Shown here: piece by piece, positions 1-64,000 of the stretch
How positions within the stretch are numbered: the first letter of the stretch is position 1
How the letters are laid out: each line of letters starts with the position of its first letter
Origin: Fusobacterium varium
Lineage (GTDB): Bacteria; Fusobacteriota; Fusobacteriia; Fusobacteriales; Fusobacteriaceae
DNA: 64,000 bases
NCBI GenBank assembly: GCA_900637705.1
Contig: LR134390.1
Location: forward strand, 1,240,001-1,304,000
Direction: 5' to 3'
Made by a program: the position numbers and the translations under genes
The notes under the pieces: model-generated
Told to the model about the DNA's origin: nothing
Database searches by the model: none
What the model saw: the letters and a program-made list of their open reading frames with translations, nothing else

Positions 1-65
1 ATATATTCTAAACCAAAAATAACAAGTAAAAATGTCAAAGCAAAAACTATAAGACTTCTAAACAT
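1..65 (-). CDS. N-terminus of a membrane-anchored or secreted protein (partial)
   Basis: Reading leftward from an ATG at 65 there are 21 open codons to the window edge, preceded by a GAGGTGA ribosome binding site at about 71-78. The peptide starts MFRSLIVFALTFLL and is strongly hydrophobic, so it is a signal peptide or first membrane segment. The rest of the gene lies outside the window and nothing can be said of its function. The stretch 66-241 holds only this leader; no other feature was seen there. Confidence 0.5.
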   Translation of the reverse strand, partial: MFRSLIVFALTFLLVIFGLEY

Positions 66-241
66 TTTTAATCACCTCAAATAAGTTTAACTAATTATAA
101 CCAAAAATTGTCCTAAAATGCAACCTTTTATTTCACAGTAAAATTTAAAAGTGGTTTTATAGATGCTTTTAAATGAAAAATAATTATTATGTATGGTAAA
201 AGATTAAAATAAATAAGAGATTTATTTTTGAGATTAAAAAA

Positions 242-598
242 CTAATCTAAAGAGCTATATTCTCTTATTAGTTCTGGACAATTTCCAAGCCATGATTTTT
301 TAGTTTTAAAACCAAATTTAGAAAAAGTTTCTATAAGATGTTTTCTATTTCTAATTGCTAATTTCATAACTAGAGTTATAGCATATTTGTCAGCAATTTT
401 ACATATTTCTTCTACAGCTTTAATTTCAGAAGCCTCATTTTTAGGGTTAGATTTAAGTTTAAAAATTTGGACAGAATTAGGATAATTAAGTACATTTCTA
501 AAAACAACAACTACATAAGGAATATTTAATTTTTGGCACTCTATACTCAAGATTCCTGCTTTCCCTGTAGTACTACCCAGTTTAAAATTAATATTCAT
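242..598 (-). CDS. hypothetical protein, 118 aa
   Basis: A short intact reading frame with a good GGAGG site just upstream of its ATG at 598. The product is a small, mixed alpha/beta, lysine-rich soluble protein with no signal peptide and no membrane segment. The C-terminal half (LAIRNRKHLIETFSKFGF) resembles the last helix and strand of small acyltransferase folds, but no catalytic motif is visible, so this is only a hint. It lies 47 bases downstream of dinB on the same strand and may be co-transcribed with it. I do not recognise the family. Confidence 0.6.
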   Translation of the reverse strand: MNINFKLGSTTGKAGILSIECQKLNIPYVVVVFRNVLNYPNSVQIFKLKSNPKNEASEIKAVEEICKIADKYAITLVMKLAIRNRKHLIETFSKFGFKTKKSWLGNCPELIREYSSLD

Positions 599-645
599 AA
601 AACCTCCATTGGAATATTTTATTACATTTATTATACTCTATTTTT

Positions 646-1696
646 TTAGAAAAAAGCTAGCTGTCTAACAGATTTTTTTGTTAAGTTTCCGAAAGAAATT
701 CCTAAAAGTCTTATACTATCTATCAAATCAATATTTTCTAAAAGATCTTCTGAAACTTTTTTTAATTTTTCATATGAATCAGTAGGAATTTCTAAAGTTT
801 TTGATCGTGTGATAGTTTCATTAGAAGAAAAACGAATTTTTAATATAATTGTTTTGCTTATAAAATCATCTTTTAAAAGACGTTTATATGAATGTTCAAA
901 TAGGTCATCGAACTCTCTTTTTATTTCTAACTCAGTATTCAAAGGATATTTAAAAGTATTTTCATTTCCAATGGAATGAATGGGCTTTTTATATTCTACC
1001 TCTCTATAATCTATTCCTCTGGAAAAAGAATATAAAAGTTCACCACGAGATTTTCCATATGAAGTACAAAGTGCAGACAAGGAATATGGGTAGATGTCCT
1101 TTACTTTAAATATAGAATCTTTTGCTAATAAAGAGGAAAGTTTTCTGCCAACACCAGGAATTATTCCAATGTTTTTATCTGAAATATATTTGCTAAAATC
1201 TAAAGGTGAAAGAAAAATATATTGTCCATGAGGTTTATTTATATTACTGGCCATTTTTGCACTGAGTTTATTAAAACCTATTCCAACAGAACATGTAAGA
1301 CCAGTATGATATTTGATTCTTTCTCTAAATTTTTTAGCAAAAATTCTTTAGAAGGATATAAATCTATAATGTCAGATATATCTATATACCCTTCATCTAA
1401 GGCTATGAATTCTATTTTATGAGTTAAACGAAGGACAAGTCCTTGTATTTTTTTGATATTTCACTGTATTTTTCTTTATTTACTGGAATAACCAATAGAG
1501 AAGGACAAAGTTTTTTAGCATCAGAAACTTTCATGGCAGAATGTATACCGAATTTTCTAGCTTCATAACTAGCAGTAGTTACTATGCTTCCTCCAACAAC
1601 TAAAGGTTTATTGAGTAATTTAGGATTATCTCTTATTTCAATTGAAGCATAATATGCGTCCATATCATAGTGGAGAATAGTTCTATCTTTTTTCAT
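646..1696 (-). CDS. dinB: DNA polymerase IV (Y-family translesion polymerase), two frameshifts in this sequence
   Basis: Error-prone polymerase for lesion bypass. The N-terminus has the catalytic-site signature HYDMDAYYASIE, and the second acidic motif is ALDEGYIDI, equivalent to the SxDEAYLD of the family. The thumb follows (IGIIPGVGRK), then a little-finger domain to residue ~350. The frame breaks twice: near 1426-1428, where one extra T restores the family spacing of 30 residues between VIP and the LDE motif, and in a six-T run at 1330-1335. Both are one-base losses in short runs and are probably sequencing errors. The ATG at 1696 has an AGAGGT site. If the breaks were real the cell would lack this polymerase. 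Confidence 0.88.
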
Positions 1697-1809
1697 ATAT
1701 AACCTCTTAAAAGTGTATTTTACTATATTATATCACGTTTTATAGAGATAGTAAAATTTAGTTATCTTTTTTTAGAGATAATAAGGGCTTTGTAAGGACA
1801 GTAGTGAAA

Positions 1810-2456
1810 TTATTCAGACAAGATAATGGAATAAATTTCTTTCATTTCAACTAAATTATTTTGAATTTTTTCAATATCACCATCAAAATATTCATTAAGC
1901 AAAGTTGAGTACAAAGAGAAAAAATCATTAAATACTAATGCTTTTGTATTGATGAGAGATTTTATAATAATATAGGAGAAGTTATTTTGAATTTTCTCTC
2001 TTATTTTTTTAGAGTATAGAGTTTTACTGTAAAATGCAAAATCATATCGAATAATATGAGATTTTTCTGGAACAATAAGAGAAAATATAGTTTCATTGCT
2101 ATCTTCTTTAAAAATTTTAATTAATTCTTTTGTTATTTTTTTATTATAACCTCTGTTATAGCATTATTATCCTTAAATATTTCTTTTAATATGATAAGAA
2201 TATTATCAATAAAAATATCTTCACTTTCTAAGATTCTTGCTATTTCTCCAGAGTGTTTAGTAATGATATTTAAAATAGGAACTTTAAAATTTGAATTTTC
2301 AAATGCTCCAGAAATTAGATTTCTTTCAATTTCTTTTTCCAGATTATTTAATTTTAAATTGGAAAATTCTGAAAGGATTTCCAGAGATTCTTTAACAGCT
2401 TCATCAACTTCATCTTTTAATTTAAGATTATTAATAATATTTTTTAAATTTGCCAT
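1810..2456 (-). CDS. hypothetical alpha-helical protein, ~215 aa (one frameshift)
   Basis: The first 107 residues read from an ATG at 2456 that has a GGGAGGAAT site. The frame then stops in a seven-base A run (2136-2142). Adding one A continues an open frame for about 107 more residues to the stop at 1810-1812, with similar lysine- and isoleucine-rich composition. The product is soluble, predicted mostly helical and acidic/basic alternating at the N-terminus, without signal peptide or membrane span. It stands alone between dinB and exoA, which are divergent. I do not recognise the family and assign no function. Confidence 0.55.
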
Positions 2457-2555
2457 ATGATTCCTCCCGAAATAAATAAAGTAAGATACTAATTTATTAC
2501 AATATACTCTTTCATTTGTCAATAGAGGATTCTCATATTGAGGTAAATTAATAAA

Positions 2556-2585
2556 TTGAAAAATAAACAGAGTTTATGATATAAT
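2556..2585 (+). promoter_or_regulatory. sigma-70-type promoter of exoA
   Basis: TTGAAA (2556-2561), an 18-base spacer, then TATAAT (2580-2585) with an extended TGA just before it. It lies 34 bases upstream of the exoA start codon. Confidence 0.6.
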
Positions 2586-2619
2586 TTAGTAAAAGTAAAA
2601 AATTGGAAGGAGAATAAGT

Positions 2620-3381
2620 ATGAAATTAATTTCATGGAATGTAAATGGTTTAAGAGCAGCTGTTCAAAAAGGCTTTTTAGACTATTTTAAAAATGAAAAT
2701 GCAGATATTTTTTGTATTCAAGAAACAAAATTACAAGAAGGACAGATAGAATTAGATTTAGAAGGATATCACCAATATTGGAATTATGCTGAGAAAAAAG
2801 GTTATTCAGGAACTGCTATATTTACAAAGAAAAAGCCAATAGAGGTATCTTATGGTTTAGGAATAGAAGAACATGACAAAGAGGGAAGAGTAATAACCCT
2901 TGAATATGAAGATTTCTATATGATAACAGTATATACTCCTAATTCTCAAGAAGAATTGGCTAGACTTGACTATAGAATGAGTTGGGAAGATGAATTTAGA
3001 AATTATGTAATGAAATTGGATAAATTAAAACCTGTTATTATATGTGGAGATTTAAATGTAGCTCACAAGGAGATAGATTTAAAAAATCCGAAATCAAATA
3101 GAAAAAATGCTGGATTTTCTGATGAAGAAAGAGCAAAATTTACAGAATTATTAGAAAATGGATTTATAGATAGTTTTAGACATTTCTATCCTGAAGTAAC
3201 TGGAGCTTACTCTTGGTGGTCATACAGATTTAATGCTAGAAAAAATAATGCTGGGTGGAGAATTGACTATTTTGTAGTTTCAGAAAGATTAAAAGATATT
3301 ATGGAAGGAGCAGAGATTCATAATGAGATTTTAGGTTCTGATCACTGTCCTGTAGTTTTAAAATTAAAGAAAGAATTTTAG
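2620..3381 (+). CDS. exoA: exodeoxyribonuclease III (AP endonuclease)
   Basis: Apurinic/apyrimidinic endonuclease and 3'-5' exonuclease of base excision repair, in the cytoplasm. All landmark motifs of the ExoIII fold are present: WNVNGLRAA at the N-terminus (Asn ligand), QETKLQ (metal-binding Glu, residue ~36), the GDLNVAH pair (~residue 144), and SDHCPV at the C-terminus (catalytic Asp-His). At 253 aa it is full length for the family (about 250-270). The start has an AAGGAGAATAAGT ribosome binding site. A small hypothetical gene follows 8 bases later and may be co-transcribed. Confidence 0.95.
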
Positions 3382-3389
3382 GGGGAAAA

Positions 3390-3641
3390 ATGGCATCAGA
3401 AAACTTTGCAAAATTTTGTGAGGTATGGGATAGAGAACAGCCTGTACCAGAGGATAGATACAGATTTTTTGAGATAATGAACTGTGTTATGATATTTTTT
3501 CTAACACCAGAAGATGTAAAAAATATTAATGATTTCTTTAGAAGAAATGGAAGTTTTGATGAGAAAAGACCTGTACATGAAGAAATAGTTGTAGATGAGA
3601 TTCATTATAATGGAAATTATATGATAAAAATAGGTGAATAA
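3390..3641 (+). CDS. hypothetical protein, 83 aa
   Basis: A small acidic soluble protein starting 8 bases after exoA, with GGGG as part of its ribosome binding site, so translational coupling is likely. It has an aromatic-rich middle (FFEIMNCVMIFFLTPED) and ends in short strands. There is no signal peptide or metal motif. A terminator hairpin follows at once, making exoA plus this gene a two-gene unit. Function unknown. Confidence 0.7.
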   Translation: MASENFAKFCEVWDREQPVPEDRYRFFEIMNCVMIFFLTPEDVKNINDFFRRNGSFDEKRPVHEEIVVDEIHYNGNYMIKIGE

Positions 3642-3648
3642 AAGAAGG

Positions 3649-3724
3649 TGGTCAGCTAAAGTAATTTAAATGTAAATTATATTCTAATTTCTTTAATATT
3701 ATAGAGAGCTGGCCATTTTTTATT
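3649..3724 (+). terminator. probable terminator after the exoA unit
   Basis: Arms TGGTCAGCT (3649-3657) and AGCTGGCCA (3707-3715) are complementary apart from one G-T pair and are followed by TTTTTTATTT. The loop is long (about 50 bases) and AU-rich with its own weak pairing. Moderate support only. Confidence 0.5.
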
Positions 3725-3742
3725 TCTTTCTGGAGGCGAGGA

Positions 3743-4549
3743 ATGAAAAAAGTACTAACAATAGCAGGATCAGATAGCTGTGGTGGAGCTGGAATACAAG
3801 CTGATATAAAAACTATGAGTGCCTTAGGTGTTTATGGAATGAGTGTAATAACTGCTGTGACAGCTCAAAATACATTGGGAGTTTTAAAAGTACAGGAATT
3901 ATCTGGAGATATAATAAAAGAACAATTGAAAGCTATATTTGAAGATATAGAAGTAGACAGTATAAAAATAGGAATGCTTTCAAGTACAGAAATAATAAAA
4001 ATTGTTACAGATTCTTTAGAGAAATACAATGCAAAGAATATAGTTATTGACCCAGTTATGCTGTCGAAGAATAAATATAAATTACTAAAGGAAGAAGCAC
4101 TAATAGAGATGAAAAGATTTATAGGAATAGGAACTTTAGTAACTCCCAATATACCAGAGGCAGAAGTATTAGCCCATATGGAGATAAAAAATGAAGAGGA
4201 TATAATAAAAGCTGCACGAAAAATACAGAGTTTTGGAGTGAAAAATGTTTTGATAAAAGGAGGGCATAGAGAAGAGAACTGTACTGATATACTCCTTTTA
4301 GAAAATGATAAAATAGTAAAATTTTTTGGAAGAAAAATTGAGGCGATAAATACACATGGAACTGGTTGTACTCTTTCATCTGCAATAGCTTCTTTTATAG
4401 CTAAAGGAAATTCTATTGAAGAAAGTGTTAAGCAGGGAAAAGAGTATATAACTCAAGCAATTAAAAATTCCTTTTCAATAGGGAAGGGAATTGGTCCATT
4501 GGGACACTTTATAGAGATATACAAAAAATCTGGAATAGATTTTGAATAA
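3743..4549 (+). CDS. thiD: hydroxymethylpyrimidine/phosphomethylpyrimidine kinase
   Basis: Phosphorylates HMP to HMP-P and then HMP-PP, the pyrimidine half of thiamine. It is a ribokinase-like fold of 268 aa, the usual length. The N-terminal GSDSCGGAGIQAD signature binds substrate and phosphate, the conserved DPVM occurs near residue 105, and THGTGCT near residue 210 carries the anion hole and catalytic Cys. The rest of the thiamine pathway lies 42 kb away (thiC to thiE at 45.5-50.4 kb). No TPP riboswitch is visible in front of this copy, so it may be regulated separately. The start has GGAGGCGAGG upstream. Confidence 0.93.
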   Translation: MKKVLTIAGSDSCGGAGIQADIKTMSALGVYGMSVITAVTAQNTLGVLKVQELSGDIIKEQLKAIFEDIEVDSIKIGMLSSTEIIKIVTDSLEKYNAKNIVIDPVMLSKNKYKLLKEEALIEMKRFIGIGTLVTPNIPEAEVLAHMEIKNEEDIIKAARKIQSFGVKNVLIKGGHREENCTDILLLENDKIVKFFGRKIEAINTHGTGCTLSSAIASFIAKGNSIEESVKQGKEYITQAIKNSFSIGKGIGPLGHFIEIYKKSGIDFE

Positions 4550-4879
4550 ATTTATTTTCTATTAATTAAAAATAATTGAAAATTCTGTAAAAAAATAAAG
4601 AATATTTCTAGAAAAAAAGGTATAAATTACTCTACTGAGCTATTTAATAAGATAAGTTTTTTATTAAAGAATATAAAGTGAAAGAATAAAATTAATTATA
4701 CTGCGTATTATTTGAATAGGAAATAGAGGAATAAACTATATAAATAATTAAGAAAATAAAAAGATGGAAATTTTATTAAAATCCATCTTTTTTTAGCGAA
4801 AACTTATTTGGGCTATAAATTTAAAATAGCAAGTTGATTTTATTAAATTAAGTTTTAACAGTTTTTATTACTAAATAAA
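4550..4879. other. intergenic stretch between convergent thiD and MATE genes
   Basis: No gene with a ribosome binding site was seen on either strand. The only structure recognised is the hairpin at 4760-4794. The remainder is low-complexity A/T sequence. Confidence 0.6.
4760..4794. terminator. bidirectional terminator between thiD and the MATE gene
   Basis: Perfect arms AAAGATGGA and TCCATCTTT around a 13-base A/T loop, with T runs on the right for the plus strand and A runs on the left that act as T runs for the minus strand. It lies between convergent genes. Confidence 0.75.
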
Positions 4880-6286
4880 TTATATTTCAATTTTTGTCCA
4901 ATATCCACTATTAAAACGCATCTTACTTAAAATATATCTTATTGACTGATCTGCAAAGAGAGCTACCCATGCTCCCATTAATCCCATATTCATAGGAAAG
5001 CAAAGTATCCAAGCCAAAATAGGTCTGACAGCTGCTACACTTATAAATGATATCAAAGCAACAAATTTAGTATCTCCAGCCCCTCGTAAACACCCAAGAT
5101 AAACAGTTTGAGATGTTTGGACATGAGTTGTAAATGCAATTATTATCATAATTGTAGCTCCAAGAGAAACTATATGTTCTTCTGAATTGAATAATGTAAT
5201 TAAAAATCTTCTTCCAAAAAAGAAAAATAGGAATAGTGCTGTTGAAATTATAAATGACATTCTTTGACCAGTTTTTCCATATATTATGGCTTTATCTGGT
5301 CTTTTAGCACCAAGATTCTGTCCTACTAGTGATGAAGCTGCAACTCCTAATCCATCTCCAAAGCAAAAAGAGAGATTTATAATATTCATACATATTTGGT
5401 GAGTTGCAAAGGCTATAGTACCAAGAGCAGCTACTATTTTAGCAAAAGAGAAAAATCCTATACGCATAAATACTTGCTCTACAACAGAACTTCCACTAAT
5501 ATTTAAAAAAGCTCTCATTGTTTTTTTATCAAATTTCCAATTTACTTTGGCTTTCATTTCGAGAAAATTTGTATTGTGGTAAAGAGAAAAGATAGACATA
5601 AGACACCCGACTATACTACCGATAGTAGTTGCAATAGCAGCTCCTCTAACTTCTAGTCTGGGAAATATCCATATTCCATTAATGAGAAGATAATTGAATA
5701 TAAGATTAAAGATATTGGCTGTAATATTTGTTTTCATAGATATTCTTGTATTTCCTACTCCTCTTTGAGCAGCATTTATAGTAAGACTAAGAGCAGTAAA
5801 AACTATACTGACCATAAGAATTTTGTAATAAGCTACAGATTCTAAAATTACATCATCTCCAGCTCCAGCAAACTCTAAGATTTCATAAGCAAAAAAGTAA
5901 CCTAGAAAGGCCATTATCAGAGAGATTGTCAAGGACAGCATAATTGACTGTCTAAGGCAACTGTTGGCTCCATAATAATCCTGTTCCCCTTTTCTTCTGG
6001 CGACAATAGCAGTAACTCCAACATTTAGTGAAAAAATCATAGCAAGAAGTATAAATTTAGGTTGATTAGTAAGACCAACAGCAGCAATAGCATGTGCTCC
6101 AAGCCCTCCTACCATCATTATATCAATAGATCCTACAAGACTGACCAGAACAGTTTCTAATGCACATGGCCATGAAATATTAAAAGAAGTCTTATAAACT
6201 TCTTTTGTAGTGGGAATATCCCCAAGTATCTGTTCAGGTTTAAGCATATACTCCACCCAAAAAAATTTTTTTAATAATTGAAACAT
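4880..6286 (-). CDS. MATE family efflux transporter
   Basis: Multidrug and toxin extrusion transporter of the inner membrane, driven by Na+ or H+, with about 12 membrane helices in two homologous halves. The N-terminal half shows the family pattern SLVGSIDIMMVGGLG followed by a second helix with AAVGLTNQ. The start chosen is the ATG at 6286 (MFQLLKK), because GGGGGAAG lies 5-10 bases before it; an upstream in-frame ATG lacks such a site. Substrates cannot be told from sequence. It is transcribed alone, upstream of a shared convergent terminator. A second, unrelated MATE gene at 19433 sits behind a riboswitch; this one does not. Confidence 0.88.
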   Translation of the reverse strand: MFQLLKKFFWVEYMLKPEQILGDIPTTKEVYKTSFNISWPCALETVLVSLVGSIDIMMVGGLGAHAIAAVGLTNQPKFILLAMIFSLNVGVTAIVARRKGEQDYYGANSCLRQSIMLSLTISLIMAFLGYFFAYEILEFAGAGDDVILESVAYYKILMVSIVFTALSLTINAAQRGVGNTRISMKTNITANIFNLIFNYLLINGIWIFPRLEVRGAAIATTIGSIVGCLMSIFSLYHNTNFLEMKAKVNWKFDKKTMRAFLNISGSSVVEQVFMRIGFFSFAKIVAALGTIAFATHQICMNIINLSFCFGDGLGVAASSLVGQNLGAKRPDKAIIYGKTGQRMSFIISTALFLFFFFGRRFLITLFNSEEHIVSLGATIMIIIAFTTHVQTSQTVYLGCLRGAGDTKFVALISFISVAAVRPILAWILCFPMNMGLMGAWVALFADQSIRYILSKMRFNSGYWTKIEI

Positions 6287-6342
6287 CAAATCTTCCCCCT
6301 TTGTAATGATGATCAATAAATCCTAAATATCATTATACATCA

Positions 6343-6368
6343 AAAAAGGCAGTCTTTCAACTGCCTTT
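6343..6368 (-). terminator. terminator after the pirin gene
   Basis: Arms AAAGGCAGT and ACTGCCTTT with a short loop. Read on the minus strand the hairpin is followed by a T run (the A run at 6342-6347). Confidence 0.8.
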
Positions 6369-6382
6369 AAGTAAGGTAAATA

Positions 6383-7093
6383 TTATTTTAAATCTTCTCT
6401 TTCCTGCATTTCAATGATGAGTATATGAGATTTTCCAAGAGCTTTTATTTTTAAACTTTCTCCTATAGTTTCTAGGCCATCTTTTTCATTAAGGACTAAA
6501 TCATTTATAGAAGATTTACCTTCTATTTGAACAACATAAGCTTGTCTACCATGTTTTACTTCAAATTTCTCTTCCTTCTCATCATCAAGTTCTAAAGCAT
6601 AAAAATTAATATCTTGATTAACTTTTATTGGAGCATTTCCAGATTTGCTTGAAACAAAATGTAAAAATTTATTTTTTCTTTCATTCCAATCAAATTTATA
6701 TTCTCCATAGTTTGGAGTATGCCCTTTTTTATCAGGGAGCACCCATATTTGAAGAAGTCTAAGCTCTTCAGAATGGTTATTATATTCAGAATGGCTGACA
6801 CCAGTTCCAGCACTCATGTATTGTACTTGCCCCCTTGAAAGAGTAGATTCATTTCCCATGCTGTCTTTATGAGTAAGGTATCCATGAACTACATAAGTAA
6901 TTATCTCCATATCTCTGTGTGGGTGAGTGTCAAAACCTGTATTTGCTGAAATAAGATCATCATTAATAACTCTTAAAACACCAAAGTTTATATTATTTTC
7001 ATTAAAATATTCTGCAAAAGAAAAATGAAATTTACTTCTCAACCACCCAAGTTTAGATTCACCCATTTTTTCTACTGGTAATCTTCTTATCAT
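6383..7093 (-). CDS. pirin family protein (bicupin; YhaK/quercetinase-like)
   Basis: A cytoplasmic bicupin. The N-terminal cupin carries the pirin iron site, HPHRDMEI near residue 46 and a downstream histidine in GVSHSEYN near residue 95. Bacterial pirins include quercetin 2,3-dioxygenases and redox or stress sensors, and the natural substrate is unknown for most. The start was placed at the ATG at 7093 (MIRRLP), because AGGAG sits 9 bases upstream of it and directly abuts the alternative ATG. Length (236 aa) is typical. It is a single-gene unit with its own terminator. Confidence 0.88.
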   Translation of the reverse strand: MIRRLPVEKMGESKLGWLRSKFHFSFAEYFNENNINFGVLRVINDDLISANTGFDTHPHRDMEIITYVVHGYLTHKDSMGNESTLSRGQVQYMSAGTGVSHSEYNNHSEELRLLQIWVLPDKKGHTPNYGEYKFDWNERKNKFLHFVSSKSGNAPIKVNQDINFYALELDDEKEEKFEVKHGRQAYVVQIEGKSSINDLVLNEKDGLETIGESLKIKALGKSHILIIEMQEREDLK

Positions 7094-7284
7094 ATATATC
7101 ATCTCCTGTGATTTTTTATCAATTATAAAATATATTTTCAATTATATTTTCTTATATTATATTATTCTGTGTGTTGACAGGATTCCTTTTTCTATGAAAA
7201 ATAAAAATATTTACATTCATATAACATATTGTCTTTAAAATTAAAAAAATATCATAATGCCTTGAAAATGGAGCTAAAAGTTGA

Positions 7285-7313
7285 TTGAAAAAGTATATAA
7301 AATGTGGTATAAG
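7285..7313 (+). promoter_or_regulatory. promoter of the leucine-rich-repeat gene
   Basis: TTGAAA (7285-7290), a 17-base spacer and TATAAG (7308-7313), 35 bases upstream of the start codon. Confidence 0.55.
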
Positions 7314-7348
7314 GGAATTAGAAGTTTTTTTATAATTAGGGGGAGATT

Positions 7349-9189
7349 ATGATAAAGTTCATCGAAAAAGATGTAAAAAGGGCTTGTAAAAAAAGTTTTT
7401 CATTTTTTATAACTCAAAAATTTTTAAACAAGGTAAGAAGTTTAAGCATAGTAGTTACTGGAGAGAGTATATCTTTACTAGATTTGGAGCTTTTTCCAAA
7501 CTTAGAAGATTTGTATATAGATAAACAAGATGGAACTTATGAAATAAAAGATATAGATGTTATATACAAATGTAAAAATTTAAAAACATTAACAATTTCT
7601 AGATGCAAACCTTTTTACCTTCCTATCAATTATTTTCAAAATGTAGAAGAATTGGATTTTTATGATACAGAGATAGAAGATTTTTATTTTTTAAGAGGAA
7701 TGCCTAAATTAACTGATTTAGTCTTAATTGGAGAAAATGTAAAAGACATAGGTTTCTTAAAAAATCTTCCTTCACTTGAATATTTGTCTTTAGAAGAAAC
7801 AAGTGTAAAAGATATCTCACCTATAAAATATTTAGAAAAACTTGAAAGTATAGAGTTTGAAGATAATAAATTGATAAAAGATTACAGTATTATAAAAACT
7901 CTTCCATCAGTTTTAAATTATTATATAAATGGAGAATATTATGATAAAGATAATGAATATATAAAGGAAGAAGAAACAGATAATCATGAAGTAAAAGATT
8001 GTTGTGGAGAAAATAAAAAGAAGAACATTCCAAAGAGAGATACTAAAAAAATTATTTTTTTTGTTTTAGCTCCAATATTTTATCTGATTATTTTTTTGAT
8101 AATTATGCTAGGAATAATGAAATTGCCTAATATTGTTCCAGCATTTTTCAGAAGTTCAAGAGTAGGGAATGTTAAATCAATATTATATCCTACAATTATT
8201 TGTAATGGAGCTTTAGCAATTGAACTTACTCTTGGCTGTATAGGGGTTGCTATTGGCAATATAAAATGGTTTAAGAAATTAATAAGAGTTGTAAATAATG
8301 ACATCGAAGCAGAAAAATTGGGATTTAATAGACAAAACATTTTTAGTATGGCTATTTTATGTGTAATAAGCATAGGATTTTCAATTTTTTTAACAATAGC
8401 AATTCTGTCTTCAGAAGGTATAATTGATATAATATCAAGAAATGTAAAAGATTTAAAAATATATAATTCAGGAAATGGAGTAAAATACTATGGAACACTT
8501 CAATTAAAAAAATCTTACGGAAGAATGGAAGGAGTGTATTATACTGGAAACTACAGCCAATTTAAAAAGTATTTGACAGCTGTAGAATTTCCTCATCAAG
8601 GTTGGAGGGCAGGAAAGAATTTTTCTTTAGTTTGTCCTATAACTTTATCAAGAAATTTAAAACTTGAAAAAAATACAGATTATTTAGTTAAGTATCTACC
8701 TAATACTAAAATTGTATATTCAATAGAAAAATTAGATAGATGGGATTATATAAATGATGTATTGGAAAATAATTTATTTGGTAAGAAAATGGATATTTCT
8801 TCTGATGAAATCTTATCAGGAATTTATACTAAGGGACAATATTTAGAAAAAATTATCCCATAGTAAAAGAAATACTATCAGGAAAAGAAAAATACAAAAT
8901 AGAATATTCTAAAACAGATCTCAATGGAGATGGAGAAAATGATTATTTAGTAGTTTTAAAAAATAAAAGTGGGAAAAAAGTAATTATGGGAATAATAATG
9001 ATAGATAAGAAGTATCAGGAAATTTTTCTTCCAGAAATTGCAGGTGATGAAAACAGTGATATTTCAAAATTAACTACAAAGACTTATTGTCTTTATGATT
9101 TGAAAGTAGTTTCCTCAATAACTGGTGAAGAGAGTATTCTTCAATTTGATGGAAAGAAGAGCTATATAAGGAGTTCTAGAAAAAAATAA
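7349..9189 (+). CDS. leucine-rich-repeat membrane protein with C-terminal extracytoplasmic domain (one frameshift)
   Basis: About 613 residues once one A is restored to the six-A run at 8847-8852. Residues ~30-195 form irregular leucine-rich repeats (units such as LKTLTISRC, VEELDFYDT, LTDLVLIGE, LEYLSLEET). A charged linker follows, then three hydrophobic segments near residues 233-260, 285-305 and 330-355, and a soluble C-terminal region. The part after the frameshift contains TDLNGDGENDYLVVL, an acidic DxNxDG loop like those that bind calcium in repeat domains. There is no N-terminal signal peptide, so the repeats are probably cytoplasmic. The function is not known. A GGGGGAG site precedes the start. 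Confidence 0.75.
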
Positions 9190-9267
9190 ATATTTACTTT
9201 TTTTTAAAATCAAGTATACTATATCAGACAAATTTTTATAATGTTTAACAGTAGAAAGGAAGTGTTG

Positions 9268-10018
9268 ATGAAAATTAAAAAATATTTACTTTTAGGAATG
9301 ATTATTATGGCTGTACTATTTAAATATAGTGATAAAAAAGTTGATGATGATATTTTAAAAAAGGTAGAATATAAAAAATTGAAATAAATAATGTGGCTGA
9401 TTTGTATGAAAAAAGAGATGAAGAAGGATTATATGTATTTTCTAATGAAGAACTAGATTTAAGAAAACTTCCAGCTGATGAAAGAAAAGATGCTTTTGTT
9501 CAACTTCTTCTTCCAGCGATAAATGTTGTGCATGAGGAAATAAAAAATGATAAAGAAATAATAAAAAAATTGGAGAAAAAGTCTGAATTAAGTGAAGAAG
9601 AAAAAAATATTGTGAGAATATATTTAGTAGATATAAAGTAAAATATGGTAATTGGCAGGAATTAGAATCGAAAATGATAATATATCCAACTTCTCTTATT
9701 TTAACTCAAGGGGCCTTAGAAAGTGCCTGGGGTACATCAAGGTTCTTTAGAGAAGGAAACAATATATTCGGTATATGGTCAACTAATCCCAACGAACCAA
9801 GAATAGCAGCTAAAGGTGTCAGAGAAAATGGATTTGTACCTCATTTAAAAAAATATGATACTATAAAAGATTCTGTAGAAGATATAGTATTAACTATTTC
9901 CAGAAATGATGCATACAAAAAAGTTAGAGAAATGATAAATAATGAGAAATCAGCTCATGAAATAGCATATGGTTTGATAAAATATTCAGAAGAGGGAGAA
10001 GAGTATATTAAAAAATAA
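9268..10018 (+). CDS. Bax-like glucosaminidase-domain peptidoglycan hydrolase (two frameshifts)
   Basis: The N-terminus (MKIKKYLLLGMIIMAVLF) is a signal anchor. After adding one A to the run at 9373-9378, and one base somewhere in about 9600-9640, a single frame of ~250 residues runs to 10018. The C-terminal domain has the GH73/Bax signature QGALESAWGTSRFFREGNN with the catalytic Glu in ALES, followed by NIFGIW. Proteins of this type cleave N-acetylglucosaminyl bonds in peptidoglycan or are envelope proteins of unproven activity (E. coli Bax). It probably acts in the periplasm. It lies 78 bases after the leucine-rich-repeat gene and ends before a terminator. Confidence 0.8.
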
Positions 10019-10072
10019 GAACAACAATGGATAAGAATGGTTTTTTAAAGTATGACTTAAATTAATTACTTT

Positions 10073-10105
10073 GAGGAAAACCTTTAGGGGTTTCTCTTAT
10101 TTTTA
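10073..10105 (+). terminator. terminator after the Bax-like gene
   Basis: GAGGAAAACC and GGGGTTTCTC pair imperfectly around TTTA, followed by TTATTTTTATTT. Confidence 0.6.
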
Positions 10106-10246
10106 TTTATTATAAATATTCTTTAAAATTGAAAAAAGTAATTATGTTAATTCTAAAAAAGATAAAATCAATTGAAATAAAAGAATAAATATGATATAAG
10201 AAGTTACATTTAAAAATTTGTAACAGATTTATTTTGGGAGGAAAGA

Positions 10247-10774
10247 ATGAAAAAATTAATTTTTATTTTAGGATTATTAACATGTATAATATCATATTCA
10301 GAAGAAAAATCTACTGTAACTGAAGCAGTATCATCAGTAGTATCAGGAGCAGTATCTACTGGAAAAAATATTTTAAAAGGGGTAAAAGTTGGAGTTGATA
10401 CTGGAAGAAAAGATGGTGGAAGCTTAGATGAAGCTGTAATAATTTATGATAAAGAAGCTTTTGAAAAATATGTAAAAGCTTCTGCATTGAATGTAACAGA
10501 AGATGAAACAGGATACAAGGTAACAGTAGGATTAAGAAATAATACAGATAATATGATAAGATTGACAAATCTTCATGAACAAAAATCTTTACAACTTTTA
10601 GATACAGATGGATTTGCAGTTTTTTCTTCAGGACCATTCGGAGATATTAATATACCTGGAAAAGCAGCAGTAAAAGCTACTTTTAGATTTCCCGTTGATG
10701 GGAAACCAGGAATGATAAAAATATATGAGAGCGAAATAAAAATTACTGATGAAATGATTAAAGGAAAAGAATAA
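10247..10774 (+). CDS. secreted protein of unknown function, 175 aa
   Basis: The N-terminus MKKLIFILGLLTCIISYS is a classical signal peptide, with probable cleavage after SYS. The mature part begins acidic and then has an Ala/Ser/Gly/Val-rich segment (about residues 25-55) resembling loop-forming or membrane-associating stretches. A beta-rich C-terminal domain of ~110 residues follows, looking like an immunoglobulin-like or DUF4352-type fold; that likeness is inference from the alternating strand pattern only. An AGGAGG-type site precedes the ATG. It is a monocistronic unit with its own terminator. Probably periplasmic or surface-exposed. Confidence 0.65.
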   Translation: MKKLIFILGLLTCIISYSEEKSTVTEAVSSVVSGAVSTGKNILKGVKVGVDTGRKDGGSLDEAVIIYDKEAFEKYVKASALNVTEDETGYKVTVGLRNNTDNMIRLTNLHEQKSLQLLDTDGFAVFSSGPFGDINIPGKAAVKATFRFPVDGKPGMIKIYESEIKITDEMIKGKE

Positions 10775-10833
10775 TAAAATTTTTATTTAATTTATAGAAA
10801 ATAAAATGAATTAAGATAAAGTTAAAAGTAATG

Positions 10834-10866
10834 AAAAAGTCCATTTGAAAAGAATGGACTTTTTAT
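10834..10866 (+). terminator. terminator after the secreted protein gene
   Basis: Perfect arms AAAAAGTCCATT and AATGGACTTTTT with a short loop. Confidence 0.85.
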
Positions 10867-11039
10867 ATACAATATTAAAAGGATATAATTAATAATGTTT
10901 TTAAAAAAATATTCGAAATAAAAAATAGGATTATAGATTAGAAATGATATCTTAATAAGTTTTTTTAGCAGAAGAATATTGATTTTTTTTAGAATGTGAG
11001 GTAATATACATATATAAAACAAAATAGGGGAGTGATTTT

Positions 11040-11486
11040 GTGGAAAGAAAAATCATAGGAATGTTAGGAGCAGTGATGATAGCATTAGCTACATTTTGCC
11101 CTTTAGTAAGAGTACCATCATTAGAAAAAATAAATTTTTATTCAATGAGTACTGGAGAATTAAATGGGATAATTTTAGTATTATTAGGAATAATAACATG
11201 CTACCTTTTTTATAAGGAGTATATAGTTATTGTAAGAATACTTTCAGCAGTTACAGGTCTTTTAGCATTAAGAGATTTAATATTTATTGTAAGTGATGTA
11301 AAAAATGTAGATAATAGATTATTTATGAGTTTTCAAAATGATCCTTTTCCTTTGCTGAAAAGTTTAGGAATGGAGATGGCAAGCCTTTCATATGGAGGAG
11401 TGATGCTTATAGGAGGAGTTTTTCTTATGGTAATTACAGCTTTTACTATGAGAAAGCGTCTTGAGATGAATTTATGGAGTTTTTAA
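11040..11486 (+). CDS. small membrane protein, four predicted helices, 148 aa
   Basis: Starts at a GTG (11040) that follows GGGGAGTGATTTT. The product has four hydrophobic segments, near residues 5-22, 42-60, 66-85 and 112-135, and ends in a short basic-acidic cytoplasmic tail. No catalytic or transport motif is recognised. It stands alone with a terminator downstream. Function unknown, probably an inner-membrane protein. Confidence 0.65.
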   Translation: MERKIIGMLGAVMIALATFCPLVRVPSLEKINFYSMSTGELNGIILVLLGIITCYLFYKEYIVIVRILSAVTGLLALRDLIFIVSDVKNVDNRLFMSFQNDPFPLLKSLGMEMASLSYGGVMLIGGVFLMVITAFTMRKRLEMNLWSF

Positions 11487-11831
11487 AATTAATATAAGTT
11501 TATAAAAAATTAATATTACAGTGCACCCAAAATTTTAGAGAGTAAGATGGAGGGTGTTTTTTAATTTTGGGATTAAAATATAAGATTCTAATGTAAGATA
11601 TTTAGCCAAATTTCTAAATCCTTAGATAAATATATTTATATTTTGTCCAAAGTTTTTTTAAATAAGGATTATTTCAATATTATTTTATAGACTGACTTAA
11701 ATAAAAGTAAGAAATATATAAAAAAAAATTATTTAAATATAATGATATATAATTTTATTTTATTTTAATTTTGTGATAAAATTAATCTGAAAATAAGTAA
11801 TAAAAATATATTATGTAGATGGAGGAATAAA
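11487..11831. other. intergenic region upstream of the acyl-CoA dehydrogenase
   Basis: Holds the terminator at 11524-11562 and then about 260 bases of A/T-rich sequence without a supportable gene. No confident -35/-10 pair for the downstream gene could be chosen. Confidence 0.5.
11524..11562 (+). terminator. terminator after the small membrane protein
   Basis: CACCC and GGGTG arms with a 23-base loop, followed by a run of six T. Confidence 0.6.
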
Positions 11832-12959
11832 ATGGATTTTAGAATTGATAAGGAACATGAAAATTTTATCTTAAAAGTAAGGGAATTTACAGAAAAATAT
11901 GTAAAACCTGCAGCTGCAGAAGTAGATAGAAAAGCAGAAGCACCAATTGAGAATATAAAAAAAATGGGTGAAGAAGGACTTATGGGTATACCATTTGATA
12001 AAAAATATGGTGGAGCTGGATTTGATACTAAAACTTATATTTTAGCTGTAGAAGAACTTTCAAAGGGGTGTGCTTCAACAGGAGTAATTATGTCAGCACA
12101 TATATCTTTGTGTGCATGGCCTATATATCAATATGGAACTGAAGTGCAGAAGGAAAGATTTTTAATACCTCTGGCAAAAGGAGAAAAAATTGGAGCTTTT
12201 GGTTGGACAGAAGCTCAAGCAGGAACAAGGGTAACAGCAGTATTAAACGGAGAAAACTATGTAATAAACGGGAAAAAAGTTCTTATAACTAATGCACTTG
12301 AGGCTGAAATATTTGTAGTATTTGCTAAAACAGATATGGAAAAGGCTGAAAATAATATATCAGCATTTATAATAGAAAAAGGAACAGAAGGGTTTTCGAT
12401 AGGAGAACCTGAGGATAAGATGGGAGTAAGAGGTTCATCCACTTGTGAACTTATATTTGAAGATTGTATTGTACCTAAAAATAATATGTTAGGAAAAGTA
12501 GGAGAAGGATTCAAAATAGCTATGTCTACTCTAAATGGTGGAAGAATAGGAGTTGCTGCTCAAGCTATTGGACTGGCTCAGGGAGCTTTAGATGAAGCTA
12601 TAAAATATATAAAAGAAAGAGAAGTAAATGGAAAAAAAGTATCACAATTTCAAAATACACAATTTTTAATAGCTGATTTGCAAACAAGAATAGATGCAGC
12701 TAGATTGTTAGTATATAAGGCAGCTGATATGAAAGATAGAGGAGAAGAGTATGGATATCTAGCTTCTATGTCAAAATTTTTAGCTTCAGAAATAGCTATG
12801 AAAACAACAGAAAAAGCAGTACAGCTTTTTGGTGGAAATGGATATTTGAAAAAATATCCTGTAGAAAGAATGATGAGAGATGCAAAGGTTACAGAAATAT
12901 ATGAAGGAACTTCTGAAGTTCAAAAAATAGTTATAGCAACTTGGCTGGGAATAAAATAA
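11832..12959 (+). CDS. acyl-CoA dehydrogenase (short-chain/butyryl-CoA type)
   Basis: FAD-dependent dehydrogenase of the acyl-CoA family, 375 aa, full length. The N-terminal helical domain is followed by the FAD-contacting region (AFGWTEAQAG, then MGVRGSSTCEL) and the C-terminal helical domain, with QLFGGNGYL and the catalytic-glutamate region IYEGTSEVQK near residue 362. In butyrate-forming anaerobes such enzymes reduce crotonyl-CoA with EtfAB, often bifurcating to ferredoxin. No etf or crotonase gene lies beside this copy. The segment after WTEAQAG reads TRV where most relatives have SDA, an unusual change next to the flavin. The ribosome binding site is GGAGG. Substrate length is inferred. 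Confidence 0.88.
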   Translation: MDFRIDKEHENFILKVREFTEKYVKPAAAEVDRKAEAPIENIKKMGEEGLMGIPFDKKYGGAGFDTKTYILAVEELSKGCASTGVIMSAHISLCAWPIYQYGTEVQKERFLIPLAKGEKIGAFGWTEAQAGTRVTAVLNGENYVINGKKVLITNALEAEIFVVFAKTDMEKAENNISAFIIEKGTEGFSIGEPEDKMGVRGSSTCELIFEDCIVPKNNMLGKVGEGFKIAMSTLNGGRIGVAAQAIGLAQGALDEAIKYIKEREVNGKKVSQFQNTQFLIADLQTRIDAARLLVYKAADMKDRGEEYGYLASMSKFLASEIAMKTTEKAVQLFGGNGYLKKYPVERMMRDAKVTEIYEGTSEVQKIVIATWLGIK

Positions 12960-13004
12960 TAAAAAATATATTTATAAAATTTATTTTAGAAAAATATTTA
13001 TTAA

Positions 13005-13030
13005 AATAGGAGAATTTCTCCTATTTTTTT
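13005..13030 (+). terminator. terminator after the acyl-CoA dehydrogenase
   Basis: AATAGGAGA and TCTCCTATT form a perfect stem, followed by seven T. Confidence 0.9.
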
Positions 13031-13273
13031 GTTGTTAAAAAAAGGTTAATTTTTATTACTATACTAAATAAACGAACAAAATGACTTTTTGGTTTTTTGT
13101 AATATAGGATTATTACTAAAGTAAGTTTATCAATGGTTTCATTAATATTTTTAATGAAATTATTTATAATTTTTAAAAAAGTGTAGTAAAAAAAAATGAA
13201 CTTTTGCTATTCTGTAATTTAAATTAAATATAATAATCATATATAATATATTATGGACATCAATAAAAAAGGG

Positions 13274-13302
13274 TTGACTAAATATGGTCATAGTATTATA
13301 CT
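13274..13302 (+). promoter_or_regulatory. promoter of the threonine-degradation operon
   Basis: TTGACT (13274-13279), 17 bases, TATACT (13297-13302), a near-consensus promoter. The resulting leader is about 180 bases long, unusually long for this window. It contains short direct and inverted A/T repeats but no riboswitch class I can name. The stretch 13031-13273 upstream holds nothing else recognisable. Confidence 0.7.
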
Positions 13303-13487
13303 TGATACGTATTCAGGTATATAATTTTAGGACTTACCATATTAAATTCAAACAAAAATAACTGTTTTATGTTTTGAAAAAGTTAGAAAAACAAGTTAAA
13401 AAACGTCGATTTTAATTAAAATCTGAATCTGAAGGATTAAAAATGTAAATGATTTATTAAATCAGGTTAATACCGAGGAGGAAAGTC

Positions 13488-14690
13488 ATGGCAGTAACAT
13501 TAGAAACCATCAAAAAAGCAAAAGAAACCATCGAACATTCGATAAAAAGAACTCCTTTAATAGAGTGTCCAACACTTGAAAAAGAACTAGGGGGTAAAGT
13601 ATTATTCAAACTTGAAAATCTTCAGAAGACAGGATCATTTAAAGTAAGAGGGGCATTAAACAGGATAGCTAACCTTACAGAAGAGGAAAAGAAAAAAGGA
13701 GTTATTGCCTCATCAGCAGGAAATCATGCCCAAGGAATAGCTTTGGGAGCAACAGCTCAGGGGATAAAATCAACAATAGTAATGCCAGAAACAGCTCCAA
13801 TAGCAAAAGTGGCAGCAACAAAAGGATATGGAGCAGAAGTAGTATTATGTGGAACAGTGTATGATGATGCTTATGCAAAAGCATGTGAAATTCAAAAGGA
13901 AACAGGAGCTATATTTTTACATCCATTTGATGATGACTATGTAATTTCAGGACAGGGAACTATAGGATTGGAAATATTAGAAGATGCAATAGATATAGAT
14001 ACAGTATTGGTACCAATAGGTGGAGGAGGAATACTTGCAGGGATAGCAACAGCAATAAAATCAATAAATCCTTCAGTAAGAGTGATAGGAGTGGAATCAG
14101 CAAATGCAGCATCAATGACAGAAGCATTGGCAAAAGGGGAATGCTGTGAAGTATGTGCGACACCAACAATAGCAGATGGAATAGCAGTAAAAAAAGTAGG
14201 GTGCAAAACACTGGAACTGGTAAAACAATATGTAGATGAAGTAGTAACAGTAACAGAAGATGAGATAGCAACAGCAATATTATTCCTTATGGAAAAAAGC
14301 AAGGTAGTAGCAGAAGGAGCAGGAGCAACACCATTAGCAGCAATACTAGCAGGAAAAGTAGAATGCAAAGGAAGAAAAACATGTGCAGTAGTATCAGGAG
14401 GAAACATAGATGTTAATCTTATAGAGAGAGTACTGAATAGAGCATTAATCAATGCAGGAAGAAGATATGAATTTAAAGTAAAAGTACATGACAGATTTGG
14501 AGAAACAGAAAAATTATTAAGCTTGATTACAGAAAATAGAGCGAATATATTATTTATAACTCAAAGTATGTATAATGTAGAGCTAGGAATAACAATGCAG
14601 GAAGTAACACTAGTAATAGAATGCAGTGATATGGCTCATAGAGATGCTGTAAAAGCTAAGATCATAGAAGCAGGATATGATATTCGTTAA
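13488..14690 (+). CDS. ilvA: threonine ammonia-lyase (PLP-dependent, with C-terminal ACT domain)
   Basis: Deaminates L-threonine to 2-oxobutyrate. The fold-type II PLP site is clear: GSFKVRGA carries the Schiff-base lysine near residue 50, the SAGNHAQG loop follows near residue 77, and a glycine-rich phosphate clamp (PIGGGGILAG) lies near residue 178. Residues ~325-400 form a single ACT-like domain, the medium form (TdcB-like) common in anaerobes rather than the two-domain biosynthetic IlvA. Start has GAGGAGG upstream. It is followed by a symporter and a 2-oxoacid:ferredoxin oxidoreductase with no terminator between them, which argues for a catabolic role rather than isoleucine synthesis. Confidence 0.92.
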   Translation: MAVTLETIKKAKETIEHSIKRTPLIECPTLEKELGGKVLFKLENLQKTGSFKVRGALNRIANLTEEEKKKGVIASSAGNHAQGIALGATAQGIKSTIVMPETAPIAKVAATKGYGAEVVLCGTVYDDAYAKACEIQKETGAIFLHPFDDDYVISGQGTIGLEILEDAIDIDTVLVPIGGGGILAGIATAIKSINPSVRVIGVESANAASMTEALAKGECCEVCATPTIADGIAVKKVGCKTLELVKQYVDEVVTVTEDEIATAILFLMEKSKVVAEGAGATPLAAILAGKVECKGRKTCAVVSGGNIDVNLIERVLNRALINAGRRYEFKVKVHDRFGETEKLLSLITENRANILFITQSMYNVELGITMQEVTLVIECSDMAHRDAVKAKIIEAGYDIR

Positions 14691-14757
14691 TAAAAATAGA
14701 AATAAGCTAATAAAAATTAGTATATAAAAAACTAAAATAAAAAGGGAAGTGAAATTT

Positions 14758-15945
14758 ATGAAAAAATTAGGATTACTACCAAAACTAATAATAGGTTTGA
14801 TAGCGGGTATCATAATTGGAAAAATTGGATTTGTACCTTTATTAAGAATTATGCTTACATTTAATGGATTATTTGGAAACTTCTTACAATTTGTAATTCC
14901 ATTGATAATCTTGGGATTTGTGGCACCAGGTATTGGAGATTTAGGTAAAAAAGCTGGGAAATTACTAGCAGTTACTACAGTTCTTGCATATGGTTCAACA
15001 ATTGTATCTGGATCATTGGCATTTTTTACAAATTCTATCTTGCTTAAAAAAATACTTCCAGCTGGAGCAGCTTTAGCAGAGGGAAGTCATCCAGAAGCAG
15101 GGCTTTTAAGTGGATATTTAACAGTTGATATGCCTCCAATTATGGGAGTAATGACAGCATTATTAATGGCATTTATCATTGGAATTGGAATTGCAGTAGT
15201 TGAAGGAACAACTCTTAAAAACTTTATGAATGAAATACAAACAATAGTTGAAAAAATAATAACTAATATTATTATTCCATTTTTGCCTTTATACATAGCA
15301 GGAATCTTTGCAAATATGACTTATGCAGGAGAAATTATAAAAATCATGTCAGTATTTGCAAAAGTATTTGGAATAATTATAATTCTTCACTTTGTTATCT
15401 TATTGGTTCAATACACAATAGCAGGAACTTTAGCAGGAGCAAATCCATTATTATTAATAAGAAAAATGCTTCCAGCATATTTTACAGCAATAGGAACACA
15501 ATCATCAGCAGCAACTATTCCAGTAACACTTAATCAAACAAAAGAAAATGGAGTAAATGAAGGAATAGCAGATTTTACTATTCCATTATGCGCAACAATA
15601 CATCTATCAGGAAGTACAATAACATTAGTAAGCTGTTCAATGGCAGTTATGATGTTGCATGGAATGCCAATAACATTTTCAGGAATGTTTGGATTTATTC
15701 TAATGTTGGGAGTAACAATGGTAGCAGCACCAGGAGTACCAGGTGGAGCAGTAATGGCAGCTTTAGGATTATTGGAAAGTATGTTGGGATTTGGACCAGA
15801 GCTTACATCATTAATGATAGCACTATATTTAACACAAGACAGTTTTGGAACTGCTTGTAATGTTACAGGAGATGGGGCAATTGCAATAATGGTTAATAAA
15901 ATTGCTGGATTTAACTTAGTAAAAAGAGTAAAAAAGAAACAATAG
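14758..15945 (+). CDS. dicarboxylate/amino acid:cation symporter (DAACS family)
   Basis: Inner-membrane sodium- or proton-coupled symporter of the glutamate/serine-threonine family, about 395 aa with eight helices and two re-entrant loops. The first re-entrant loop carries the serine-rich AIGTQSSAATIPVTL (residue ~250), and the later helix has the conserved DSFGTACNVTGDG near the C-terminus. SstT and related members import serine and threonine. Given its place directly after threonine ammonia-lyase, threonine is the likely substrate (inference). The ATG at 14758 was preferred to the GTG at 14749 because AAAGGGAAG is spaced properly for it. It lies 67 bases after ilvA and 63 before porC, with no terminator on either side. 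Confidence 0.88.
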   Translation: MKKLGLLPKLIIGLIAGIIIGKIGFVPLLRIMLTFNGLFGNFLQFVIPLIILGFVAPGIGDLGKKAGKLLAVTTVLAYGSTIVSGSLAFFTNSILLKKILPAGAALAEGSHPEAGLLSGYLTVDMPPIMGVMTALLMAFIIGIGIAVVEGTTLKNFMNEIQTIVEKIITNIIIPFLPLYIAGIFANMTYAGEIIKIMSVFAKVFGIIIILHFVILLVQYTIAGTLAGANPLLLIRKMLPAYFTAIGTQSSAATIPVTLNQTKENGVNEGIADFTIPLCATIHLSGSTITLVSCSMAVMMLHGMPITFSGMFGFILMLGVTMVAAPGVPGGAVMAALGLLESMLGFGPELTSLMIALYLTQDSFGTACNVTGDGAIAIMVNKIAGFNLVKRVKKKQ

Positions 15946-16008
15946 AAGCATAATAATTAAAAATAATAATTTAAATTATCATAAAAAATACTTAAAGGAA
16001 GGTAGTCT

Positions 16009-16584
16009 ATGAAAGAAATTTTTGAAATAAGATGGCATGGAAGAGGTGGTCAAGGAGCCAAAACAGCTTCTTTACTTTTAGCAGATGCAGCATTCAGTGG
16101 TGGAATGTATGTTCAAGGTTTCCCAGAATATGGACCTGAAAGAATGGGAGCTCCTATCACTGCTTACAATCGTATCTCTAAAGAGAGAGTTACAGTTCAT
16201 TCTAATATTTATGAACCTGATTTCGTTGTTGTTGTTGATGAAACTCTTATTGAAAGTGTTGATGTAACTAAAGGACTTAAGGAAGATGGTGCTATCATTA
16301 TCAATAGTTCTAAACCTGCTTCTGAATTTAAAGCTCTTTTAAAAGGGTACAAAGGAAGAGTTTATACTTGTGATGCAAGAACTATTTCTGAAGAAACTCT
16401 TGGTAAAAACTTCCCTAATACTCCTATGCTTGGAGCAGTAGTAAAAGTAAGTGGAGTAATGGAAGAAAAAGCTTTTCTTGAAGCAATGGAAAACTCTTTT
16501 GCGCATAAATTTGCAAGTAAACCAGAAGTACTAAAGGGAAATATGGCAGCATTAGTACGTTCTATGAATGAGGTGAAGGAATAA
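16009..16584 (+). CDS. porC: 2-oxoacid:ferredoxin oxidoreductase, gamma subunit
   Basis: Gamma subunit of a four-subunit 2-oxoacid:ferredoxin oxidoreductase, which oxidatively decarboxylates a 2-oxoacid to the acyl-CoA while reducing ferredoxin. The N-terminal WHGRGGQGAKTAS motif (residues ~9-21) is the family signature, and GFPEYGPERMGAP follows near residue 40. The length of 191 aa is normal. It overlaps the delta subunit gene by one base (TAATG), showing coupled translation. The subunit order gamma, delta, alpha, beta is the classic por/vor arrangement. Which oxoacid is used cannot be read from the subunit; the neighbouring threonine ammonia-lyase suggests 2-oxobutyrate. Confidence 0.92.
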   Translation: MKEIFEIRWHGRGGQGAKTASLLLADAAFSGGMYVQGFPEYGPERMGAPITAYNRISKERVTVHSNIYEPDFVVVVDETLIESVDVTKGLKEDGAIIINSSKPASEFKALLKGYKGRVYTCDARTISEETLGKNFPNTPMLGAVVKVSGVMEEKAFLEAMENSFAHKFASKPEVLKGNMAALVRSMNEVKE

Positions 16585-16886
16585 TGAAAAATAAAGCTGG
16601 TGTACTAATAACTGAAGATATTAACTGGAAAGATATAACTCCTGGTGGAGTAGTCTATGAAGCTGGAAGTGCTCAACATTTTAGAACTGGAGATTGGAGA
16701 TCAATGAAGCCAGTATTGTTGAGAGATAAATGTGTTGACTGTCTTTTATGTGTTCCTTGCTGTCCAGATTCAGCAATACCTGTAAAAGATGGAAAGAGAT
16801 TAGATTTTGATATGGATCATTGCAAAGGTTGTGGAATTTGTGTAAAAGCATGTCCATTTAAAGCGATAGAATTTATAAAAGAGTAG
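16584..16886 (+). CDS. porD: 2-oxoacid:ferredoxin oxidoreductase, delta subunit (2x[4Fe-4S])
   Basis: Ferredoxin-like subunit carrying two [4Fe-4S] clusters that pass electrons from the thiamine-bound intermediate to free ferredoxin. Two CxxCxxCxxxCP motifs are visible: CVDCLLCVPCCP near residue 50 and CKGCGICVKACP near residue 80. The first motif has an extra Cys, CC, before the proline. At 100 aa it is typical. It starts inside the stop codon of the gamma gene and lies 16 bases ahead of the alpha gene. Confidence 0.93.
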   Translation: MKNKAGVLITEDINWKDITPGGVVYEAGSAQHFRTGDWRSMKPVLLRDKCVDCLLCVPCCPDSAIPVKDGKRLDFDMDHCKGCGICVKACPFKAIEFIKE

Positions 16887-16902
16887 TTCGGAGGTAGAAT
16901 TA

Positions 16903-18081
16903 ATGAGTATAAGAGAAAGAATGTCAGGAAATGAAGCTGTTGCAATAGCAATGAGACAAATAAATCCAGATGTAGTACCTGCTTTTCCAATCACTCCATC
17001 AACAGAGATACCACAATATTTCTCTCAATATGTTGCAGATGGATCAGTAGATAGTGAATTTATTCCAGTAGAATCAGAACACAGCGCTATGTCAGCAGCA
17101 ATGGGATCACAGGCAGCTGGAGCGAGAACTATGACAGCTACTTCATCATGTGGACTTGCATTGATGTGGGAAATGCTTTATGTTGTAGCTTCTGCAAGAC
17201 TTCCTGTAACTTTAGCATGTGTAAACAGAGCTCTTACAGGACCTATTAATATCAATGCAGATCATAGTGACTCTATGGGAGCAAGAGATACTGGTTGGAT
17301 TCAACTATATAGCGAAACAAATCAGGAAGCTTATGATAATATGCTTCAAGCTAACAGAATAGGAGAGCACCCAGATGTTCAGCTTCCAGTAATGGTATGT
17401 CAAGATGGATTTATAACAAGCCATGCTGTAGAAAATATAGAACTATTAGAAGATGACAAAGCTAAAGCATTTGTTGGAGAGTATAGACCAGAAGATTATC
17501 TTTTAAATGCTAAAAGACCTACAGCAGTAGGACCTTATGATATAGTTTCTTACTATATGGAGCATAAAGTAAATCAAGCTCATGCTATGATGAATGCTAA
17601 AAAAGTAATTCTTGAAGTAGCAGCAGAGTATGAAAAACTTACTGGAAGAAAATATGGATTATTTGAAGAATATAAACTTGATGATGCAGAAGTTGCAATA
17701 GTAGTTATCAACTCAACAGCTGGAACAGCTAAAGCAGCAATAGAAGAATTGAGAAAAGAAGGTAAAAAAGTAGGACTTCTAAAAATCAGAGTATTCAGAC
17801 CATTCCCAATGGAAGAAATAGCACAGGCGCTTAAAAATGTCAAAATGGTAGCAGTAATGGATAAATGTGAAGGATTCTCAGCAGCTGGAGGACCAGTGTT
17901 TGCAGAGGTAAGATCAGCCCTTTATGACTGCAGTCCAAGACCAAAAATGATCAACTATGTATATGGACTTGGAGGAAGAGATATAACTGTAAATCATATA
18001 AAAGAGATATTTAATACTCTATTGGCAGAAAAAGATCAGGAAGTTAAAGATACATATAGACATTTTGGTGTAAGAGAGTAG
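16903..18081 (+). CDS. porA: 2-oxoacid:ferredoxin oxidoreductase, alpha subunit
   Basis: Alpha subunit, which forms the dimer interface and part of the thiamine-diphosphate and CoA sites. The 392-residue product has the pyrimidine-binding domain at the N-terminus (GNEAVAIAMRQINPDVV, then AFPITPSTEI near residue 28) and the transketolase C-terminal-like domain from ~residue 260 (VGLLKIRVFRPFP). The ESEHSAMSAAMG segment near residue 62 contains the conserved Glu next to the thiamine ring. The GGAGGT site is well placed. It is followed by the beta subunit 12 bases later. Confidence 0.93.
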   Translation: MSIRERMSGNEAVAIAMRQINPDVVPAFPITPSTEIPQYFSQYVADGSVDSEFIPVESEHSAMSAAMGSQAAGARTMTATSSCGLALMWEMLYVVASARLPVTLACVNRALTGPININADHSDSMGARDTGWIQLYSETNQEAYDNMLQANRIGEHPDVQLPVMVCQDGFITSHAVENIELLEDDKAKAFVGEYRPEDYLLNAKRPTAVGPYDIVSYYMEHKVNQAHAMMNAKKVILEVAAEYEKLTGRKYGLFEEYKLDDAEVAIVVINSTAGTAKAAIEELRKEGKKVGLLKIRVFRPFPMEEIAQALKNVKMVAVMDKCEGFSAAGGPVFAEVRSALYDCSPRPKMINYVYGLGGRDITVNHIKEIFNTLLAEKDQEVKDTYRHFGVRE

Positions 18082-18093
18082 GAGGAAAGGAAT

Positions 18094-19031
18094 ATGGCAT
18101 ATAATTTCAAAAAGAAATGGAAAAACCTGAAAGACTTACTGGAGGACACAGAATGTGTGCAGGGTGTGGAGCGCCAGTAGCAGTAAGAGGAGTATTAAGA
18201 GCATTAAAAGAGGAAGATGAAGCAGTAATATGTAGTGCAACAAGCTGTCTTGAAGTATCAACTTTCCTATATCCATATACAGCATGGAAAGATTCATTTA
18301 TTCACTCAGCATTTGAAAATGCAGCAGCAACAATAAGTGGAGCACAAACTGCATATAAGGTATTAAAGAAAAAAGGAAAAATAGATGAGTCATATAAATT
18401 CATAGCTTTTGGAGGAGATGGAGGAACTTATGATATAGGATTCCAATCATTATCAGGAGCAATGGAAAGAGGACATGATATGGTGTATGTATGCTATGAT
18501 AATGAAGCATACATGAATACAGGTATCCAAAGATCATCAGCGACACCTATAGGAGCAGATACAACAACAACACCAATAGGAAAAGAAAGCGCAGGAAAGC
18601 CACAAGGAAGAAAAGATCTTACAGATGTAATATCAGCTCACAATGTACCATATGTAGCTCAGACAACATTTATGGGAAACTTTAAAGACCTTCATGAGAA
18701 AGCAGAAAAAGCAATCTATACAGAAGGAGCAGCATTCCTAAATATATTAGCCCCATGCCCAAGAGGATGGAGATATGAGGGAGAAGACTTGATGGAAATG
18801 TGTAAATTAGCAGTAGAAACTTGCTATTGGCCACTATTTGAAGTAATAAATGGAGAATGGAAATTAAGTTATAGACCAAAAGTAAAATTACCAGTAGAGG
18901 AATTTTTGAAAAAGCAGGGAAGATTTAAACATCTATTTAAACCAGAAAACAGACACATCATAGATAGAATTCAAAAAGATGTGGATTTGAAATGGGAAAG
19001 ACTTCTTAAGAGATGTGGAGAAGAAATTTAA
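18094..19031 (+). CDS. porB: 2-oxoacid:ferredoxin oxidoreductase, beta subunit (one frameshift)
   Basis: Beta subunit, which binds thiamine diphosphate and a proximal [4Fe-4S] cluster. The ATG at 18094 (MAYNF) has GGAGGAAAGG upstream, but the frame shifts in the five-A run 18109-18113. One added A gives MAYNFKKEMEKPERLTGG and joins the long frame. The thiamine motif is GGDGGTYDIG (~residue 110) with the companion DNEAYMNTG, and cysteine ligands include MCAGCGAP at the N-terminus. About 312 aa, as usual for the family. A strong terminator follows, closing the operon that begins with ilvA. The break is most likely a sequencing error. Confidence 0.92.
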
Positions 19032-19070
19032 AAATAAAAATATTGTCTGCAAACAATAAACCTATATAGA

Positions 19071-19096
19071 AGAGCTACCTTTTGGTAGCTCTTTTG
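19071..19096 (+). terminator. terminator of the ilvA-porB operon
   Basis: Perfect arms AGAGCTACC and GGTAGCTCT around TTTT, followed by TTTTG. Confidence 0.92.
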
Positions 19097-19276
19097 TAAA
19101 AATTAACCTTATTTTTATTTATACAATAATATAAAATTTAATTTTTTGTATTTATTATATTTTATTAAGTAGTACAATTTTTTAAAATAATAGAAAAGTA
19201 AATATTTTTTCTTTAAACTTATTTAATATTTCTAATTGTTATTTTTCTATTTGTAGAAGAAAAGGATATAGAAAAG

Positions 19277-19306
19277 TTGATTAGAATATCCATTATGTGA
19301 TATAAT
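19277..19306 (+). promoter_or_regulatory. promoter driving the riboswitch-MATE transcript
   Basis: TTGATT (19277-19282), an 18-base spacer, TATAAT (19301-19306). Transcription would begin near 19313, just ahead of the structured leader. The stretch 19097-19276 before it holds nothing recognisable. Confidence 0.75.
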
Positions 19307-19320
19307 GGCAGAAGAATAAG

Positions 19321-19418
19321 TGAGAACCTGTAAGTCTGCCGCCGGGCAGAAGATGAATCAGGCGTTCAATTTCACATCTTTAGGCCTTAGTAGATGTGAA
19401 AAACTGAACGCTTTTTTT
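19321..19418 (+). promoter_or_regulatory. candidate guanidine-IV (mepA-type) riboswitch with overlapping terminator
   Basis: A structured leader directly ahead of a MATE exporter gene. GAACCTG (19324-19330) pairs with CAG-GTTC (19359-19367, GC bulged) and encloses the hairpin TCTGCC-GCCG-GGCAGA (19335-19350). A second hairpin, CACATCT/AGATGTG, has a loop with GGC that can kiss the GCC of the first loop. The 3' strand of the outer stem overlaps GCGTTCA (19362-19368), which alternatively pairs with TGAACGC (19405-19411) before seven T, a terminator. So the aptamer stem and the terminator are mutually exclusive, as in a ligand-ON switch. The class name rests on memory of the mepA motif and gene context; the switch-like architecture is seen directly. 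Confidence 0.6.
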
Positions 19419-19432
19419 ATTTGGAGGGAGAA

Positions 19433-20829
19433 ATGAAAAAAAATATAATGCTTAAATCTTTTATTAAATATGTAACTTTAAATGTAATAGGGATGATTGG
19501 ATTTTCCTGTTATATTTTGGCAGATACTTATTTTGTATCTAAGGGAATGGGGGCAAATGGTCTTACTTCATTAAACTTAGCTATACCAGTTTATACTTTT
19601 ATTAATGGAATAAGTCTAATGATTGGAATAGGTGGAGGAGCTAAATATGTACTGTTAAGTGCTAAAGGGGAAAAGGATAAAGCAAACACTATTTTTACAA
19701 GTTCAGTACAAGCAGGGATTTTATGTGGATTAGCCTTCTTAACTGTAGGAATATTATTAGGCAATAAAATAAGTTATATACTTGGAGCAGATAATGTAAC
19801 TTTTGCTATGACATCATTATACTTAAAAACTATTATGGCTTTTGCACCTTTTATTATTTTAAATAATATATTTCTAGTTTTTGTAAGAAATGATGGCAAT
19901 CCTAAACTTTCAATGTTGGGAATGCTTTTTGGAAGTTTTTCAAATATAATTTTAGATTATGTATTTATATTCCCTTTAAATTTAGGGATTTTTGGAGCAG
20001 CTTTTGCAACAGGATTATCTCCCGTGATTAGTATGATTATCTTATCAATATATTTATTAAAAAGAAAAAATCAATTTCATCTCAAAAAAGAAAAATTAAA
20101 TATAAAAGAGGTAATAAAACTATGTGGAACAGGAGCGTCCTCTTTTATAACTGAAATATCCTCTGGAATAGTATTAATAGTTTTTAATATGGTAATATTG
20201 AAACTTAAAGGAAACATAGGAGTCGCAGCATATGGTATAGTTGCTAATCTTGCTCTGGTAGTGATGGCGATATTTACAGGAATAGCTCAAGGAGTGCAGC
20301 CATTAGTAAGTAAAAGCTATGGAAATAAAGAGAAAGAACAACTTTATTATATTTTGAAATATTCAATATTTCTTTCTGTAACTATTGCTATATTAGTCTA
20401 TGGGATAGTATTTTTTTCAACAGATACATTAGTTTCTATATTTAATAAAGAAAAAATAAAGAACTTTCTAATCTAGCTGTGAGTGGTATTCATATTTATT
20501 TTACTGGTTTTTTATTTGCAGGAGTTAATATAATATTATCTGTATTTTTTAGCTCAATGGAACATTCTAAAACAGGATTTATAATATCAATTACAAGAGG
20601 ATTTGTAGCTATAGTTCCAGCAGTATTACTGTTATCATATATATTTGGAATGACAGGAGTATGGCTATCTTTTCCAATGGCTGAAATATTTGCATTATTT
20701 TCAGTAATTTATTTTATCTATAGCAATAGAAGTTTTTTAAAAATAAATTTAAGCAAGGAACTGTCATACTTCATAAATACTCTAAAGAAAATATTTAAAA
20801 GAAAAGAAGCTGCTCAAAGTAATGATTGA
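19433..20829 (+). CDS. MATE family efflux transporter under riboswitch control (one frameshift)
   Basis: Inner-membrane multidrug/toxin exporter of ~466 residues with about 12 helices, resembling the MepA branch (CYILADTYFVSKGMGANGLTSLNLA near the N-terminus). The frame breaks in the six-A run 20451-20456; one more A joins the two parts, giving NKEKNKELSNLAVSGIH. The ATG at 19433 has GGAGGGAG upstream and is better placed than the TTG at 19421. The leader carries a riboswitch-like element with a terminator, so expression is probably switched on by a small molecule that the pump exports, plausibly guanidine (inference). It is the last gene before a convergent AbgT transporter. Confidence 0.88.
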
Positions 20830-20864
20830 AAATCATCAATTTAGAACAGCTCTTTCTATTATAT

Positions 20865-22406
20865 TTATAAGAAATTTGTTGTACCAAATCCTATTGGTAA
20901 ATTGAAAGTAATCCATATTCCAAAGAAGATGATACTTGAAACAAGAATAGTTATTGCATGAGGTATCATATATGTAATGAGATCCCCAAGGCCAAATTTT
21001 TTATTGTATTTATTACAGTAAATTAATATAAGAGCAAAATAGCTCATAAGAGGTGAAATTACATTTGTAGATGAATCTCCTAATCTATAAGCTAATTGAG
21101 CTAATTCAGGAGATATTCCCATTTTGTGAAGCATAGGTAAAAATATTGGAGCTAAAAGAACATATTTACTAGTCATAGACCCAATAAATAAATTAGCAAA
21201 AGCACAGAAAAATATAAATGCAATAATTAGTGGAATTCCAGTAAGTCCTACTTTAGAAAGGAATTTTCCTCCTTCAGCTGCAATAATAGTTCCTAATTGG
21301 CTATACGCAAACCAAGAAATAAATATAGATGAGAAGAAACATAAAACTATAAAAGCACCAAAACCATCTAATGCTTTAAATAATAAAGACATTAAATCTT
21401 TATCGTTTTTAATTTTACCAGCTGCAACACCATAGAATAATCCTGGTATAAAAAAGATAAAACAAATTACAGGAACTATTGCTGATAAAAGAGGACTCCA
21501 GCCTAAAAGAAGAAGACCAGTGTTAGGATTTCTTAATGGTCCCCATGATGGAATTGATAAGAGTGCAATTATTGCAAATGAAACAACAAATCCAATGGCT
21601 GCAAATTTAAGACCTCTATCCTCTTCAGGACTCAAAGAAGTTTCAAAATCTTCTTCAACTTCTTCTTCTGGTAAGAATTCATTTAGCTTAGGTTCAATAA
21701 ATTTATCATTTACGAAAGCTACAATGAAAGTGATAAAAATGTAAAGAAAAACATAAATATAGAGTTAGCAAGAGGAGTAACCACATATGAAGAATCAACA
21801 ATACTAATAGCAGCAGTGGAAAGTCCTCCTAAAAGTGCATCTATAGAAACAAGACAAGCTGCAAATCCAGCAGAAGTAGCACTGAAACCTAAAAGTATAC
21901 CAGCTATTGGATTTCTTTTTAATTGTTTATATAAAATACCAGCTATTGGGACAATAAGAACATATCCTATATCACCAGCAAATGATGAATTGACTCCTAA
22001 GAAAGCAATGAAGAAAGAAACATATTTTCCATTTATTTTTTCATAGCTTTTTTAGAAAACTAGGGAATAAACCTACTTCATTTAAAAAATTAAAAAACAA
22101 TGAAAAGAAAAGAACTACTCCTAAAGGTTCAAATGATATAAAGTTTTCAACTGCTGATTCAAATATCCATCTTATTCCTTCTGAATCTAAAAGATTTTTC
22201 ACTGCAAAAGTTTTTAATTCTATTGCTTTAGTAGAACGATTTATGGTTTCTATTTCTACTGATATTCCCATTTTTGAAAGAATAACAGATAATATAGCAA
22301 TAGTAATTGAGAAAATAATAAAGATGGTTACAGGGTGGGGAAGTCTATTAGCGATAATAGCTATTTTTCCCAGAATTCCCTTTTTGTTCAAATTTGTTTC
22401 TGACAT
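20865..22406 (-). CDS. AbgT family transporter (three frameshifts)
   Basis: Inner-membrane transporter of the AbgT/MtrF/YdaH family, which handles p-aminobenzoyl-glutamate or exports sulfonamide-like compounds. The N-terminus shows the family pattern NRLPHPVTIFIIF, and the middle has GDIGYVLIVPIAGILY. The C-terminal half carries GSMTSKYVLLAPIFLPML and YRLGDSSTNVISPLMSYF, both hallmark motifs. Reading the 514-residue frame needs one base added in each of three runs, 22048-22053, 22036-22041 and 21735-21739. All three are one-base losses, so the gene is probably intact. Its promoter is overlapped by an operator-like repeat. No aminobenzoyl-glutamate hydrolase genes lie next to it. Confidence 0.88.
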
Positions 22407-22454
22407 AATATCTCTCCTTTTGTTTATTTTGTTATTGGTGTAATAAAAATTTTA

Positions 22455-22498
22455 GTAGTGTTTACTACATTTATACATCATAAAGTAGTAAAAGTCAA
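22455..22498 (-). promoter_or_regulatory. promoter of the AbgT gene with overlapping operator repeat
   Basis: On the minus strand TTGACT (22498-22493), 17 bases, TATAAA (22475-22470). The half-sites GTAGTAAA (22485-22492) and TTTACTAC (22461-22468) are inverted and flank the -10, and a third half-site GTAGTG (22455-22460) abuts the second. This looks like a repressor operator. The regulator is not identified. The rest of the 22407-22658 gap holds nothing else recognised. Confidence 0.6.
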
Positions 22499-22658
22499 TA
22501 AATAAAATAATTAAAAATTTTAAAAAAGAAGATAAAGTAGAATAAAAGTATTAATAATTCTATTTTTAAACAATTTTATATAGACGTATATATTTTTTTA
22601 ATGTTATTTTGTAGTGGAAATAAAATGCACTTATAAAAAATTAAATGTAAAAAAACTA

Positions 22659-22705
22659 TTGACATAGATAAAAGATGGGAATATAATCATATTGTGCATA
22701 TGCAC
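22659..22705 (+). promoter_or_regulatory. promoter plus 12-bp palindromic operator ahead of the UPF0251 gene
   Basis: TTGACA (22659-22664), 17 bases, TATAAT (22682-22687): a full-consensus promoter. The perfect palindrome GTGCATATGCAC (22694-22705) covers the expected start site, an ideal position for a repressor, probably the HTH protein encoded directly downstream. GGAGG follows at 22710. Confidence 0.75.
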
Positions 22706-22719
22706 GAAAAGGAGGTTGT

Positions 22720-23049
22720 ATGCCTAGAGGTAAAAAGAGAAGATGTTGTAGAGTATTGGAAGATGAGATTATATTTAAACCTGCAGGAATACCCATGTCA
22801 GAATTAGAAATAATAGAAATGGAACTAGATGAATTAGAAGCAGTAAGATTATCAGATTATGAAAATAAAAGTCAGATTGAAGCAGGAGAAATAATGAATG
22901 TATCAAGAGGCACTATACAAAGATTATTAACTTCTGGAAGAAAAAAAATATTAGATGGACTTTTACATTCAAAAGCAATAAAGTTAAAAAATACATATTC
23001 AAACTATAAAGGTGAGAAAATAAAAAATGGAGATGATGAGAATGAGTAA
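22720..23049 (+). CDS. UPF0251/DUF134 helix-turn-helix protein
   Basis: A small (109 aa) cytoplasmic protein beginning MPRGKKRRCCRVL, a basic Cys-containing N-terminus typical of the UPF0251 (DUF134) family. A sigma-70 region-4-like helix-turn-helix follows (ELEAVRLSDYENKSQIEAG, then VSRGTIQRLL near residue 70). Family members usually sit beside NifX/NafY-type proteins, as here. A DNA-binding role is supported by the HTH and by the palindrome at its own start site (inference). The start is an ATG with AAAGGAGGTTGT upstream. It overlaps the next gene by a few bases. Confidence 0.85.
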   Translation: MPRGKKRRCCRVLEDEIIFKPAGIPMSELEIIEMELDELEAVRLSDYENKSQIEAGEIMNVSRGTIQRLLTSGRKKILDGLLHSKAIKLKNTYSNYKGEKIKNGDDENE

Positions 23050-23428
23050 TGAAGTTTTAAGAGTAGGGTTTTCAACAAATGATGGAGTAGTATTGGAAGG
23101 ACATTTTGGACATTGTGAAAAATTTGCTGTATATACTATTGAAAATAGAAAAGTTGTAAATAAAGAAATTGTAACTGCACCAGAACATACACCTGGAGCA
23201 TTTCCTAAATTTATGGCTGAACAAAAAGTAAATGTTGTTATTACTGGAGGAATGGGACAAAAGGCAATGGATATACTTAGAGCAAATAAGATAGAAATTA
23301 TACTTGGTGCAAGTGGAAAAATTGAAGATGTTTTAAAAGTATATCTTGAAGGAAATTTAGTTTCAGATGGAGCAGCTTGTGCTCATCATCACCATGACCA
23401 CCATGAAGAGCATAACTGCAAACATTAA
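23042..23428 (+). CDS. NifX/NafY-like (dinitrogenase iron-molybdenum cofactor family) protein with His-rich tail
   Basis: A RNase-H-like small domain of the dinitrogenase FeMo-cofactor-binding family (VGFSTNDGVVLEGHFGHCEKFAVY at the N-terminus, here quoted only as the motif region of residues 7-30). These proteins bind metal-sulfur clusters, but in non-diazotrophs their function is unknown, and no nif gene is in this window. The C-terminus is a dense His/Asp/Glu/Cys run (residues ~118-128), suggesting binding of Ni, Zn, Co or Fe. The ATG at 23042 was chosen over two upstream in-frame ATGs because GGAGATGATGAG is spaced for it. Overlap with the regulator gene shows coupling. Confidence 0.82.
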   Translation: MSNEVLRVGFSTNDGVVLEGHFGHCEKFAVYTIENRKVVNKEIVTAPEHTPGAFPKFMAEQKVNVVITGGMGQKAMDILRANKIEIILGASGKIEDVLKVYLEGNLVSDGAACAHHHHDHHEEHNCKH

Positions 23429-23446
23429 TATTAATTAAGGATTATT

Positions 23447-23480
23447 AAAACAGATTCACTAATAATGAATCTGTTTTTTT
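23447..23480 (+). terminator. terminator after the NifX-like gene
   Basis: AACAGATTCA and TGAATCTGTT arms with a seven-base loop and eight T. Confidence 0.9.
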
Positions 23481-23704
23481 TATGGAAGCTTCATAAAAAA
23501 TTGCTTTTTAATTTTCTTGATAATATTTTAAAGTTTATAAAAACATTATTTAGTGTATAGTAAAATTTTAATTTTAAAGGAAATTTTTAATAACTATAGT
23601 ATTTAAAGTTTTTTTTATAAAAAATTTGTATAATTTTAAAAGGAGTTGCTTTATTTTGACCGAATATATACAATAAGATAACTGCTAAATTTAAGGAGGT
23701 AGAA

Positions 23705-24372
23705 ATGAAAAAATATTTTTTTCAATGCTAGTTGTATTGTTTACTGCTTGTGGAGGTGCAAAAGATATAACAGTAGATAAACTTTCTTTTGAAAAGAAAA
23801 GCGATACTTTTTCATATAATATTACAGTTCCTCAAATAAAAGGTTCTGGAAATAAAAATATCGAAGAATTGAATAAGGAATTGGCAACTGGTGCAGAATC
23901 TTTTGCAACTTCAATAGAAAAAGGTGAAAATGATACACCAGAATTTTATGAAGAGGGGTTTGAAACTTTTGATAATTCTTTTGGAATAACTTCTATATTG
24001 ATGAGCTCATATGGAATTTCAAAAGGTGATGCAAATGGATATGGAACATCTCAAAGTATTAATATAAGAAATAAAGATGGAAAACTTATTACTTTTGATG
24101 ATGTTTTTACAAAAGATGGGGAAGCATACTTAAATGAACAAGTGAATGCTGTCGTTCAAGGTAATAGTGATAGAATTGTTTTAAATTCAAATGGAGATAA
24201 AGTGACAATATTTTTTGATGAGCCTGAAGTAAATATTAGAAATGCCTCTATGTATTTTGAATTAGATGATATATGTTTCTTATTTGAAACTTATGAATTA
24301 ACACCACATTCTGAAGGAAAACCAGTATTCAGATTCCCTAAAACAGAAATACAAAAATTCTTACTAAAATAA
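23705..24372 (+). CDS. lipoprotein with DUF4163/DUF3298-type domains (one frameshift)
   Basis: With one A added to the six-A run 23708-23713 the product begins MKKIFFSMLVVLFTACGG, a lipoprotein signal peptide with a lipobox ending at Cys16. The mature ~205 residues look like the DUF4163 plus DUF3298 pair found in RsiV-like and PdaC-like proteins. An N-terminal strand region (YNITVPQIKG) is followed by SQSINIRNKDGKLITFDDVF, and the end has the FETYELTPHSEG and FRFPKTEIQKFL pattern. Such domains bind lysozyme or other ligands in some relatives, but the function here is unknown. A strong AAGGAGG site precedes the ATG. It is monocistronic with a strong terminator and is probably membrane-anchored in the envelope. 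Confidence 0.78.
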
Positions 24373-24401
24373 GAATTACATAATATTAACAAACTCTTAT
24401 A

Positions 24402-24438
24402 ATTTAAGCACCTGTATTGCAGGTGCTTAAATTTTTTT
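24402..24438 (+). terminator. terminator after the lipoprotein gene
   Basis: TTTAAGCACCTG and CAGGTGCTTAAA form a perfect 12-bp stem followed by seven T. Confidence 0.93.
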
Positions 24439-24446
24439 AATTACTA

Positions 24447-24479
24447 AAAAAGCTGCAAAAAATATTTTTTACAGCTTTT
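24447..24479 (-). terminator. terminator of ssb
   Basis: AAAAGCTG and CAGCTTTT arms with an A/T loop, read on the minus strand into a T run. Confidence 0.7.
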
Positions 24480-24495
24480 AATATTTTATATGAAA

Positions 24496-24924
24496 TTAGA
24501 ATGGGAATTCGTCATCATCATCAAATGGAGCTTCTTCAGACTCTTTAACAGATGGTTTAGGAGCTGATGTAGGAGCAGCAGCTGTATAATCATGAGGCTC
24601 ATAACCAGCAGAATCTCCAGAACTTTTAGATTCTAAAAATTCAATATTTTCAACAAGTACGTCATAACTTGTTCTCTTTTCTCCATTAGCTTCATATCTA
24701 TTCATTTGAAGTCTTCCAGTAACTCCAACTTTTCTTCCTTTTCTCAAATATTCCCCTATAAGTTCAGCAGTTTTTCCAAAAGCTACACAATTGATAAAAT
24801 CAGCTTCACCTTTTTGGAATGGTCTATCTACTGCAAGTGAAAATCTAGAATAAGCTTTTCCACTTTGTCCGAATTTTAATTCAGGATCTCTAGTTAATCT
24901 TCCTGTTAAAACGACTAAGTTCAT
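24496..24924 (-). CDS. ssb: single-stranded DNA-binding protein
   Basis: Binds and protects single-stranded DNA in replication, repair and recombination. The N-terminal OB fold is canonical (MNLVVLTGRLTRDPELKF, then INCVAFGKTAELI and YLRKGRKVGVTGRLQ). A Ser/Ala/Pro-rich linker runs from ~residue 107, and the protein ends in the acidic partner-binding tip DDDDEFPF. At 142 aa it is a normal length. An AGGAGG site precedes the start. It stands alone on the minus strand rather than in the usual rpsF-ssb-rpsR operon, so it may be a second copy; this cannot be judged from one window. Confidence 0.93.
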   Translation of the reverse strand: MNLVVLTGRLTRDPELKFGQSGKAYSRFSLAVDRPFQKGEADFINCVAFGKTAELIGEYLRKGRKVGVTGRLQMNRYEANGEKRTSYDVLVENIEFLESKSSGDSAGYEPHDYTAAAPTSAPKPSVKESEEAPFDDDDEFPF

Positions 24925-25195
24925 TTAATAACCTCCTAATGTTTTTAGCTATAACAATATAATTATATCAGAAATATGCTTTAAAAACAATTTGATATTT
25001 CAATAAGTTTTTTTAATTTTTAGTTCTAAAGATAAAAAACTTATTAAATGACCATTTTATTAAGGGTTAGAATAAAAAAATAAAAGGAAATTTCTTTTTT
25101 TTATGAATACTTAAAGTGTAAAAGCTAGAGAAAGATTTTGATAGAGAGCAGATAAATCTGTTTAAATAATTTTAATTACAAAAGGAGTGGGCATA

Positions 25196-25492
25196 ATGAC
25201 AGAAAGAGAATTTTTAAGTTTATACCAGAAAAAGAGAGGATTAAAAAGTTTTAATGAAGCAAAGGAAAAAGTTAATATGTTTTGGGATACTTTGTTTGAA
25301 GCATTGAAAGAAAATGAATCAGTAAGTTTTAGAGGGTGGGGAGTATTTGAAAAGAAAGTAGTTCCAGCTAGAAGAATTATGAATATAAATACTAAGAAAA
25401 TTCAATATTCAACACCAAGAAAAACAGTTAGATTTAGAACAGGAAGCAATCTTTCTTTAAGAATTAATGATGAAAAAAAGCTGACTAAATAA
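25196..25492 (+). CDS. HU-family DNA-binding protein (divergent)
   Basis: A small histone-like protein of 98 aa. The N-terminal helices (EFLSLYQKKRG, then MFWDTLFEAL) and the GWGVFEKK turn follow the HU/IHF pattern. The DNA-binding arm departs from the usual RNPxTG, reading IMNINTKKI before the basic TPRKTVRFRTG. It is therefore a divergent paralogue and may have a specialised role. The ATG at 25196 is preferred to the GTG at 25187 because AAGGAG (25182-25187) is correctly spaced. Monocistronic, with a strong terminator. Confidence 0.85.
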   Translation: MTEREFLSLYQKKRGLKSFNEAKEKVNMFWDTLFEALKENESVSFRGWGVFEKKVVPARRIMNINTKKIQYSTPRKTVRFRTGSNLSLRINDEKKLTK

Positions 25493-25507
25493 TTAAGAAA
25501 AAGATAA

Positions 25508-25540
25508 AAAACAGGGATTTATAATGAACCCTGTTTTTTT
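25508..25540 (+). terminator. terminator after the HU-like gene
   Basis: AAACAGGG and CCCTGTTT arms with a 12-base loop, followed by seven T. Confidence 0.9.
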
Positions 25541-25720
25541 ATAGTTAAAAATTATTAACTGAAAAACCATTAGCATACCTAAATAACTCTTTTTATATTT
25601 ATTAGAAAATTTACAAATTATTTTTAATTAGCAAAAAATAATTTGTTCCAAAAATTTATTATAAAATTTTTAAAATTGTGAAAGGCAGAAAAATTTTATA
25701 GAAGACTTTGCATAGATTTA

Positions 25721-25729
25721 TGATATAAT
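25721..25729 (+). promoter_or_regulatory. extended -10 promoter of the polA operon
   Basis: TGA followed by TATAAT (25724-25729), 38 bases before the polA start. No clear -35 is visible, consistent with an extended -10 promoter. Confidence 0.5.
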
Positions 25730-25767
25730 ATGAAATAGAAAATAATTAGAGCTATGGAGGAGAAAAA

Positions 25768-28489
25768 ATGAAGAAAGCTGTACTTTTAGATGTAAGTGCG
25801 ATAATGTATAGAGCATATTTTGCGAATATGAATTTTAGAACTAAAAATGAACCTACTGGGGCAGTATATGGCTTTACTAATACACTTTTAAGTATTATAA
25901 AAGAGTTCTCCCCTGATTATATAGGAGCAGCTTTTGATGTAAAGAGAGCTTCATTAAAAAGAAGCGAAATATATAGTGAATATAAAGCCCAAAGAGATGC
26001 TGTTCCTGAAGATCTACTTTTGCAAATACCAAGAATAGAAGAAGTATTAGATGGGTTTAATATAAACAGATTTAAAATAGATGGATATGAAGCTGATGAT
26101 GTAATGGGGACACTTTCTCAAAAATTATCAAATGAAGGAATAGAAGTAATAGTAGTCACAGGAGATAAAGATTTAGCACAGATACTTGATAAAAATGTTA
26201 AAATAGCTCTTCTTGGAAAAGGAGAAGGGGGAGATAAATTTAAAATACTGGAAACAGATGAAGATGTTGTAGAATATTTAGGAGTAACCTCTAAAATGAT
26301 TCCAGATTTTTTTGGGTTGATTGGAGATTCAAGTGATGGAATACCAGGAGTTAGAAAGATAGGACCAAAAAAAGCTGTTCCTATGCTTGAGAAATATGGA
26401 AATTTAGAAGGCGTTTATGAAAATATAGATAAATTAACTGAAATACCAGGAATAGGAAAATCTCTTATAATAAATATGAAAGAAGATAAAGAAATAGCTT
26501 TTATAAGTAGAAAACTTGCTACTATAGAAAAAGATATTCCATTAGAATGTAAAATAGATGATTTGAAATATTCCATAGATAATAAAAAACTTTTAGATTT
26601 ATTCAAGACTCTTGAGTTTAGGGTATTGGTAAAGAAGATGGGATTAGATTCTCCAGCACTTTCAGTTGAAGAAAAAGCACCTGAACCTACAAGTCTTCAA
26701 ATGGGATTATTTTCAACTCCTTCTGTACAAGAAAACGAATCTGTAGAACCAGTAGCAAAACAGAGAAATTTTACTGTGGTAGATGATGAAGAAAAATTTA
26801 AACAATTCAGTGATAAATTAGCAGGAGAGAAAAGGTTAGCTTTCTTTTATTCTGGAACAGGATTTGCTGTAAGTTCTTTAAAAGATGATTTTTATATTCC
26901 TTTAGGACATACACCTTTATTTCATAAAAATCTTGATTTAGATAAAGTGAAAGAGTTTTTTAGAAATTCTGATTCTATATTTATAACATATAATTTTAAG
27001 CCATTACTAAATGAAGGTATAAAAATAAAAAATATGGATATGGATTTGATGATTGCTTATCATCTTATTTCTTCGCAGACTAAAGAAGGGGTAGAAATAC
27101 CTCTTGAACAATTATCTGGAATAGATATAGCTCCATATTCAGAAAAGTTTGGAAAAGAAGCTCCAGGTAATCTTTCTACTGAGGAATATGGAAAATTTCT
27201 TGTAGAAAGAAGTAAGGGGATAATGGAAACTTATGGTATAGCAATGGAAGAGATTAAAGGGAAAAATCTTCTTGAAGTACTTAAAGAAACAGAAATGCCT
27301 CTTATAAAAGTACTTTCTGCAATGGAAAGAAAGGGAATAAAAATAGACCCTGTATATTTTGCTAAGTATGAAAAAGAATTAGAGATATTGTTGAATAATC
27401 TTCAAAAGAAAATATTTGAAATAGCTGGAGAAGAATTTAATTTAAATTCGCCCAAACAATTAGCAGAAGTATTATTTTTTAAGCTGAATTTAGACCCTGT
27501 AAAGAAGACTAAAACAGGACTTTCTACAGATGAAGAAGTATTGGAAAAATTGAAAAATGATGGAGTGGAAATAGCTTCATATATACTTGAATATAGAAAA
27601 TATGCAAAATTAAAAAATACATATGTAGATGCTCTTCCTAAGCTGGCAGACAGCAGGGACAGGCTTCATACTACATTCAATCAGATAGGAACTACTACTG
27701 GAAGACTTTCATCATCTAATCCTAACCTTCAAAATATTCCTGTAAAAACAGATGAAGGAATGAAAATAAGACAGGGATTTATAGCTGATAATGGGAACGT
27801 TCTTATGGGAATAGATTACTCTCAGATAGAACTTAGAGTTTTAGCTGAGTTGTCAAAAGATGAAAACCTTATAGCAGCTTATAAAAATAATGAAGACCTT
27901 CATAGAGTAACAGCAAAAAAATATTTGAACTTGAAGATGGAGAGGAAGTAAGTCGTGAGCAGAGAATAATTGCTAAAACGATAAACTTTAGTATAATATA
28001 TGGAAAGACAGCATTTGGATTATCTAAAGAATTGGGAATTACTCAAAAAGAAGCTACTGATTATATTAATAGATATTTTGAACAATATCCTAAAGTAAAG
28101 GATTTTGAAAAATCAATAATTGCTTATGCTGAAAAAATGGGTATACAGAAACATATTTTGGTAGAAGAAGAATAATAGAAGGAATTCTTTCTAAAAATAA
28201 AAATATAAAAAATCAAGCTGAAAGAATGGCTGTAAATAGTGTAATTCAAGGAACTGCTGCAGAGATATTGAAAAAAGTCATGATAGAAATATTTAAAGTT
28301 ATAGAAAATAAAGAGGATATATCTCTTTTATTGCAGGTACATGATGAACTCATATTTGAAATAAAAGAGGAAAAGGTAGAAGAGTATAGAACAACAATAG
28401 AGAATATAATGAGAAATTCTGTTAAATTTGATGATGTAGTTCTTGATATAAATACTAATATTGGTAAAAATTGGGCAGAAACAAAATAG
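25768..28489 (+). CDS. polA: DNA polymerase I (two frameshifts)
   Basis: About 907 residues after adding one A to the runs at 27915-27921 and 28132-28137. Residues ~1-290 are the 5'-3' exonuclease (flap) domain with YKAQRDAVPEDL, GYEADDVMGTL, VTGDKDLAQIL and DSSDGIPGV. The C-terminal polymerase domain has TTTGRLSSSNPNLQNIP, the catalytic Asp in GIDYSQIELR, the O helix (EQRIIAKTINFSIIYG) and the second Asp in QVHDELIFE. The central 3'-5' exonuclease domain lacks the catalytic DxE (it reads AFFYSGTG) and the Asp of the second motif, so proofreading is probably lost. Because polA is important for growth, the frameshifts are best read as sequencing errors. First gene of a long operon. Confidence 0.94.
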
Positions 28490-28518
28490 TCAAATTCAGT
28501 AAGGGGGGGAGAGCAGAA

Positions 28519-29414
28519 ATGTCCTATACCTTTAAAGTGAAGCAGGAAATACTGGCAAACGAGATGATTAGTGAAATAGAAAAAACAGCTGAACTATCTG
28601 CAATCCTGCTCAGTAAGAATGCATTGGGAAAAGATAAAATAGAACTTAAACTTGAAAATCTTCCATTAGCTAAAAGAGTGTACAAAATACTCAAAGAAAC
28701 AACAGAGCTAACTATTGGAATAAAATATCTTACAAGTCGAAGGCTCGGAGAACATAATGTATATGTAATAACTGTACAGAAACAGAGAGGATATAGAGAT
28801 TTTGTAAATAAAATAAATATAGCTCAAGGAGTTCTATCAGCCAGTGAAGATATACTTAAAGGATTTATAAAAGGGGTTTTTTTGGCATGTGGATATATAA
28901 AAGATCCCATAAAAGAATATGCTTTGGATTTTTTATTGATAATGAAGAAGCAGCAGATAAACTTTATGAGCTGCTTCAGGAAAAAGGGAAAAAGGTATTT
29001 AAAACTAAAAAGAGAAATAAACCTTTAGTGTACCTTAGAAATTCTGAAGATATAATGGATATAATGGTAATGATAGGAACTATACAAGCTTTTTTCAAAT
29101 ATGAAGAAACCACTATGATAAAAGATTTAAAAAATAAAACTATTAGAGAGATGAACTGGGAAGTTGCTAATGAAACAAAAACATTAAATACTGGTAATAA
29201 TCAAATAAAAATGATAAATTATATAGGAAAAGTACTTGGTCTGAATACCTTGAGTCCTGTGTTGGAAGAAGTAGCATTTTTAAGATTAAAAAATCCTGAA
29301 AGTTCTCTTCAAGAAATAGCTGAAATGATTGGTATATCAAAATCAGGAGTGAGAAACAGATTCAGAAGAATTGAAGAAATTTACAACAATCTTTTAGAGG
29401 AAGAAAGAGAATAG
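28519..29414 (+). CDS. whiA: DNA-binding protein WhiA (one frameshift)
   Basis: WhiA-family protein, a degenerate LAGLIDADG-type domain joined to a C-terminal helix-turn-helix. It controls sporulation septation in Streptomyces and influences division and cell composition in firmicutes. The N-terminal part begins MSYTFKVKQEILANE, and the second LAGLIDADG half follows GVFLACGYIKDP. The C-terminal HTH is SLQEIAEMIGISKSGVRNRF near residue 270. One T added to the six-T run at 28929-28934 gives FFIDNEEAADKL and a complete ~299-residue product. The ATG at 28519 is 29 bases after polA, with GGGGGGGAG as ribosome binding site. Its role in fusobacteria is not known. Confidence 0.9.
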
Positions 29415-29427
29415 GGGAATAATCAAT

Positions 29428-30383
29428 ATGAAGATAATCAACGATATTTTTGATACAAAGGAACAGTTTCATAATAGCTATGTTGCTATTGGAACATTTG
29501 ATGGAATACATTATGGACATCAGCAGTTGATAGAGGCAGCTGTGGAGAAAGCAAAAGAAAATAAAGGAGTATCTGTTGTATTTACTTTTGCCAATCACCC
29601 TATGGAAATAATAGATGCTTCAAAAACACCTAAATGTATCAATACTTTAGAAGAAAAAATATATATTTTAGAAAATATGGGGATAGATTACCTTATCCTT
29701 CAGCCTTTCAACAAAAATTTGCTGATTTGACAGCTATAGAATTTGTAGAAATATTAAAAAAAGATGTAGATACTAAAGAAATATTTGTAGGATTTAATTT
29801 TTCCTTTGGAGAAGGAGGAAAAGCAAAAACTAAAGATCTTATAGAAATTGGGAAAAGTATGGAAATTAAAGTCAATGAGATACCTGCTGTAATACTTGAT
29901 AAACAGATTATTAGTTCTACTTTGATAAGAAAAAGCATTCAACATGGAGAATTTGAAAAGGTAAATAAATATCTTGGACATCAGTTTCTTATAATTGGTG
30001 AGGTAATTCATGGAAAAAAAATTGCAAGACAGCTTGGTTTTCCCACTGCTAATATAAAATTATCAAACAGGTTGTATCCTCCCTTTGGAATATATGGTGC
30101 TATGGTAAAAATAGAGGGAGAGGATATTGAAAGGTATGGGGTAGTTAATATAGGAGTCAATCCTACTTTGAAACCAGGAGAGAGAAGTGTTGAGGTCCAT
30201 ATACTTGATTTTGATGGAGATATTTATGGGAAAAAAATATATGTAGAAATAATGAAGTTTATGAGAGATGAGAAAAAATTTAGTTCCATAGATGAATTGA
30301 AGAAAGTAATAGGAAATGATGTAAAAAATTGGCAGAATTTTGTAAAAGTGAGGAAAAATGGATATAGTTCTAAAGATAGATAA
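29428..30383 (+). CDS. ribF: bifunctional riboflavin kinase/FMN adenylyltransferase (one frameshift)
   Basis: Converts riboflavin to FMN and FMN to FAD. The N-terminal adenylyltransferase domain has AIGTFDGIHYGHQ, the HxGH nucleotidyl-transfer motif, and later SSTLIRKSI. The C-terminal kinase domain carries GKKIARQLGFPTANI and the metal-binding PTAN, then NIGVNPT and VEVHILDF. Adding one A to the five-A run at 29713-29717 joins the frames (NKKFADLTAIEF), giving ~318 aa. It starts 13 bases after whiA and overlaps scpA by 26 bases, so translation is coupled. FMN/FAD supply suits a flavoprotein-rich anaerobe. The break is very probably not real, since the enzyme is essential. Confidence 0.94.
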
Positions 30384-31053
30384 TTTTGAAGGGCCTTTGG
30401 ACCTTCTTCTTCATCTTATAGAGAAAAAAAAATTAAAAATATCTGAAATAAAAATATCTCAAATAATAGATGAGTATCTTTCTGTACTGGAACAGGCAAA
30501 AGATGAGAATTTTCATATAAAAGTGGAATTTCTTGTTGTAGCTTCTGAACTTTTAGAAATAAAAGCTTCTACCCTTCTCACTATTAATGATGAACAGAAT
30601 AAAGAGAAGGAATTGAAAAGAAGATTAGAAGATTATAAGCTTTTTAAAGAAATAGCTGTAAAAATTGCAGATATGGAAAACGAATATAATATCTCTTATT
30701 CAAGAGGAGAAGGAAGAAAGATAATTAAGAAAGTAGCTAAGGAATATGATCTTTCAAAATTGAAAGCTGGAGATTTGTACAGCTCATATGTAAAGTACCT
30801 TAAAAAGAATGAAGATGATGAATATATGGAACTTCATTTAGATAAGCAGTATACTTTGAAAGATGAAATGGATAAATTATACTTAAAAACCTTTTCACAA
30901 AATAGAACTTTTGATTCACTTTTTGGGGAAGCAGAAAATAGAATGCACCTAGTATACATATTTCTTGCAATACTTGAATTATATAAAGATGGACTTATAC
31001 TCATAGATGGAGATATGGTTATGAGGAATAAACATGAATTACAAACAAATTAA
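30358..31053 (+). CDS. scpA: segregation and condensation protein A
   Basis: Kleisin subunit of the SMC-ScpAB condensin complex that compacts and segregates the chromosome. The N-terminal helical domain is characteristic (IDNFEGPLDLLLHLIEKKKL, then IKISEI and FLVVASELLEIKA) and binds the SMC neck. The C-terminal winged helix (LVYIFLAILELYKDG) binds the SMC head. At 231 aa it is standard. The start lies inside the end of ribF. scpB is not in this window. Confidence 0.92.
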   Translation: MDIVLKIDNFEGPLDLLLHLIEKKKLKISEIKISQIIDEYLSVLEQAKDENFHIKVEFLVVASELLEIKASTLLTINDEQNKEKELKRRLEDYKLFKEIAVKIADMENEYNISYSRGEGRKIIKKVAKEYDLSKLKAGDLYSSYVKYLKKNEDDEYMELHLDKQYTLKDEMDKLYLKTFSQNRTFDSLFGEAENRMHLVYIFLAILELYKDGLILIDGDMVMRNKHELQTN

Positions 31054-31102
31054 AAAGAATGAAAATAATAATTATATATAATAAAAATAGAGGAGTTTTT
31101 TT

Positions 31103-32563
31103 ATGTTCAGAAGTGGACTTCTAGTAATGGTTATAACAATGGTAAGCAGAGTACTGGGATTGGTGAGAGCTACTATAATAGCTTACTATTTTGGTGCTTC
31201 AGGAGCAACAGATGCATACTTTAGTGCTTTTAAAATAAGCAATTTTTTTAGACAGTTGCTGGGAGAGGGAGCATTAGGAAGCTCATTTATCCCATTGTAC
31301 AATGAAAAAATAGAAATAGAGGGAGAAGAGAGAGGAAAAGAATTTATATATTCTATATTGAATCTTATCTTTGTTTTCAGTACTATTGTAACACTTTTAA
31401 TGATAATATTTTCTCAGGATATAATAAATCTTATAGTAAATGGATTCCCAGTAGAAACAAAGATATTGGCATCTAAACTTTTGAAAATAATGTCAGTATA
31501 TTTTATATTTATAAGCCTTTCAGGAATGATATGTGCTATGCTTAATAATTTCAAACAGTTTGCTATACCAGCTTCAACTTCGATATTTTTCAATCTTGCT
31601 ATAATTTTTGCATCAATGGGATTTAGTAAAACTTTTGGAATATCAGCTTTAGCATATGGTGTGGTTTTAGGAGGAGCACTTCAATTTTTAATAGTTCTTC
31701 CATCATTTTTTAAAATAGTAAGAGGATATTCTTTTAAAATAAATTGGAAAGATCCATACTTGAAAAAAATATTTATACTTATGTGCCCTATGTTGGTAGG
31801 AATAGTTGCCAGACAAGTAAATACAATAGTGGATCAAGTATTTGCTTCATACCTTCAGGAGGGAGGAGTTACTGCTTTAGAAAATGCAACAAGATTGTAT
31901 CTGCTTCCAGTGGGAGTGTTTGGAGTGTCTATATCTACAGTGATATTTCCTGTATTATCAAAAGCAGTAGCAAAAAATGATATGAAAACAGCAGAAAATA
32001 ATATTGTAAAAGGTTTAAATATACTTCTTTTTCTTATTATACCATCAATAGCAGTATTAACATTTTATTCAACAGATGTAATTAGGCTGACTCTTTCTTA
32101 TGGAAAGTTTGGAGAAGATGCTGTAAAAGTCACATCAGAAGCTCTTTTATATTATTCATTGGGACTATATTTTTACACAGCTATCTATCTAATGACAAGA
32201 GCATTTTACAGTGTAAAAAACAGTTCATATCCTGTAAGGTTTTCTATTGTTTCCATTATTATAAACATAGTGCTTAATTTTGTGTTGATAAAGCCAATGG
32301 CATACAGAGGGCTTGCACTTTCGACTTCCATAGCCTCAGGGGTAAATTTTCTACTTCTTGTATATGTATTTAGGAAAAAATATATGGAGTTTCCATTGAA
32401 AAAATCATTGATATTTTTTGGAAAAGTTCTGATAACTACAATAATTGCCTTAGGGGCAAGCTATTATATACATAATACTGTAATTAAACTGGCTGTATTT
32501 TCATTAGTATATATGGTATTTTGGACAAAATCTCTTATTAAAAATAAAATGGAAGTGTTTTAG
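31103..32563 (+). CDS. murJ: lipid II flippase MurJ
   Basis: Flips the peptidoglycan precursor lipid II across the inner membrane. It is a MOP-superfamily protein of 486 aa with 14 predicted helices. The N-terminal pattern is diagnostic (SRVLGLVRATIIAYYFGAS, then TDAYFSAFKISNFFRQLLGEGALGSSFIP). The LYLLPVGVFGVSISTVIFP segment marks the second half. The GGAG site precedes the ATG. It lies between scpA and a DNA methyltransferase gene that starts 3 bases after its stop. Confidence 0.94.
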   Translation: MFRSGLLVMVITMVSRVLGLVRATIIAYYFGASGATDAYFSAFKISNFFRQLLGEGALGSSFIPLYNEKIEIEGEERGKEFIYSILNLIFVFSTIVTLLMIIFSQDIINLIVNGFPVETKILASKLLKIMSVYFIFISLSGMICAMLNNFKQFAIPASTSIFFNLAIIFASMGFSKTFGISALAYGVVLGGALQFLIVLPSFFKIVRGYSFKINWKDPYLKKIFILMCPMLVGIVARQVNTIVDQVFASYLQEGGVTALENATRLYLLPVGVFGVSISTVIFPVLSKAVAKNDMKTAENNIVKGLNILLFLIIPSIAVLTFYSTDVIRLTLSYGKFGEDAVKVTSEALLYYSLGLYFYTAIYLMTRAFYSVKNSSYPVRFSIVSIIINIVLNFVLIKPMAYRGLALSTSIASGVNFLLLVYVFRKKYMEFPLKKSLIFFGKVLITTIIALGASYYIHNTVIKLAVFSLVYMVFWTKSLIKNKMEVF

Positions 32564-32566
32564 TTT

Positions 32567-34085
32567 ATGAAAGAAGAGCATAATTATAGCATTTATACAC
32601 CTCATAAAATAGCAAAAGAAATTATAGAGCAGACATTCAAATGTTATTTTGGAGAGGATAAAACTTTGAAAAAGTTAGAGGCTGTAAAATTAGGAGACCT
32701 TTCCTGTGGTAATGGGAATCTCTTATTAACAGCTCTGGAAAAACTTCTTGAGCTTTCTAAGGAGATAACTGGAGAGTACTTTTTTCTGATACTTGGATAA
32801 CAGGATTTGATATAAATGAAGATGCAGTAAAACTAACTATAGTGAGAGGAAGAGAACTGTTAAAAAAGTATGGACTTACTGGAGAGATAAAGATATTATG
32901 TCGCAATTCACTTGAAGTTGAAAATATGCGATTTAATATACTTTTAGGAAATCCACCATATCTAGGAGAAAAGAATAATAAAAGCATATTTCAAAAAATA
33001 AGAGAAACAGAATTTGGTAAAAAATATTATGAAGCTAAAATGGATTATTTTTATTTTTTATAGAAAAAGGAATAGAAATACTAGAAGATAAAGGAATAAT
33101 GGCATATATAACAACTAACTATTGGCTTAGAGCTGACAGTGGAAAAAAACTCAGGCAGGTATTGTGTGAAAATGGAAGTTTTTTGGAAATTAAAAATTAT
33201 GACAATTCTGTGTTTACCAAAGCAGTAGGACAGCATAATATCATATTTATTTGGGAAAAAGATAAGAGTGATGATAAAAGTGTAAAAATAAGCATTCCTG
33301 AAAAAAATTTTGAAATAAAAAATACATTGCTCTATGATGAAAATGGAAAAATAGTCCTTGCAGATGAGGAAATCTTAAAATTTAATAAAAAAATACTGGA
33401 GAAGTCTAATTACAAGTTGAAGGATTTAGTTAATATAAATCAAGGAATTGTTTCTGGGCTAGATGAAGCATATATATTTGATGACTATAAAGAAGAGTTT
33501 AAAAATTACTTGAAGCCTTTTTATAAAAATAAGGATATTGGAAAATATACAAATAAGAAAAATAATTTCTGGATATTATATATGGACGAGAAAACTGTTC
33601 CTGATGAAGCTGTTATGACACATTTAAAAAAATATCAAAGCAGACTTTCTAAAAGAAGAGAAGTAAAAACTGGAAGTATTAACTGGTGGGAGCTTCAGTG
33701 GGCAAGAGAAAGAGAAATATTTATCAAACCAAAAATATTAGTACGTCAAAGATGTAAAACTAATCAGTTCTCTTACAATGATGGTGAATTTTATGGCAGT
33801 GCAGATATATATTTTATAACAAAGAAAAATGATGATATAAATCTTTTCTATATATTGGGCTATATGAATTCAGAAGTTTTTTTGCAATGGTTCAAATATA
33901 ATGGTAAGATAAAAGGAAAGAATTTTGAGTTTTATTCAACACCTTTGAAAGAAACTCCTGTATATTATTCTGAAAATAAAAAGGAAATAGTGTACATAGA
34001 AGAACTAGTAAAAAAACAAATAAAAAGTTTTTCTCAAGAAAGAGAAAAGGAAATAGACGATTATTTCAGAAAAAAGATGATGTAG
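32567..34085 (+). CDS. solitary N6-adenine DNA methyltransferase, Eco57I/TaqI type (two frameshifts)
   Basis: About 506 residues once one T is added to each of two six-T runs (32780-32785 and 33054-33059). The SAM-binding region is LGDLSCGNGNLLLTAL with the later FDINEDAV motif, the catalytic motif IV is NPPY (residue ~127), and the C-terminal half looks like a TaqI-type target-recognition domain (NINQGIVSGLDEAY, KPKILVRQR). No restriction endonuclease domain or separate endonuclease gene is seen on either side; it is squeezed between murJ (3 bases away) and corA. It is therefore an orphan methyltransferase, useful for epigenetic marking or as self-protection against outside enzymes. The recognition sequence cannot be predicted. 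Confidence 0.85.
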
Positions 34086-34104
34086 GAGAAGTGAGGTGAA
34101 TTAG

Positions 34105-35169
34105 ATGAAAGATTCATCAAATAGAAAAAAGAAGGTGGGACTCCCTCCTGGGAGTATAATCTATACAGGTGAGGATTCTGATCATAAAATATCTATTGAA
34201 GTATTTTCATATAATGATAGTATAATAAAAAAAGAAAATTACAGTGAAGATGATGATTTTGGTTTTGATGAGAACTTTAGAGGAGTTACTTGGGTAAATA
34301 TAGATGGTATTCATAATATCCCCTTGATAAAAAAAGTGGGAGAAATGTATAATCTGGATAATTTAGTACTGGAAGACCTTGTTAACAGTACTCAAAGAGC
34401 AAAGGTGGAGGAACGTGAAGATTATCTGTTTATAGTAATGAAAATGCTGAATTTAAATCTTATTTCAAAAGAAATAGGTTATGAACAAGTGTCTTTCATA
34501 CTGGGAGAAGATTATCTTCTCACATTCCAAGAAAGTCCAGGGGATATTTTTGATACCATAAGAGCTAGGATAGAATCACATAATTCTAAAATGAGAAAGA
34601 AAAGTGTGGGATACCTTGCATATACAATAATAGATACAATAGTTGACAATTATTTTCTTATATTAGATGAAGTAGAATTAGAAATAGATCGTTTAGAAGC
34701 TAAAGTCATAGACAATTCTGACAAAGATGACCTTCAATCTATAATGAATTTAAAACAAAAAGTAACTACTTTAAAAAGATCAATATCACCGATTAGGGAG
34801 CTTATAGCGAAATTACAGTCAAAAGGACTTACAGAATATTTTAATGATGACATAAAAATATATCTAACAGATTTATATGATCATGGAATAATTGTATGTG
34901 ATACATTAGATATATTAAACAGTAGAGTAACCGAACTTGTCCAGCTTTATCATTCTACTATCAGTAATGGAATGAACGAAGTTATGAAAATACTTGCTAT
35001 TATATCTACAATATTCATGCCATTAAGTTTTTTAGCAAGCTTATATGGTATGAACTTTAAATATATGCCTGAATTAGAGTGGCGTGATGGGTATTATGTA
35101 ATTTTATGTGTCATGTTTATTTTAGTTTTAGGTATGCTTGCGTACTTTAAAAGAAAAAAATGGTTGTAG
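34105..35169 (+). CDS. corA: magnesium/cobalt transporter CorA
   Basis: Pentameric inner-membrane channel for Mg2+ (and Co2+). The large cytoplasmic N-terminal domain (residues ~1-285) contains VLEDLVNSTQRAKVEE, and the long stalk helix runs to the first membrane helix. The selectivity motif YGMNF is at about residue 315, just after FMPLSFLASL, and the second helix ends with KRKK. The length of 354 aa is normal. It starts 19 bases after the methyltransferase gene with a GAGGTG site. No Mg2+ leader element was noticed. Confidence 0.94.
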   Translation: MKDSSNRKKKVGLPPGSIIYTGEDSDHKISIEVFSYNDSIIKKENYSEDDDFGFDENFRGVTWVNIDGIHNIPLIKKVGEMYNLDNLVLEDLVNSTQRAKVEEREDYLFIVMKMLNLNLISKEIGYEQVSFILGEDYLLTFQESPGDIFDTIRARIESHNSKMRKKSVGYLAYTIIDTIVDNYFLILDEVELEIDRLEAKVIDNSDKDDLQSIMNLKQKVTTLKRSISPIRELIAKLQSKGLTEYFNDDIKIYLTDLYDHGIIVCDTLDILNSRVTELVQLYHSTISNGMNEVMKILAIISTIFMPLSFLASLYGMNFKYMPELEWRDGYYVILCVMFILVLGMLAYFKRKKWL

Positions 35170-35224
35170 TTATTGGAAAAATGCTTTATAATCTAATTAA
35201 TATCAATGTACTTGGGAGGGATTT

Positions 35225-35895
35225 ATGGGACTGCTATCAATATTCAAAAAAAGTAATGATGAGGAATATTTGAAAAAAATCGAAAAGCTGGAAGAAACGC
35301 TTTCTTCTAAAGAAAACGAAATTTCTAATTTAATCAATGAAATCGAATCTTTGAATAAGTTTACACCAAGACAGTTAGAAGTATTCGAAAAAATCTTAAG
35401 GAGAACAAAGAAGAAGTTCAAAGACTAAAAGATATTTTGGATTCTTACTGTATCCCTTACAATACTAAAGAAAGATATTCTTACAAAGTAGAAATTGAAA
35501 AGTTTTTCTCTTCAAGCAAATTTCAAGAACTAAATACAGCATTAAAGGAAAAAGGAATTACATATCTTCAAGAAATTAATTCTGACTTGCTTGATGCTAT
35601 GCCAGAAGACTTGAAAGGAATAGAAGAAGGGAAAAAGAAATATCAAGATTATCTGAATAAAAATATTGAATGGGAAATAGTTACTCTTTTAAATAAAGGA
35701 GAAAAAATCAGTAAGATTTATAGCAAAACTAGAAAATTCGCTAATATACTTAGTGAAGGTTGCTATGAATTTATGGAAGATATGAGAGATTACGATTTCG
35801 ATAGCTTAGTAGATGCAGGATTTAGTGCCGAGCAAATAAAAGAATTTAAAGAAAAAAGAGATGAATATTATCTTGAAAAAAGAATAGAGAAATAA
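35225..35895 (+). CDS. coiled-coil hypothetical protein, ~223 aa (one frameshift)
   Basis: The N-terminal ~65 residues form a charged heptad-like helix (EEYLKKIEKLEETLSSKENE). The frame then breaks near 35396-35401, where one added base restores it. The remaining ~155 residues are helical, with a small domain at the C-terminus (FDSLVDAGFSAEQIKEFKEKR) similar in style to helix-hairpin-helix or UBA-like modules. No signal peptide or membrane segment. It lies within the polA-coaBC operon, 55 bases after corA and 13 before coaBC. The family is not recognised. Confidence 0.65.
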
Positions 35896-35908
35896 TTGGA
35901 GGATAATA

Positions 35909-37084
35909 ATGAAAAATATATTGCTGGGAGTTACTGGCGGAATAGCTGCTTATAAATCGGCAAATATAGTTTCTCTTTTAAAAAAGAAAGGTTATAATGT
36001 AAAAGTTATAATGACAAAAAATGCAACTGAAATAATAACTCCTCTTACTCTGGAAACTTTATCTAGAGAGAGGGTATATGTAAGTATGTGGGATAGAACT
36101 CCTCATTTTGAAGTGGAGCATATTTCTCTTGCTCAATGGGCAGATGTAGTGCTTGTAGCACCTGCAACATACAACATAGTAGGGAAAATAGCTAATGGGA
36201 TAGCAGATGATATGCTTTCAACTGTAATTTCAGCAACTAAAAGTCCTGTATTTTTTGCTTTGGCAATGAATGTCAATATGTATGAAAATCCAATTTTGAT
36301 AGAAAATATAAAAAAATTAAAAAAATATAATTATAATTTCATTGAATCAGATGAAGGATTTTTAGCATGTAATGTCAATGCAAAAGGAAGGCTTAAGAGT
36401 GAAGTTGAAATAGTAAGTATACTGGAGAAATATTTTGAGGAAAAAGAGGTTGATAAATATTTAACAGGTAAGAAAATACTTATTACTGCTGGAAGAACAG
36501 AAGAAGCAATAGATCCTGTAAGATATATTTCCAACAGATCAAGTGGGCAAATGGGATACTCTCTGGCAATAGCAGCACGAAATCTGGGAGCAGAGGTTAT
36601 ACTTGTTTCAGGACCTACAGAACTTGATATTCCAGAAGGATTAACAAAATTTATAAAAGTAAGAAGTGCTCAGGAGATGTATGAAGCTGCTGTAAAAGAG
36701 TTTGAAACAGTAGATATAGCAATTGCTTGTGCCGCAGTTGCTGATTACAAACCTAAGGTATACTCAACTGAAAAAATAAAGAAAAAAGATGGAGATATGT
36801 CTATTATTTTAGATAGAAATCCTGATATTCTTTATGAAATGGGAAAATTGAAGAAAAAACAGTTTTTGATAGGATTTGCAGCTGAAACAGAAAATATTGT
36901 AGAAAATGCTCTAGGCAAATTAAAAAGAAAGAATCTGGATATGATAGTGGCTAATAATGCTACTAATATGCAGAAAAAAACTAATGAAATACTTATAATA
37001 AAAAATCAAGAAGACATAAAAGAGATGCCTGAAAAAGAAAAATCTCAACTTGCATATGATATACTTAAAGAAATAAAATTATAA
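35909..37084 (+). CDS. coaBC: bifunctional phosphopantothenoylcysteine decarboxylase/phosphopantothenate-cysteine ligase
   Basis: Two consecutive steps of coenzyme A synthesis. The N-terminal FMN-binding CoaC domain (residues ~1-180) has LGVTGGIAAYKSANI, the active-site His in FEVEHISLAQWAD, and the flap GFLACNVNAKGRL with the proton-donating Cys. The CoaB domain (from ~186) has LITAGRTEEAIDPVRYISNRSSG and the dimer region, ending near residue 391, full length. The start has TTGGAGG upstream. Last gene of the long operon that begins with polA; a terminator follows at once. Confidence 0.95.
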   Translation: MKNILLGVTGGIAAYKSANIVSLLKKKGYNVKVIMTKNATEIITPLTLETLSRERVYVSMWDRTPHFEVEHISLAQWADVVLVAPATYNIVGKIANGIADDMLSTVISATKSPVFFALAMNVNMYENPILIENIKKLKKYNYNFIESDEGFLACNVNAKGRLKSEVEIVSILEKYFEEKEVDKYLTGKKILITAGRTEEAIDPVRYISNRSSGQMGYSLAIAARNLGAEVILVSGPTELDIPEGLTKFIKVRSAQEMYEAAVKEFETVDIAIACAAVADYKPKVYSTEKIKKKDGDMSIILDRNPDILYEMGKLKKKQFLIGFAAETENIVENALGKLKRKNLDMIVANNATNMQKKTNEILIIKNQEDIKEMPEKEKSQLAYDILKEIKL

Positions 37085-37088
37085 ATAA

Positions 37089-37140
37089 AAAGAGAGGATT
37101 TGATGAAAGTTATTCATAAATACCTCTCTTTTATATTTTG
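37089..37140. terminator. bidirectional terminator between coaBC and the EAL gene
   Basis: AAAAGAGAGG (37089-37098) pairs with CCTCTCTTTT (37123-37132). It lies between convergent genes, and T-rich sequence follows on both strands. Confidence 0.8.
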
Positions 37141-37142
37141 GG

Positions 37143-38978
37143 TTATTTGTCATAGATTTTTTCAAATTCCTTAATAAGCATAGGCTTGGCAAAATAGAAT
37201 CCTTGAACAATATGACACCCAACACTTTTAAGAAACTCTACCTGTTCTTTAGTTTCTACACCTTCACAAAGTAGAGGAATTTTAAGTTCTTTGCAAAGTT
37301 CTACAATTCCTTTTATAAGTACTTTATTTTTCTTTGATATTTTCCCTCTTCCTAAAAACTCTTTATCCAGCTTGATTAAATCAAAAGGGATATCTTTTAA
37401 TAAGTTAAGGCTTGAATAACCAGAGCCAAAATCGTCCATTTGAACACTATAGCCGAGAGCTTTCAAATTATAGATTGCATTAAGGATATCTTTTAAATTA
37501 TTGCTGAAGGTACTTTCGGTTATTTCAATTTCAATATATTTTGATTCTATACAGCTGCTTTTGACTATGTAATCAAACTGTTGTACAAAATGAGGATTTT
37601 TAAAATGTTCTCTAGAAACATTTACTGATATAGGAAACAAAGTTAAGTTTTTCTTTTTTCTATCTTTTATATATTCACATACTTGCTGATATATAGTAAA
37701 ATCTAATTTTACAATATCTCCAGTTTCTTCCATTAAAGGAATAAAATCCCCAGGCATTAAAGTAGAAATATTTTCAGAAGGTTTCATACGAACAAGAGCC
37801 TCAGCACCAATAATTTTATTTGTGAGAATATTATATTTAGGCTGTAGATAGAAGATAAAGCTTTCAGCTTCTAAAGCAGCCATTATAGTTCTCAATCTTT
37901 CCTGTTTAGTTAAATAAGAAGCCTTCTTTTCCTCATCAAAAACTCCACATCTGGAAGCAAGGGAAGGTTTTAAAGATTTTCTTACATCATCAGCTTTACT
38001 TATATATGAATATATACTTTCATTTCTATCATCTATACTGCACATACCACAAATAAATCCAAGATTGCATTTAGAATGAAAATGAGCTTCTTTTTGTAAA
38101 AAAACATTACAATCTCTTATAAATTTTTCAGACAGTTGCTCTAAAGTAATTCCTTCAGGGATAGCAAATAATTCTATAAAATTATCAGCGTAGGGTCTGC
38201 AAGCTGTTATATAAAATTCGTTAGCTTTTATAAGATTAGTAAAAGATTTTAAGAAACGATTTCCTTCCTTTTCTCCATATATTCTATTCAATGACTTAAA
38301 ACCAATAATATCAGCATAAAATACTGCTAATTTTCTTTTATCATTTTTGTCTTCTATATGTTTTTGAGCTTTTTTTATAAAAGAATTATAAGTAGGAAGT
38401 CCTGTCATATTATCAAATTGATCTAATCTCTCAAACAAGTCCCTTATTGCATTATGGGACATTAATTTTGAAAAAAATTCTGAATCTGATAATTCTTCAT
38501 TAAATTCCCAAAAATTTTTCACTGATTCTAAAAACTCTTTTTCTCTATCTTCAGAATAAAAAAAGTATTGCCAGCCACCAGCTGTTTCTGCATGAAATAT
38601 TGCTCTGATAACTTGCTGATAGAGAGTTTCAAGTTTCATATTATGATTTTTTACTACTGTTGCACCAATTGAAATATTTTTATAGATATTTTCTTTTTTA
38701 GCTTCTGATAAAAATATTTTCATTGCTTTTTCTATTTCATCTTTTTTTAAATCTGAAAATGCTACTATTTTTCCAGAAGAAATAAAAGTAAAAGTACTTT
38801 TTTGGAATAAAGGAGATTTTTTCAACAATTTCAGAATGTCCTTTTTTATATCTATATCATTTTTATAAATAGAACTTTCAATATGAATAACAAGTAAAGT
38901 AGAAGGAATAGAACTGGTATCTTTTTTTAATTCTTTTATGATCAGCTTTTTTAATTCAATATCATTATAAAAATACAT
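37143..38978 (-). CDS. c-di-GMP phosphodiesterase with degenerate GGDEF domain (GGDEF-EAL)
   Basis: 611 residues, cytoplasmic, with no membrane segment. An N-terminal degenerate nucleotidyl-cyclase-like module (~1-160) is followed by a second GGDEF fold (~200-350, starting DNMTGLPTYNSF). Its signature loop reads RPYADNF instead of GGDEF, so cyclase activity is not expected. The C-terminal EAL domain has all residues needed for catalysis: EALVRM near residue 391, the Asn in SVNVSREHF, EIEITES, the DDFGSGYSSL pair, the Lys in LIKLDKEF and the Glu in CEGVE. It is thus a likely active phosphodiesterase with degenerate regulatory domains. A single gene, with AAGGAG before the ATG. Its input signal is unknown. 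Confidence 0.9.
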   Translation of the reverse strand: MYFYNDIELKKLIIKELKKDTSSIPSTLLVIHIESSIYKNDIDIKKDILKLLKKSPLFQKSTFTFISSGKIVAFSDLKKDEIEKAMKIFLSEAKKENIYKNISIGATVVKNHNMKLETLYQQVIRAIFHAETAGGWQYFFYSEDREKEFLESVKNFWEFNEELSDSEFFSKLMSHNAIRDLFERLDQFDNMTGLPTYNSFIKKAQKHIEDKNDKRKLAVFYADIIGFKSLNRIYGEKEGNRFLKSFTNLIKANEFYITACRPYADNFIELFAIPEGITLEQLSEKFIRDCNVFLQKEAHFHSKCNLGFICGMCSIDDRNESIYSYISKADDVRKSLKPSLASRCGVFDEEKKASYLTKQERLRTIMAALEAESFIFYLQPKYNILTNKIIGAEALVRMKPSENISTLMPGDFIPLMEETGDIVKLDFTIYQQVCEYIKDRKKKNLTLFPISVNVSREHFKNPHFVQQFDYIVKSSCIESKYIEIEITESTFSNNLKDILNAIYNLKALGYSVQMDDFGSGYSSLNLLKDIPFDLIKLDKEFLGRGKISKKNKVLIKGIVELCKELKIPLLCEGVETKEQVEFLKSVGCHIVQGFYFAKPMLIKEFEKIYDK

Positions 38979-39211
38979 TTTTTCTCCTTGTATGTATAAG
39001 AAATAATTTGATTCTAAAAATTATCATAGAAGACATATATTTAGGAGTGTATCATAAAATATGTTCAAATACAAGGTTACAATGAATAAGGAAACGATTT
39101 GAAAATAAAAAACTGATCTCTTTTAATGCAAAAAAACTAAACTTTTCTTTGAATATTTTAAGCTATAAAAAACAAAAATAACTTTTGTGAAAAGTGCAAA
39201 GAAATTAAAAG

Positions 39212-39242
39212 TTGACTTACACTATACTCTAAGGTGTATAAT
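39212..39242 (+). promoter_or_regulatory. MerR-type promoter (19-bp spacer with dyad) of nfnAB
   Basis: TTGACT (39212-39217) and TATAAT (39237-39242) are separated by 19 bases rather than 17. The spacer holds the dyad CTTACACTATACTCTAAG (39216-39233), symmetrical in 14 of 18 positions and very close to the CTTAGAGTATACTCTAAG-like operators of MerR-family activators. Such overlong promoters are switched on by a twisting MerR protein. No MerR gene lies in the window. Confidence 0.6.
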
Positions 39243-39277
39243 AATAAAATATAAATGTGATAAGGAAGGGAATTTAA

Positions 39278-41545
39278 ATGTATAAAATAGTAGAAAAGAA
39301 ATGGCTTACTCCAATAATTTGCTATATGGATATAGAAGCTCCTGATTTAGCTGCATCAGCTCAGCCAGGACAGTTTCTCATTATTAGGACAGATGACAAA
39401 GGGGAACGTATCCCATTAACAATATGTGACTATGATAGAAAGAAGGGTACTGTGACTATTGTTTTTCAAGTACTAGGAGAGAGTACAAGAAAGATGGGAG
39501 AATTTAAAGAAGGAGAATATTTTGCTGATGTGACAGGACCTCTTGGTCAGCCAAGCGAACTTATTCATATAGATATAGAAAATTTGAAAAAGAAGAACTA
39601 TCTCTTCGTAGCTGGTGGAGTTGGAACAGCACCAGTGTATCCACAGGTAAAATGGTTGAAAGAAAATGGAATAGATGTTGATGTAATAATAGGTACAAGG
39701 AGCAGAGATACTTTAATATTTGAAGATGAAATGAAAGCTGTATCAGGAAATCTCTTTGTTTGTACAGATGATGGAACATATGGAAGAAAAGGAATGGTTA
39801 CAGATGTAATAGATGATCTTTTGAAAGAGGGAAAGCATTATGATCATGCAGTTATAATTGGTCCTATGATAATGATGAAGTTTGCTTCTAAAAAATGCAG
39901 AGAAAACAATATTCCAAATACTGTAAGTTTGAATCCTCTTATGGTTGATGGAACTGGAATGTGTGGTGCCTGCAGAGTTACTATAGACGGGAAAGTAAAA
40001 TTTGCTTGTGTAGATGGTCCTGAATTTGATGGAGATCAGGTAAATTTTGATGAAGCTATGAGAAGACAGACTATGTATAAGACAGAAGAAGGAAGAAATA
40101 TACTTATGATAGAAGATGGGGAAACTCATCATAATCCAGCCTGTCCTAATCACGAGATAATAGTGGATAAAAAGAAAAGAGTACCTGTAAGAGAGCAAGA
40201 ACCTGATGTAAGAAATAAAAACTTTGAGGAAGTATGCTATGGATATAATCTGGAAGAAGCTCAAGCAGAAGCAGCAAGATGTCTTAATTGTAAAAATCCA
40301 TTATGTGTACAAGGTTGTCCTGTATCAATAGATATACCAGCTTTTATTCAAAAAATAAAAGAAGGAGATATGAAAGAAGCAGGAAAAATAATAGCAAAAT
40401 ATTCTAATCTTCCAGCAGTGTGTGGAAGGGTATGTCCTCAGGAAACTCAATGTGAAGGAAAATGTATATTGGGAATAAAAGGAGAGGCAGTATCAATTGG
40501 AAAATTGGAAAGATTTGTGGGAGATTGGGTAATAGAAAATGGCATAGAATTTGAGATAAAAGAGAAGAATAATAAAAAAGTTGCAGTTATAGGAGGAGGT
40601 CCAGCAGGATTAACAGCAGCTGGTGATTTAGCTAAAATGGGATATGATGTAACTATATATGAAGCTCTTCATAAACTGGGAGGAGTACTTAGCTATGGAA
40701 TACCAGAATTTAGACTTCCCAAGGAAAAAGTAGTTGACAAAGAGATAGAAAATCTATATAAGCTAGGAGTAAAAGTAGTAACTAATGCAATAGTAGGGAG
40801 AACTTTTACAATAGATGAACTTTTAGATAAAAAAGGATATTCAGCTGTATTTATAGGAAGTGGTGCAGGACTTCCTAGATTTATGAATATACCAGGAGAA
40901 AACTATAATGGTGTAATATCAGCAAATGAATTCCTTACAAGAGTAAATCTTATGAGAGCTAATAAATCTGATTATGCAACACCTATAAAAATAGGAAAGA
41001 GAGTAATAGTAGTAGGTGGAGGAAATGTTGCTATGGATGCTGCAAGAACAGCCAAAAGACTTGGAGCAGAAACAACAGTTGTATACAGAAGAGGGGAAGC
41101 AGAACTTCCAGCCAGAAGAGAAGAAGTAGAGCATGCAAAAGAGGAAGGAATCAAGTTCCATTTTCTAGTATCTCCTACTGAAATAATTGGAGATGAAAAA
41201 GGTTGGGTAAAAGAGATAAAATGTATAAGAATGGAGCTAGGAGAACCAGACGAAAGTGGAAGAGCGAAATTCTCTCCAATAGAGAACAGTGAATTTATAA
41301 TAGAGGGAGAAACAGTAATAATGTCACTGGGAACATCACCTAATCCTTTGATAGCTTCAACAACAGAAAATCTAAAAATAAATAGATGGAAGGGAATAGA
41401 AGCAGATGAGGAAACAGGAAGAACATCTAGAGAGGGAGTATTTGCAGGAGGAGATGCAGTAACAGGAGCAGCAACAGTGATTCTTGCAATGGAAGCAGGA
41501 AAAAAAGCAGCAGTAGAAATAGATAATTATTTAAAGAATAAATAA
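39278..41545 (+). CDS. nfnAB: fused NfnAB: NADH-dependent reduced ferredoxin:NADP+ oxidoreductase
   Basis: A single 755-residue chain that joins the two Nfn subunits. Residues ~1-280 are the NfnA/PyrK-like FAD and NAD-binding module with a [2Fe-2S] site in TGMCGACRV (Cys near 229-232). Residues ~300-755 are the NfnB/GltD-like module, with Cys motifs CLNCKNPLCVQGCP (~335) and CGRVCPQETQCEGKC (~386), an FAD-binding GGGPAGLTAAGDLA (~440) and NADP-binding VVGGGNVAMDAARTA (~577). Nfn confurcates electrons from NADH and reduced ferredoxin to NADP+. The fusion itself is known in several anaerobes, but the activity of this chain is inferred. It is expressed from a MerR-type promoter and has its own terminator. 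Confidence 0.88.
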   Translation: MYKIVEKKWLTPIICYMDIEAPDLAASAQPGQFLIIRTDDKGERIPLTICDYDRKKGTVTIVFQVLGESTRKMGEFKEGEYFADVTGPLGQPSELIHIDIENLKKKNYLFVAGGVGTAPVYPQVKWLKENGIDVDVIIGTRSRDTLIFEDEMKAVSGNLFVCTDDGTYGRKGMVTDVIDDLLKEGKHYDHAVIIGPMIMMKFASKKCRENNIPNTVSLNPLMVDGTGMCGACRVTIDGKVKFACVDGPEFDGDQVNFDEAMRRQTMYKTEEGRNILMIEDGETHHNPACPNHEIIVDKKKRVPVREQEPDVRNKNFEEVCYGYNLEEAQAEAARCLNCKNPLCVQGCPVSIDIPAFIQKIKEGDMKEAGKIIAKYSNLPAVCGRVCPQETQCEGKCILGIKGEAVSIGKLERFVGDWVIENGIEFEIKEKNNKKVAVIGGGPAGLTAAGDLAKMGYDVTIYEALHKLGGVLSYGIPEFRLPKEKVVDKEIENLYKLGVKVVTNAIVGRTFTIDELLDKKGYSAVFIGSGAGLPRFMNIPGENYNGVISANEFLTRVNLMRANKSDYATPIKIGKRVIVVGGGNVAMDAARTAKRLGAETTVVYRRGEAELPARREEVEHAKEEGIKFHFLVSPTEIIGDEKGWVKEIKCIRMELGEPDESGRAKFSPIENSEFIIEGETVIMSLGTSPNPLIASTTENLKINRWKGIEADEETGRTSREGVFAGGDAVTGAATVILAMEAGKKAAVEIDNYLKNK

Positions 41546-41552
41546 ATTATTA

Positions 41553-41607
41553 AACCTGATGGAATATTTAATCTACATGATTTTACATTTTCATCAGGTT
41601 ATTTTTA
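41553..41607 (+). terminator. terminator of nfnAB
   Basis: AACCTGATG (41553-41561) and CATCAGGTT (41592-41600) with a 30-base loop, followed by ATTTTTAT. Confidence 0.65.
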
Positions 41608-41636
41608 TCTCTTTTAAATTTAAAAAATAAAGTTAC

Positions 41637-41665
41637 TTGACAAAATAAAGTTAAAAGAGTATTAT
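41637..41665 (+). promoter_or_regulatory. promoter of the RclA-like/HxlR operon
   Basis: TTGACA (41637-41642), 17 bases, TATTAT (41660-41665). The 18-bp repeats begin directly after the -10, so the start site falls inside them. Confidence 0.65.
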
Positions 41666-41719
41666 AAAGAAAAAAGAAATAGTAAAGAAAAAAGAAATAG
41701 TAAAGAAAAAAGAAATAAT
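41666..41719 (+). repeat. 18-bp tandem repeat, three copies, in the 5' leader
   Basis: Unit AAAGAAAAAAGAAATAGT. Copies at 41666-41683 and 41684-41701 are identical; the third (41702-41719) differs at one base, and a decayed fourth begin follows. The array spans the expected transcription start and ends about 40 bases before the start codon. Confidence 0.85.
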
Positions 41720-41760
41720 AAAGATAATAGAGAAAACTATAGATTAGGGAGGTTGTTGAA

Positions 41761-43119
41761 ATGAAAAATTATGATGCAATTGTAATAGGATTTGGAAAAG
41801 GTGGTAAAACTTTGGCTGGAGAAATGGCAAATCATGGTTGGAAGGTTGCTGTTGTGGAAAAGTCAGATAAAATGTATGGAGGAACTTGCATAAATGTAGG
41901 GTGTATCCCCACAAAATATCTCATAATAGAAGCTGGAAAAAATAAGTTTAAAAAATTAAATTCTATTGAAGAATATGCAGAAGTATATAGAAATACAATA
42001 GAAAAAAAGAATGAGTTAATTTCTCTTTTTAGAAAGAAAAACTATGACAACCTTAATGATAGAGAAAATATTGATATATATACTGGTGAAGGTTCTTTTG
42101 TAAATGAAAAAGTAATAGAAATAAAATTAAAAGATGAAATTATTCAAATAAAAGGAGAAAGAATATTTATAAACACAGGAGCAGAAACTGTTATTCCTCC
42201 TATAAAAGGATTAAAAGAAAATAAGTATGTATATGACAGTGAAGCTATAATGCAATTAAAAGAACTGCCTAATAAACTAGTTATAATAGGTGGAGGATAT
42301 ATTGGGTTGGAGTATGCAGACATGTATAATAATTTTGGGTCTGAAGTAATTGTTTTAGAAGGAAGTCCTTTATTCATACCACGTGAAGACAGGGAAATAG
42401 CAGATGAAATACAGAAAGTTATGGAAAGAAAGGGTATAAAATTTGTCTTAGGAGCAAAGGTAACAGAGGTGCAAGAAAATAAAGTTAGATATGAAAAAGA
42501 CGGAGAGATTAAAACAATAGATGGTGATGCTATTCTTGTTGCTGTAGGAAGAAAACCTAATATAGAAGGATTAAAACTGGAAAATGCAGGTATAAAAACT
42601 ACTGAAAGAGGAGCAGTATTAGTTGATGATAATCTTCATACATCTGTAGATAAAATTTGGGCTATGGGAGATGTTCATGGAGGATTACAATTTACATATA
42701 CTTCTCTTGATGACTATCGTATAATCCGTAGTGAACTTTTTGGGGATAAGAAATATTCTTTAAAGGAAAGAGGACCAGTTCCATATACTGTATTTATTGA
42801 ACCACAGTTTTCAAGAGTGGGAATGACAGAAGAAGAGGCAGTTCAAAAAGGATATAAAGTTAAAACTTCAAAGATGCCTGCAGCAAATCCAAGAATGAAA
42901 ATATCAGGTGAAACTGATGGGCTTTTAAAAGCTGTTGTAGATGCAGAAACTGGAAAAATATTAGGAGCATCATTATTTTTTGCTCAGTCAGGGGAAGTTA
43001 TAAATAATATAAGACTTGCAATGATGGCAGATAAAGATTATACTTTTTTAAGAGATGGGATTTTTACACACCCTACAATGAGTGAAACATTGAATGATCT
43101 TTTTGGGCAGATAAAGTAA
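41761..43119 (+). CDS. RclA/MerA-like flavoprotein disulfide reductase
   Basis: FAD-dependent pyridine nucleotide-disulfide oxidoreductase, 452 aa. The N-terminal FAD-binding VIGFGKGGKTLAGEMA is followed by the redox-active disulfide GGTCINVGCIPTK (Cys near 43 and 48). The NAD(P)-binding VIIGGGYIGLEYADMY lies near residue 175, and the C-terminal dimer domain holds the HPTMSE pair near residue 440. Its closest named relatives are RclA (reactive-chlorine resistance, copper reductase) and hypothiocyanous acid reductases rather than lipoamide dehydrogenase. The HxlR regulator immediately downstream fits an oxidant-responsive pair. Start has GGGAGG upstream. Confidence 0.85.
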   Translation: MKNYDAIVIGFGKGGKTLAGEMANHGWKVAVVEKSDKMYGGTCINVGCIPTKYLIIEAGKNKFKKLNSIEEYAEVYRNTIEKKNELISLFRKKNYDNLNDRENIDIYTGEGSFVNEKVIEIKLKDEIIQIKGERIFINTGAETVIPPIKGLKENKYVYDSEAIMQLKELPNKLVIIGGGYIGLEYADMYNNFGSEVIVLEGSPLFIPREDREIADEIQKVMERKGIKFVLGAKVTEVQENKVRYEKDGEIKTIDGDAILVAVGRKPNIEGLKLENAGIKTTERGAVLVDDNLHTSVDKIWAMGDVHGGLQFTYTSLDDYRIIRSELFGDKKYSLKERGPVPYTVFIEPQFSRVGMTEEEAVQKGYKVKTSKMPAANPRMKISGETDGLLKAVVDAETGKILGASLFFAQSGEVINNIRLAMMADKDYTFLRDGIFTHPTMSETLNDLFGQIK

Positions 43120-43132
43120 AGAAGGAGAAAGA

Positions 43133-43564
43133 ATGAAAAATCAGTATGAATTACCATGTAATATAGCACAGACATTGAACGTAATAGGAGATAAATGGAC
43201 TCTTCTGATTGTTCATGAAATAATGCTTGGGGATAAGAGTTACAATGAACTTTTGAATAAATTAAAAGGAATAGCATCTAATCTTTTGTCTACTCGATTA
43301 AAATCTTTAGAGGAAGATGGAATAATCAAAGGAGAACTATATCAGGCACATCCACCAAGATACAAGTATACTTTAACAGAAAAAGGAAGGGATCTTCAAG
43401 ATGTATTTAATAGTATAATTCTTTGGGGAAGCAGACATTTAAATAAATGTTATAAAAAACTTGTAGCTAAGAAAAGTGGACATAAAGTAGAAATTAAATA
43501 TTATCTTCCTGAAACAAAAGAATTGTTGAATAGAGAAGAGGTTGAAGCAAGAGAAATATGTTAA
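43133..43564 (+). CDS. HxlR family winged-helix regulator (probable thiol sensor)
   Basis: A 143-residue dimeric winged-helix protein. The family core is clear: the N-terminal LPCNIAQTLNVIGDKWTLLI, the recognition region YNELLNKLKGIASNLLSTRL, and the wing KYTLTEKG. The single Cys at residue 9 lies where YodB, HypR and CatR have their redox-sensing Cys, so disulfide or S-thiolation control is likely (inference). It starts 13 bases after the RclA-like gene with AAGGAGAAAG, so the two are one operon, presumably autoregulated. Confidence 0.87.
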   Translation: MKNQYELPCNIAQTLNVIGDKWTLLIVHEIMLGDKSYNELLNKLKGIASNLLSTRLKSLEEDGIIKGELYQAHPPRYKYTLTEKGRDLQDVFNSIILWGSRHLNKCYKKLVAKKSGHKVEIKYYLPETKELLNREEVEAREIC

Positions 43565-43745
43565 AAATTTGATTATTTCAAAATCTTTTTAATAAAAATT
43601 ACTTGTTAAATAGTTAAGAAGCTGTCACATTATTCTCAAATACTAAATTTAAAGTTTGAAAATTTTTATTAGTACATAAAAAGAAGGAGATATTGCATTA
43701 AAGAGGGAGTATCATAATTCAAACAAAAGAAAATAAAATTTCATC

Positions 43746-43774
43746 TTGACTTTGAAATGAAAATAATGTATCAT
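43746..43774 (+). promoter_or_regulatory. possible promoter ahead of the AGCS symporter
   Basis: TTGACT (43746-43751), 17 bases, TATCAT (43769-43774). Transcription from here would begin right at the hairpin 43786-43813. Alternatively the pair is fortuitous and the symporter has another promoter. Confidence 0.35.
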
Positions 43775-43785
43775 AAATAAATCTT

Positions 43786-43815
43786 AAAAGTCCTATAGTT
43801 ATATAGGACTTTTAT
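43786..43815 (+). terminator. hairpin: terminator of the RclA-like operon or 5' leader element
   Basis: AAAAGTCCTATA and TATAGGACTTTT form a perfect 12-bp stem with a four-base loop, followed by only ATTATAG. It lies about 220 bases after the HxlR gene and 42 before the AGCS gene. Confidence 0.6.
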
Positions 43816-43854
43816 TATAGCACTATTGAAATTCTTAGGGAAAGAGGAGGGAAA

Positions 43855-45207
43855 ATGGACAGCATATTGCAGATAGTGAAGAGCATAAATAATGTTCTTT
43901 GGAGTTACTTATTGATTTTTTTACTGTGTGGAACAGGAATAATGTATACAGTAATGCTGAAGGGAGTTCAGATTACTAGATTTATGGACAGTGTTAGAAA
44001 AGTATTTCACAGAGGTTCAAGAAAAGGCAAAGCCGACTCCCAAGGAATGAATTCCTTTCAATCTCTGGCTACAGCTGTAGCAGCACAGGTTGGAACAGGA
44101 AATCTGGCTGGAGCAGCTACTGCTATAGCAGCAGGTGGACCAGGGGCTATATTCTGGATGTGGGTTACAGCTTTTTTTGGAATGGCAACTATATTTGCTG
44201 AAGCTGTTCTTGCTCAGATATATAAAGAAGATATAAATGGAGAAGTGAGAGGAGGACCAGCATTTTATATCAGTAAAGGATTAAAATGTAAAGGACTGGC
44301 AGTATTTTTTTCCATAACTATAATAATTGCTCTTGGGTTTGTAGGGAATATGGTACAGGCCAATTCTATAGGAGAGGCATTTAAGGAAGCCTTTGGTATA
44401 AATCCGATTATAATGGGAGCTATAACAGTTGTCATAGCAGGACTTATATTCAGAGGTGGAGTTAAGCAGATAGCTTCCTTCACAGAAAAAGTAGTTCCTT
44501 TTATGGCAGTATTGTATATGGTTGGAGGACTATATATACTTCTTTCTAACCTAAGTGGGACTATTCACGGGATAGAAATGATATTTGTAGGAGCATTTAA
44601 CCCTAGAGCTGCCACTGGGGGACTACTAGGAGTGGGAGTAAAGCAGGCTGTAAGATATGGAGTTGCAAGAGGATTATTTTCCAATGAAGCAGGAATGGGA
44701 AGTACACCTCATGCCCATGCTATAGCTAAGGTCAGGAATCCTATAGATCAAGGTATAATTGCAATGTTTGGAGTGTTTTTTGATACATTTATAATACTTA
44801 CTATAACTGCTCTTATAATATTAGCAAATGTACCAATAGATGGAAAAATGACTGGTATATCATTGACACAATTTGCATTTAAACAAGGAATGGGACAATT
44901 GGGAACAATATTTGTAGCTGTTGCTCTTCTTTTCTTTGCTTTTTCTACTATTATAGGCTGGTATTTCTTTGGGGAAGCAAATATCAGATATCTTTTTTCC
45001 AGTAAGAAAAGTGTGGACATATATTCATATATAGTTTTAGTTTTTATATTTCTAGGCTGCCTTTTAAAGGTGGAATTAGTATGGGAACTTGCTGATATGT
45101 TCAATGGACTTATGGTCCTACCTAATATAATTGCACTTATTGGATTATCCAGTGTAGTTAAAAAAGGGCTGGAAGAATATAATAGAAGAGAAGGAGATTT
45201 TAAGTAA
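43855..45207 (+). CDS. alanine/glycine:cation symporter (AGCS family)
   Basis: Sodium-coupled importer of alanine or glycine, 450 aa with about 11 helices. The family signature is present near the N-terminus (FQSLATAVAAQVGTGNLAGAATAIAAGGPGA, residues ~65-95, quoted in part), followed by FWMWVTAFFGMAT. The second landmark is RGLFSNEAGMGSTPHAHA near residue 275. The ATG follows AGAGGAGGGAAA. Amino-acid uptake suits an amino-acid fermenter. Its substrate cannot be fixed from sequence alone. Confidence 0.9.
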   Translation: MDSILQIVKSINNVLWSYLLIFLLCGTGIMYTVMLKGVQITRFMDSVRKVFHRGSRKGKADSQGMNSFQSLATAVAAQVGTGNLAGAATAIAAGGPGAIFWMWVTAFFGMATIFAEAVLAQIYKEDINGEVRGGPAFYISKGLKCKGLAVFFSITIIIALGFVGNMVQANSIGEAFKEAFGINPIIMGAITVVIAGLIFRGGVKQIASFTEKVVPFMAVLYMVGGLYILLSNLSGTIHGIEMIFVGAFNPRAATGGLLGVGVKQAVRYGVARGLFSNEAGMGSTPHAHAIAKVRNPIDQGIIAMFGVFFDTFIILTITALIILANVPIDGKMTGISLTQFAFKQGMGQLGTIFVAVALLFFAFSTIIGWYFFGEANIRYLFSSKKSVDIYSYIVLVFIFLGCLLKVELVWELADMFNGLMVLPNIIALIGLSSVVKKGLEEYNRREGDFK

Positions 45208-45263
45208 GAAAGGACGATTTACTTTAAGAATTTTTCAATAGTGTGTAAGAATAAAATAAAAAT

Positions 45264-45292
45264 TTGACAAAATCATTTTTAAGGAATATAAT
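45264..45292 (+). promoter_or_regulatory. promoter of the thi operon
   Basis: TTGACA (45264-45269), 17 bases, TATAAT (45287-45292), about 25 bases ahead of the TPP aptamer. Confidence 0.8.
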
Positions 45293-45318
45293 CGTAAAAA
45301 AGAAAATAATAATTAAAA

Positions 45319-45400
45319 TTGCTAGGGGAGCTGAAAAGCTGAGAAGGATAAAACCTGACCCTTGGAACCTGATCTGGATAGTACCAGCGGAGGGAAGCAA
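45319..45400 (+). promoter_or_regulatory. TPP riboswitch (THI element)
   Basis: The conserved aptamer sequences are all present: P1 TTGCT/AGCAA, GGGGAGC, CTGAGA, then ACCCTTGGAACCTGATCTGG and the final GGAGGGAAGCAA. It lies 127 bases ahead of thiC and switches the thiamine genes off when thiamine diphosphate is bound. Confidence 0.97.
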
Positions 45401-45450
45401 GTTTATTTTTCAGCCTCATTGAGATTTAGTTGGCAGAAAGTAGAACAATT

Positions 45451-45486
45451 GCTCTGTACCGTTTGGTATAGGGCATTTTTTATTTT
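45451..45486 (+). terminator. riboswitch-controlled terminator ahead of thiC
   Basis: GCTCTGTACC and GGTATAGGGC pair with two G-U pairs around GTTT, followed by ATTTTTTATTTT. Its position after the aptamer makes it the expression platform. Confidence 0.8.
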
Positions 45487-45527
45487 CTGTCCTATAGCTC
45501 AGGAATAAAAACAATAGGAGGAAAAAT

Positions 45528-46805
45528 ATGTATTCTACACAAATGGAAGCAGCAAAAAAAGGTATCTTCACAAAAGAGATGGAGATAGTAGCAAGAGATG
45601 AAAATATGACAAAAGAGGAACTTATGGAAAAAATGGCTCAAGGGAGAATTGTTATACCTGCCAATATTAACCATAAAAATCTTTATCCAAGAGCAGTAGG
45701 AGAAAGAACTAAGACTAAAGTCAATGTAAATCTTGGAGTATCAGAAGATTGTTGTGATTATTGTGGGGAAATGGTAAAAGTACAGAAGGCCATTGAATAT
45801 GGAGCAGATGCAATAATGGATTTAAGTACTTTTGGAGATACTAAGAAATTTAGAAGAGAGCTTGTGGAAAAATCATCAGTTATGCTTGGAACAGTACCTA
45901 TGTATGATGCAGTTGCAAAATTGGGAAAAAATATAAAGGATATGTCTATTGAAGATCTATTTAGAGTAGTAGAGGAGCATTGTGAAGATGGAATAGATTT
46001 TCTTACTATTCATGCTGGATTAAACAGGACTTGTGTAGATAGATTAAAAAATAATAAAAGATTGACTAAAATTGTAAGCAGAGGGGGTTCTATACTTTTC
46101 CAATGGATGATGCTGAATGATAAGGAAAATCCTTTCTTTGAGCATTATGACAGACTTCTTGAGATTTGTAGAAAATATGATGTTACACTTAGTTTGGGAG
46201 ATGGGCTTAGACCTGGAAGTATTCATGATTCAACAGATGCACCTCAAATACAGGAATTGCTTATACTTGGGGAACTTACAAAGAGAGCATGGGAGAAAGA
46301 TGTACAAGTAATGATAGAGGGGCCGGGACATATACCTATGCATGAAATAGTTACAAATATGCAGCTTGAGAAAAAATTGTGCCACAATGCTCCTTTCTAT
46401 GTTCTGGGGCCTTTAGTTACAGATATTGCTCCAGGATATGACCATATTACAGCTGCTATAGGGGGAGCTATTGCAGCATCTTCAGGAGCTGACTTTCTTT
46501 GTTATGTAACACCAGCAGAACATTTAAGACTGCCTACTCTTGAGGATATGAAAGAAGGAATAATGGCATCTAGAATAGCAGGACATGCTGCTGATATAGC
46601 AAAGGGGTTGAAAGGTGCTGTAGAATGGGATCATAGAATGAGTAAATTCAGAGGAGAACTTAATTGGAAGGGAATGTTTGCAGAATGTATAGACCCTGAG
46701 AAAGCAGAAGCATATAGGGCGTCCTCTGCTCCTATTGAAGAGGAAGTATGTACTATGTGTGGAGATTTATGTCCAATGAAAAGATGCAATGAAATATTAG
46801 ACTAA
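45528..46805 (+). CDS. thiC: phosphomethylpyrimidine synthase
   Basis: Radical SAM-type enzyme that rearranges aminoimidazole ribotide to HMP-P, the pyrimidine of thiamine. The 425-residue product lacks the N-terminal extension of proteobacterial ThiC, as in anaerobes and cyanobacteria. Conserved segments are [26 protein letters not shown] and [11 protein letters not shown]. The [4Fe-4S] ligands sit at the C-terminus in [13 protein letters not shown]. It is the first gene after the riboswitch. An AGGAGG site precedes the ATG. Confidence 0.96.
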
Positions 46806-46822
46806 AGATAGAAAGGAAGAAT

Positions 46823-47034
46823 ATGAATATAATTTTAAATGGAAAAAATTATTCATTAGAAGAAAATTTTACTGTTCAGAAACTTCTTAAAAAATTAGAG
46901 GAGGACTGGTCATTAGATCTCAGTGGAGCAGTTGTTCTTGTAAATGATGAAATAGTAAAAAAGATAGATGGGAAGAAAGTAAAATATTTGAAAATGCAGA
47001 AATAGAAGTGCTTTCTTTTGTATCTGGGGGATAG
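46823..47034 (+). CDS. thiS: sulfur carrier protein ThiS (one frameshift)
   Basis: Ubiquitin-like carrier that delivers sulfur to the thiazole. As written the frame ends early, but one A added to the six-A run at 46957-46962 gives a ~70-residue protein whose C-terminus is ...EVLSFVSGG. That diglycine tail is adenylated by ThiF and converted to a thiocarboxylate, so its recovery strongly supports a sequencing error. The N-terminus MNIILNGKNYSLEENFTVQ is typical. It lies 17 bases after thiC. Confidence 0.9.
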
Positions 47035-47368
47035 TTGTAATAATGTTTAAAAAAAATCTTAATATTAAATGTAAATAAGATACTTATATTTCAAAATATT
47101 TATGTAATTTATTATTAGAAGTATAATTTTAGAGCTTTTTAATGGAAAGATTTGTATTTAATTTTATTTATAAAACATAAAAGAATAAATGATTAGCTTC
47201 TAATATAGTAATTCTGTTAATCAGAGATATCTTATTTCTGATTAGCAGAAAGATATTATAAATTAATTTATGCTTTGTTTATTTTAATTAACTATAGAAA
47301 TCTTTCTGAAGTTTTAAAACTTAATCTAATTTTTATTTTACATATATTGAATAGAAAAGGAAGGTAAA
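47035..47368 (+). other. 334-base gap inside the thi cluster with a stem-loop
   Basis: No gene is seen between thiS and thiG. The main structure is the stem-loop TCTGTTAATCAGA/TCTGATTAGCAGA (about 47211-47252), 12 of 13 pairs, without a T run after it. It may be a processing or stability element, or mark a second transcription start for thiGHFE. No second TPP aptamer was found here. Confidence 0.5.
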
Positions 47369-48145
47369 ATGGATAAATTTATATTAAAAGGACATGAATT
47401 TGGAAGCAGACTTCTTACAGGGACAGGAAAATTTTCTGATAAAAATTTAGTAGCTCCTATGCTGGAAGCCAGTGGATCACAAATAATAACAATGGCATTG
47501 AGAAGAATAAATTTTCAAAATCCTAAAGAGAATATTTTAAATTATATACCTAAACACATAACACTTTTACCTAATACTTCAGGAGCAAGAACAGCAGAAG
47601 AAGCAGTAAAAATAGCAAGAATTGCAAGAGAGGCTGGGTGTGGAGATTTTATCAAGATAGAAATAATTAATGATTCACAATATCTTATGCCTGATAATTC
47701 TGAAACAATAAAGGCTACAAAAATATTAGCTGATGAAGGATTTATTGTACTTCCATATATGATGCCTGATCTTATAGCTGCAAAAAGAATGGAAGATGCA
47801 GGAGCAGCAGCAGTTATGCCTTTAGGTTCTCCTATTGGTTCAAATAGAGGAATAGTTACCAAGCCTCTTATTGAAATGATGCTGGAAACTAACAGAGTCC
47901 CTATAATAGTAGATGCAGGAATAGGAAAACCATCTGATGCAGCAATAGCTATGGAGATGGGGTGTGATGCTGTTCTTGTAAATACAGCAATAGCTACAGC
48001 TCAAGATCCAGTAAAGATGGGAAGAGCATTTTCATTAGCTGTAGAAGCTGGAAGAGAAGCTTTTCTTGCAAAAATTGCAGAGGAAAAGAAATATGCCAGT
48101 GCCTCATCACCATTGACTGGGTTTCTTTTTAGAGGTGACGAATAA
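47369..48145 (+). CDS. thiG: thiazole synthase
   Basis: TIM-barrel enzyme that builds the thiazole phosphate from deoxyxylulose phosphate, dehydroglycine and ThiS-thiocarboxylate. The 258-residue product starts [19 protein letters not shown]. It has the family motifs [13 protein letters not shown], the Lys in [23 protein letters not shown] and [13 protein letters not shown]. Stop codon TAA directly precedes the GTG start of thiH. GGAAGGT is the ribosome binding site. Confidence 0.95.
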
Positions 48146-49252
48146 GTGAGTTACTATGATGAACTTGTAAAATGGAAAGACTTTGATTTTGAAAAATATT
48201 TTTCTAATGTTACAGATGAGGGTATAAAAGAAAGTATAAAAAAAGATAAATTGAGTGTTTATGACTACTTAAATCTTCTTTCACCTAGAGCACAAAATCA
48301 TCTGGAGGAAATGGCAGTGAAAGCTGCAAAACTTACAAGGCAACATTTTGGAAATGTAATAGGATTGTATCTTCCAATATATGTTTCTAATTACTGTACA
48401 AGTAACTGTGTCTATTGTGGTTTTTCAAAAAAAAATCATATAAAAAGAAGACATATGAAATTTGAAGAGATAGAACATGAAGCACAGGAAATAGCTAAAG
48501 CAGGAATAGGTAATATACTTCTTCTTACAGGAGAGGCTAAGGGATTGGTGGATAAGGAATATCTCAAAGGTGGAATAGATGTATTGAAAAAATATTTTTC
48601 TTCTGTTTCAATAGAAGTAATGCCTTTAGATGAAGAAGATTATAAGTATTTGGCAGAAGATGGATTAGATGGACTTACAGTATATCAAGAAACATATGAT
48701 GAAAAAAGATATGAACAGGTACATCTTTCTGGAGAGAAAAGAAATTTTAAATATCGTTTGGATACACCTGAAAGAGGAGCAAGGGCAGGAATTAGAACTA
48801 TTGGAATAGGGGCTCTTCTTGGATTGGGAGGAATAAGAAGCGATGCTTTTAAAACAGGACTTCATCTGAAATATCTTATGGAAAATTATCCTAACAGCGA
48901 ATTCAGTATATCTTTTCCTAGAGTAAATGAGGCAGAAGGAAATTTGAAAGACAGCTATGCTGTAGATGATTTAACTTTTGTACAGATACTTCTAGCTAAT
49001 AGAATATTTCAGCCAAAAGCTGGGATAACTCTTTCAACTCGGGAAAACCCTATAATGAGAGATAATATTGTAGCCTTGGGGGTAACAAAATTTTCAGCTG
49101 GTTCAAGAACAGAAGTTGGAGGATATACTCATGAGAATGAATCTACTGCACAATTTGATATAACTGACAATAGAAATGTAGAGGAAATAGTAAAAGCTAT
49201 AAGAGGAAAAGGATTGGAAGTAGTTTATAAAGACTGGGAGATATTGGTATGA
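48146..49252 (+). CDS. thiH: 2-iminoacetate synthase (tyrosine lyase)
   Basis: Radical SAM enzyme that cleaves tyrosine to dehydroglycine and p-cresol, the anaerobic route to the thiazole glycine unit (in place of the oxygen-using ThiO). The CxxxCxxC iron-sulfur motif is in YCTSNCVYCGF near residue 85. The start is a GTG directly after the thiG stop, with GAGGTGACG upstream. The length of 368 aa is normal. It overlaps thiF by four bases (ATGA). p-Cresol is an expected by-product. Confidence 0.94.
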   Translation: MSYYDELVKWKDFDFEKYFSNVTDEGIKESIKKDKLSVYDYLNLLSPRAQNHLEEMAVKAAKLTRQHFGNVIGLYLPIYVSNYCTSNCVYCGFSKKNHIKRRHMKFEEIEHEAQEIAKAGIGNILLLTGEAKGLVDKEYLKGGIDVLKKYFSSVSIEVMPLDEEDYKYLAEDGLDGLTVYQETYDEKRYEQVHLSGEKRNFKYRLDTPERGARAGIRTIGIGALLGLGGIRSDAFKTGLHLKYLMENYPNSEFSISFPRVNEAEGNLKDSYAVDDLTFVQILLANRIFQPKAGITLSTRENPIMRDNIVALGVTKFSAGSRTEVGGYTHENESTAQFDITDNRNVEEIVKAIRGKGLEVVYKDWEILV

Positions 49253-49790
49253 AGATAGGAATAGCCGGAAGTGGAGGGATAGGTTCTAATGTAGCTGTAC
49301 ATCTTGTAAGAGCAGGTGTAAAAGAATTAAAATTTGGTGACTTTGATGTTATTGAAGAATCTAATCTCAATAGACAATTCTATTTTAAAGACCAGATAGG
49401 AAAATATAAAGCAGAGATGTTGTATGAAAATCTGAAAAGAATTAATCCAGATGGAGATTTTCAATATAATATAATTAAATTTGAAAGAGAAAATATAAAA
49501 GAATTTTTTCAAGACTGCGACATAATAATAGAAGGGTTTGATAAAAAGAGTATAAAAGTATGCTTGTAGAGGAGTTGTATCCTTTGGGAAAACTTATAAT
49601 ATCTGCTTCAGGAATAGCCAGTTACGACTGTAAGGAAATTCAAATCAAAGAGGCAGGAAAAAATTTATATATAGTAGGGGATTTTCAAAAAGATATTTCA
49701 TGTTATAAGACATATTCTCATAAAGTATCTGTGATAGCTGCCCTCATGGCAGAAATAGCGTTAAAAAGAGGTAGATATATTGAGGAATAG
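49249..49790 (+). CDS. thiF: sulfur carrier protein adenylyltransferase ThiF (one frameshift)
   Basis: E1-like enzyme that adenylates the ThiS C-terminus. The nucleotide-binding GIAGSGGIGSNVAVHLVR lies at the N-terminus, followed by DFDVIEESNLNRQF, the hallmark of the family. One A added to the four-A run at 49554-49557 joins the two frames (SIKSMLVEELYPLGK), giving ~181 aa. This is a short ThiF of the anaerobe type, without the zinc-binding CxxC of longer homologues. It overlaps thiH and thiE, so translation is coupled. Confidence 0.9.
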
Positions 49791-50415
49791 AATAGATATA
49801 CCAAAAGGACTGTATGGAATAACTGGTGATAATTTTGCCAATGGTAAAAGTAATTATGAATGTGTAGAGGAAATGATAAAAGGTGGAATTAAAATAGTTC
49901 AATATAGGGATAAATTTAAAAGTACCAGAGAAAAAGTAGAAGAAGCAAAGGCGATAAAAAAATTGTGTCATAAAAATAATGTACTTTTTATAGTGAATGA
50001 TGATGTAGCTGTTGCTATGTTGGTAGATGCTGATGGAGTACATGTAGGGCAAGATGATATGAAGCCAGATGATGTAAGAAAACTTATAGGAATAAATAAA
50101 ATTATTGGTCTGTCTACTCATTCAGAGGAACAGGGAATGGCAGCATATAATAACGAAAATGTAGATTATATAGGAGTGGGACCTATATTTCCAACTACTA
50201 CAAAAGATACAGCTCCAGTGGGATTGGAATATTTAGAATTTGCTGTAAAAAATCTACATCTTCCCTTTATAGCCATTGGTGGAATAAAAGAATATAATAT
50301 AGATGAAATAATAAAAAGAGGAGCTCAAAGGATATGTCTTGTAAGTGATATTGTAGGAGCAGAGAATATATGTAAAAAAATTATTAATCTTAACAGTAAG
50401 ATTTTGAAAAAATAA
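49780..50415 (+). CDS. thiE: thiamine phosphate synthase
   Basis: Joins HMP-PP and thiazole phosphate to give thiamine phosphate. TIM barrel of 211 aa with GLYGITGDNF at the N-terminus, VQYRDKFKSTREKVEEA, VNDDVAVAMLVDADGVHVGQDD, GLSTHSEEQ and GVGPIFPTTTK. The start is a TTG at 49780 that lies inside the end of thiF. Last gene of the thi cluster; no convincing terminator was found directly after it. Confidence 0.95.
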   Translation: MRNRIDIPKGLYGITGDNFANGKSNYECVEEMIKGGIKIVQYRDKFKSTREKVEEAKAIKKLCHKNNVLFIVNDDVAVAMLVDADGVHVGQDDMKPDDVRKLIGINKIIGLSTHSEEQGMAAYNNENVDYIGVGPIFPTTTKDTAPVGLEYLEFAVKNLHLPFIAIGGIKEYNIDEIIKRGAQRICLVSDIVGAENICKKIINLNSKILKK

Positions 50416-50566
50416 TCATCATTTAATTTGATTTTGAGGTTATAATTTTCTTTTTTTTATAAGGTTAATATATTATTTCAATAGGTTAAGCCTCTTGACA
50501 ATTACTAAATTAAGTATTAGAGTATAATAAGAAATGATAAATTAACTTTAAGAAAAGAGGGATTTT

Positions 50567-51250
50567 GTGCTAAAGATATACGACGATATAATGGGTAAGA
50601 CAAATTCTAGTTTTGCATATAAAATATTAAAAGAAAACATACTTAGACTTGATTTAAAGCCGGGAGAAGAATTGCGTGAAATTGATTTGTTTCAATCTCT
50701 TAATATGAGCCGTACACCAATTAGAGAGGCACTTATTCTTTTGAAACATGATGGCTTAATAGAAACTCTTCCTCAAAGTGGAACTTTTGTTACTAAAATA
50801 GATAAAGAAAAATTTGAAGATGGAAAAATGTTAAGAATTTGTGTAGAAGAAAAAATGATACAGTTGGCTTGTGATACTTTTTCAGATGAATATCTTAAAA
50901 AATTAGAAGATAACCTCAGAAAGCAAAAATTTATCCTTGATACAACTAGAGATTATGTGGAGTTTCATAAACTAGATGTAGAATTCCATCAAATGATATT
51001 TGAAGGGGTAGGGTATAAGGATTTATTTAAAGTAACTACAGATAATTTTTTTGATTACCAGAGAGTTAGAGTTTTGAATTCATCAAATAAGATAAAAGAT
51101 AATTTTATTCAAGAAAGCCATTTAAAAATATTAGATGCTATTAAAAATAAAAGGAAAGATAGAGTTCATGAACTGCTTAATGAACATTTCTCAAGATTAT
51201 CAGCAAAATTAGGATATTTTATTGAAGAATATCCATTTTATTTTAAATAA
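50567..51250 (+). CDS. GntR family transcriptional regulator (FadR/FCD subfamily)
   Basis: N-terminal winged helix (PGEELREIDLFQSLNMSRTPIREALILL within residues 25-55, quoted in part) and a C-terminal all-helical FCD ligand domain (residues ~80-220). The FCD metal-site pattern is present in part: DVEFHQMIF and a later HLKILDAI and LNEHF. FCD regulators usually sense carboxylates such as sugar acids, amino acids or fatty acyl compounds. Start is a GTG after AAGAGGG. No obvious target gene is next to it; it stands between thiE and a divergent membrane protein. The effector is unknown. Confidence 0.85.
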   Translation: MLKIYDDIMGKTNSSFAYKILKENILRLDLKPGEELREIDLFQSLNMSRTPIREALILLKHDGLIETLPQSGTFVTKIDKEKFEDGKMLRICVEEKMIQLACDTFSDEYLKKLEDNLRKQKFILDTTRDYVEFHKLDVEFHQMIFEGVGYKDLFKVTTDNFFDYQRVRVLNSSNKIKDNFIQESHLKILDAIKNKRKDRVHELLNEHFSRLSAKLGYFIEEYPFYFK

Positions 51251-51480
51251 GATGGAGAGGTTGGCTGAAATATTAGAGAATAATTTTAAAAATTGAAAAA
51301 GCTCTAAAGTTATACTTCTATCTGTACAGCTACCTTTTTTATTAAAAAATAAATGAAATTAGAATTTCTATAAAAATAATAAGTAGTATAAAATTGGATA
51401 ATATATTAAGTAGGATTGTAATTTTAGAACTTTTTTAAAAATCGTGAAAAGTATAAAATAAAATCTAGAAAAAATAAATA

Positions 51481-51509
51481 AAAAAGCTGTCTGCTGACAG
51501 CTTTTTTTT
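51481..51509. terminator. bidirectional terminator
   Basis: AAAAAGCTGTC and GACAGCTTTTT form a perfect stem around TGCT with flanking A and T runs. It lies between the convergent GntR gene and the DUF2628-like gene. Confidence 0.85.
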
Positions 51510-51522
51510 ATGAAAATTAATT

Positions 51523-51930
51523 CTAAAATATATTAGAAACAGCAACTTGAAGAAGTATCACAATAAGAATTCCTATCATACCCCCACTTGCTCTTCTTCC
51601 TTTTTTTATATTATTTTTTACTTTTTCAAAGTATATAATACTTCCTTTAAATCCAAGATATACAGGAAAAAGAAAGAGAAATGCCAGATACAATGAAGGA
51701 ATATGGTTAGAAGTAATATTAATAAAGATTATATAAAGGATAGCATACTCGTACAATCCTCTATATCCCAGCCAGAAAGGAGCAAGAAAAAAAGCCCAGA
51801 AATTGAATCTTATGTAATCAGAGAGCCATTCGCTCATATAATGATTGAAACCATTTCCAATATGTTCCTGAAAACATTCCATATTATTTTCTATGAATTC
51901 AACATCTTCTATTAATAGTGGATTTTTCAT
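51523..51930 (-). CDS. DUF2628-like membrane protein, 135 aa
   Basis: A small inner-membrane protein. The soluble N-terminus (~40 residues) is followed by FNFWAFFLAPFWLGYRGLY, the recognisable core of DUF2628-type proteins, then two more helices and a basic loop before a last helix (residues ~117-135). Function unknown across the family. GGAG precedes its start on the minus strand. Monocistronic. Confidence 0.75.
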   Translation of the reverse strand: MKNPLLIEDVEFIENNMECFQEHIGNGFNHYMSEWLSDYIRFNFWAFFLAPFWLGYRGLYEYAILYIIFINITSNHIPSLYLAFLFLFPVYLGFKGSIIYFEKVKNNIKKGRRASGGMIGILIVILLQVAVSNIF

Positions 51931-52206
51931 AGTATATCTCCTTTTAGTCAGTACTGTATATAATCAATTATATCAATAATAGAAATATAAGTCAAATTTG
52001 ATACTGCTAAAACATATAGATATATGTTTTTAAGAAGATGAAAGTATAACGAAAGAGAGATTAAAATTTAAAGAAAATTTTTAAGAATTAGTTTTTATTC
52101 TTTCATAAGAAAAGAGTAGAAAAGATGAATGTTAGGCTTTATTTTAAATTAATTTTTTAGTATAATGAATGAATATGATAAAAAAATGTCTTTATGGAGG
52201 GAAAGT

Positions 52207-52707
52207 ATGAAAAAATTTTTAAAAGGTTTGTTAATTGTTGGAATGTTATTTGCCCTAATTGGGTGTGGAACTTTAGAATCACAGAAGGCTTTAGAATCTC
52301 GTTTAAAATCAATACAATCAGGGAAAGAAGCAGAGAACACAGAAGATCAACAACTTAAAGTTATAGTTAAATTATTACAAAAAATGGAGTATAAAATTTT
52401 AAAAACTACTGAAAAAGGGAATGAGTCAGAAATAGAAGTACAATTTAAAGTTGTGAATATAGCTGGATATATGCCAGATTTTATGAGGGCATTAATGCCA
52501 CTTGCTTTTTCAGGAGCTTCTGAAGAAGCAATTGAAGCAGTATCAATAAAATTTTTTGATGATTTATCAAAAGCCAAAGATATATCATTTCTTGAACAAA
52601 ATCTTACAGTTTATTTAACAAAGAAAAATGGTAAATGGGAAGTAGTAAATAATGAAGAACTTTGGAATATTATAACTGGTAATGTTACAAAAGTATTTGG
52701 CGAATAA
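52207..52707 (+). CDS. lipoprotein of unknown function, ~166 aa
   Basis: The ATG at 52207 has TGGAGGG upstream; an earlier in-frame ATG at 52165 lacks such a site. The product begins MKKFLKGLLIVGMLFALIGCG, a lipoprotein signal peptide with lipobox LIGC (Cys near residue 20). The mature part is a helix-plus-strand domain of ~110 residues resembling the DUF4878/NTF2-like group, with a C-terminal KNGKWEVVNNEELW pattern often seen there. That relation is tentative. Monocistronic, ending before two terminators. Probably anchored in the envelope. Confidence 0.72.
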   Translation: MKKFLKGLLIVGMLFALIGCGTLESQKALESRLKSIQSGKEAENTEDQQLKVIVKLLQKMEYKILKTTEKGNESEIEVQFKVVNIAGYMPDFMRALMPLAFSGASEEAIEAVSIKFFDDLSKAKDISFLEQNLTVYLTKKNGKWEVVNNEELWNIITGNVTKVFGE

Positions 52708-52752
52708 AATTTTTCTATAAAGAAGTTTTAAAAAGATATTTAAATGAAAAGA

Positions 52753-52777
52753 GGACTGAGAAATTAGTCTTTTTTTA
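52753..52777 (+). terminator. first terminator after the lipoprotein gene
   Basis: GACT and AGTC with weak flanking pairs, followed by seven T. Confidence 0.55.
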
Positions 52778-52814
52778 TACATTTTTGGTATAGCTAAAAA
52801 TTTAGAATAAAAAT

Positions 52815-52846
52815 GATGGGTTTGATTAACCTATCTTTTTTATTTT
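52815..52846 (+). terminator. second, stronger terminator ahead of the hdr-flx promoter
   Basis: GATGGGTT and AACCTATC pair around a five-base loop (one G-T pair), followed by six T. Confidence 0.75.
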
Positions 52847-52953
52847 TTGTATTTTTATCATTTTGTTTTTACATTTTTTATCAAATTACTTTTATATTTT
52901 AACATTTTACTTTTCATTTTACAGGAAAAAACTGCAAAAAAATAAAAAAACAT

Positions 52954-52982
52954 TTGACATATCGTGCACAATATATTATAAA
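52954..52982 (+). promoter_or_regulatory. promoter of the hdr-flx-frd cluster
   Basis: TTGACA (52954-52959), 17 bases, TATAAA (52977-52982). The spacer contains TCGTGCACAA (52962-52971), a near-palindrome sharing the half-sites TTGTG and CACGA with the operator at 22693-22707. The leader to hdrB is about 150 bases long and A/T-rich, with no structure I can name. Confidence 0.7.
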
Positions 52983-53136
52983 TATATTAATATATTTAGT
53001 ACTTAATTAAAACTTTGATTTCAAAAATAGTTCATAAATGGAAAGATGGTTTTATAAGATACAGTAAATAAAAGTTTTTTTACAAAAATAGAAATTAAAA
53101 TAATTTAATTTAACGAATAGGGAGGGAAGAGAAGAA

Positions 53137-53907
53137 ATGAAATTTAGCTATTATCCTGGTTGTACTTTAAAAACTAAAGCACAAGACCTTGAGAAATATG
53201 CCTTAGATTCAGCTGCTGCTCTAGGTGTAGAATTAGAAGAGCAGAAGGATTGGCAATGCTGTGGAGCTGTATTTCCATTAGGATCAGATGAAATTGCTAC
53301 AAAGCTTTCTTCAGTGAGAAGTTTAGCAGCTTCTTATGCTAAGGGAGAGAAACTTGTGACTATATGTTCTGCATGTCATCACGTAATCAAAAGAACAAAT
53401 GAAGAATTAAAATCTAATGAAGATATGAGAAGAAAAGTTAATAACTATCTTCAATTAGAAAATAACTACTCAGGGGAAGGTGAAGTAATTCATTACCTTG
53501 AAATGTTAAGAGATGAAATAGGATTTGACAAAATAGCAGAAAAAGTTGTGAAGCCTCTTAACCGTAAAATAGCTGCTTATTATGGTTGTATGCTTTTAAA
53601 ACCTAAAAAAGCAATGAACTTTGATGATCCAGAAAATCCATCAATAATAGAGAATTTTATAAAAGCACTTGGAGGAACTCCAGTATTTTACCCATATAGA
53701 ACAGAATGCTGTGGAGCTTATCTCGCTGTAAATAATAAAGAACTTACAGAAAAAATGAGCAGTAAGATAATAAAATCAGCTTTAGATAATGGAGCAGAGG
53801 AAATTGTTACAGCTTGTCCTTTGTGCAAGTATAACTTGGAACTTAAAGATACAGCATCTGTAAGTTATTTTTCAGAGATTTTAGCTGAAGCTTTAGGAGT
53901 TAAGTAA
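53137..53907 (+). CDS. hdrB: heterodisulfide reductase subunit B homologue
   Basis: Catalytic subunit of HdrABC-type complexes, which carries two noncubane [4Fe-4S] clusters. Both CCG motifs are complete: C9, C41-C42, C77, C80 (31 and 34 residues apart) and C151, C191-C192, C227, C230 (39 and 34 residues apart). In methanogens this site reduces the CoM-CoB disulfide; in bacteria with FlxABCD the true disulfide or acceptor is uncertain. It begins the operon, with AGGGAGGGAAGAG before the ATG, and is followed by hdrC and hdrA. At 256 aa it is a normal length for the soluble bacterial type. Confidence 0.92.
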   Translation: MKFSYYPGCTLKTKAQDLEKYALDSAAALGVELEEQKDWQCCGAVFPLGSDEIATKLSSVRSLAASYAKGEKLVTICSACHHVIKRTNEELKSNEDMRRKVNNYLQLENNYSGEGEVIHYLEMLRDEIGFDKIAEKVVKPLNRKIAAYYGCMLLKPKKAMNFDDPENPSIIENFIKALGGTPVFYPYRTECCGAYLAVNNKELTEKMSSKIIKSALDNGAEEIVTACPLCKYNLELKDTASVSYFSEILAEALGVK

Positions 53908-53934
53908 AATATTTCTAAAGACAGGGAGGAAAAA

Positions 53935-54348
53935 TTGGAAAGAGATAAAGTAGTTTTCAATAAAGATAGAAAAGATATACTTACAATAGAGGAAATCAGT
54001 AAGGAAAAAACAGCAAACTGCATGCAGTGTGGAAAGTGTTCTGCTGGTTGTCCTGCTGCAGATGATATGGATATACTTCCTCATCAGGTAATAAGACATT
54101 TGCAAATGGGAGATGTAGAAACAATAAAGAATAGTAAAACTATATGGACTTGTGCTTCTTGCTTTACTTGTGCTTCTCGTTGCCCTAGAAATGTAGACCT
54201 TTGTAAGTTGATGGAAGCAGTTCGTTTAACTATTGTAAGAAAAAAAGGAAACAGTAAATTGCTTCCTGAAGATGTACCAGAAATAATGTCGGATAAAAAA
54301 ATGCCACAGCAAGCTATTGTTAGTGCATTTCGTAAATATAGTAAATAA
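53935..54348 (+). CDS. hdrC: heterodisulfide reductase subunit C homologue
   Basis: Ferredoxin-like subunit with two [4Fe-4S] clusters that link HdrA to HdrB. The motifs are CMQCGKCSAGCP (residue ~29) and CASCFTCASRCPRN (~residue 74). Start is a TTG directly after GGGAGGAAAAA; no ATG is better placed. At 137 aa it is compact. It lies 27 bases after hdrB and 24 before hdrA. Confidence 0.92.
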   Translation: MERDKVVFNKDRKDILTIEEISKEKTANCMQCGKCSAGCPAADDMDILPHQVIRHLQMGDVETIKNSKTIWTCASCFTCASRCPRNVDLCKLMEAVRLTIVRKKGNSKLLPEDVPEIMSDKKMPQQAIVSAFRKYSK

Positions 54349-54372
54349 ACTGTTTTGTGAGGAGGAAAGAGA

Positions 54373-56358
54373 TTGCAAAGAGTTGGAGTTTTTGTTTGTT
54401 GGTGTGGGAATAATATAGCAGGTACTGTAGATGTAGAAAGAGTATCTGAAGTAGCAAAGGATATTCCTGGAGTAGTTTATTCAACAAATTATCAATATAT
54501 GTGCTCTGAGATAGGGCAAAATTTATTAAAGGACGCTGTAAAAGAACATAATTTAGATAGAGTAGTAGTTGCTTCATGCTCGCCTAGAATGCATGAAACA
54601 ACATTTCGTAATGCAGCTGCAAAGGCTGGATTAAATCCATATCTTGTTGAGATAGCTAATATAAGAGAGCATTGTTCATGGGTGCATAAAGATAAAGAGC
54701 AAGGGACAGAAAAAGCGATATCCCTTGTAAAAGCAGCTGTAGCAAAGGCTATTCTTAATGCTCCATTGACAGCAGGAGAAAGTGGAGTAGAAAAAAGAGC
54801 ATTAGTAATTGGAGGGGGAATTGCTGGTATACAGACAGCTCTTGATATAGCTGATGCTGGATTCAAAGTAGATATAGTTGAGAAACAGCCAAGTATAGGT
54901 GGAAAAATGGCTCAGTTGGATAAGACATTTCCTACACTTGATTGTTCAGCATGTATTTTAACACCTAAAATGGTTGATGCATCAATGCACCCAAATATTA
55001 CTTTGCATACATACAGTGAAATAGAAGCTGTAAATGGTTATGTAGGAAACTTTACAGTATCTATAAAGAAAAAAGCACGTTATGTGGATATGGACAAATG
55101 TACAGGTTGTGGAATCTGTGTTGAAAAATGTCCTTCAAGAAAAGCAGGAAATGAATTTGAAGAAAATCTTACTAAAAGAGGAGCTATATACAAGGCGTTT
55201 GCACAGGCAGTACCAAATGTACCAGTGATTGACAGTACTCAATGTATAAAAATGGCAACTGGAAAATGTGGAATCTGTGAAAAACTTTGTATGGCAAAAG
55301 CAATAGATTTTACTCAAAAAGATGAAATTATTGAAGAAAAATATGGAGCAATAGTAGTTGCCACTGGATATGATCTTATCAATCTTGAAAAATTAGGAGA
55401 ATACAATTATTCTCACCCTAATGTAATAACTTCATTGGAATTTGAAAGACTTACAAATGCAGCAGGACCTACTCATGGAAAATTCCTTAAACCTTCAGAT
55501 CACACAAAACCTAAGAAAGTAGTTTTTGTACAATGTGTTGGTTCAAGAGATACAAGTGACAGAGGAAAACCTTACTGTTCAAAAATATGTTGTATGTATA
55601 CAGCAAAACATGCAATGCTTCTTAGAGATAAATATCCAGATATTGAGGCATATGTATTCTATATAGATGTAAGAACTCCAGGTAAAAACTTTGATGAGTT
55701 CCAAAGAAGAGCAGTTGAAGAATATGGAGTTCAATATATCAAAGGTATGGTAGGAAAAGTATTTCCAGAGGGTGATAAGCTGATGGTAAATGGTGTAGAT
55801 GCACTTACTGGACAGACAGTTGTTATAGATGCTGATATGGTAGTGTTGGCAGCAGCTACAAAAGCTAAAGATGATGCTGTAGCTTTAAAAAGAAAACTTA
55901 ATATCAGTACAGATACAAACAACTTCTTCACAGAGGCACACCCAAAGCTTAAACCAGTAGAAACAGCTTCAGCTGGAATATATCTGGCAGGAGCTTGTCA
56001 AGGACCTAAAGATATTCCTGAAACGGTAGCACAAGCCAGTGCAGCAGCAGCAAAAGCAATAATTCTACTTTGCAAAGATAAGCTTGTAAATAATCCTTGT
56101 GTATCTTCTGTAGACACTGATTTATGCAGTGGCTGTGGTCAATGTGCACAGATGTGCCCATATGATGCTATCTCTTTAAAAATGACTGATATTAGAGATC
56201 ATGGAAAAGTTGTAAGAAGACTGATTGCAACAGTAAATGATGCACTATGTCAAGGCTGTGGAGGTTGTACAGTATCTTGCCGTCCAGGAGCAATTGATCT
56301 TAGAGGATTCTCAAATAAACAAATTATGGCGGAGGTAGATGCAATATGTCGTCTGTAG
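54373..56358 (+). CDS. hdrA: heterodisulfide reductase subunit A homologue (flavin-bifurcating)
   Basis: The FAD-containing core of the complex and the likely bifurcating site. 661 residues: an N-terminal domain with VGVFVCWCGNNIAG and MCSEIGQ, the FAD-binding GGGIAGIQTALDIADAG (~residue 140) followed by EKQPSIGGKMAQ and DCSACILTPKM, an inserted ferredoxin (CTGCGICVEKCP, ~240), a flavoprotein domain, and a C-terminal dicluster ferredoxin (CSGCGQCAQMCP and CQGCGGCTVSC). Start is TTG with GGAGGAAAGA upstream. No fused MvhD-type domain is present; that is supplied by the next gene, which overlaps its end. Confidence 0.94.
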   Translation: MQRVGVFVCWCGNNIAGTVDVERVSEVAKDIPGVVYSTNYQYMCSEIGQNLLKDAVKEHNLDRVVVASCSPRMHETTFRNAAAKAGLNPYLVEIANIREHCSWVHKDKEQGTEKAISLVKAAVAKAILNAPLTAGESGVEKRALVIGGGIAGIQTALDIADAGFKVDIVEKQPSIGGKMAQLDKTFPTLDCSACILTPKMVDASMHPNITLHTYSEIEAVNGYVGNFTVSIKKKARYVDMDKCTGCGICVEKCPSRKAGNEFEENLTKRGAIYKAFAQAVPNVPVIDSTQCIKMATGKCGICEKLCMAKAIDFTQKDEIIEEKYGAIVVATGYDLINLEKLGEYNYSHPNVITSLEFERLTNAAGPTHGKFLKPSDHTKPKKVVFVQCVGSRDTSDRGKPYCSKICCMYTAKHAMLLRDKYPDIEAYVFYIDVRTPGKNFDEFQRRAVEEYGVQYIKGMVGKVFPEGDKLMVNGVDALTGQTVVIDADMVVLAAATKAKDDAVALKRKLNISTDTNNFFTEAHPKLKPVETASAGIYLAGACQGPKDIPETVAQASAAAAKAIILLCKDKLVNNPCVSSVDTDLCSGCGQCAQMCPYDAISLKMTDIRDHGKVVRRLIATVNDALCQGCGGCTVSCRPGAIDLRGFSNKQIMAEVDAICRL

Positions 56359-56795
56359 AAAAAATAGAAAAAGAAGAATTCAAACCTTTGATAGTTGCAT
56401 TCTGCTGTAACTGGTGCAGTTATGCAGGAGCAGACTTAGCAGGGACAAGCAGATTAAACTACCCTGCCAATGTAAAAATAATTCGTGTTCCATGCTCTTG
56501 CAGAGTAAATACTAACTTTATAATCCGTGCTTTCCAAAAAGGTGCAGATGGAGTAGTTATTGCAGGTTGCCACCCGGGAGATTGTCATTATTCTACAGGA
56601 AATTATTATACAAGACGTCGTTTCTCTGTATTTATTAATCTTCTTGAGTATATGGGAATAGAAAAAGAGCGTTTTAAAATAGACTGGATATCAGCTGCAG
56701 AAGCGAATAAATTTGCTACAGTAATGAATGAAGTATTGGAAAACGTTCATAGACTTGGACCAAATAAAAAGTTGAGGGATGGTAGATGGAAATAA
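56346..56795 (+). CDS. flxD: MvhD/FlxD-like [2Fe-2S] electron-transfer subunit
   Basis: A 149-residue protein of the MvhD/FlpD family, which hands electrons from an oxidoreductase to HdrA. The cysteine set is clear: FCCNWCSYAGAD near residue 20, VPCSCRVN near ~49, and GCHPGDCHY near ~76. The ATG lies inside the last codons of hdrA, and its own end overlaps the next gene, so the genes are translationally coupled. FlxD is the counterpart in the FlxABCD-HdrABC system described from Desulfovibrio vulgaris. Confidence 0.9.
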   Translation: MSSVEKIEKEEFKPLIVAFCCNWCSYAGADLAGTSRLNYPANVKIIRVPCSCRVNTNFIIRAFQKGADGVVIAGCHPGDCHYSTGNYYTRRRFSVFINLLEYMGIEKERFKIDWISAAEANKFATVMNEVLENVHRLGPNKKLRDGRWK

Positions 56796-57661
56796 TGACT
56801 GAAAAAATTAGAGAAATAGCTAAAGAAGCACTTTCAAGTAATAAAGTCCAAATGGTAATTGGTTGGGAAAAGGGAGATTTCTCATTTGAATCTATACCAG
56901 TTTTCATAACAAATTCAGAAGATACAGATAAACTTGTATTAGATGCTTACTGTATAAACAACTTGAGCAAATACCTTATGGAGCAAACACAGAAGTATGA
57001 AAAAATTGGAATATTTTTAAAAGGATGCGATTCATTAGGATTAAACCAGCTGTTAAAAGACCATAGAATAGACAGAGAAAAAGTTTATGTATGGGGAGTT
57101 CCTTGTAATGGAATGGTTGATTCTAAAAATAATAAATATACAAAGTGTGAAACTTGCCTTCACCCTACTCCAGTAGTATATGATGAATTGTTAGGAGAGG
57201 AGATAACTTCTAAAGCTGATCCTGAAGAGAGATTCAGAGAAGTGAAAATACTTGAAAATATGACTGCAGATGAAAGATACGAATTCTGGAGCAATGAATT
57301 TTCAAGATGTATCAGATGTAATGCATGCCGTAATGTATGTCCAGCATGCAGCTGTGTAAAATGTGTATTTGATAATGATGATATAAATGTTTTAGGAAAA
57401 GCTAATGTAGCTCCTGAAAATGGATTCTTCCACTTGACAAGAGCCTATCATATAGCTGGAAACTGTGTAGATTGTGGAGAATGTGCAAGAATATGTCCTG
57501 CTCATATCAGACTTGACCTATTAAACAGAAAAATAATAAAAGATATTAACGAAACTTATGGAGCATGGGAAGCAGGACTTGATTCTGAAACTCCAGCACC
57601 ATTGGTATCATACACATTGGAAGATAAAGATAACTTTGCAGTAAAAAAAGGAGGTAAGTAA
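56786..57661 (+). CDS. flxC: FlxC-like iron-sulfur protein
   Basis: 291 residues. The N-terminal ~170 residues look like the FrhB/AsrA-adjacent domain (IFLKGCDSLGLNQLL, then VWGVPCNGMVD, CETCLHPTP). The rest is a ferredoxin-type module with CIRCNACRNVCPACSCVKC near residue 180 and CVDCGECARICPAH near ~225. It probably relays electrons between FlxA and FlxD-HdrA. The symbol is assigned by operon position in the Flx-Hdr cluster rather than by a decisive motif. It overlaps flxD by ten bases and flxB by one base. Confidence 0.8.
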   Translation: MEIMTEKIREIAKEALSSNKVQMVIGWEKGDFSFESIPVFITNSEDTDKLVLDAYCINNLSKYLMEQTQKYEKIGIFLKGCDSLGLNQLLKDHRIDREKVYVWGVPCNGMVDSKNNKYTKCETCLHPTPVVYDELLGEEITSKADPEERFREVKILENMTADERYEFWSNEFSRCIRCNACRNVCPACSCVKCVFDNDDINVLGKANVAPENGFFHLTRAYHIAGNCVDCGECARICPAHIRLDLLNRKIIKDINETYGAWEAGLDSETPAPLVSYTLEDKDNFAVKKGGK

Positions 57662-58688
57662 TGAAAAAAGTATTAAAAAGCAGACTGCCTGAATTATGGG
57701 AAGCTATTAATAAAAATTTTGATTTATTTCTTCCTGTGGAAAATGGTACTCTTATAAATTTTGGAAGCTATACAGCTGATAAAACTGTAAGACTTGATGT
57801 ACTTAAAACAAATTCATCTGTAAAAGAATTTGTTTTTCCTCAAACTGAAACATATTTAAAATTTAAAAATACAAGGAAAAAACTTGAACTTACACCAGTA
57901 AATGTAGAGGGAAGAGATTATGTGCTTTTTGGTGTAAGGAACTGTGATGCAGCAAGTTTTGAAATAATGGACAACATATTCTTGAGAGAGCCAGTGGATA
58001 CATATTACAGAGCCCATAGAGAAAAAGGAATTATAGTAACTATGGCATGTAACTCACCTGAAGAAACTTGCTTCTGTAGTGCCTTTGGAATAGATGCTTC
58101 TGAAGCTTCATCAGCTTCTGACGTAGTCACTTGGGATATGGGAGATTATATTTTATGGGAAGCAAAAACTGAAAAAGGAGAAAAATTTACAGATGCTGTA
58201 TCAGCTATACTTGAAGATGCTGAAGATGTAAATGCTCTAGGGATATTGAAAAAAGAAATCAAAGAAAAAATGGAATCACTTCCTCTAAAAGAACTTGATC
58301 CTAAAAAAATAACTAAAGAACAACAGGAAATTTTTGATATGGAAGACTTCTGGGGAGATATTAGTAAAAAATGTCTGGCATGTGGATCTTGTACATTTGT
58401 ATGTCCAACTTGTCACTGTTATGATGTAAAAGATTATGATGGAGGAAATGCTGGAGAGAGATACAGATGCTGGGATTCTTGTATGATATCAGACTTTACT
58501 CGTATGGCTCATGGAAATCCAAGAACTAGTCAATTGCAGAGAGTAAGACAAAGATTCATGCACAAACTTGTATATTATCCAAAAATCATGAGGGAATGTA
58601 TTCTTGTGTAGGTTGTGGAAGATGTGTTGAGAAATGTCCAGTAGGATTAAATATAGTAAGAGTAATAAAAAGACTGGGGGAGGAATAA
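57661..58688 (+). CDS. flxB: FlxB-like iron-sulfur subunit (one frameshift)
   Basis: Related to the iron-sulfur subunits AsrA/HydB of anaerobic sulfite reductase and sulfhydrogenases. The N-terminal part (YVLFGVRNCDAASFEIMD) is followed by CFCSAFGIDA, and the first C-terminal cluster is CLACGSCTFVCPTCHCYD. One A added to the five-A run 58581-58585 restores GMYSCVGCGRCVEKCPVGLN, the second cluster, giving ~342 aa. Without it the last cluster is lost, so this is almost certainly a sequencing error. It starts inside the flxC stop and ends two bases before flxA. Confidence 0.85.
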
Positions 58689-58689
58689 T

Positions 58690-59544
58690 ATGAGTTGTGG
58701 TTGTAGTTGTCATGACAATGATCCTTTAATGCCTAAAGTGGCGATAATAACAAATATCAGAAGAGATACTCCTGATGTTACTACATTTAGAATAGAGAGT
58801 CCAGAAGGAGGAAAACCTTTTGATTTTATGCCAGGTCAATGTGCTATGCTGTCAGTTCCTCCAATAGGAGAAGCAATATTTTCTATAACTTCATCTCCTA
58901 CTGTAAAAGACTATATGGAGTGCAGTATAAAAAAATGTGGGATAGTAACTGACTATATACACCAGCTTGAAGAAGGAGCAGAAATTGGTATAAGAGGTCC
59001 ATATGGAAATAATTTTCCTGTAGAAGAAGCTGATGTATTAAAAGGTAAAGATCTATTATTTATAGCTGGAGGTATAGGACTTGCTCCTCTTCGTTCAGTT
59101 ATCAATTATGTAATGGATAATAGAGAAAATTATGGGAAAGTGGATATTGTTTATGGTTCACGTACTCCAGATGATCTAGTACATCAAAATGATATTTTCA
59201 AAGTATGGCCTGCTCAGAAAGATACAAATGTGCATCTGACTGTAGATAGAGAATTTGAAGGTTGGGACGGACATGTTGGATTTGTACCAAATTATGTAAA
59301 AGAGCTTGGGCTTGACAATAACAAAGTTGCTCTTGTATGTGGGCCTCCAATCATGATTAAATTTGTACTTCAAGGTTTGGAAGAAATAGGATTTAAAAAA
59401 GAGCAGGTATTCACTACATTGGAGCTTAAAATGAAGTGTGGTGTAGGAAAATGTGGACGTTGCAATATTGGGGATAAATATGTCTGCAAAGATGGACCTG
59501 TATTTAGATGTGATGAAATTTTAGAACTTCCAAATGAATATTAA
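58690..59544 (+). CDS. flxA: FlxA-like NAD(P)H-binding flavoprotein
   Basis: The pyridine-nucleotide entry point of the complex, 284 aa. It is a ferredoxin-reductase-type protein like the gamma subunit of sulfhydrogenase. The FAD-binding stretch is MPGQCAMLSVP and IGIRGPYGNNFP, the NAD site is LLFIAGGIGLAPLRSV (~residue 120) with VCGPPIMIKF, and the C-terminal [2Fe-2S] set is KCGVGKCGRCNIG plus a later Cys. An odd MSCGCSC Cys cluster opens the protein. NADH is the expected donor, as in characterised Flx-Hdr clusters. Confidence 0.9.
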   Translation: MSCGCSCHDNDPLMPKVAIITNIRRDTPDVTTFRIESPEGGKPFDFMPGQCAMLSVPPIGEAIFSITSSPTVKDYMECSIKKCGIVTDYIHQLEEGAEIGIRGPYGNNFPVEEADVLKGKDLLFIAGGIGLAPLRSVINYVMDNRENYGKVDIVYGSRTPDDLVHQNDIFKVWPAQKDTNVHLTVDREFEGWDGHVGFVPNYVKELGLDNNKVALVCGPPIMIKFVLQGLEEIGFKKEQVFTTLELKMKCGVGKCGRCNIGDKYVCKDGPVFRCDEILELPNEY

Positions 59545-59576
59545 TATTGAGAAAAAATCATAGCAAGGAGAGATAA

Positions 59577-60257
59577 ATGGCTGAAAAGAAAATGGTTGAT
59601 ATATATATATTAGGTAAAAAATATACTGTACCTTCAACTTTAACAATAATGGATTCTATGGAATATGCAGGATACCAGCTTATCAGAAGCTGTGGGTGCA
59701 GATCTGGATTCTGTGGAGCATGTGCCACTGTATATAGAGTAAAAGGTGAAAGTGAACTTAAAGTAACACTAGCATGTCAAAGTAAAGTGGAAGATGGAAT
59801 GTATCTTACTCAGATTCCTTTTTTCCCGGGAAAGAAAGCAGCATATGACATGGATAAAGTAGAAGCATCAGCTGATACTATGGTAGAAAATTATCCTGAA
59901 ATCTATAAATGTATAGGTTGTAATGCCTGTACAAAAGGTTGTTCTCAAGGAATTAATGTAATGCAATATATTGCATATGCTCAAAGAGGAGAATTTGAGA
60001 AATGTGCTCACGAATCATTTGACTGTGTAGGGTGTGGAATATGTGCATCAAAATGTCCTGCTGGAATAACTCACTATAATGTAGGACTTCTGGCTCGTCG
60101 TATTACTGGAAAACATATAGCTCCTAAGAGTAAACATCTGATTGAAAGAGTTGAAGAAATCAATGCTGGAAAATTAGATGCAGAATTAGATGAAATGATG
60201 AACAAAAGTATAGAGGAACTTAAAGATCTATACAATCATAGAGATATCACTAAATAG
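59577..60257 (+). CDS. fumarate reductase-type iron-sulfur subunit (soluble)
   Basis: 226 residues. A plant-type [2Fe-2S] domain is at the N-terminus (SCGCRSGFCGACATVY, Cys ligands near 38-50, plus CQS). A ferredoxin-like domain follows with CIGCNACTKGCSQG (~residue 118) and CVGCGICASKCPAG (~148), i.e. two [4Fe-4S] clusters rather than the usual [4Fe-4S]/[3Fe-4S] pair of membrane FrdB. No anchor subunit is encoded near it, so the enzyme is presumably soluble and takes electrons from Hdr-Flx or a ferredoxin instead of quinone. It starts 32 bases after flxA and lies 22 before the flavoprotein gene. Confidence 0.85.
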   Translation: MAEKKMVDIYILGKKYTVPSTLTIMDSMEYAGYQLIRSCGCRSGFCGACATVYRVKGESELKVTLACQSKVEDGMYLTQIPFFPGKKAAYDMDKVEASADTMVENYPEIYKCIGCNACTKGCSQGINVMQYIAYAQRGEFEKCAHESFDCVGCGICASKCPAGITHYNVGLLARRITGKHIAPKSKHLIERVEEINAGKLDAELDEMMNKSIEELKDLYNHRDITK

Positions 60258-60279
60258 TAGGAATGGAGGTTTTTAATAG

Positions 60280-61890
60280 ATGTATACGGCAGAAATGAGA
60301 GAATTAATAAAAAAGGTTGAGGCAACTCGTCCAAGTAGAATGGGGCATGATTTTCCAAGATTATCTCCAGAAGCTAAATTGGAAATATTAAAAAATAATC
60401 ACCCAGACTATGTAGAAAGTGGATTCAGAGCACTTAATCTTGGAGTAAATGCAGGGGATAAAGTACCTTTAGAACTAGCTGACCTTATAGAAGCAAAGAG
60501 CAGAGTGGAACTAGACAAAGTAAATCTTAATAAAATAGACTATGATGTAGATGTTCTTATCATTGGAGCAGGGGGAGCAGGAGCTGCTGCTGCACTGGAA
60601 GCACATAATGCAGGAGCTAAAGTAATGATAGCTACTAAACTTCGTTTTGGAGATGCTAACACTATGATGGCAGAGGGAGGAATTCAAGCTGCTGATAAAC
60701 CAGATGATTCACCAGCAAGACATTATCTTGATGTATTAGGTGGAGGACATTTCACAAATATTCCTGAACTAGCAAAAGCATTAGTACATGATGCACCAGG
60801 AGCCATTCAATGGCTTAACGAATTTGGAGTAATGTTTGATAAAGAAGAAGATGGAACTATGCATACACAGCATGGTGGAGGAACTTCAAGAAAGAGAATG
60901 CATGCTGCTGCTGACTACAGTGGTGCAGAAATAATGCGTGTACTTAGAGATGAAGTAAGAAATAAAGGTGTAGAGGTTATAGAATTTTCACCAGCTGTAG
61001 AGCTTATAAAAGATACAGAAGGAAAAGTAGCAGGAGCAGTATTGTACAATCTTGAAACTAAAGAATATTCAGTAGCAAAAGCTAAAACTGTAATACTTGC
61101 CACTGGAGGAGCAGGAAGACTTCATTATCATGGATTCCCTACTTCAAACCACTATGGGGCAACAGCAGATGGATTGATATTAGGATACAGAGTTGGGGCA
61201 GAACTTGCTTTTGCTGATACTATTCAATACCACCCTACAGGAGTTGCATTCCCATCTCAAATATTTGGAGCTTTAGTTACTGAAAAAGTGAGAGGGCTTG
61301 GAGCGACACCTCTTAACATAGATGGTGAGCAGTTTGTATATCATTTGGAAACAAGAGATATAGAAGCTTCAGCTATTATCAATGAATGTAATGTAAAAGG
61401 AAAAGGAATACCTACACCAACTGGAGAAGTTGGAGTATGGCTGGATACTCCATTAATCGATATGATACATGGAGAAGGAACATTGGAAAAAAGACTTCCT
61501 GCAATGTTTAGAATGTTTGAAAAATTTGGAATAGATATGAGAAAAGAGCCAATCCTTATTTATCCAACACTTCATTATCAAAATGGAGGACTTCTAATCA
61601 ATGACAAAGGGGAAACTAAAATAGAAAATCTGTTTGTTGCTGGAGAATGTGCTGGAGGTATCCATGGAAGAAACAGACTTATGGGGAACTCACTATTGGA
61701 TATAATAGTATTTGGACGTAGAGCAGGTAAAAATGCTGGAGCTAAGAGTAAAGATGTTGAAGTAAAAGATCTTACACTAAATCATATAGCAGAATATCAT
61801 GAAGCATTGAAGGCAAGTGGAGTAGAAACTGATAGAGTATCTCCTATGCTACTTCCTCGTTACAGACATGGTGCAGATAAACAAGATTAA
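60280..61890 (+). CDS. fumarate reductase/succinate dehydrogenase-type flavoprotein subunit
   Basis: 536 residues. The FAD domain begins after an ~85-residue N-terminal extension with LIIGAGGAGAAAALEAHNAGA, then ANTMMAEGGIQA. The flavin-attachment-like HGGGTSRKR, the substrate-binding FADTIQYHPTGV, and the distal HGRNRLMGNSLLDIIVFGRRA with the catalytic Arg region are all present. It belongs with soluble FrdA/TfrA/L-aspartate oxidase relatives. Fumarate is the default substrate, but this fold also reduces other enoates (urocanate, cinnamate-type acids, methacrylate). The downstream DcuC gene favours a C4-dicarboxylate. Ribosome binding site GGAGG. Confidence 0.9.
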   Translation: MYTAEMRELIKKVEATRPSRMGHDFPRLSPEAKLEILKNNHPDYVESGFRALNLGVNAGDKVPLELADLIEAKSRVELDKVNLNKIDYDVDVLIIGAGGAGAAAALEAHNAGAKVMIATKLRFGDANTMMAEGGIQAADKPDDSPARHYLDVLGGGHFTNIPELAKALVHDAPGAIQWLNEFGVMFDKEEDGTMHTQHGGGTSRKRMHAAADYSGAEIMRVLRDEVRNKGVEVIEFSPAVELIKDTEGKVAGAVLYNLETKEYSVAKAKTVILATGGAGRLHYHGFPTSNHYGATADGLILGYRVGAELAFADTIQYHPTGVAFPSQIFGALVTEKVRGLGATPLNIDGEQFVYHLETRDIEASAIINECNVKGKGIPTPTGEVGVWLDTPLIDMIHGEGTLEKRLPAMFRMFEKFGIDMRKEPILIYPTLHYQNGGLLINDKGETKIENLFVAGECAGGIHGRNRLMGNSLLDIIVFGRRAGKNAGAKSKDVEVKDLTLNHIAEYHEALKASGVETDRVSPMLLPRYRHGADKQD

Positions 61891-61909
61891 TATATAAAGG
61901 GGGAATAAA

Positions 61910-63277
61910 ATGAATTTTATAGTTGCAATTTTGGTTGTGGTGGCAGTTGGATATCTTATTGTAAAAAAATATTATGCACAGGGTGTTCTACTGCTTGGGG
62001 GGGCTGCACTTTTACTGGCTGCTGTCATTTTTAATGGAACTCCTATTCTTGCAAAAGGAGGAACAGGGTCACTTTATCTTGATGTATTTGCTCAATTGAA
62101 GGCTAATTTTATTAAAACTACAGGAAGCTTAGGAATAGCTATCATGATAGTGTCAGCATTTGCTAAATATATGGACCATATAGGAGCAAGTAAAGCTCTT
62201 GTAAAGGTTGCTATTAAACCTTTGCAGAAACTTAATTCTCCATATATAGTTCTTGCACTATCATATGTAGTAGGACAAATACTTAATATATTTATACCAA
62301 GTGCATCTGGACTTGGAGTTCTTTTAATGGTAACAGTGTATCCTATAGTTGTATCTCTTGGTGTATCACCTCTGGCAGCTACAGCAGTAATAGGAACATC
62401 AGCTTGTCTGGATTTGGGACCAGCATCAGGAAATGCTGTTTTGGCTTCTAAAACTGCTGGGATAGATGCAGCATTATACTTTGTTGACTATCAAGTGCCA
62501 GTGGCAATAGTTACAGTTATTGTTATTACAGCTATTCATTATTTTGTGAATAAATCTATGGATAGAAAAATGGACTTGGCTGAAAAAGCTAAAGAGGAAG
62601 CAGAATTTGAAAAAGAAATGAATGTAGAAGGAAAAGTTCCAGGACTCTATGCTCTTTTACCTATTATTCCATTGATTATAATACTTGTATTCAGTCCATT
62701 AACTGGAAGTAAAATCAGAGTAGATGTTGTGGAAGCTATGTTTATGAGTATCGCTTTAAGTATGTTTATTGAAGGTATCAGAAGAAAAGCTTTCAAAAGC
62801 ACTCTTTCTGAGTTGAAAATAGTATTCACAGCAATGGGAAGTCAGTTTGCAAATGTTATCACTTTGATTGTAGCTGGAGAATTCTTTGCTCTTGGACTTA
62901 CAAAAATAGGAGTTATATCTGCTCTTATTGATTCAACTAAGTCAGCAGGACTTGGACCTCAACCAATGATTTTGGTAATGACTGCAATAATAGCACTTTC
63001 TTCTATCCTTATGGGATCAGGAAATGCACCATTCTTCGCTTTTGCTGCATTAGCACCAGCAGTGGCAGCATCAGTTGATCTTAATCCAATTGTTATGTTA
63101 ATGCCAATGCAACTGGCTGCAGGAATAGCAAGAAGTATTTCTCCTATTACAGCAGTTATTGTTGCAGTTGCAGGTATATCAGGGGTATCTCCATTTGATG
63201 TTGTAAAAAGAACAGCAGCTCCAATGGTTGGTGGTCTTATAGCAGTTCTTATCACTAATATGATTCTATTTGGATAA
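61910..63277 (+). CDS. dcuC: C4-dicarboxylate carrier of the DcuC family
   Basis: Inner-membrane protein of 455 aa with about 12 helices in the DcuC/ion-transporter superfamily pattern. Features include NIFIPSASGLGVLLMVTVYP and the later SSILMGSGNAPFFAFAALAP, characteristic of DcuC. DcuC exchanges or exports succinate and fumarate in anaerobic E. coli. It lies 19 bases after the flavoprotein gene and belongs to the same unit, consistent with moving substrate or product for the reductase. Ribosome binding site AAAGGGGGAA. Confidence 0.85.
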   Translation: MNFIVAILVVVAVGYLIVKKYYAQGVLLLGGAALLLAAVIFNGTPILAKGGTGSLYLDVFAQLKANFIKTTGSLGIAIMIVSAFAKYMDHIGASKALVKVAIKPLQKLNSPYIVLALSYVVGQILNIFIPSASGLGVLLMVTVYPIVVSLGVSPLAATAVIGTSACLDLGPASGNAVLASKTAGIDAALYFVDYQVPVAIVTVIVITAIHYFVNKSMDRKMDLAEKAKEEAEFEKEMNVEGKVPGLYALLPIIPLIIILVFSPLTGSKIRVDVVEAMFMSIALSMFIEGIRRKAFKSTLSELKIVFTAMGSQFANVITLIVAGEFFALGLTKIGVISALIDSTKSAGLGPQPMILVMTAIIALSSILMGSGNAPFFAFAALAPAVAASVDLNPIVMLMPMQLAAGIARSISPITAVIVAVAGISGVSPFDVVKRTAAPMVGGLIAVLITNMILFG

Positions 63278-63305
63278 TATTTAATTAATAAGGGGGATAC
63301 TAAAA

Positions 63306-64000
63306 ATGGATATGAAAAAATATTTAGCAGATTTAGAAAAGTTAGTAAATATTGATTGTGGAAGTAATGTGCCTGAGGGAGTACAAGAAGTTACAGAATT
63401 TTTCAAGAAAGAGCTTGAAAATGAATGGATAATTAAAGTATATCCTCAGAATGATGGAAAAAATCCTGTACTGGTTGCTAAAAATAGAGATAGTGAAGAT
63501 ATAGACCTTATGTTTCTAGGGCATAATGATACAGTATTTCCTAAAGGAACTGTGCCAGCATGGTCATATAAGCTTGAAGGAAATATAGCAACAGGAGCAG
63601 GGGTATATGATATGAAATCTGGAGTACTTTCTATGATAGAAGTTGCTAAAGAATTTAAAAATGAAGATATCACTATTGCCCTTGTAATGAATACAGATGA
63701 GGAAATCAGTTCTCGTTATTCAAGACCTGTAATAGAAGAAATCGGAAAAAATGCAAAATATGCAATGGTATTTGAGCCAGCTCGTAAAAATGGAAATGCT
63801 GTAATAGAAAGAAAAGGACTTGTAAAATATAAAGTTGAGTTCTTTGGAAAATCTTCTCATGCAGGAAACTATCCACAAGAGGGAATCAATGCTATCCTTG
63901 AAGCTTCTCGTTGGGTAACTGAGATATCTAAACTTCATAACTGGGATATAAAGAACTCACTTAATGTGGGACTTATAGAAGGTGGAAGTGGAGTTAATAT
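63306..64000 (+). CDS. M20 family metallopeptidase (partial, runs off the window)
   Basis: The ATG at 63306 follows AAGGGGGATAC; 231 codons are open to the edge. Zinc-ligand motifs of the M20 (carboxypeptidase G2/ArgE/DapE) family are present: GHNDTVFPKG near residue 76, GVYDMKSG near ~102, and TDEEISS near ~135 with the catalytic Glu. The RKGLVKYKVEFFGKSSHAGNYP segment is the start of the dimerisation lid domain with its His. It likely releases a carboxylate such as glutamate or an amino acid from a small conjugate. It lies 28 bases after dcuC in the same operon. Confidence 0.85.
   Translation, partial: MDMKKYLADLEKLVNIDCGSNVPEGVQEVTEFFKKELENEWIIKVYPQNDGKNPVLVAKNRDSEDIDLMFLGHNDTVFPKGTVPAWSYKLEGNIATGAGVYDMKSGVLSMIEVAKEFKNEDITIALVMNTDEEISSRYSRPVIEEIGKNAKYAMVFEPARKNGNAVIERKGLVKYKVEFFGKSSHAGNYPQEGINAILEASRWVTEISKLHNWDIKNSLNVGLIEGGSGVN

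Follow-up and report, generated by a model that had tools for sequence, protein, structure and literature searches.

A nine-gene hdr-flx-frd block in Fusobacterium varium probably encodes a soluble NADH:fumarate, ferredoxin oxidoreductase

What enzyme is encoded where the genes of an Flx-Hdr complex run directly into those of a fumarate reductase-type pair? We addressed this question in a 64,000-nucleotide stretch of the Fusobacterium varium genome (hereafter the window), where the genes lie head to tail on the + strand and all listed open reading frames (ORFs) are open:

53137..53907, + strand: hdrB, 256 aa; PF02754 in two stretches, 77.4 bits; matches PDB HdrB chains, best E 2.3e-39
53935..54348, + strand: hdrC, two four-Cys [4Fe-4S] motifs; TIGR03290 64 bits, below the cut-off of 160
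54373..56358, + strand: hdrA, predicted to bifurcate electrons at its FAD; carries an inserted and a C-terminal ferredoxin domain
56346..56795, + strand: flxD (MvhD/FlpD family); PF02662 186.8 bits
56786..57661, + strand: flxC, iron-sulfur subunit; Fer4 families, named from its place and the conserved order
57661..58611, + strand: flxB, iron-sulfur subunit; PF17179 87.6 bits
58690..59544, + strand: flxA, FAD/NAD(P)H-binding subunit; PF00175, PF00970 and PF10418
59577..60257, + strand: frdB-type iron-sulfur subunit, 226 aa; [2Fe-2S] and two four-Cys [4Fe-4S] motifs
60280..61890, + strand: frdA-type flavoprotein, 536 aa; PF00890 244.7 bits
61910..63277, + strand: dcuC, C4-dicarboxylate carrier; NF037994 403.9 bits (cut-off 100) and TIGR00771 370.4 bits (cut-off 187)
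63306..64000 and beyond the window end, with the stop at window coordinate 64421, + strand: M20 metallopeptidase; PF01546/PF07687

These ORFs and family matches, which for HdrA, HdrB, FlxD, the FAD protein and DcuC lie far above chance, confirm the arrangement described in an earlier note on this DNA: a full HdrBCA-FlxDCBA set, an FrdB/FrdA-type pair, dcuC and an M20 peptidase gene. The gaps from flxA through the M20 gene measure 32, 22, 19 and 28 bases, within the 33 bases that the note had given, and flxB and flxA are separated by 78 bases with the listed ATG. No anchor-like gene was found among the window ORFs of the block, in agreement with its description of an anchor-free reductase. A consensus promoter scan returned 47 matches against 54.5 expected, which is chance level, and was therefore not used for defining the operon.

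The two downstream genes do not appear to belong to the conserved core. DcuC did not reach two narrower equivalog models (cut-offs 623 and 513), and the M20 peptidase (13306-14421 in locus L003) reached no NCBIfam cut-off, leaving no assignable substrate. Among 86 distinct related loci, both genes exceed thresholds in only nine, all from the window's genus and Cetobacterium, and an M20 gene lies beside dcuC in 9 of the 9 distinct loci holding dcuC. Both were rejected as core parts and are regarded as lineage-specific neighbours; on this comparison, what is conserved is a core of nine genes, the hdr-flx-frd block.

All seven Flx-Hdr subunits are encoded together in the window, as they are in 38 of the 86 loci. 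HdrB carries both full CCG (non-cubane cluster) motifs that the note had read in it, C9/C41/C42/C77/C80 and C151/C191/C192/C227/C230. All 42 aligned HdrB sequences, the window's included, keep the ten cysteines, and hdrB is the sole gene in the whole genome with CCG matches at E <= 0.001. HdrC keeps its eight cluster cysteines in 39 of 39 aligned sequences, and HdrA its eight C-terminal cysteines in 42 of 42. Across residues 3-659, HdrA matches 5odc_A with 717 bits; against NF040770 it scores 811 bits, under the cut-off of 1100.

FrdB contains the [2Fe-2S] ligands C41, C46, C49 and C67, and 12 of its cysteines are invariant among 40 aligned sequences; its 226 residues yield no PF02754 match and hence no CCG domain. 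The N terminus of FrdA is extended by about 84 residues. Its catalytic residues are H318, E335, R338, R359, H432 and R466, and the equivalents of His232, Glu245, Arg248, Arg287, His355 and Arg390 of E. coli FrdA, the dicarboxylate-binding and protonating residues, are invariant in 86/86. All of these residues are common to NadB too. In the position of E. coli His44, the covalent FAD attachment site, the window has N127, and the 86 relatives all have asparagine. A structure model of FrdA (pLDDT 80.1, pTM 0.85) matched E. coli FrdA (1kf6) best, and a model of FrdB (mean pLDDT 84.5; 52-62 mean over residues 31-50) gave nothing informative, its matches all being iron-sulfur subunits from unrelated assemblies at TM-scores near 0.3.

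The pair falls outside the established classes with which it was compared. Membership among quinol:fumarate reductases or succinate dehydrogenases was rejected on the missing anchor in the block and the asparagine at the covalent-FAD position, and membership of FrdA among flavocytochromes c and urocanate reductases on its TIGR01813 score (215.4 against a cut-off of 285.45 bits). TfrA is the best NCBIfam match of FrdA, at 348 bits against a cut-off of 718 and ending at profile position 425 of 546; with this score and the lack of a CCG domain in FrdB, membership in TfrAB was also rejected. Parts of the archaeal TfrB profile (488 positions) are matched by FrdB (19-162, 33 bits), HdrC (126-220, 27 bits) and HdrB (263-464, 45 bits), all far under the cut-off of 385 and with the FrdB and HdrC stretches overlapping. 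That these proteins each match part of a single protein suggests that the corresponding modules touch.

The linkage recurs well beyond the window. In all 86 loci, frdB lies upstream of frdA within 850 bases; 54 of these distinct loci adjoin flx/hdr genes, in several different gene orders, and 35 have the identical order hdrBCA-flxDCBA-frdBA. The counts are not independent events, because many loci from gut Clostridia are near-copies. C4-acid enzyme genes (fumarase, malic enzyme, aspartase/fumarase- or malate dehydrogenase-type) occur on the same strand in 55/86 loci, within flanks of at most 10-12 kb, and a class I fumarase alpha gene lies near frdBA in 34. With this neighbourhood, the acceptor, given in the earlier note as an enoate, can be narrowed to fumarate. 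Carriers of the DASS, Asp-Al_Ex or DcuC type were found on either strand in 33 of the 52 linked loci, and in nine the queries used detected no C4 enzyme and no carrier within reach. Within the window's own genus, no C4-enzyme gene was found in the block. Family members that are not known pathogens include Propionigenium maris (L024), which has the block, and cold-adapted Clostridium species.

Across 98 genomes of the phylum Fusobacteriota, FrdA (E <= 1e-150) is present in 21 and FlxD (E <= 1e-15) in 22, namely the same 21 and one in which the contig breaks off 168 bases past flxD. By genus, each occurs in 5 of 29; the Fisher test of this co-occurrence ignores kinship. The FrdA and HdrA trees are similar; both are quick searches with SH-aLRT support only, and the FrdA outgroup (E. 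coli FrdA, SdhA and NadB) is distant, with very long branches. The linkage counts over 86 loci, the C4-enzyme neighbourhood and the co-occurrence in the phylum are new in this analysis.

Taken together, we consider it likely that the product of hdrBCA-flxDCBA-frdBA is a soluble NADH:fumarate, ferredoxin oxidoreductase built from all nine gene products. FAD on FlxA would accept a hydride from NADH, and electrons would then run along FlxB, FlxC and FlxD to reach the HdrA flavin, where each pair would be split. One electron, at low potential, would exit to ferredoxin by way of the C-terminal ferredoxin domain in HdrA. The other, at high potential, would cross the inserted ferredoxin domain, then HdrC and both non-cubane clusters of HdrB, and reach the FAD of FrdA through the FrdB clusters, reducing fumarate to succinate. 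The predicted net reaction, 2 NADH + fumarate + oxidised ferredoxin -> 2 NAD+ + succinate + reduced ferredoxin, has a standard free energy of -33 to -49 kJ/mol when the ferredoxin potential is set to -500 to -420 mV; the potentials of NADH, fumarate and ferredoxin (-420 mV) are those in the available text of PMC5861303, and -500 mV is our own chosen lower bound. Complex formation, bifurcation, the HdrB-to-FrdB route, the direction and ion pumping are all inferred from sequence, and the same text cautions that finding Hdr homologues is not by itself proof of bifurcation.

The rest of the genome was searched for the surroundings of such an enzyme. UbiA, as a marker of menaquinone, gave no match (14 of 14 controls positive), and neither did the Sdh_cyt anchor, searched with PF01127 (7 of 14 controls positive). 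An RnfC gene (609.9 bits) is present, and Rnf could convert reduced ferredoxin into an ion gradient; DcuC would transport C4-dicarboxylates. Outside the block, the genome also holds a fumarase gene, an aspartase-like gene and flavocytochrome-c-like reductases, which could be alternative fumarate reducers. The block probably enables cytoplasmic, quinone-free fumarate respiration on NADH in this fusobacterium, with some of the energy conserved in the form of reduced ferredoxin. The earlier reading of a soluble, quinone-free path from NADH to an enoate is upheld by the conserved order, the phylum co-occurrence, the similar HdrA and FrdA trees and the missing UbiA and Sdh_cyt matches; its implied novelty is not supported.

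Several rival explanations were weighed. The double CCG of HdrB, being fully conserved, is also compatible with a disulfide being the true acceptor: Flx-Hdr would then bifurcate to ferredoxin and a disulfide at HdrB, and the dithiol product, or HdrB carrying it, would feed FrdBA as a bacterial thiol:fumarate reductase. The same conservation leaves some room for the shared disulfide that the earlier note proposed, and the methanogen TfrB profile, which spans FrdB-like and HdrB-like modules, points the same way. We nevertheless judge it unlikely: FrdB lacks the thiol-oxidising CCG domain, no thiol-carrier gene was recognised by inspection among the window's neighbouring frames, and in the fused HdrC-HdrB of the Chloroflexota loci L080 and L096 the first CCG unit, read by eye, is without its CxxC ending. 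Alternatively, one transcript might serve separate enzymes, with FrdBA drawing electrons from ferredoxin, flavodoxin or some other donor and a disulfide as the acceptor of Flx-Hdr. The frd pair is truly apart from flx-hdr in 14 of the 86 loci (both flanks at least 7.5 kb), a separation that the earlier note had counted as refuting. Yet of 16 tested genomes without adjoining flx-hdr, 11 hold hdr-flx elsewhere, and in the quick tree the HdrA of these sets branches within the Frd-associated clade (SH-aLRT 98). Four (G042, G045, G051 and G052) have only a more distant Flx-Hdr (FlxD 50-53%, HdrA 51-53%), which suggests that electrons may also reach FrdBA from other donors; the remaining one (G055) is ambiguous. 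Given the sets found elsewhere in 11 genomes, the co-occurrence of FrdA and FlxD across the 98 genomes and a link kept in several gene orders, separate enzymes seem rather improbable.

The complex might also run in reverse, or reversibly, oxidising succinate with NAD+ driven by reduced ferredoxin (confurcation). We regard this as very unlikely: under standard conditions the reaction is uphill by 33-49 kJ/mol, the neighbouring enzymes suit fumarate supply, and the covalent-FAD histidine, whose loss from E. coli FrdA hampers succinate oxidation more strongly than fumarate reduction, is lost in 86/86. On the other side, the block occurs in Propionigenium maris, whose deposited strain is 10succ1, and Hdr-Flx confurcation is assumed in D. 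vulgaris fermentation in the available text of PMC10920352. Least probable of all is another enoate (urocanate, an acrylate or itaconate) in place of fumarate. The flavoprotein superfamily is versatile and the block of the window's genus lacks a C4-enzyme gene, but the dicarboxylate residues are invariant, same-strand C4-acid enzymes recur in 55/86 loci and DcuC exceeds its C4-dicarboxylate cut-offs.

The NADH:fumarate, ferredoxin oxidoreductase reading is well supported by comparison, and the idea itself is not new, having been in print since 2019-2020. As described in the available text of PMC7282089, the 'succinate operon' of Pseudoclostridium thermosuccinogenes, to which CDQ83_RS03320-25 belong, places Flx-Hdr genes beside a soluble fumarate reductase made up of two genes and what may be a succinate transporter. 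Fumarate reduction is assumed there to be linked to ferredoxin reduction, citing the 2019 preprint 10.20944/preprints201912.0288.v1, and expression rose about 4-fold at low CO2, not significantly for every subunit. The layouts are likened by description, not sequence; that operon includes fumarate hydratase, whereas the window's block has no fumarase and has dcuC and M20 after frdA. A related flxABCD-hdrABC/tfrAB/korABCD cluster, with proposed direct electron transfer to fumarate reductase, is described for tubeworm symbionts and Thioflavicoccus (available parts of PMC6315080 and PMC11636981). Likened again by description rather than sequence, it mixes flxABCD-hdrABC with a two-gene fumarate reductase, but the hosts are autotrophs, and the pair is named tfrAB and sits among rTCA genes such as korABCD. 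In Endoriftia, the expression of tfrAB departed from that of the remaining cluster genes (PMC11636981, as available), which is a point against our reading.

Other systems share parts of the design. Methanogen TfrAB is soluble and resembles FrdBA in its TfrA match and partial TfrB match; it differs in that its CCG module lies within TfrB, whereas the window's sits in the separate HdrB, and FrdA has the N-terminal extension. Desulfovibrio vulgaris FlxABCD-HdrABC (Ramos 2015, as described in the available text of PMC10920352) has the same seven subunits by name, with DsrC as the proposed high-potential acceptor and FrdBA no part of that proposal. Moorella MetFV-HdrABC-MvhD joins HdrABC to NADH and a non-disulfide terminal reductase (PMC5861303, in the part available), there methylene-THF reductase and here of the FrdBA type. 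The available parts of PMC12887300, PMC10920352 and PMC12578642 hold no mention of Flx-Hdr/fumarate reductase coupling, and among the matches listed in open-licence PMC literature none announced a biochemical test of the bifurcating fumarate reductase proposal.

We lean, with some reserve, towards a broader picture in which the non-cubane clusters of HdrB would act as an electron relay into FrdBA rather than as a disulfide reductase. A nine-subunit complex would then support widespread quinone-free fumarate respiration in Fusobacteriota, Clostridia and relatives, supplying reduced ferredoxin for Rnf, and HdrBC would be a general adaptor through which a single bifurcating module could serve various terminal reductases. 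Were the enzyme to work in the way proposed, fumarate reduction would join crotonyl-CoA reduction as a bifurcation-driven energy step, and bacterial Flx-Hdr, whose acceptor is often unclear, would gain a defined non-disulfide acceptor. Succinate formation in quinone-less gut and sediment anaerobes could then yield an ion gradient and not just dispose of NADH.

The nine genes of the hdrBCA-flxDCBA-frdBA block lie in a single-contig genome of 3.30 Mb, of which the window covers bases 1240001–1304000. All genes listed in the earlier note are open and collinear, confirming its description of a heterodisulfide reductase-like set continuous with a fumarate-type reductase pair. The main features, in window coordinates, are:

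50567–51250: GntR/FCD regulator gene, upstream of hdrB
52815–52835: terminator-like hairpin and T run, between an upstream gene for a 180-aa lipoprotein-like protein (named by reading) and hdrB
53137–61890, + strand: hdrBCA-flxDCBA-frdBA, followed by dcuC
55243–55290: HdrA residues 291–306, which form the second cluster motif in its inserted ferredoxin domain
63306–64000: M20 metallopeptidase gene, ending beyond the window

Family searches identified HdrB, HdrA, FlxD, FlxB, FlxA, the FAD_binding_2 flavoprotein (FrdA) and DcuC. HdrA aligns with methanogen HdrA over its whole length (717 bits), and hdrB is the only gene of the genome with CCG matches at E ≤ 0.001. HdrC, FlxC and FrdB matched general ferredoxin families, and their names were assigned from place and partial matches. 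The hairpin is consistent with an operon start at hdrB. Genes resembling aroE, aroQ and formate–THF ligase, named by reading, lie 3' of the M20 gene. The GntR/FCD regulator recurs near the block and is a candidate regulator of the operon: its gene is also upstream of hdrB in locus L016, stands 294 bases before hdrB in L020 (62% identical) and is convergent with the M20 gene in L023 (57% identical). The M20 gene (13306–14421 in locus L003) adjoins dcuC in all nine distinct loci holding dcuC, from the window's genus and Cetobacterium; in Cetobacterium the pair is placed upstream of hdrB on the opposite strand. The nearest models of the peptidase, hydrolase PRK07338 and glutamate carboxypeptidase, are both under cut-off.

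The 536-residue flavoprotein has TfrA as its top NCBIfam model (348 bits) and reaches none of the listed NCBIfam cut-offs; the TfrA model was matched at E ≤ 1e-40 by 34/34 family members scanned. Its structure model best matches FrdA of the E. coli quinol:fumarate reductase. In E. coli FrdA, His44 binds FAD covalently, and His232, Glu245, Arg248, Arg287, His355 and Arg390 are the catalytic residues that handle the dicarboxylate. When all 86 relatives (from the best 80 of 162 loci plus near relatives) were aligned with FrdA, SdhA and NadB of E. coli, the six catalytic positions proved invariant and the His44 position was Asn throughout. All six residues are also present in E. coli NadB and thus indicate a dicarboxylate enzyme but do not on their own single out fumarate. 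About 84 residues of the protein precede the point where E. coli FrdA begins; beyond the last catalytic Arg it has only 70, compared with 211 in E. coli FrdA. The four [2Fe-2S] cysteines of FrdB, together with its two complete four-cysteine motifs, show no variation across 40 aligned sequences, so that the [3Fe-4S] cluster of classical enzymes is probably replaced by [4Fe-4S].

To assess conservation of the gene link, genome contigs were scanned with the flavoprotein alone; the best 80 of 162 loci, plus nine from near relatives and minus three judged repeats, gave 86 loci. Within this sample, frdB precedes frdA within 850 bases in 86/86 loci. Same-strand flx/hdr genes number at least two (hdrC uncounted) in 52 loci; 38 hold all seven, and 35 repeat the exact order hdrBCA-flxDCBA-frdBA. 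Two further loci end inside the block, L044 (hdrB and hdrC) and L097 (flxD), bringing the total to 54. The link is not universal: the frd pair is truly separate from hdr-flx, with both flanks at least 7.5 kb, in 14 loci, and flanks are too short for judgement in 18. Dethiobacter-type loci such as L043 are arranged fumarase-malic enzyme-frdBA-hdrBCA-flxDCBA, and four Chloroflexota loci (L080, L096, L097 and L101) have yet another order. HdrC and HdrB form one fused protein in L080 and L096. These two loci (3–9179 and 3–10511, respectively) also encode several HdrA-like proteins, FlxD, FlxC and FrdBA, with no match to FlxA or FlxB within the locus. The window's group in the FrdA tree (SH-aLRT 93) has 45 rows; 44 of them are linked and the remaining one was not judged. 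Three contigs labelled Desulfovibrio carry FrdA; in that tree L041 and L044 fall beside Dethiobacter, and L070 beside Bacillota and Syntrophomonadaceae, which makes these MAG labels or bins doubtful.

We examined 16 genomes in which frdBA is not beside flx-hdr: 13 hold truly separate loci, all but one of the 14, and three have a locus with a short flank. FlxD is present in 16/16, each time adjoining HdrA. Eleven hold an hdr-flx set elsewhere in the genome (seven complete, four cut by contig ends), and the HdrA proteins of these sets form one clade with 40/41 linked HdrA (SH-aLRT 98). In G041 and G056, HdrA and FrdA both fall in groups holding Dethiobacter-type linked loci, at modest support (82 and 85). 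Four genomes, G042, G045, G051 and G052, have more distant sets only (FlxD 50–53%, HdrA 51–53%). G055 is ambiguous, with one HdrA inside the clade on a long branch, FlxD at 62%, no FlxC, FlxB or FlxA match on the contig of that HdrA, and a second, more distant set. The distant sets, as judged by similarity, are evidence against an obligatory partnership of FrdBA and Flx-Hdr in those lineages. A frame-by-frame reading of two of them, L157 of G045 and L163 (the second set of G041), places EtfB- and EtfA-like genes ahead of hdrA; these family matches were checked in L163 only. The run in L163 (4227–12660) and L157 (1–7918, first protein cut) is TfrB-like (HdrC-HdrB), EtfB-like, EtfA-like, HdrA, FlxD, FlxC, FlxB and FlxA, a different Flx cluster with EtfBA genes within a Flx-Hdr-type operon.

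Across 98 genomes of the phylum, including the window's own, 22 hold FlxD (E ≤ 1e-15), among them all 21 that hold FrdA (E ≤ 1e-150); at these thresholds, none of the 98 has FrdA without FlxD. The odd genome, G092, carries flxD on a contig ending 168 bases later. In 21/21 genomes with FrdA, FlxA immediately precedes FrdB. A Fisher test of co-occurrence gave 1.7e-20 with kinship ignored; counted by genus, each gene is present in 5/29.

The earlier note proposed an enoate as acceptor, which the neighbouring C4-acid enzymes and carriers narrow to fumarate. Neighbour types were checked by Pfam in one example each, and the remaining loci were scored by tblastn with those examples and with frames of L094 and L057 named by reading. 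On the enzyme side, the Pfam-checked neighbours comprise class I fumarase (alpha and beta), malic enzyme, a Lyase_1/FumaraseC_C protein and a lactate/malate dehydrogenase; an Arg in the substrate loop leads us to take the last for a malate dehydrogenase. The transporters checked in this way are Na_sulph_symp (DASS) and Asp-Al_Ex. In the 86 loci (best 80 of 162 plus near relatives), at least one C4-acid enzyme lies on the same strand in 55, comprising 26/52 linked loci and 29/34 others; the fumC and aspA queries cross-react, each hitting the identical 13 loci. DASS, Asp-Al_Ex or DcuC occurs in 33/52 linked loci of the same sample, three carrier families in one role. Gut Clostridia such as L094 show mdh-fumC-hdrBCA-flxDCBA-frdBA-Asp-Al_Ex, an order that reads as a path from oxaloacetate to succinate plus a carrier gene. 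No C4 enzyme or carrier among the queries was in reach in 9/52 linked loci, some of which are explained by a contig end. In the window's genus, dcuC and the M20 gene are the only adjoining genes; a fumarase gene lies elsewhere in the genome, as does an aspartase-like gene, whose 658.8 bits fall short of the 681.2 cut-off. Thirteen loci (L048, L052, L055, L057, L059, L062, L067, L070, L071, L073, L074, L078 and L102) carry on one strand 2-oxoacid:ferredoxin oxidoreductase-like genes (named by reading), fumarase alpha/beta, malic enzyme, frdBA and CoA-transferase III, a putative partial reductive C4/TCA branch.

UbiA-family prenyltransferases gave no match in the window's genome though 14/14 control genomes were positive, making menaquinone synthesis by MenA unlikely. 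Sdh_cyt anchors also gave no match (7/14 controls positive), and RnfC is present (609.9 bits). Among 18 FAD_binding_2 matches in the genome, L105 and L107 are flavocytochrome-c-like, over the TIGR01813 cut-off, L111 is similar, under it, and L109 is L-aspartate oxidase; L106 and L108 count as flavocytochrome-c-like solely from reading and from weak similarity to FrdA. Signal-sequence-like N-termini suggest that L105, L106, L107 and L111 could reduce fumarate outside the cytoplasm. The adjacent L105 and L106 (genome 1053811–1056962) and their paralogues L107, L108 and L111 are candidate extracytoplasmic enoate reductases. L112 (1111–2637) encodes a 508-aa FAD protein with no evident signal sequence (TfrA 261, NadB 255 bits, both under cut-off).

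FrdB, HdrC and HdrB are each a weak match to part of archaeal TfrB, the first two overlapping. Of the sequence evidence that FrdB may dock on HdrC/HdrB, this Rosetta-stone pattern is the strongest. HdrA retains both ferredoxin domains, which two electron exits would require. In its inserted ferredoxin domain, the second cluster motif is five residues longer than in methanogen HdrA (5odc), with the four Cys retained in 42/42. We infer the overall mechanism, in which NADH would reduce both fumarate and ferredoxin, and regard it as likely. With potentials of −320 (NADH), +33 (fumarate) and −420 mV (ferredoxin), from PMC5861303, the overall reaction would yield about −49 kJ/mol; taking ferredoxin at −500 mV, our own lower bound, gives −33. 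Bifurcation stays inferred because, according to the same review, such genes alone are no proof of it.

The idea of NADH/fumarate/ferredoxin coupling is not new. For Pseudoclostridium thermosuccinogenes, PMC7282089 gives the same gene arrangement and takes reduction of fumarate to be coupled to that of ferredoxin. PMC6315080 and PMC11636981 propose transfer from Flx-Hdr to tfrAB for tubeworm symbionts, and the latter describes a tfrAB expression pattern that differs from the rest. Literature searches of open-licence PMC papers listed no title or abstract opening that announces a biochemical test or the operon in fusobacteria. What this analysis adds is breadth, a substrate narrowed to fumarate, the pattern of co-occurrence and a set of counter-examples.
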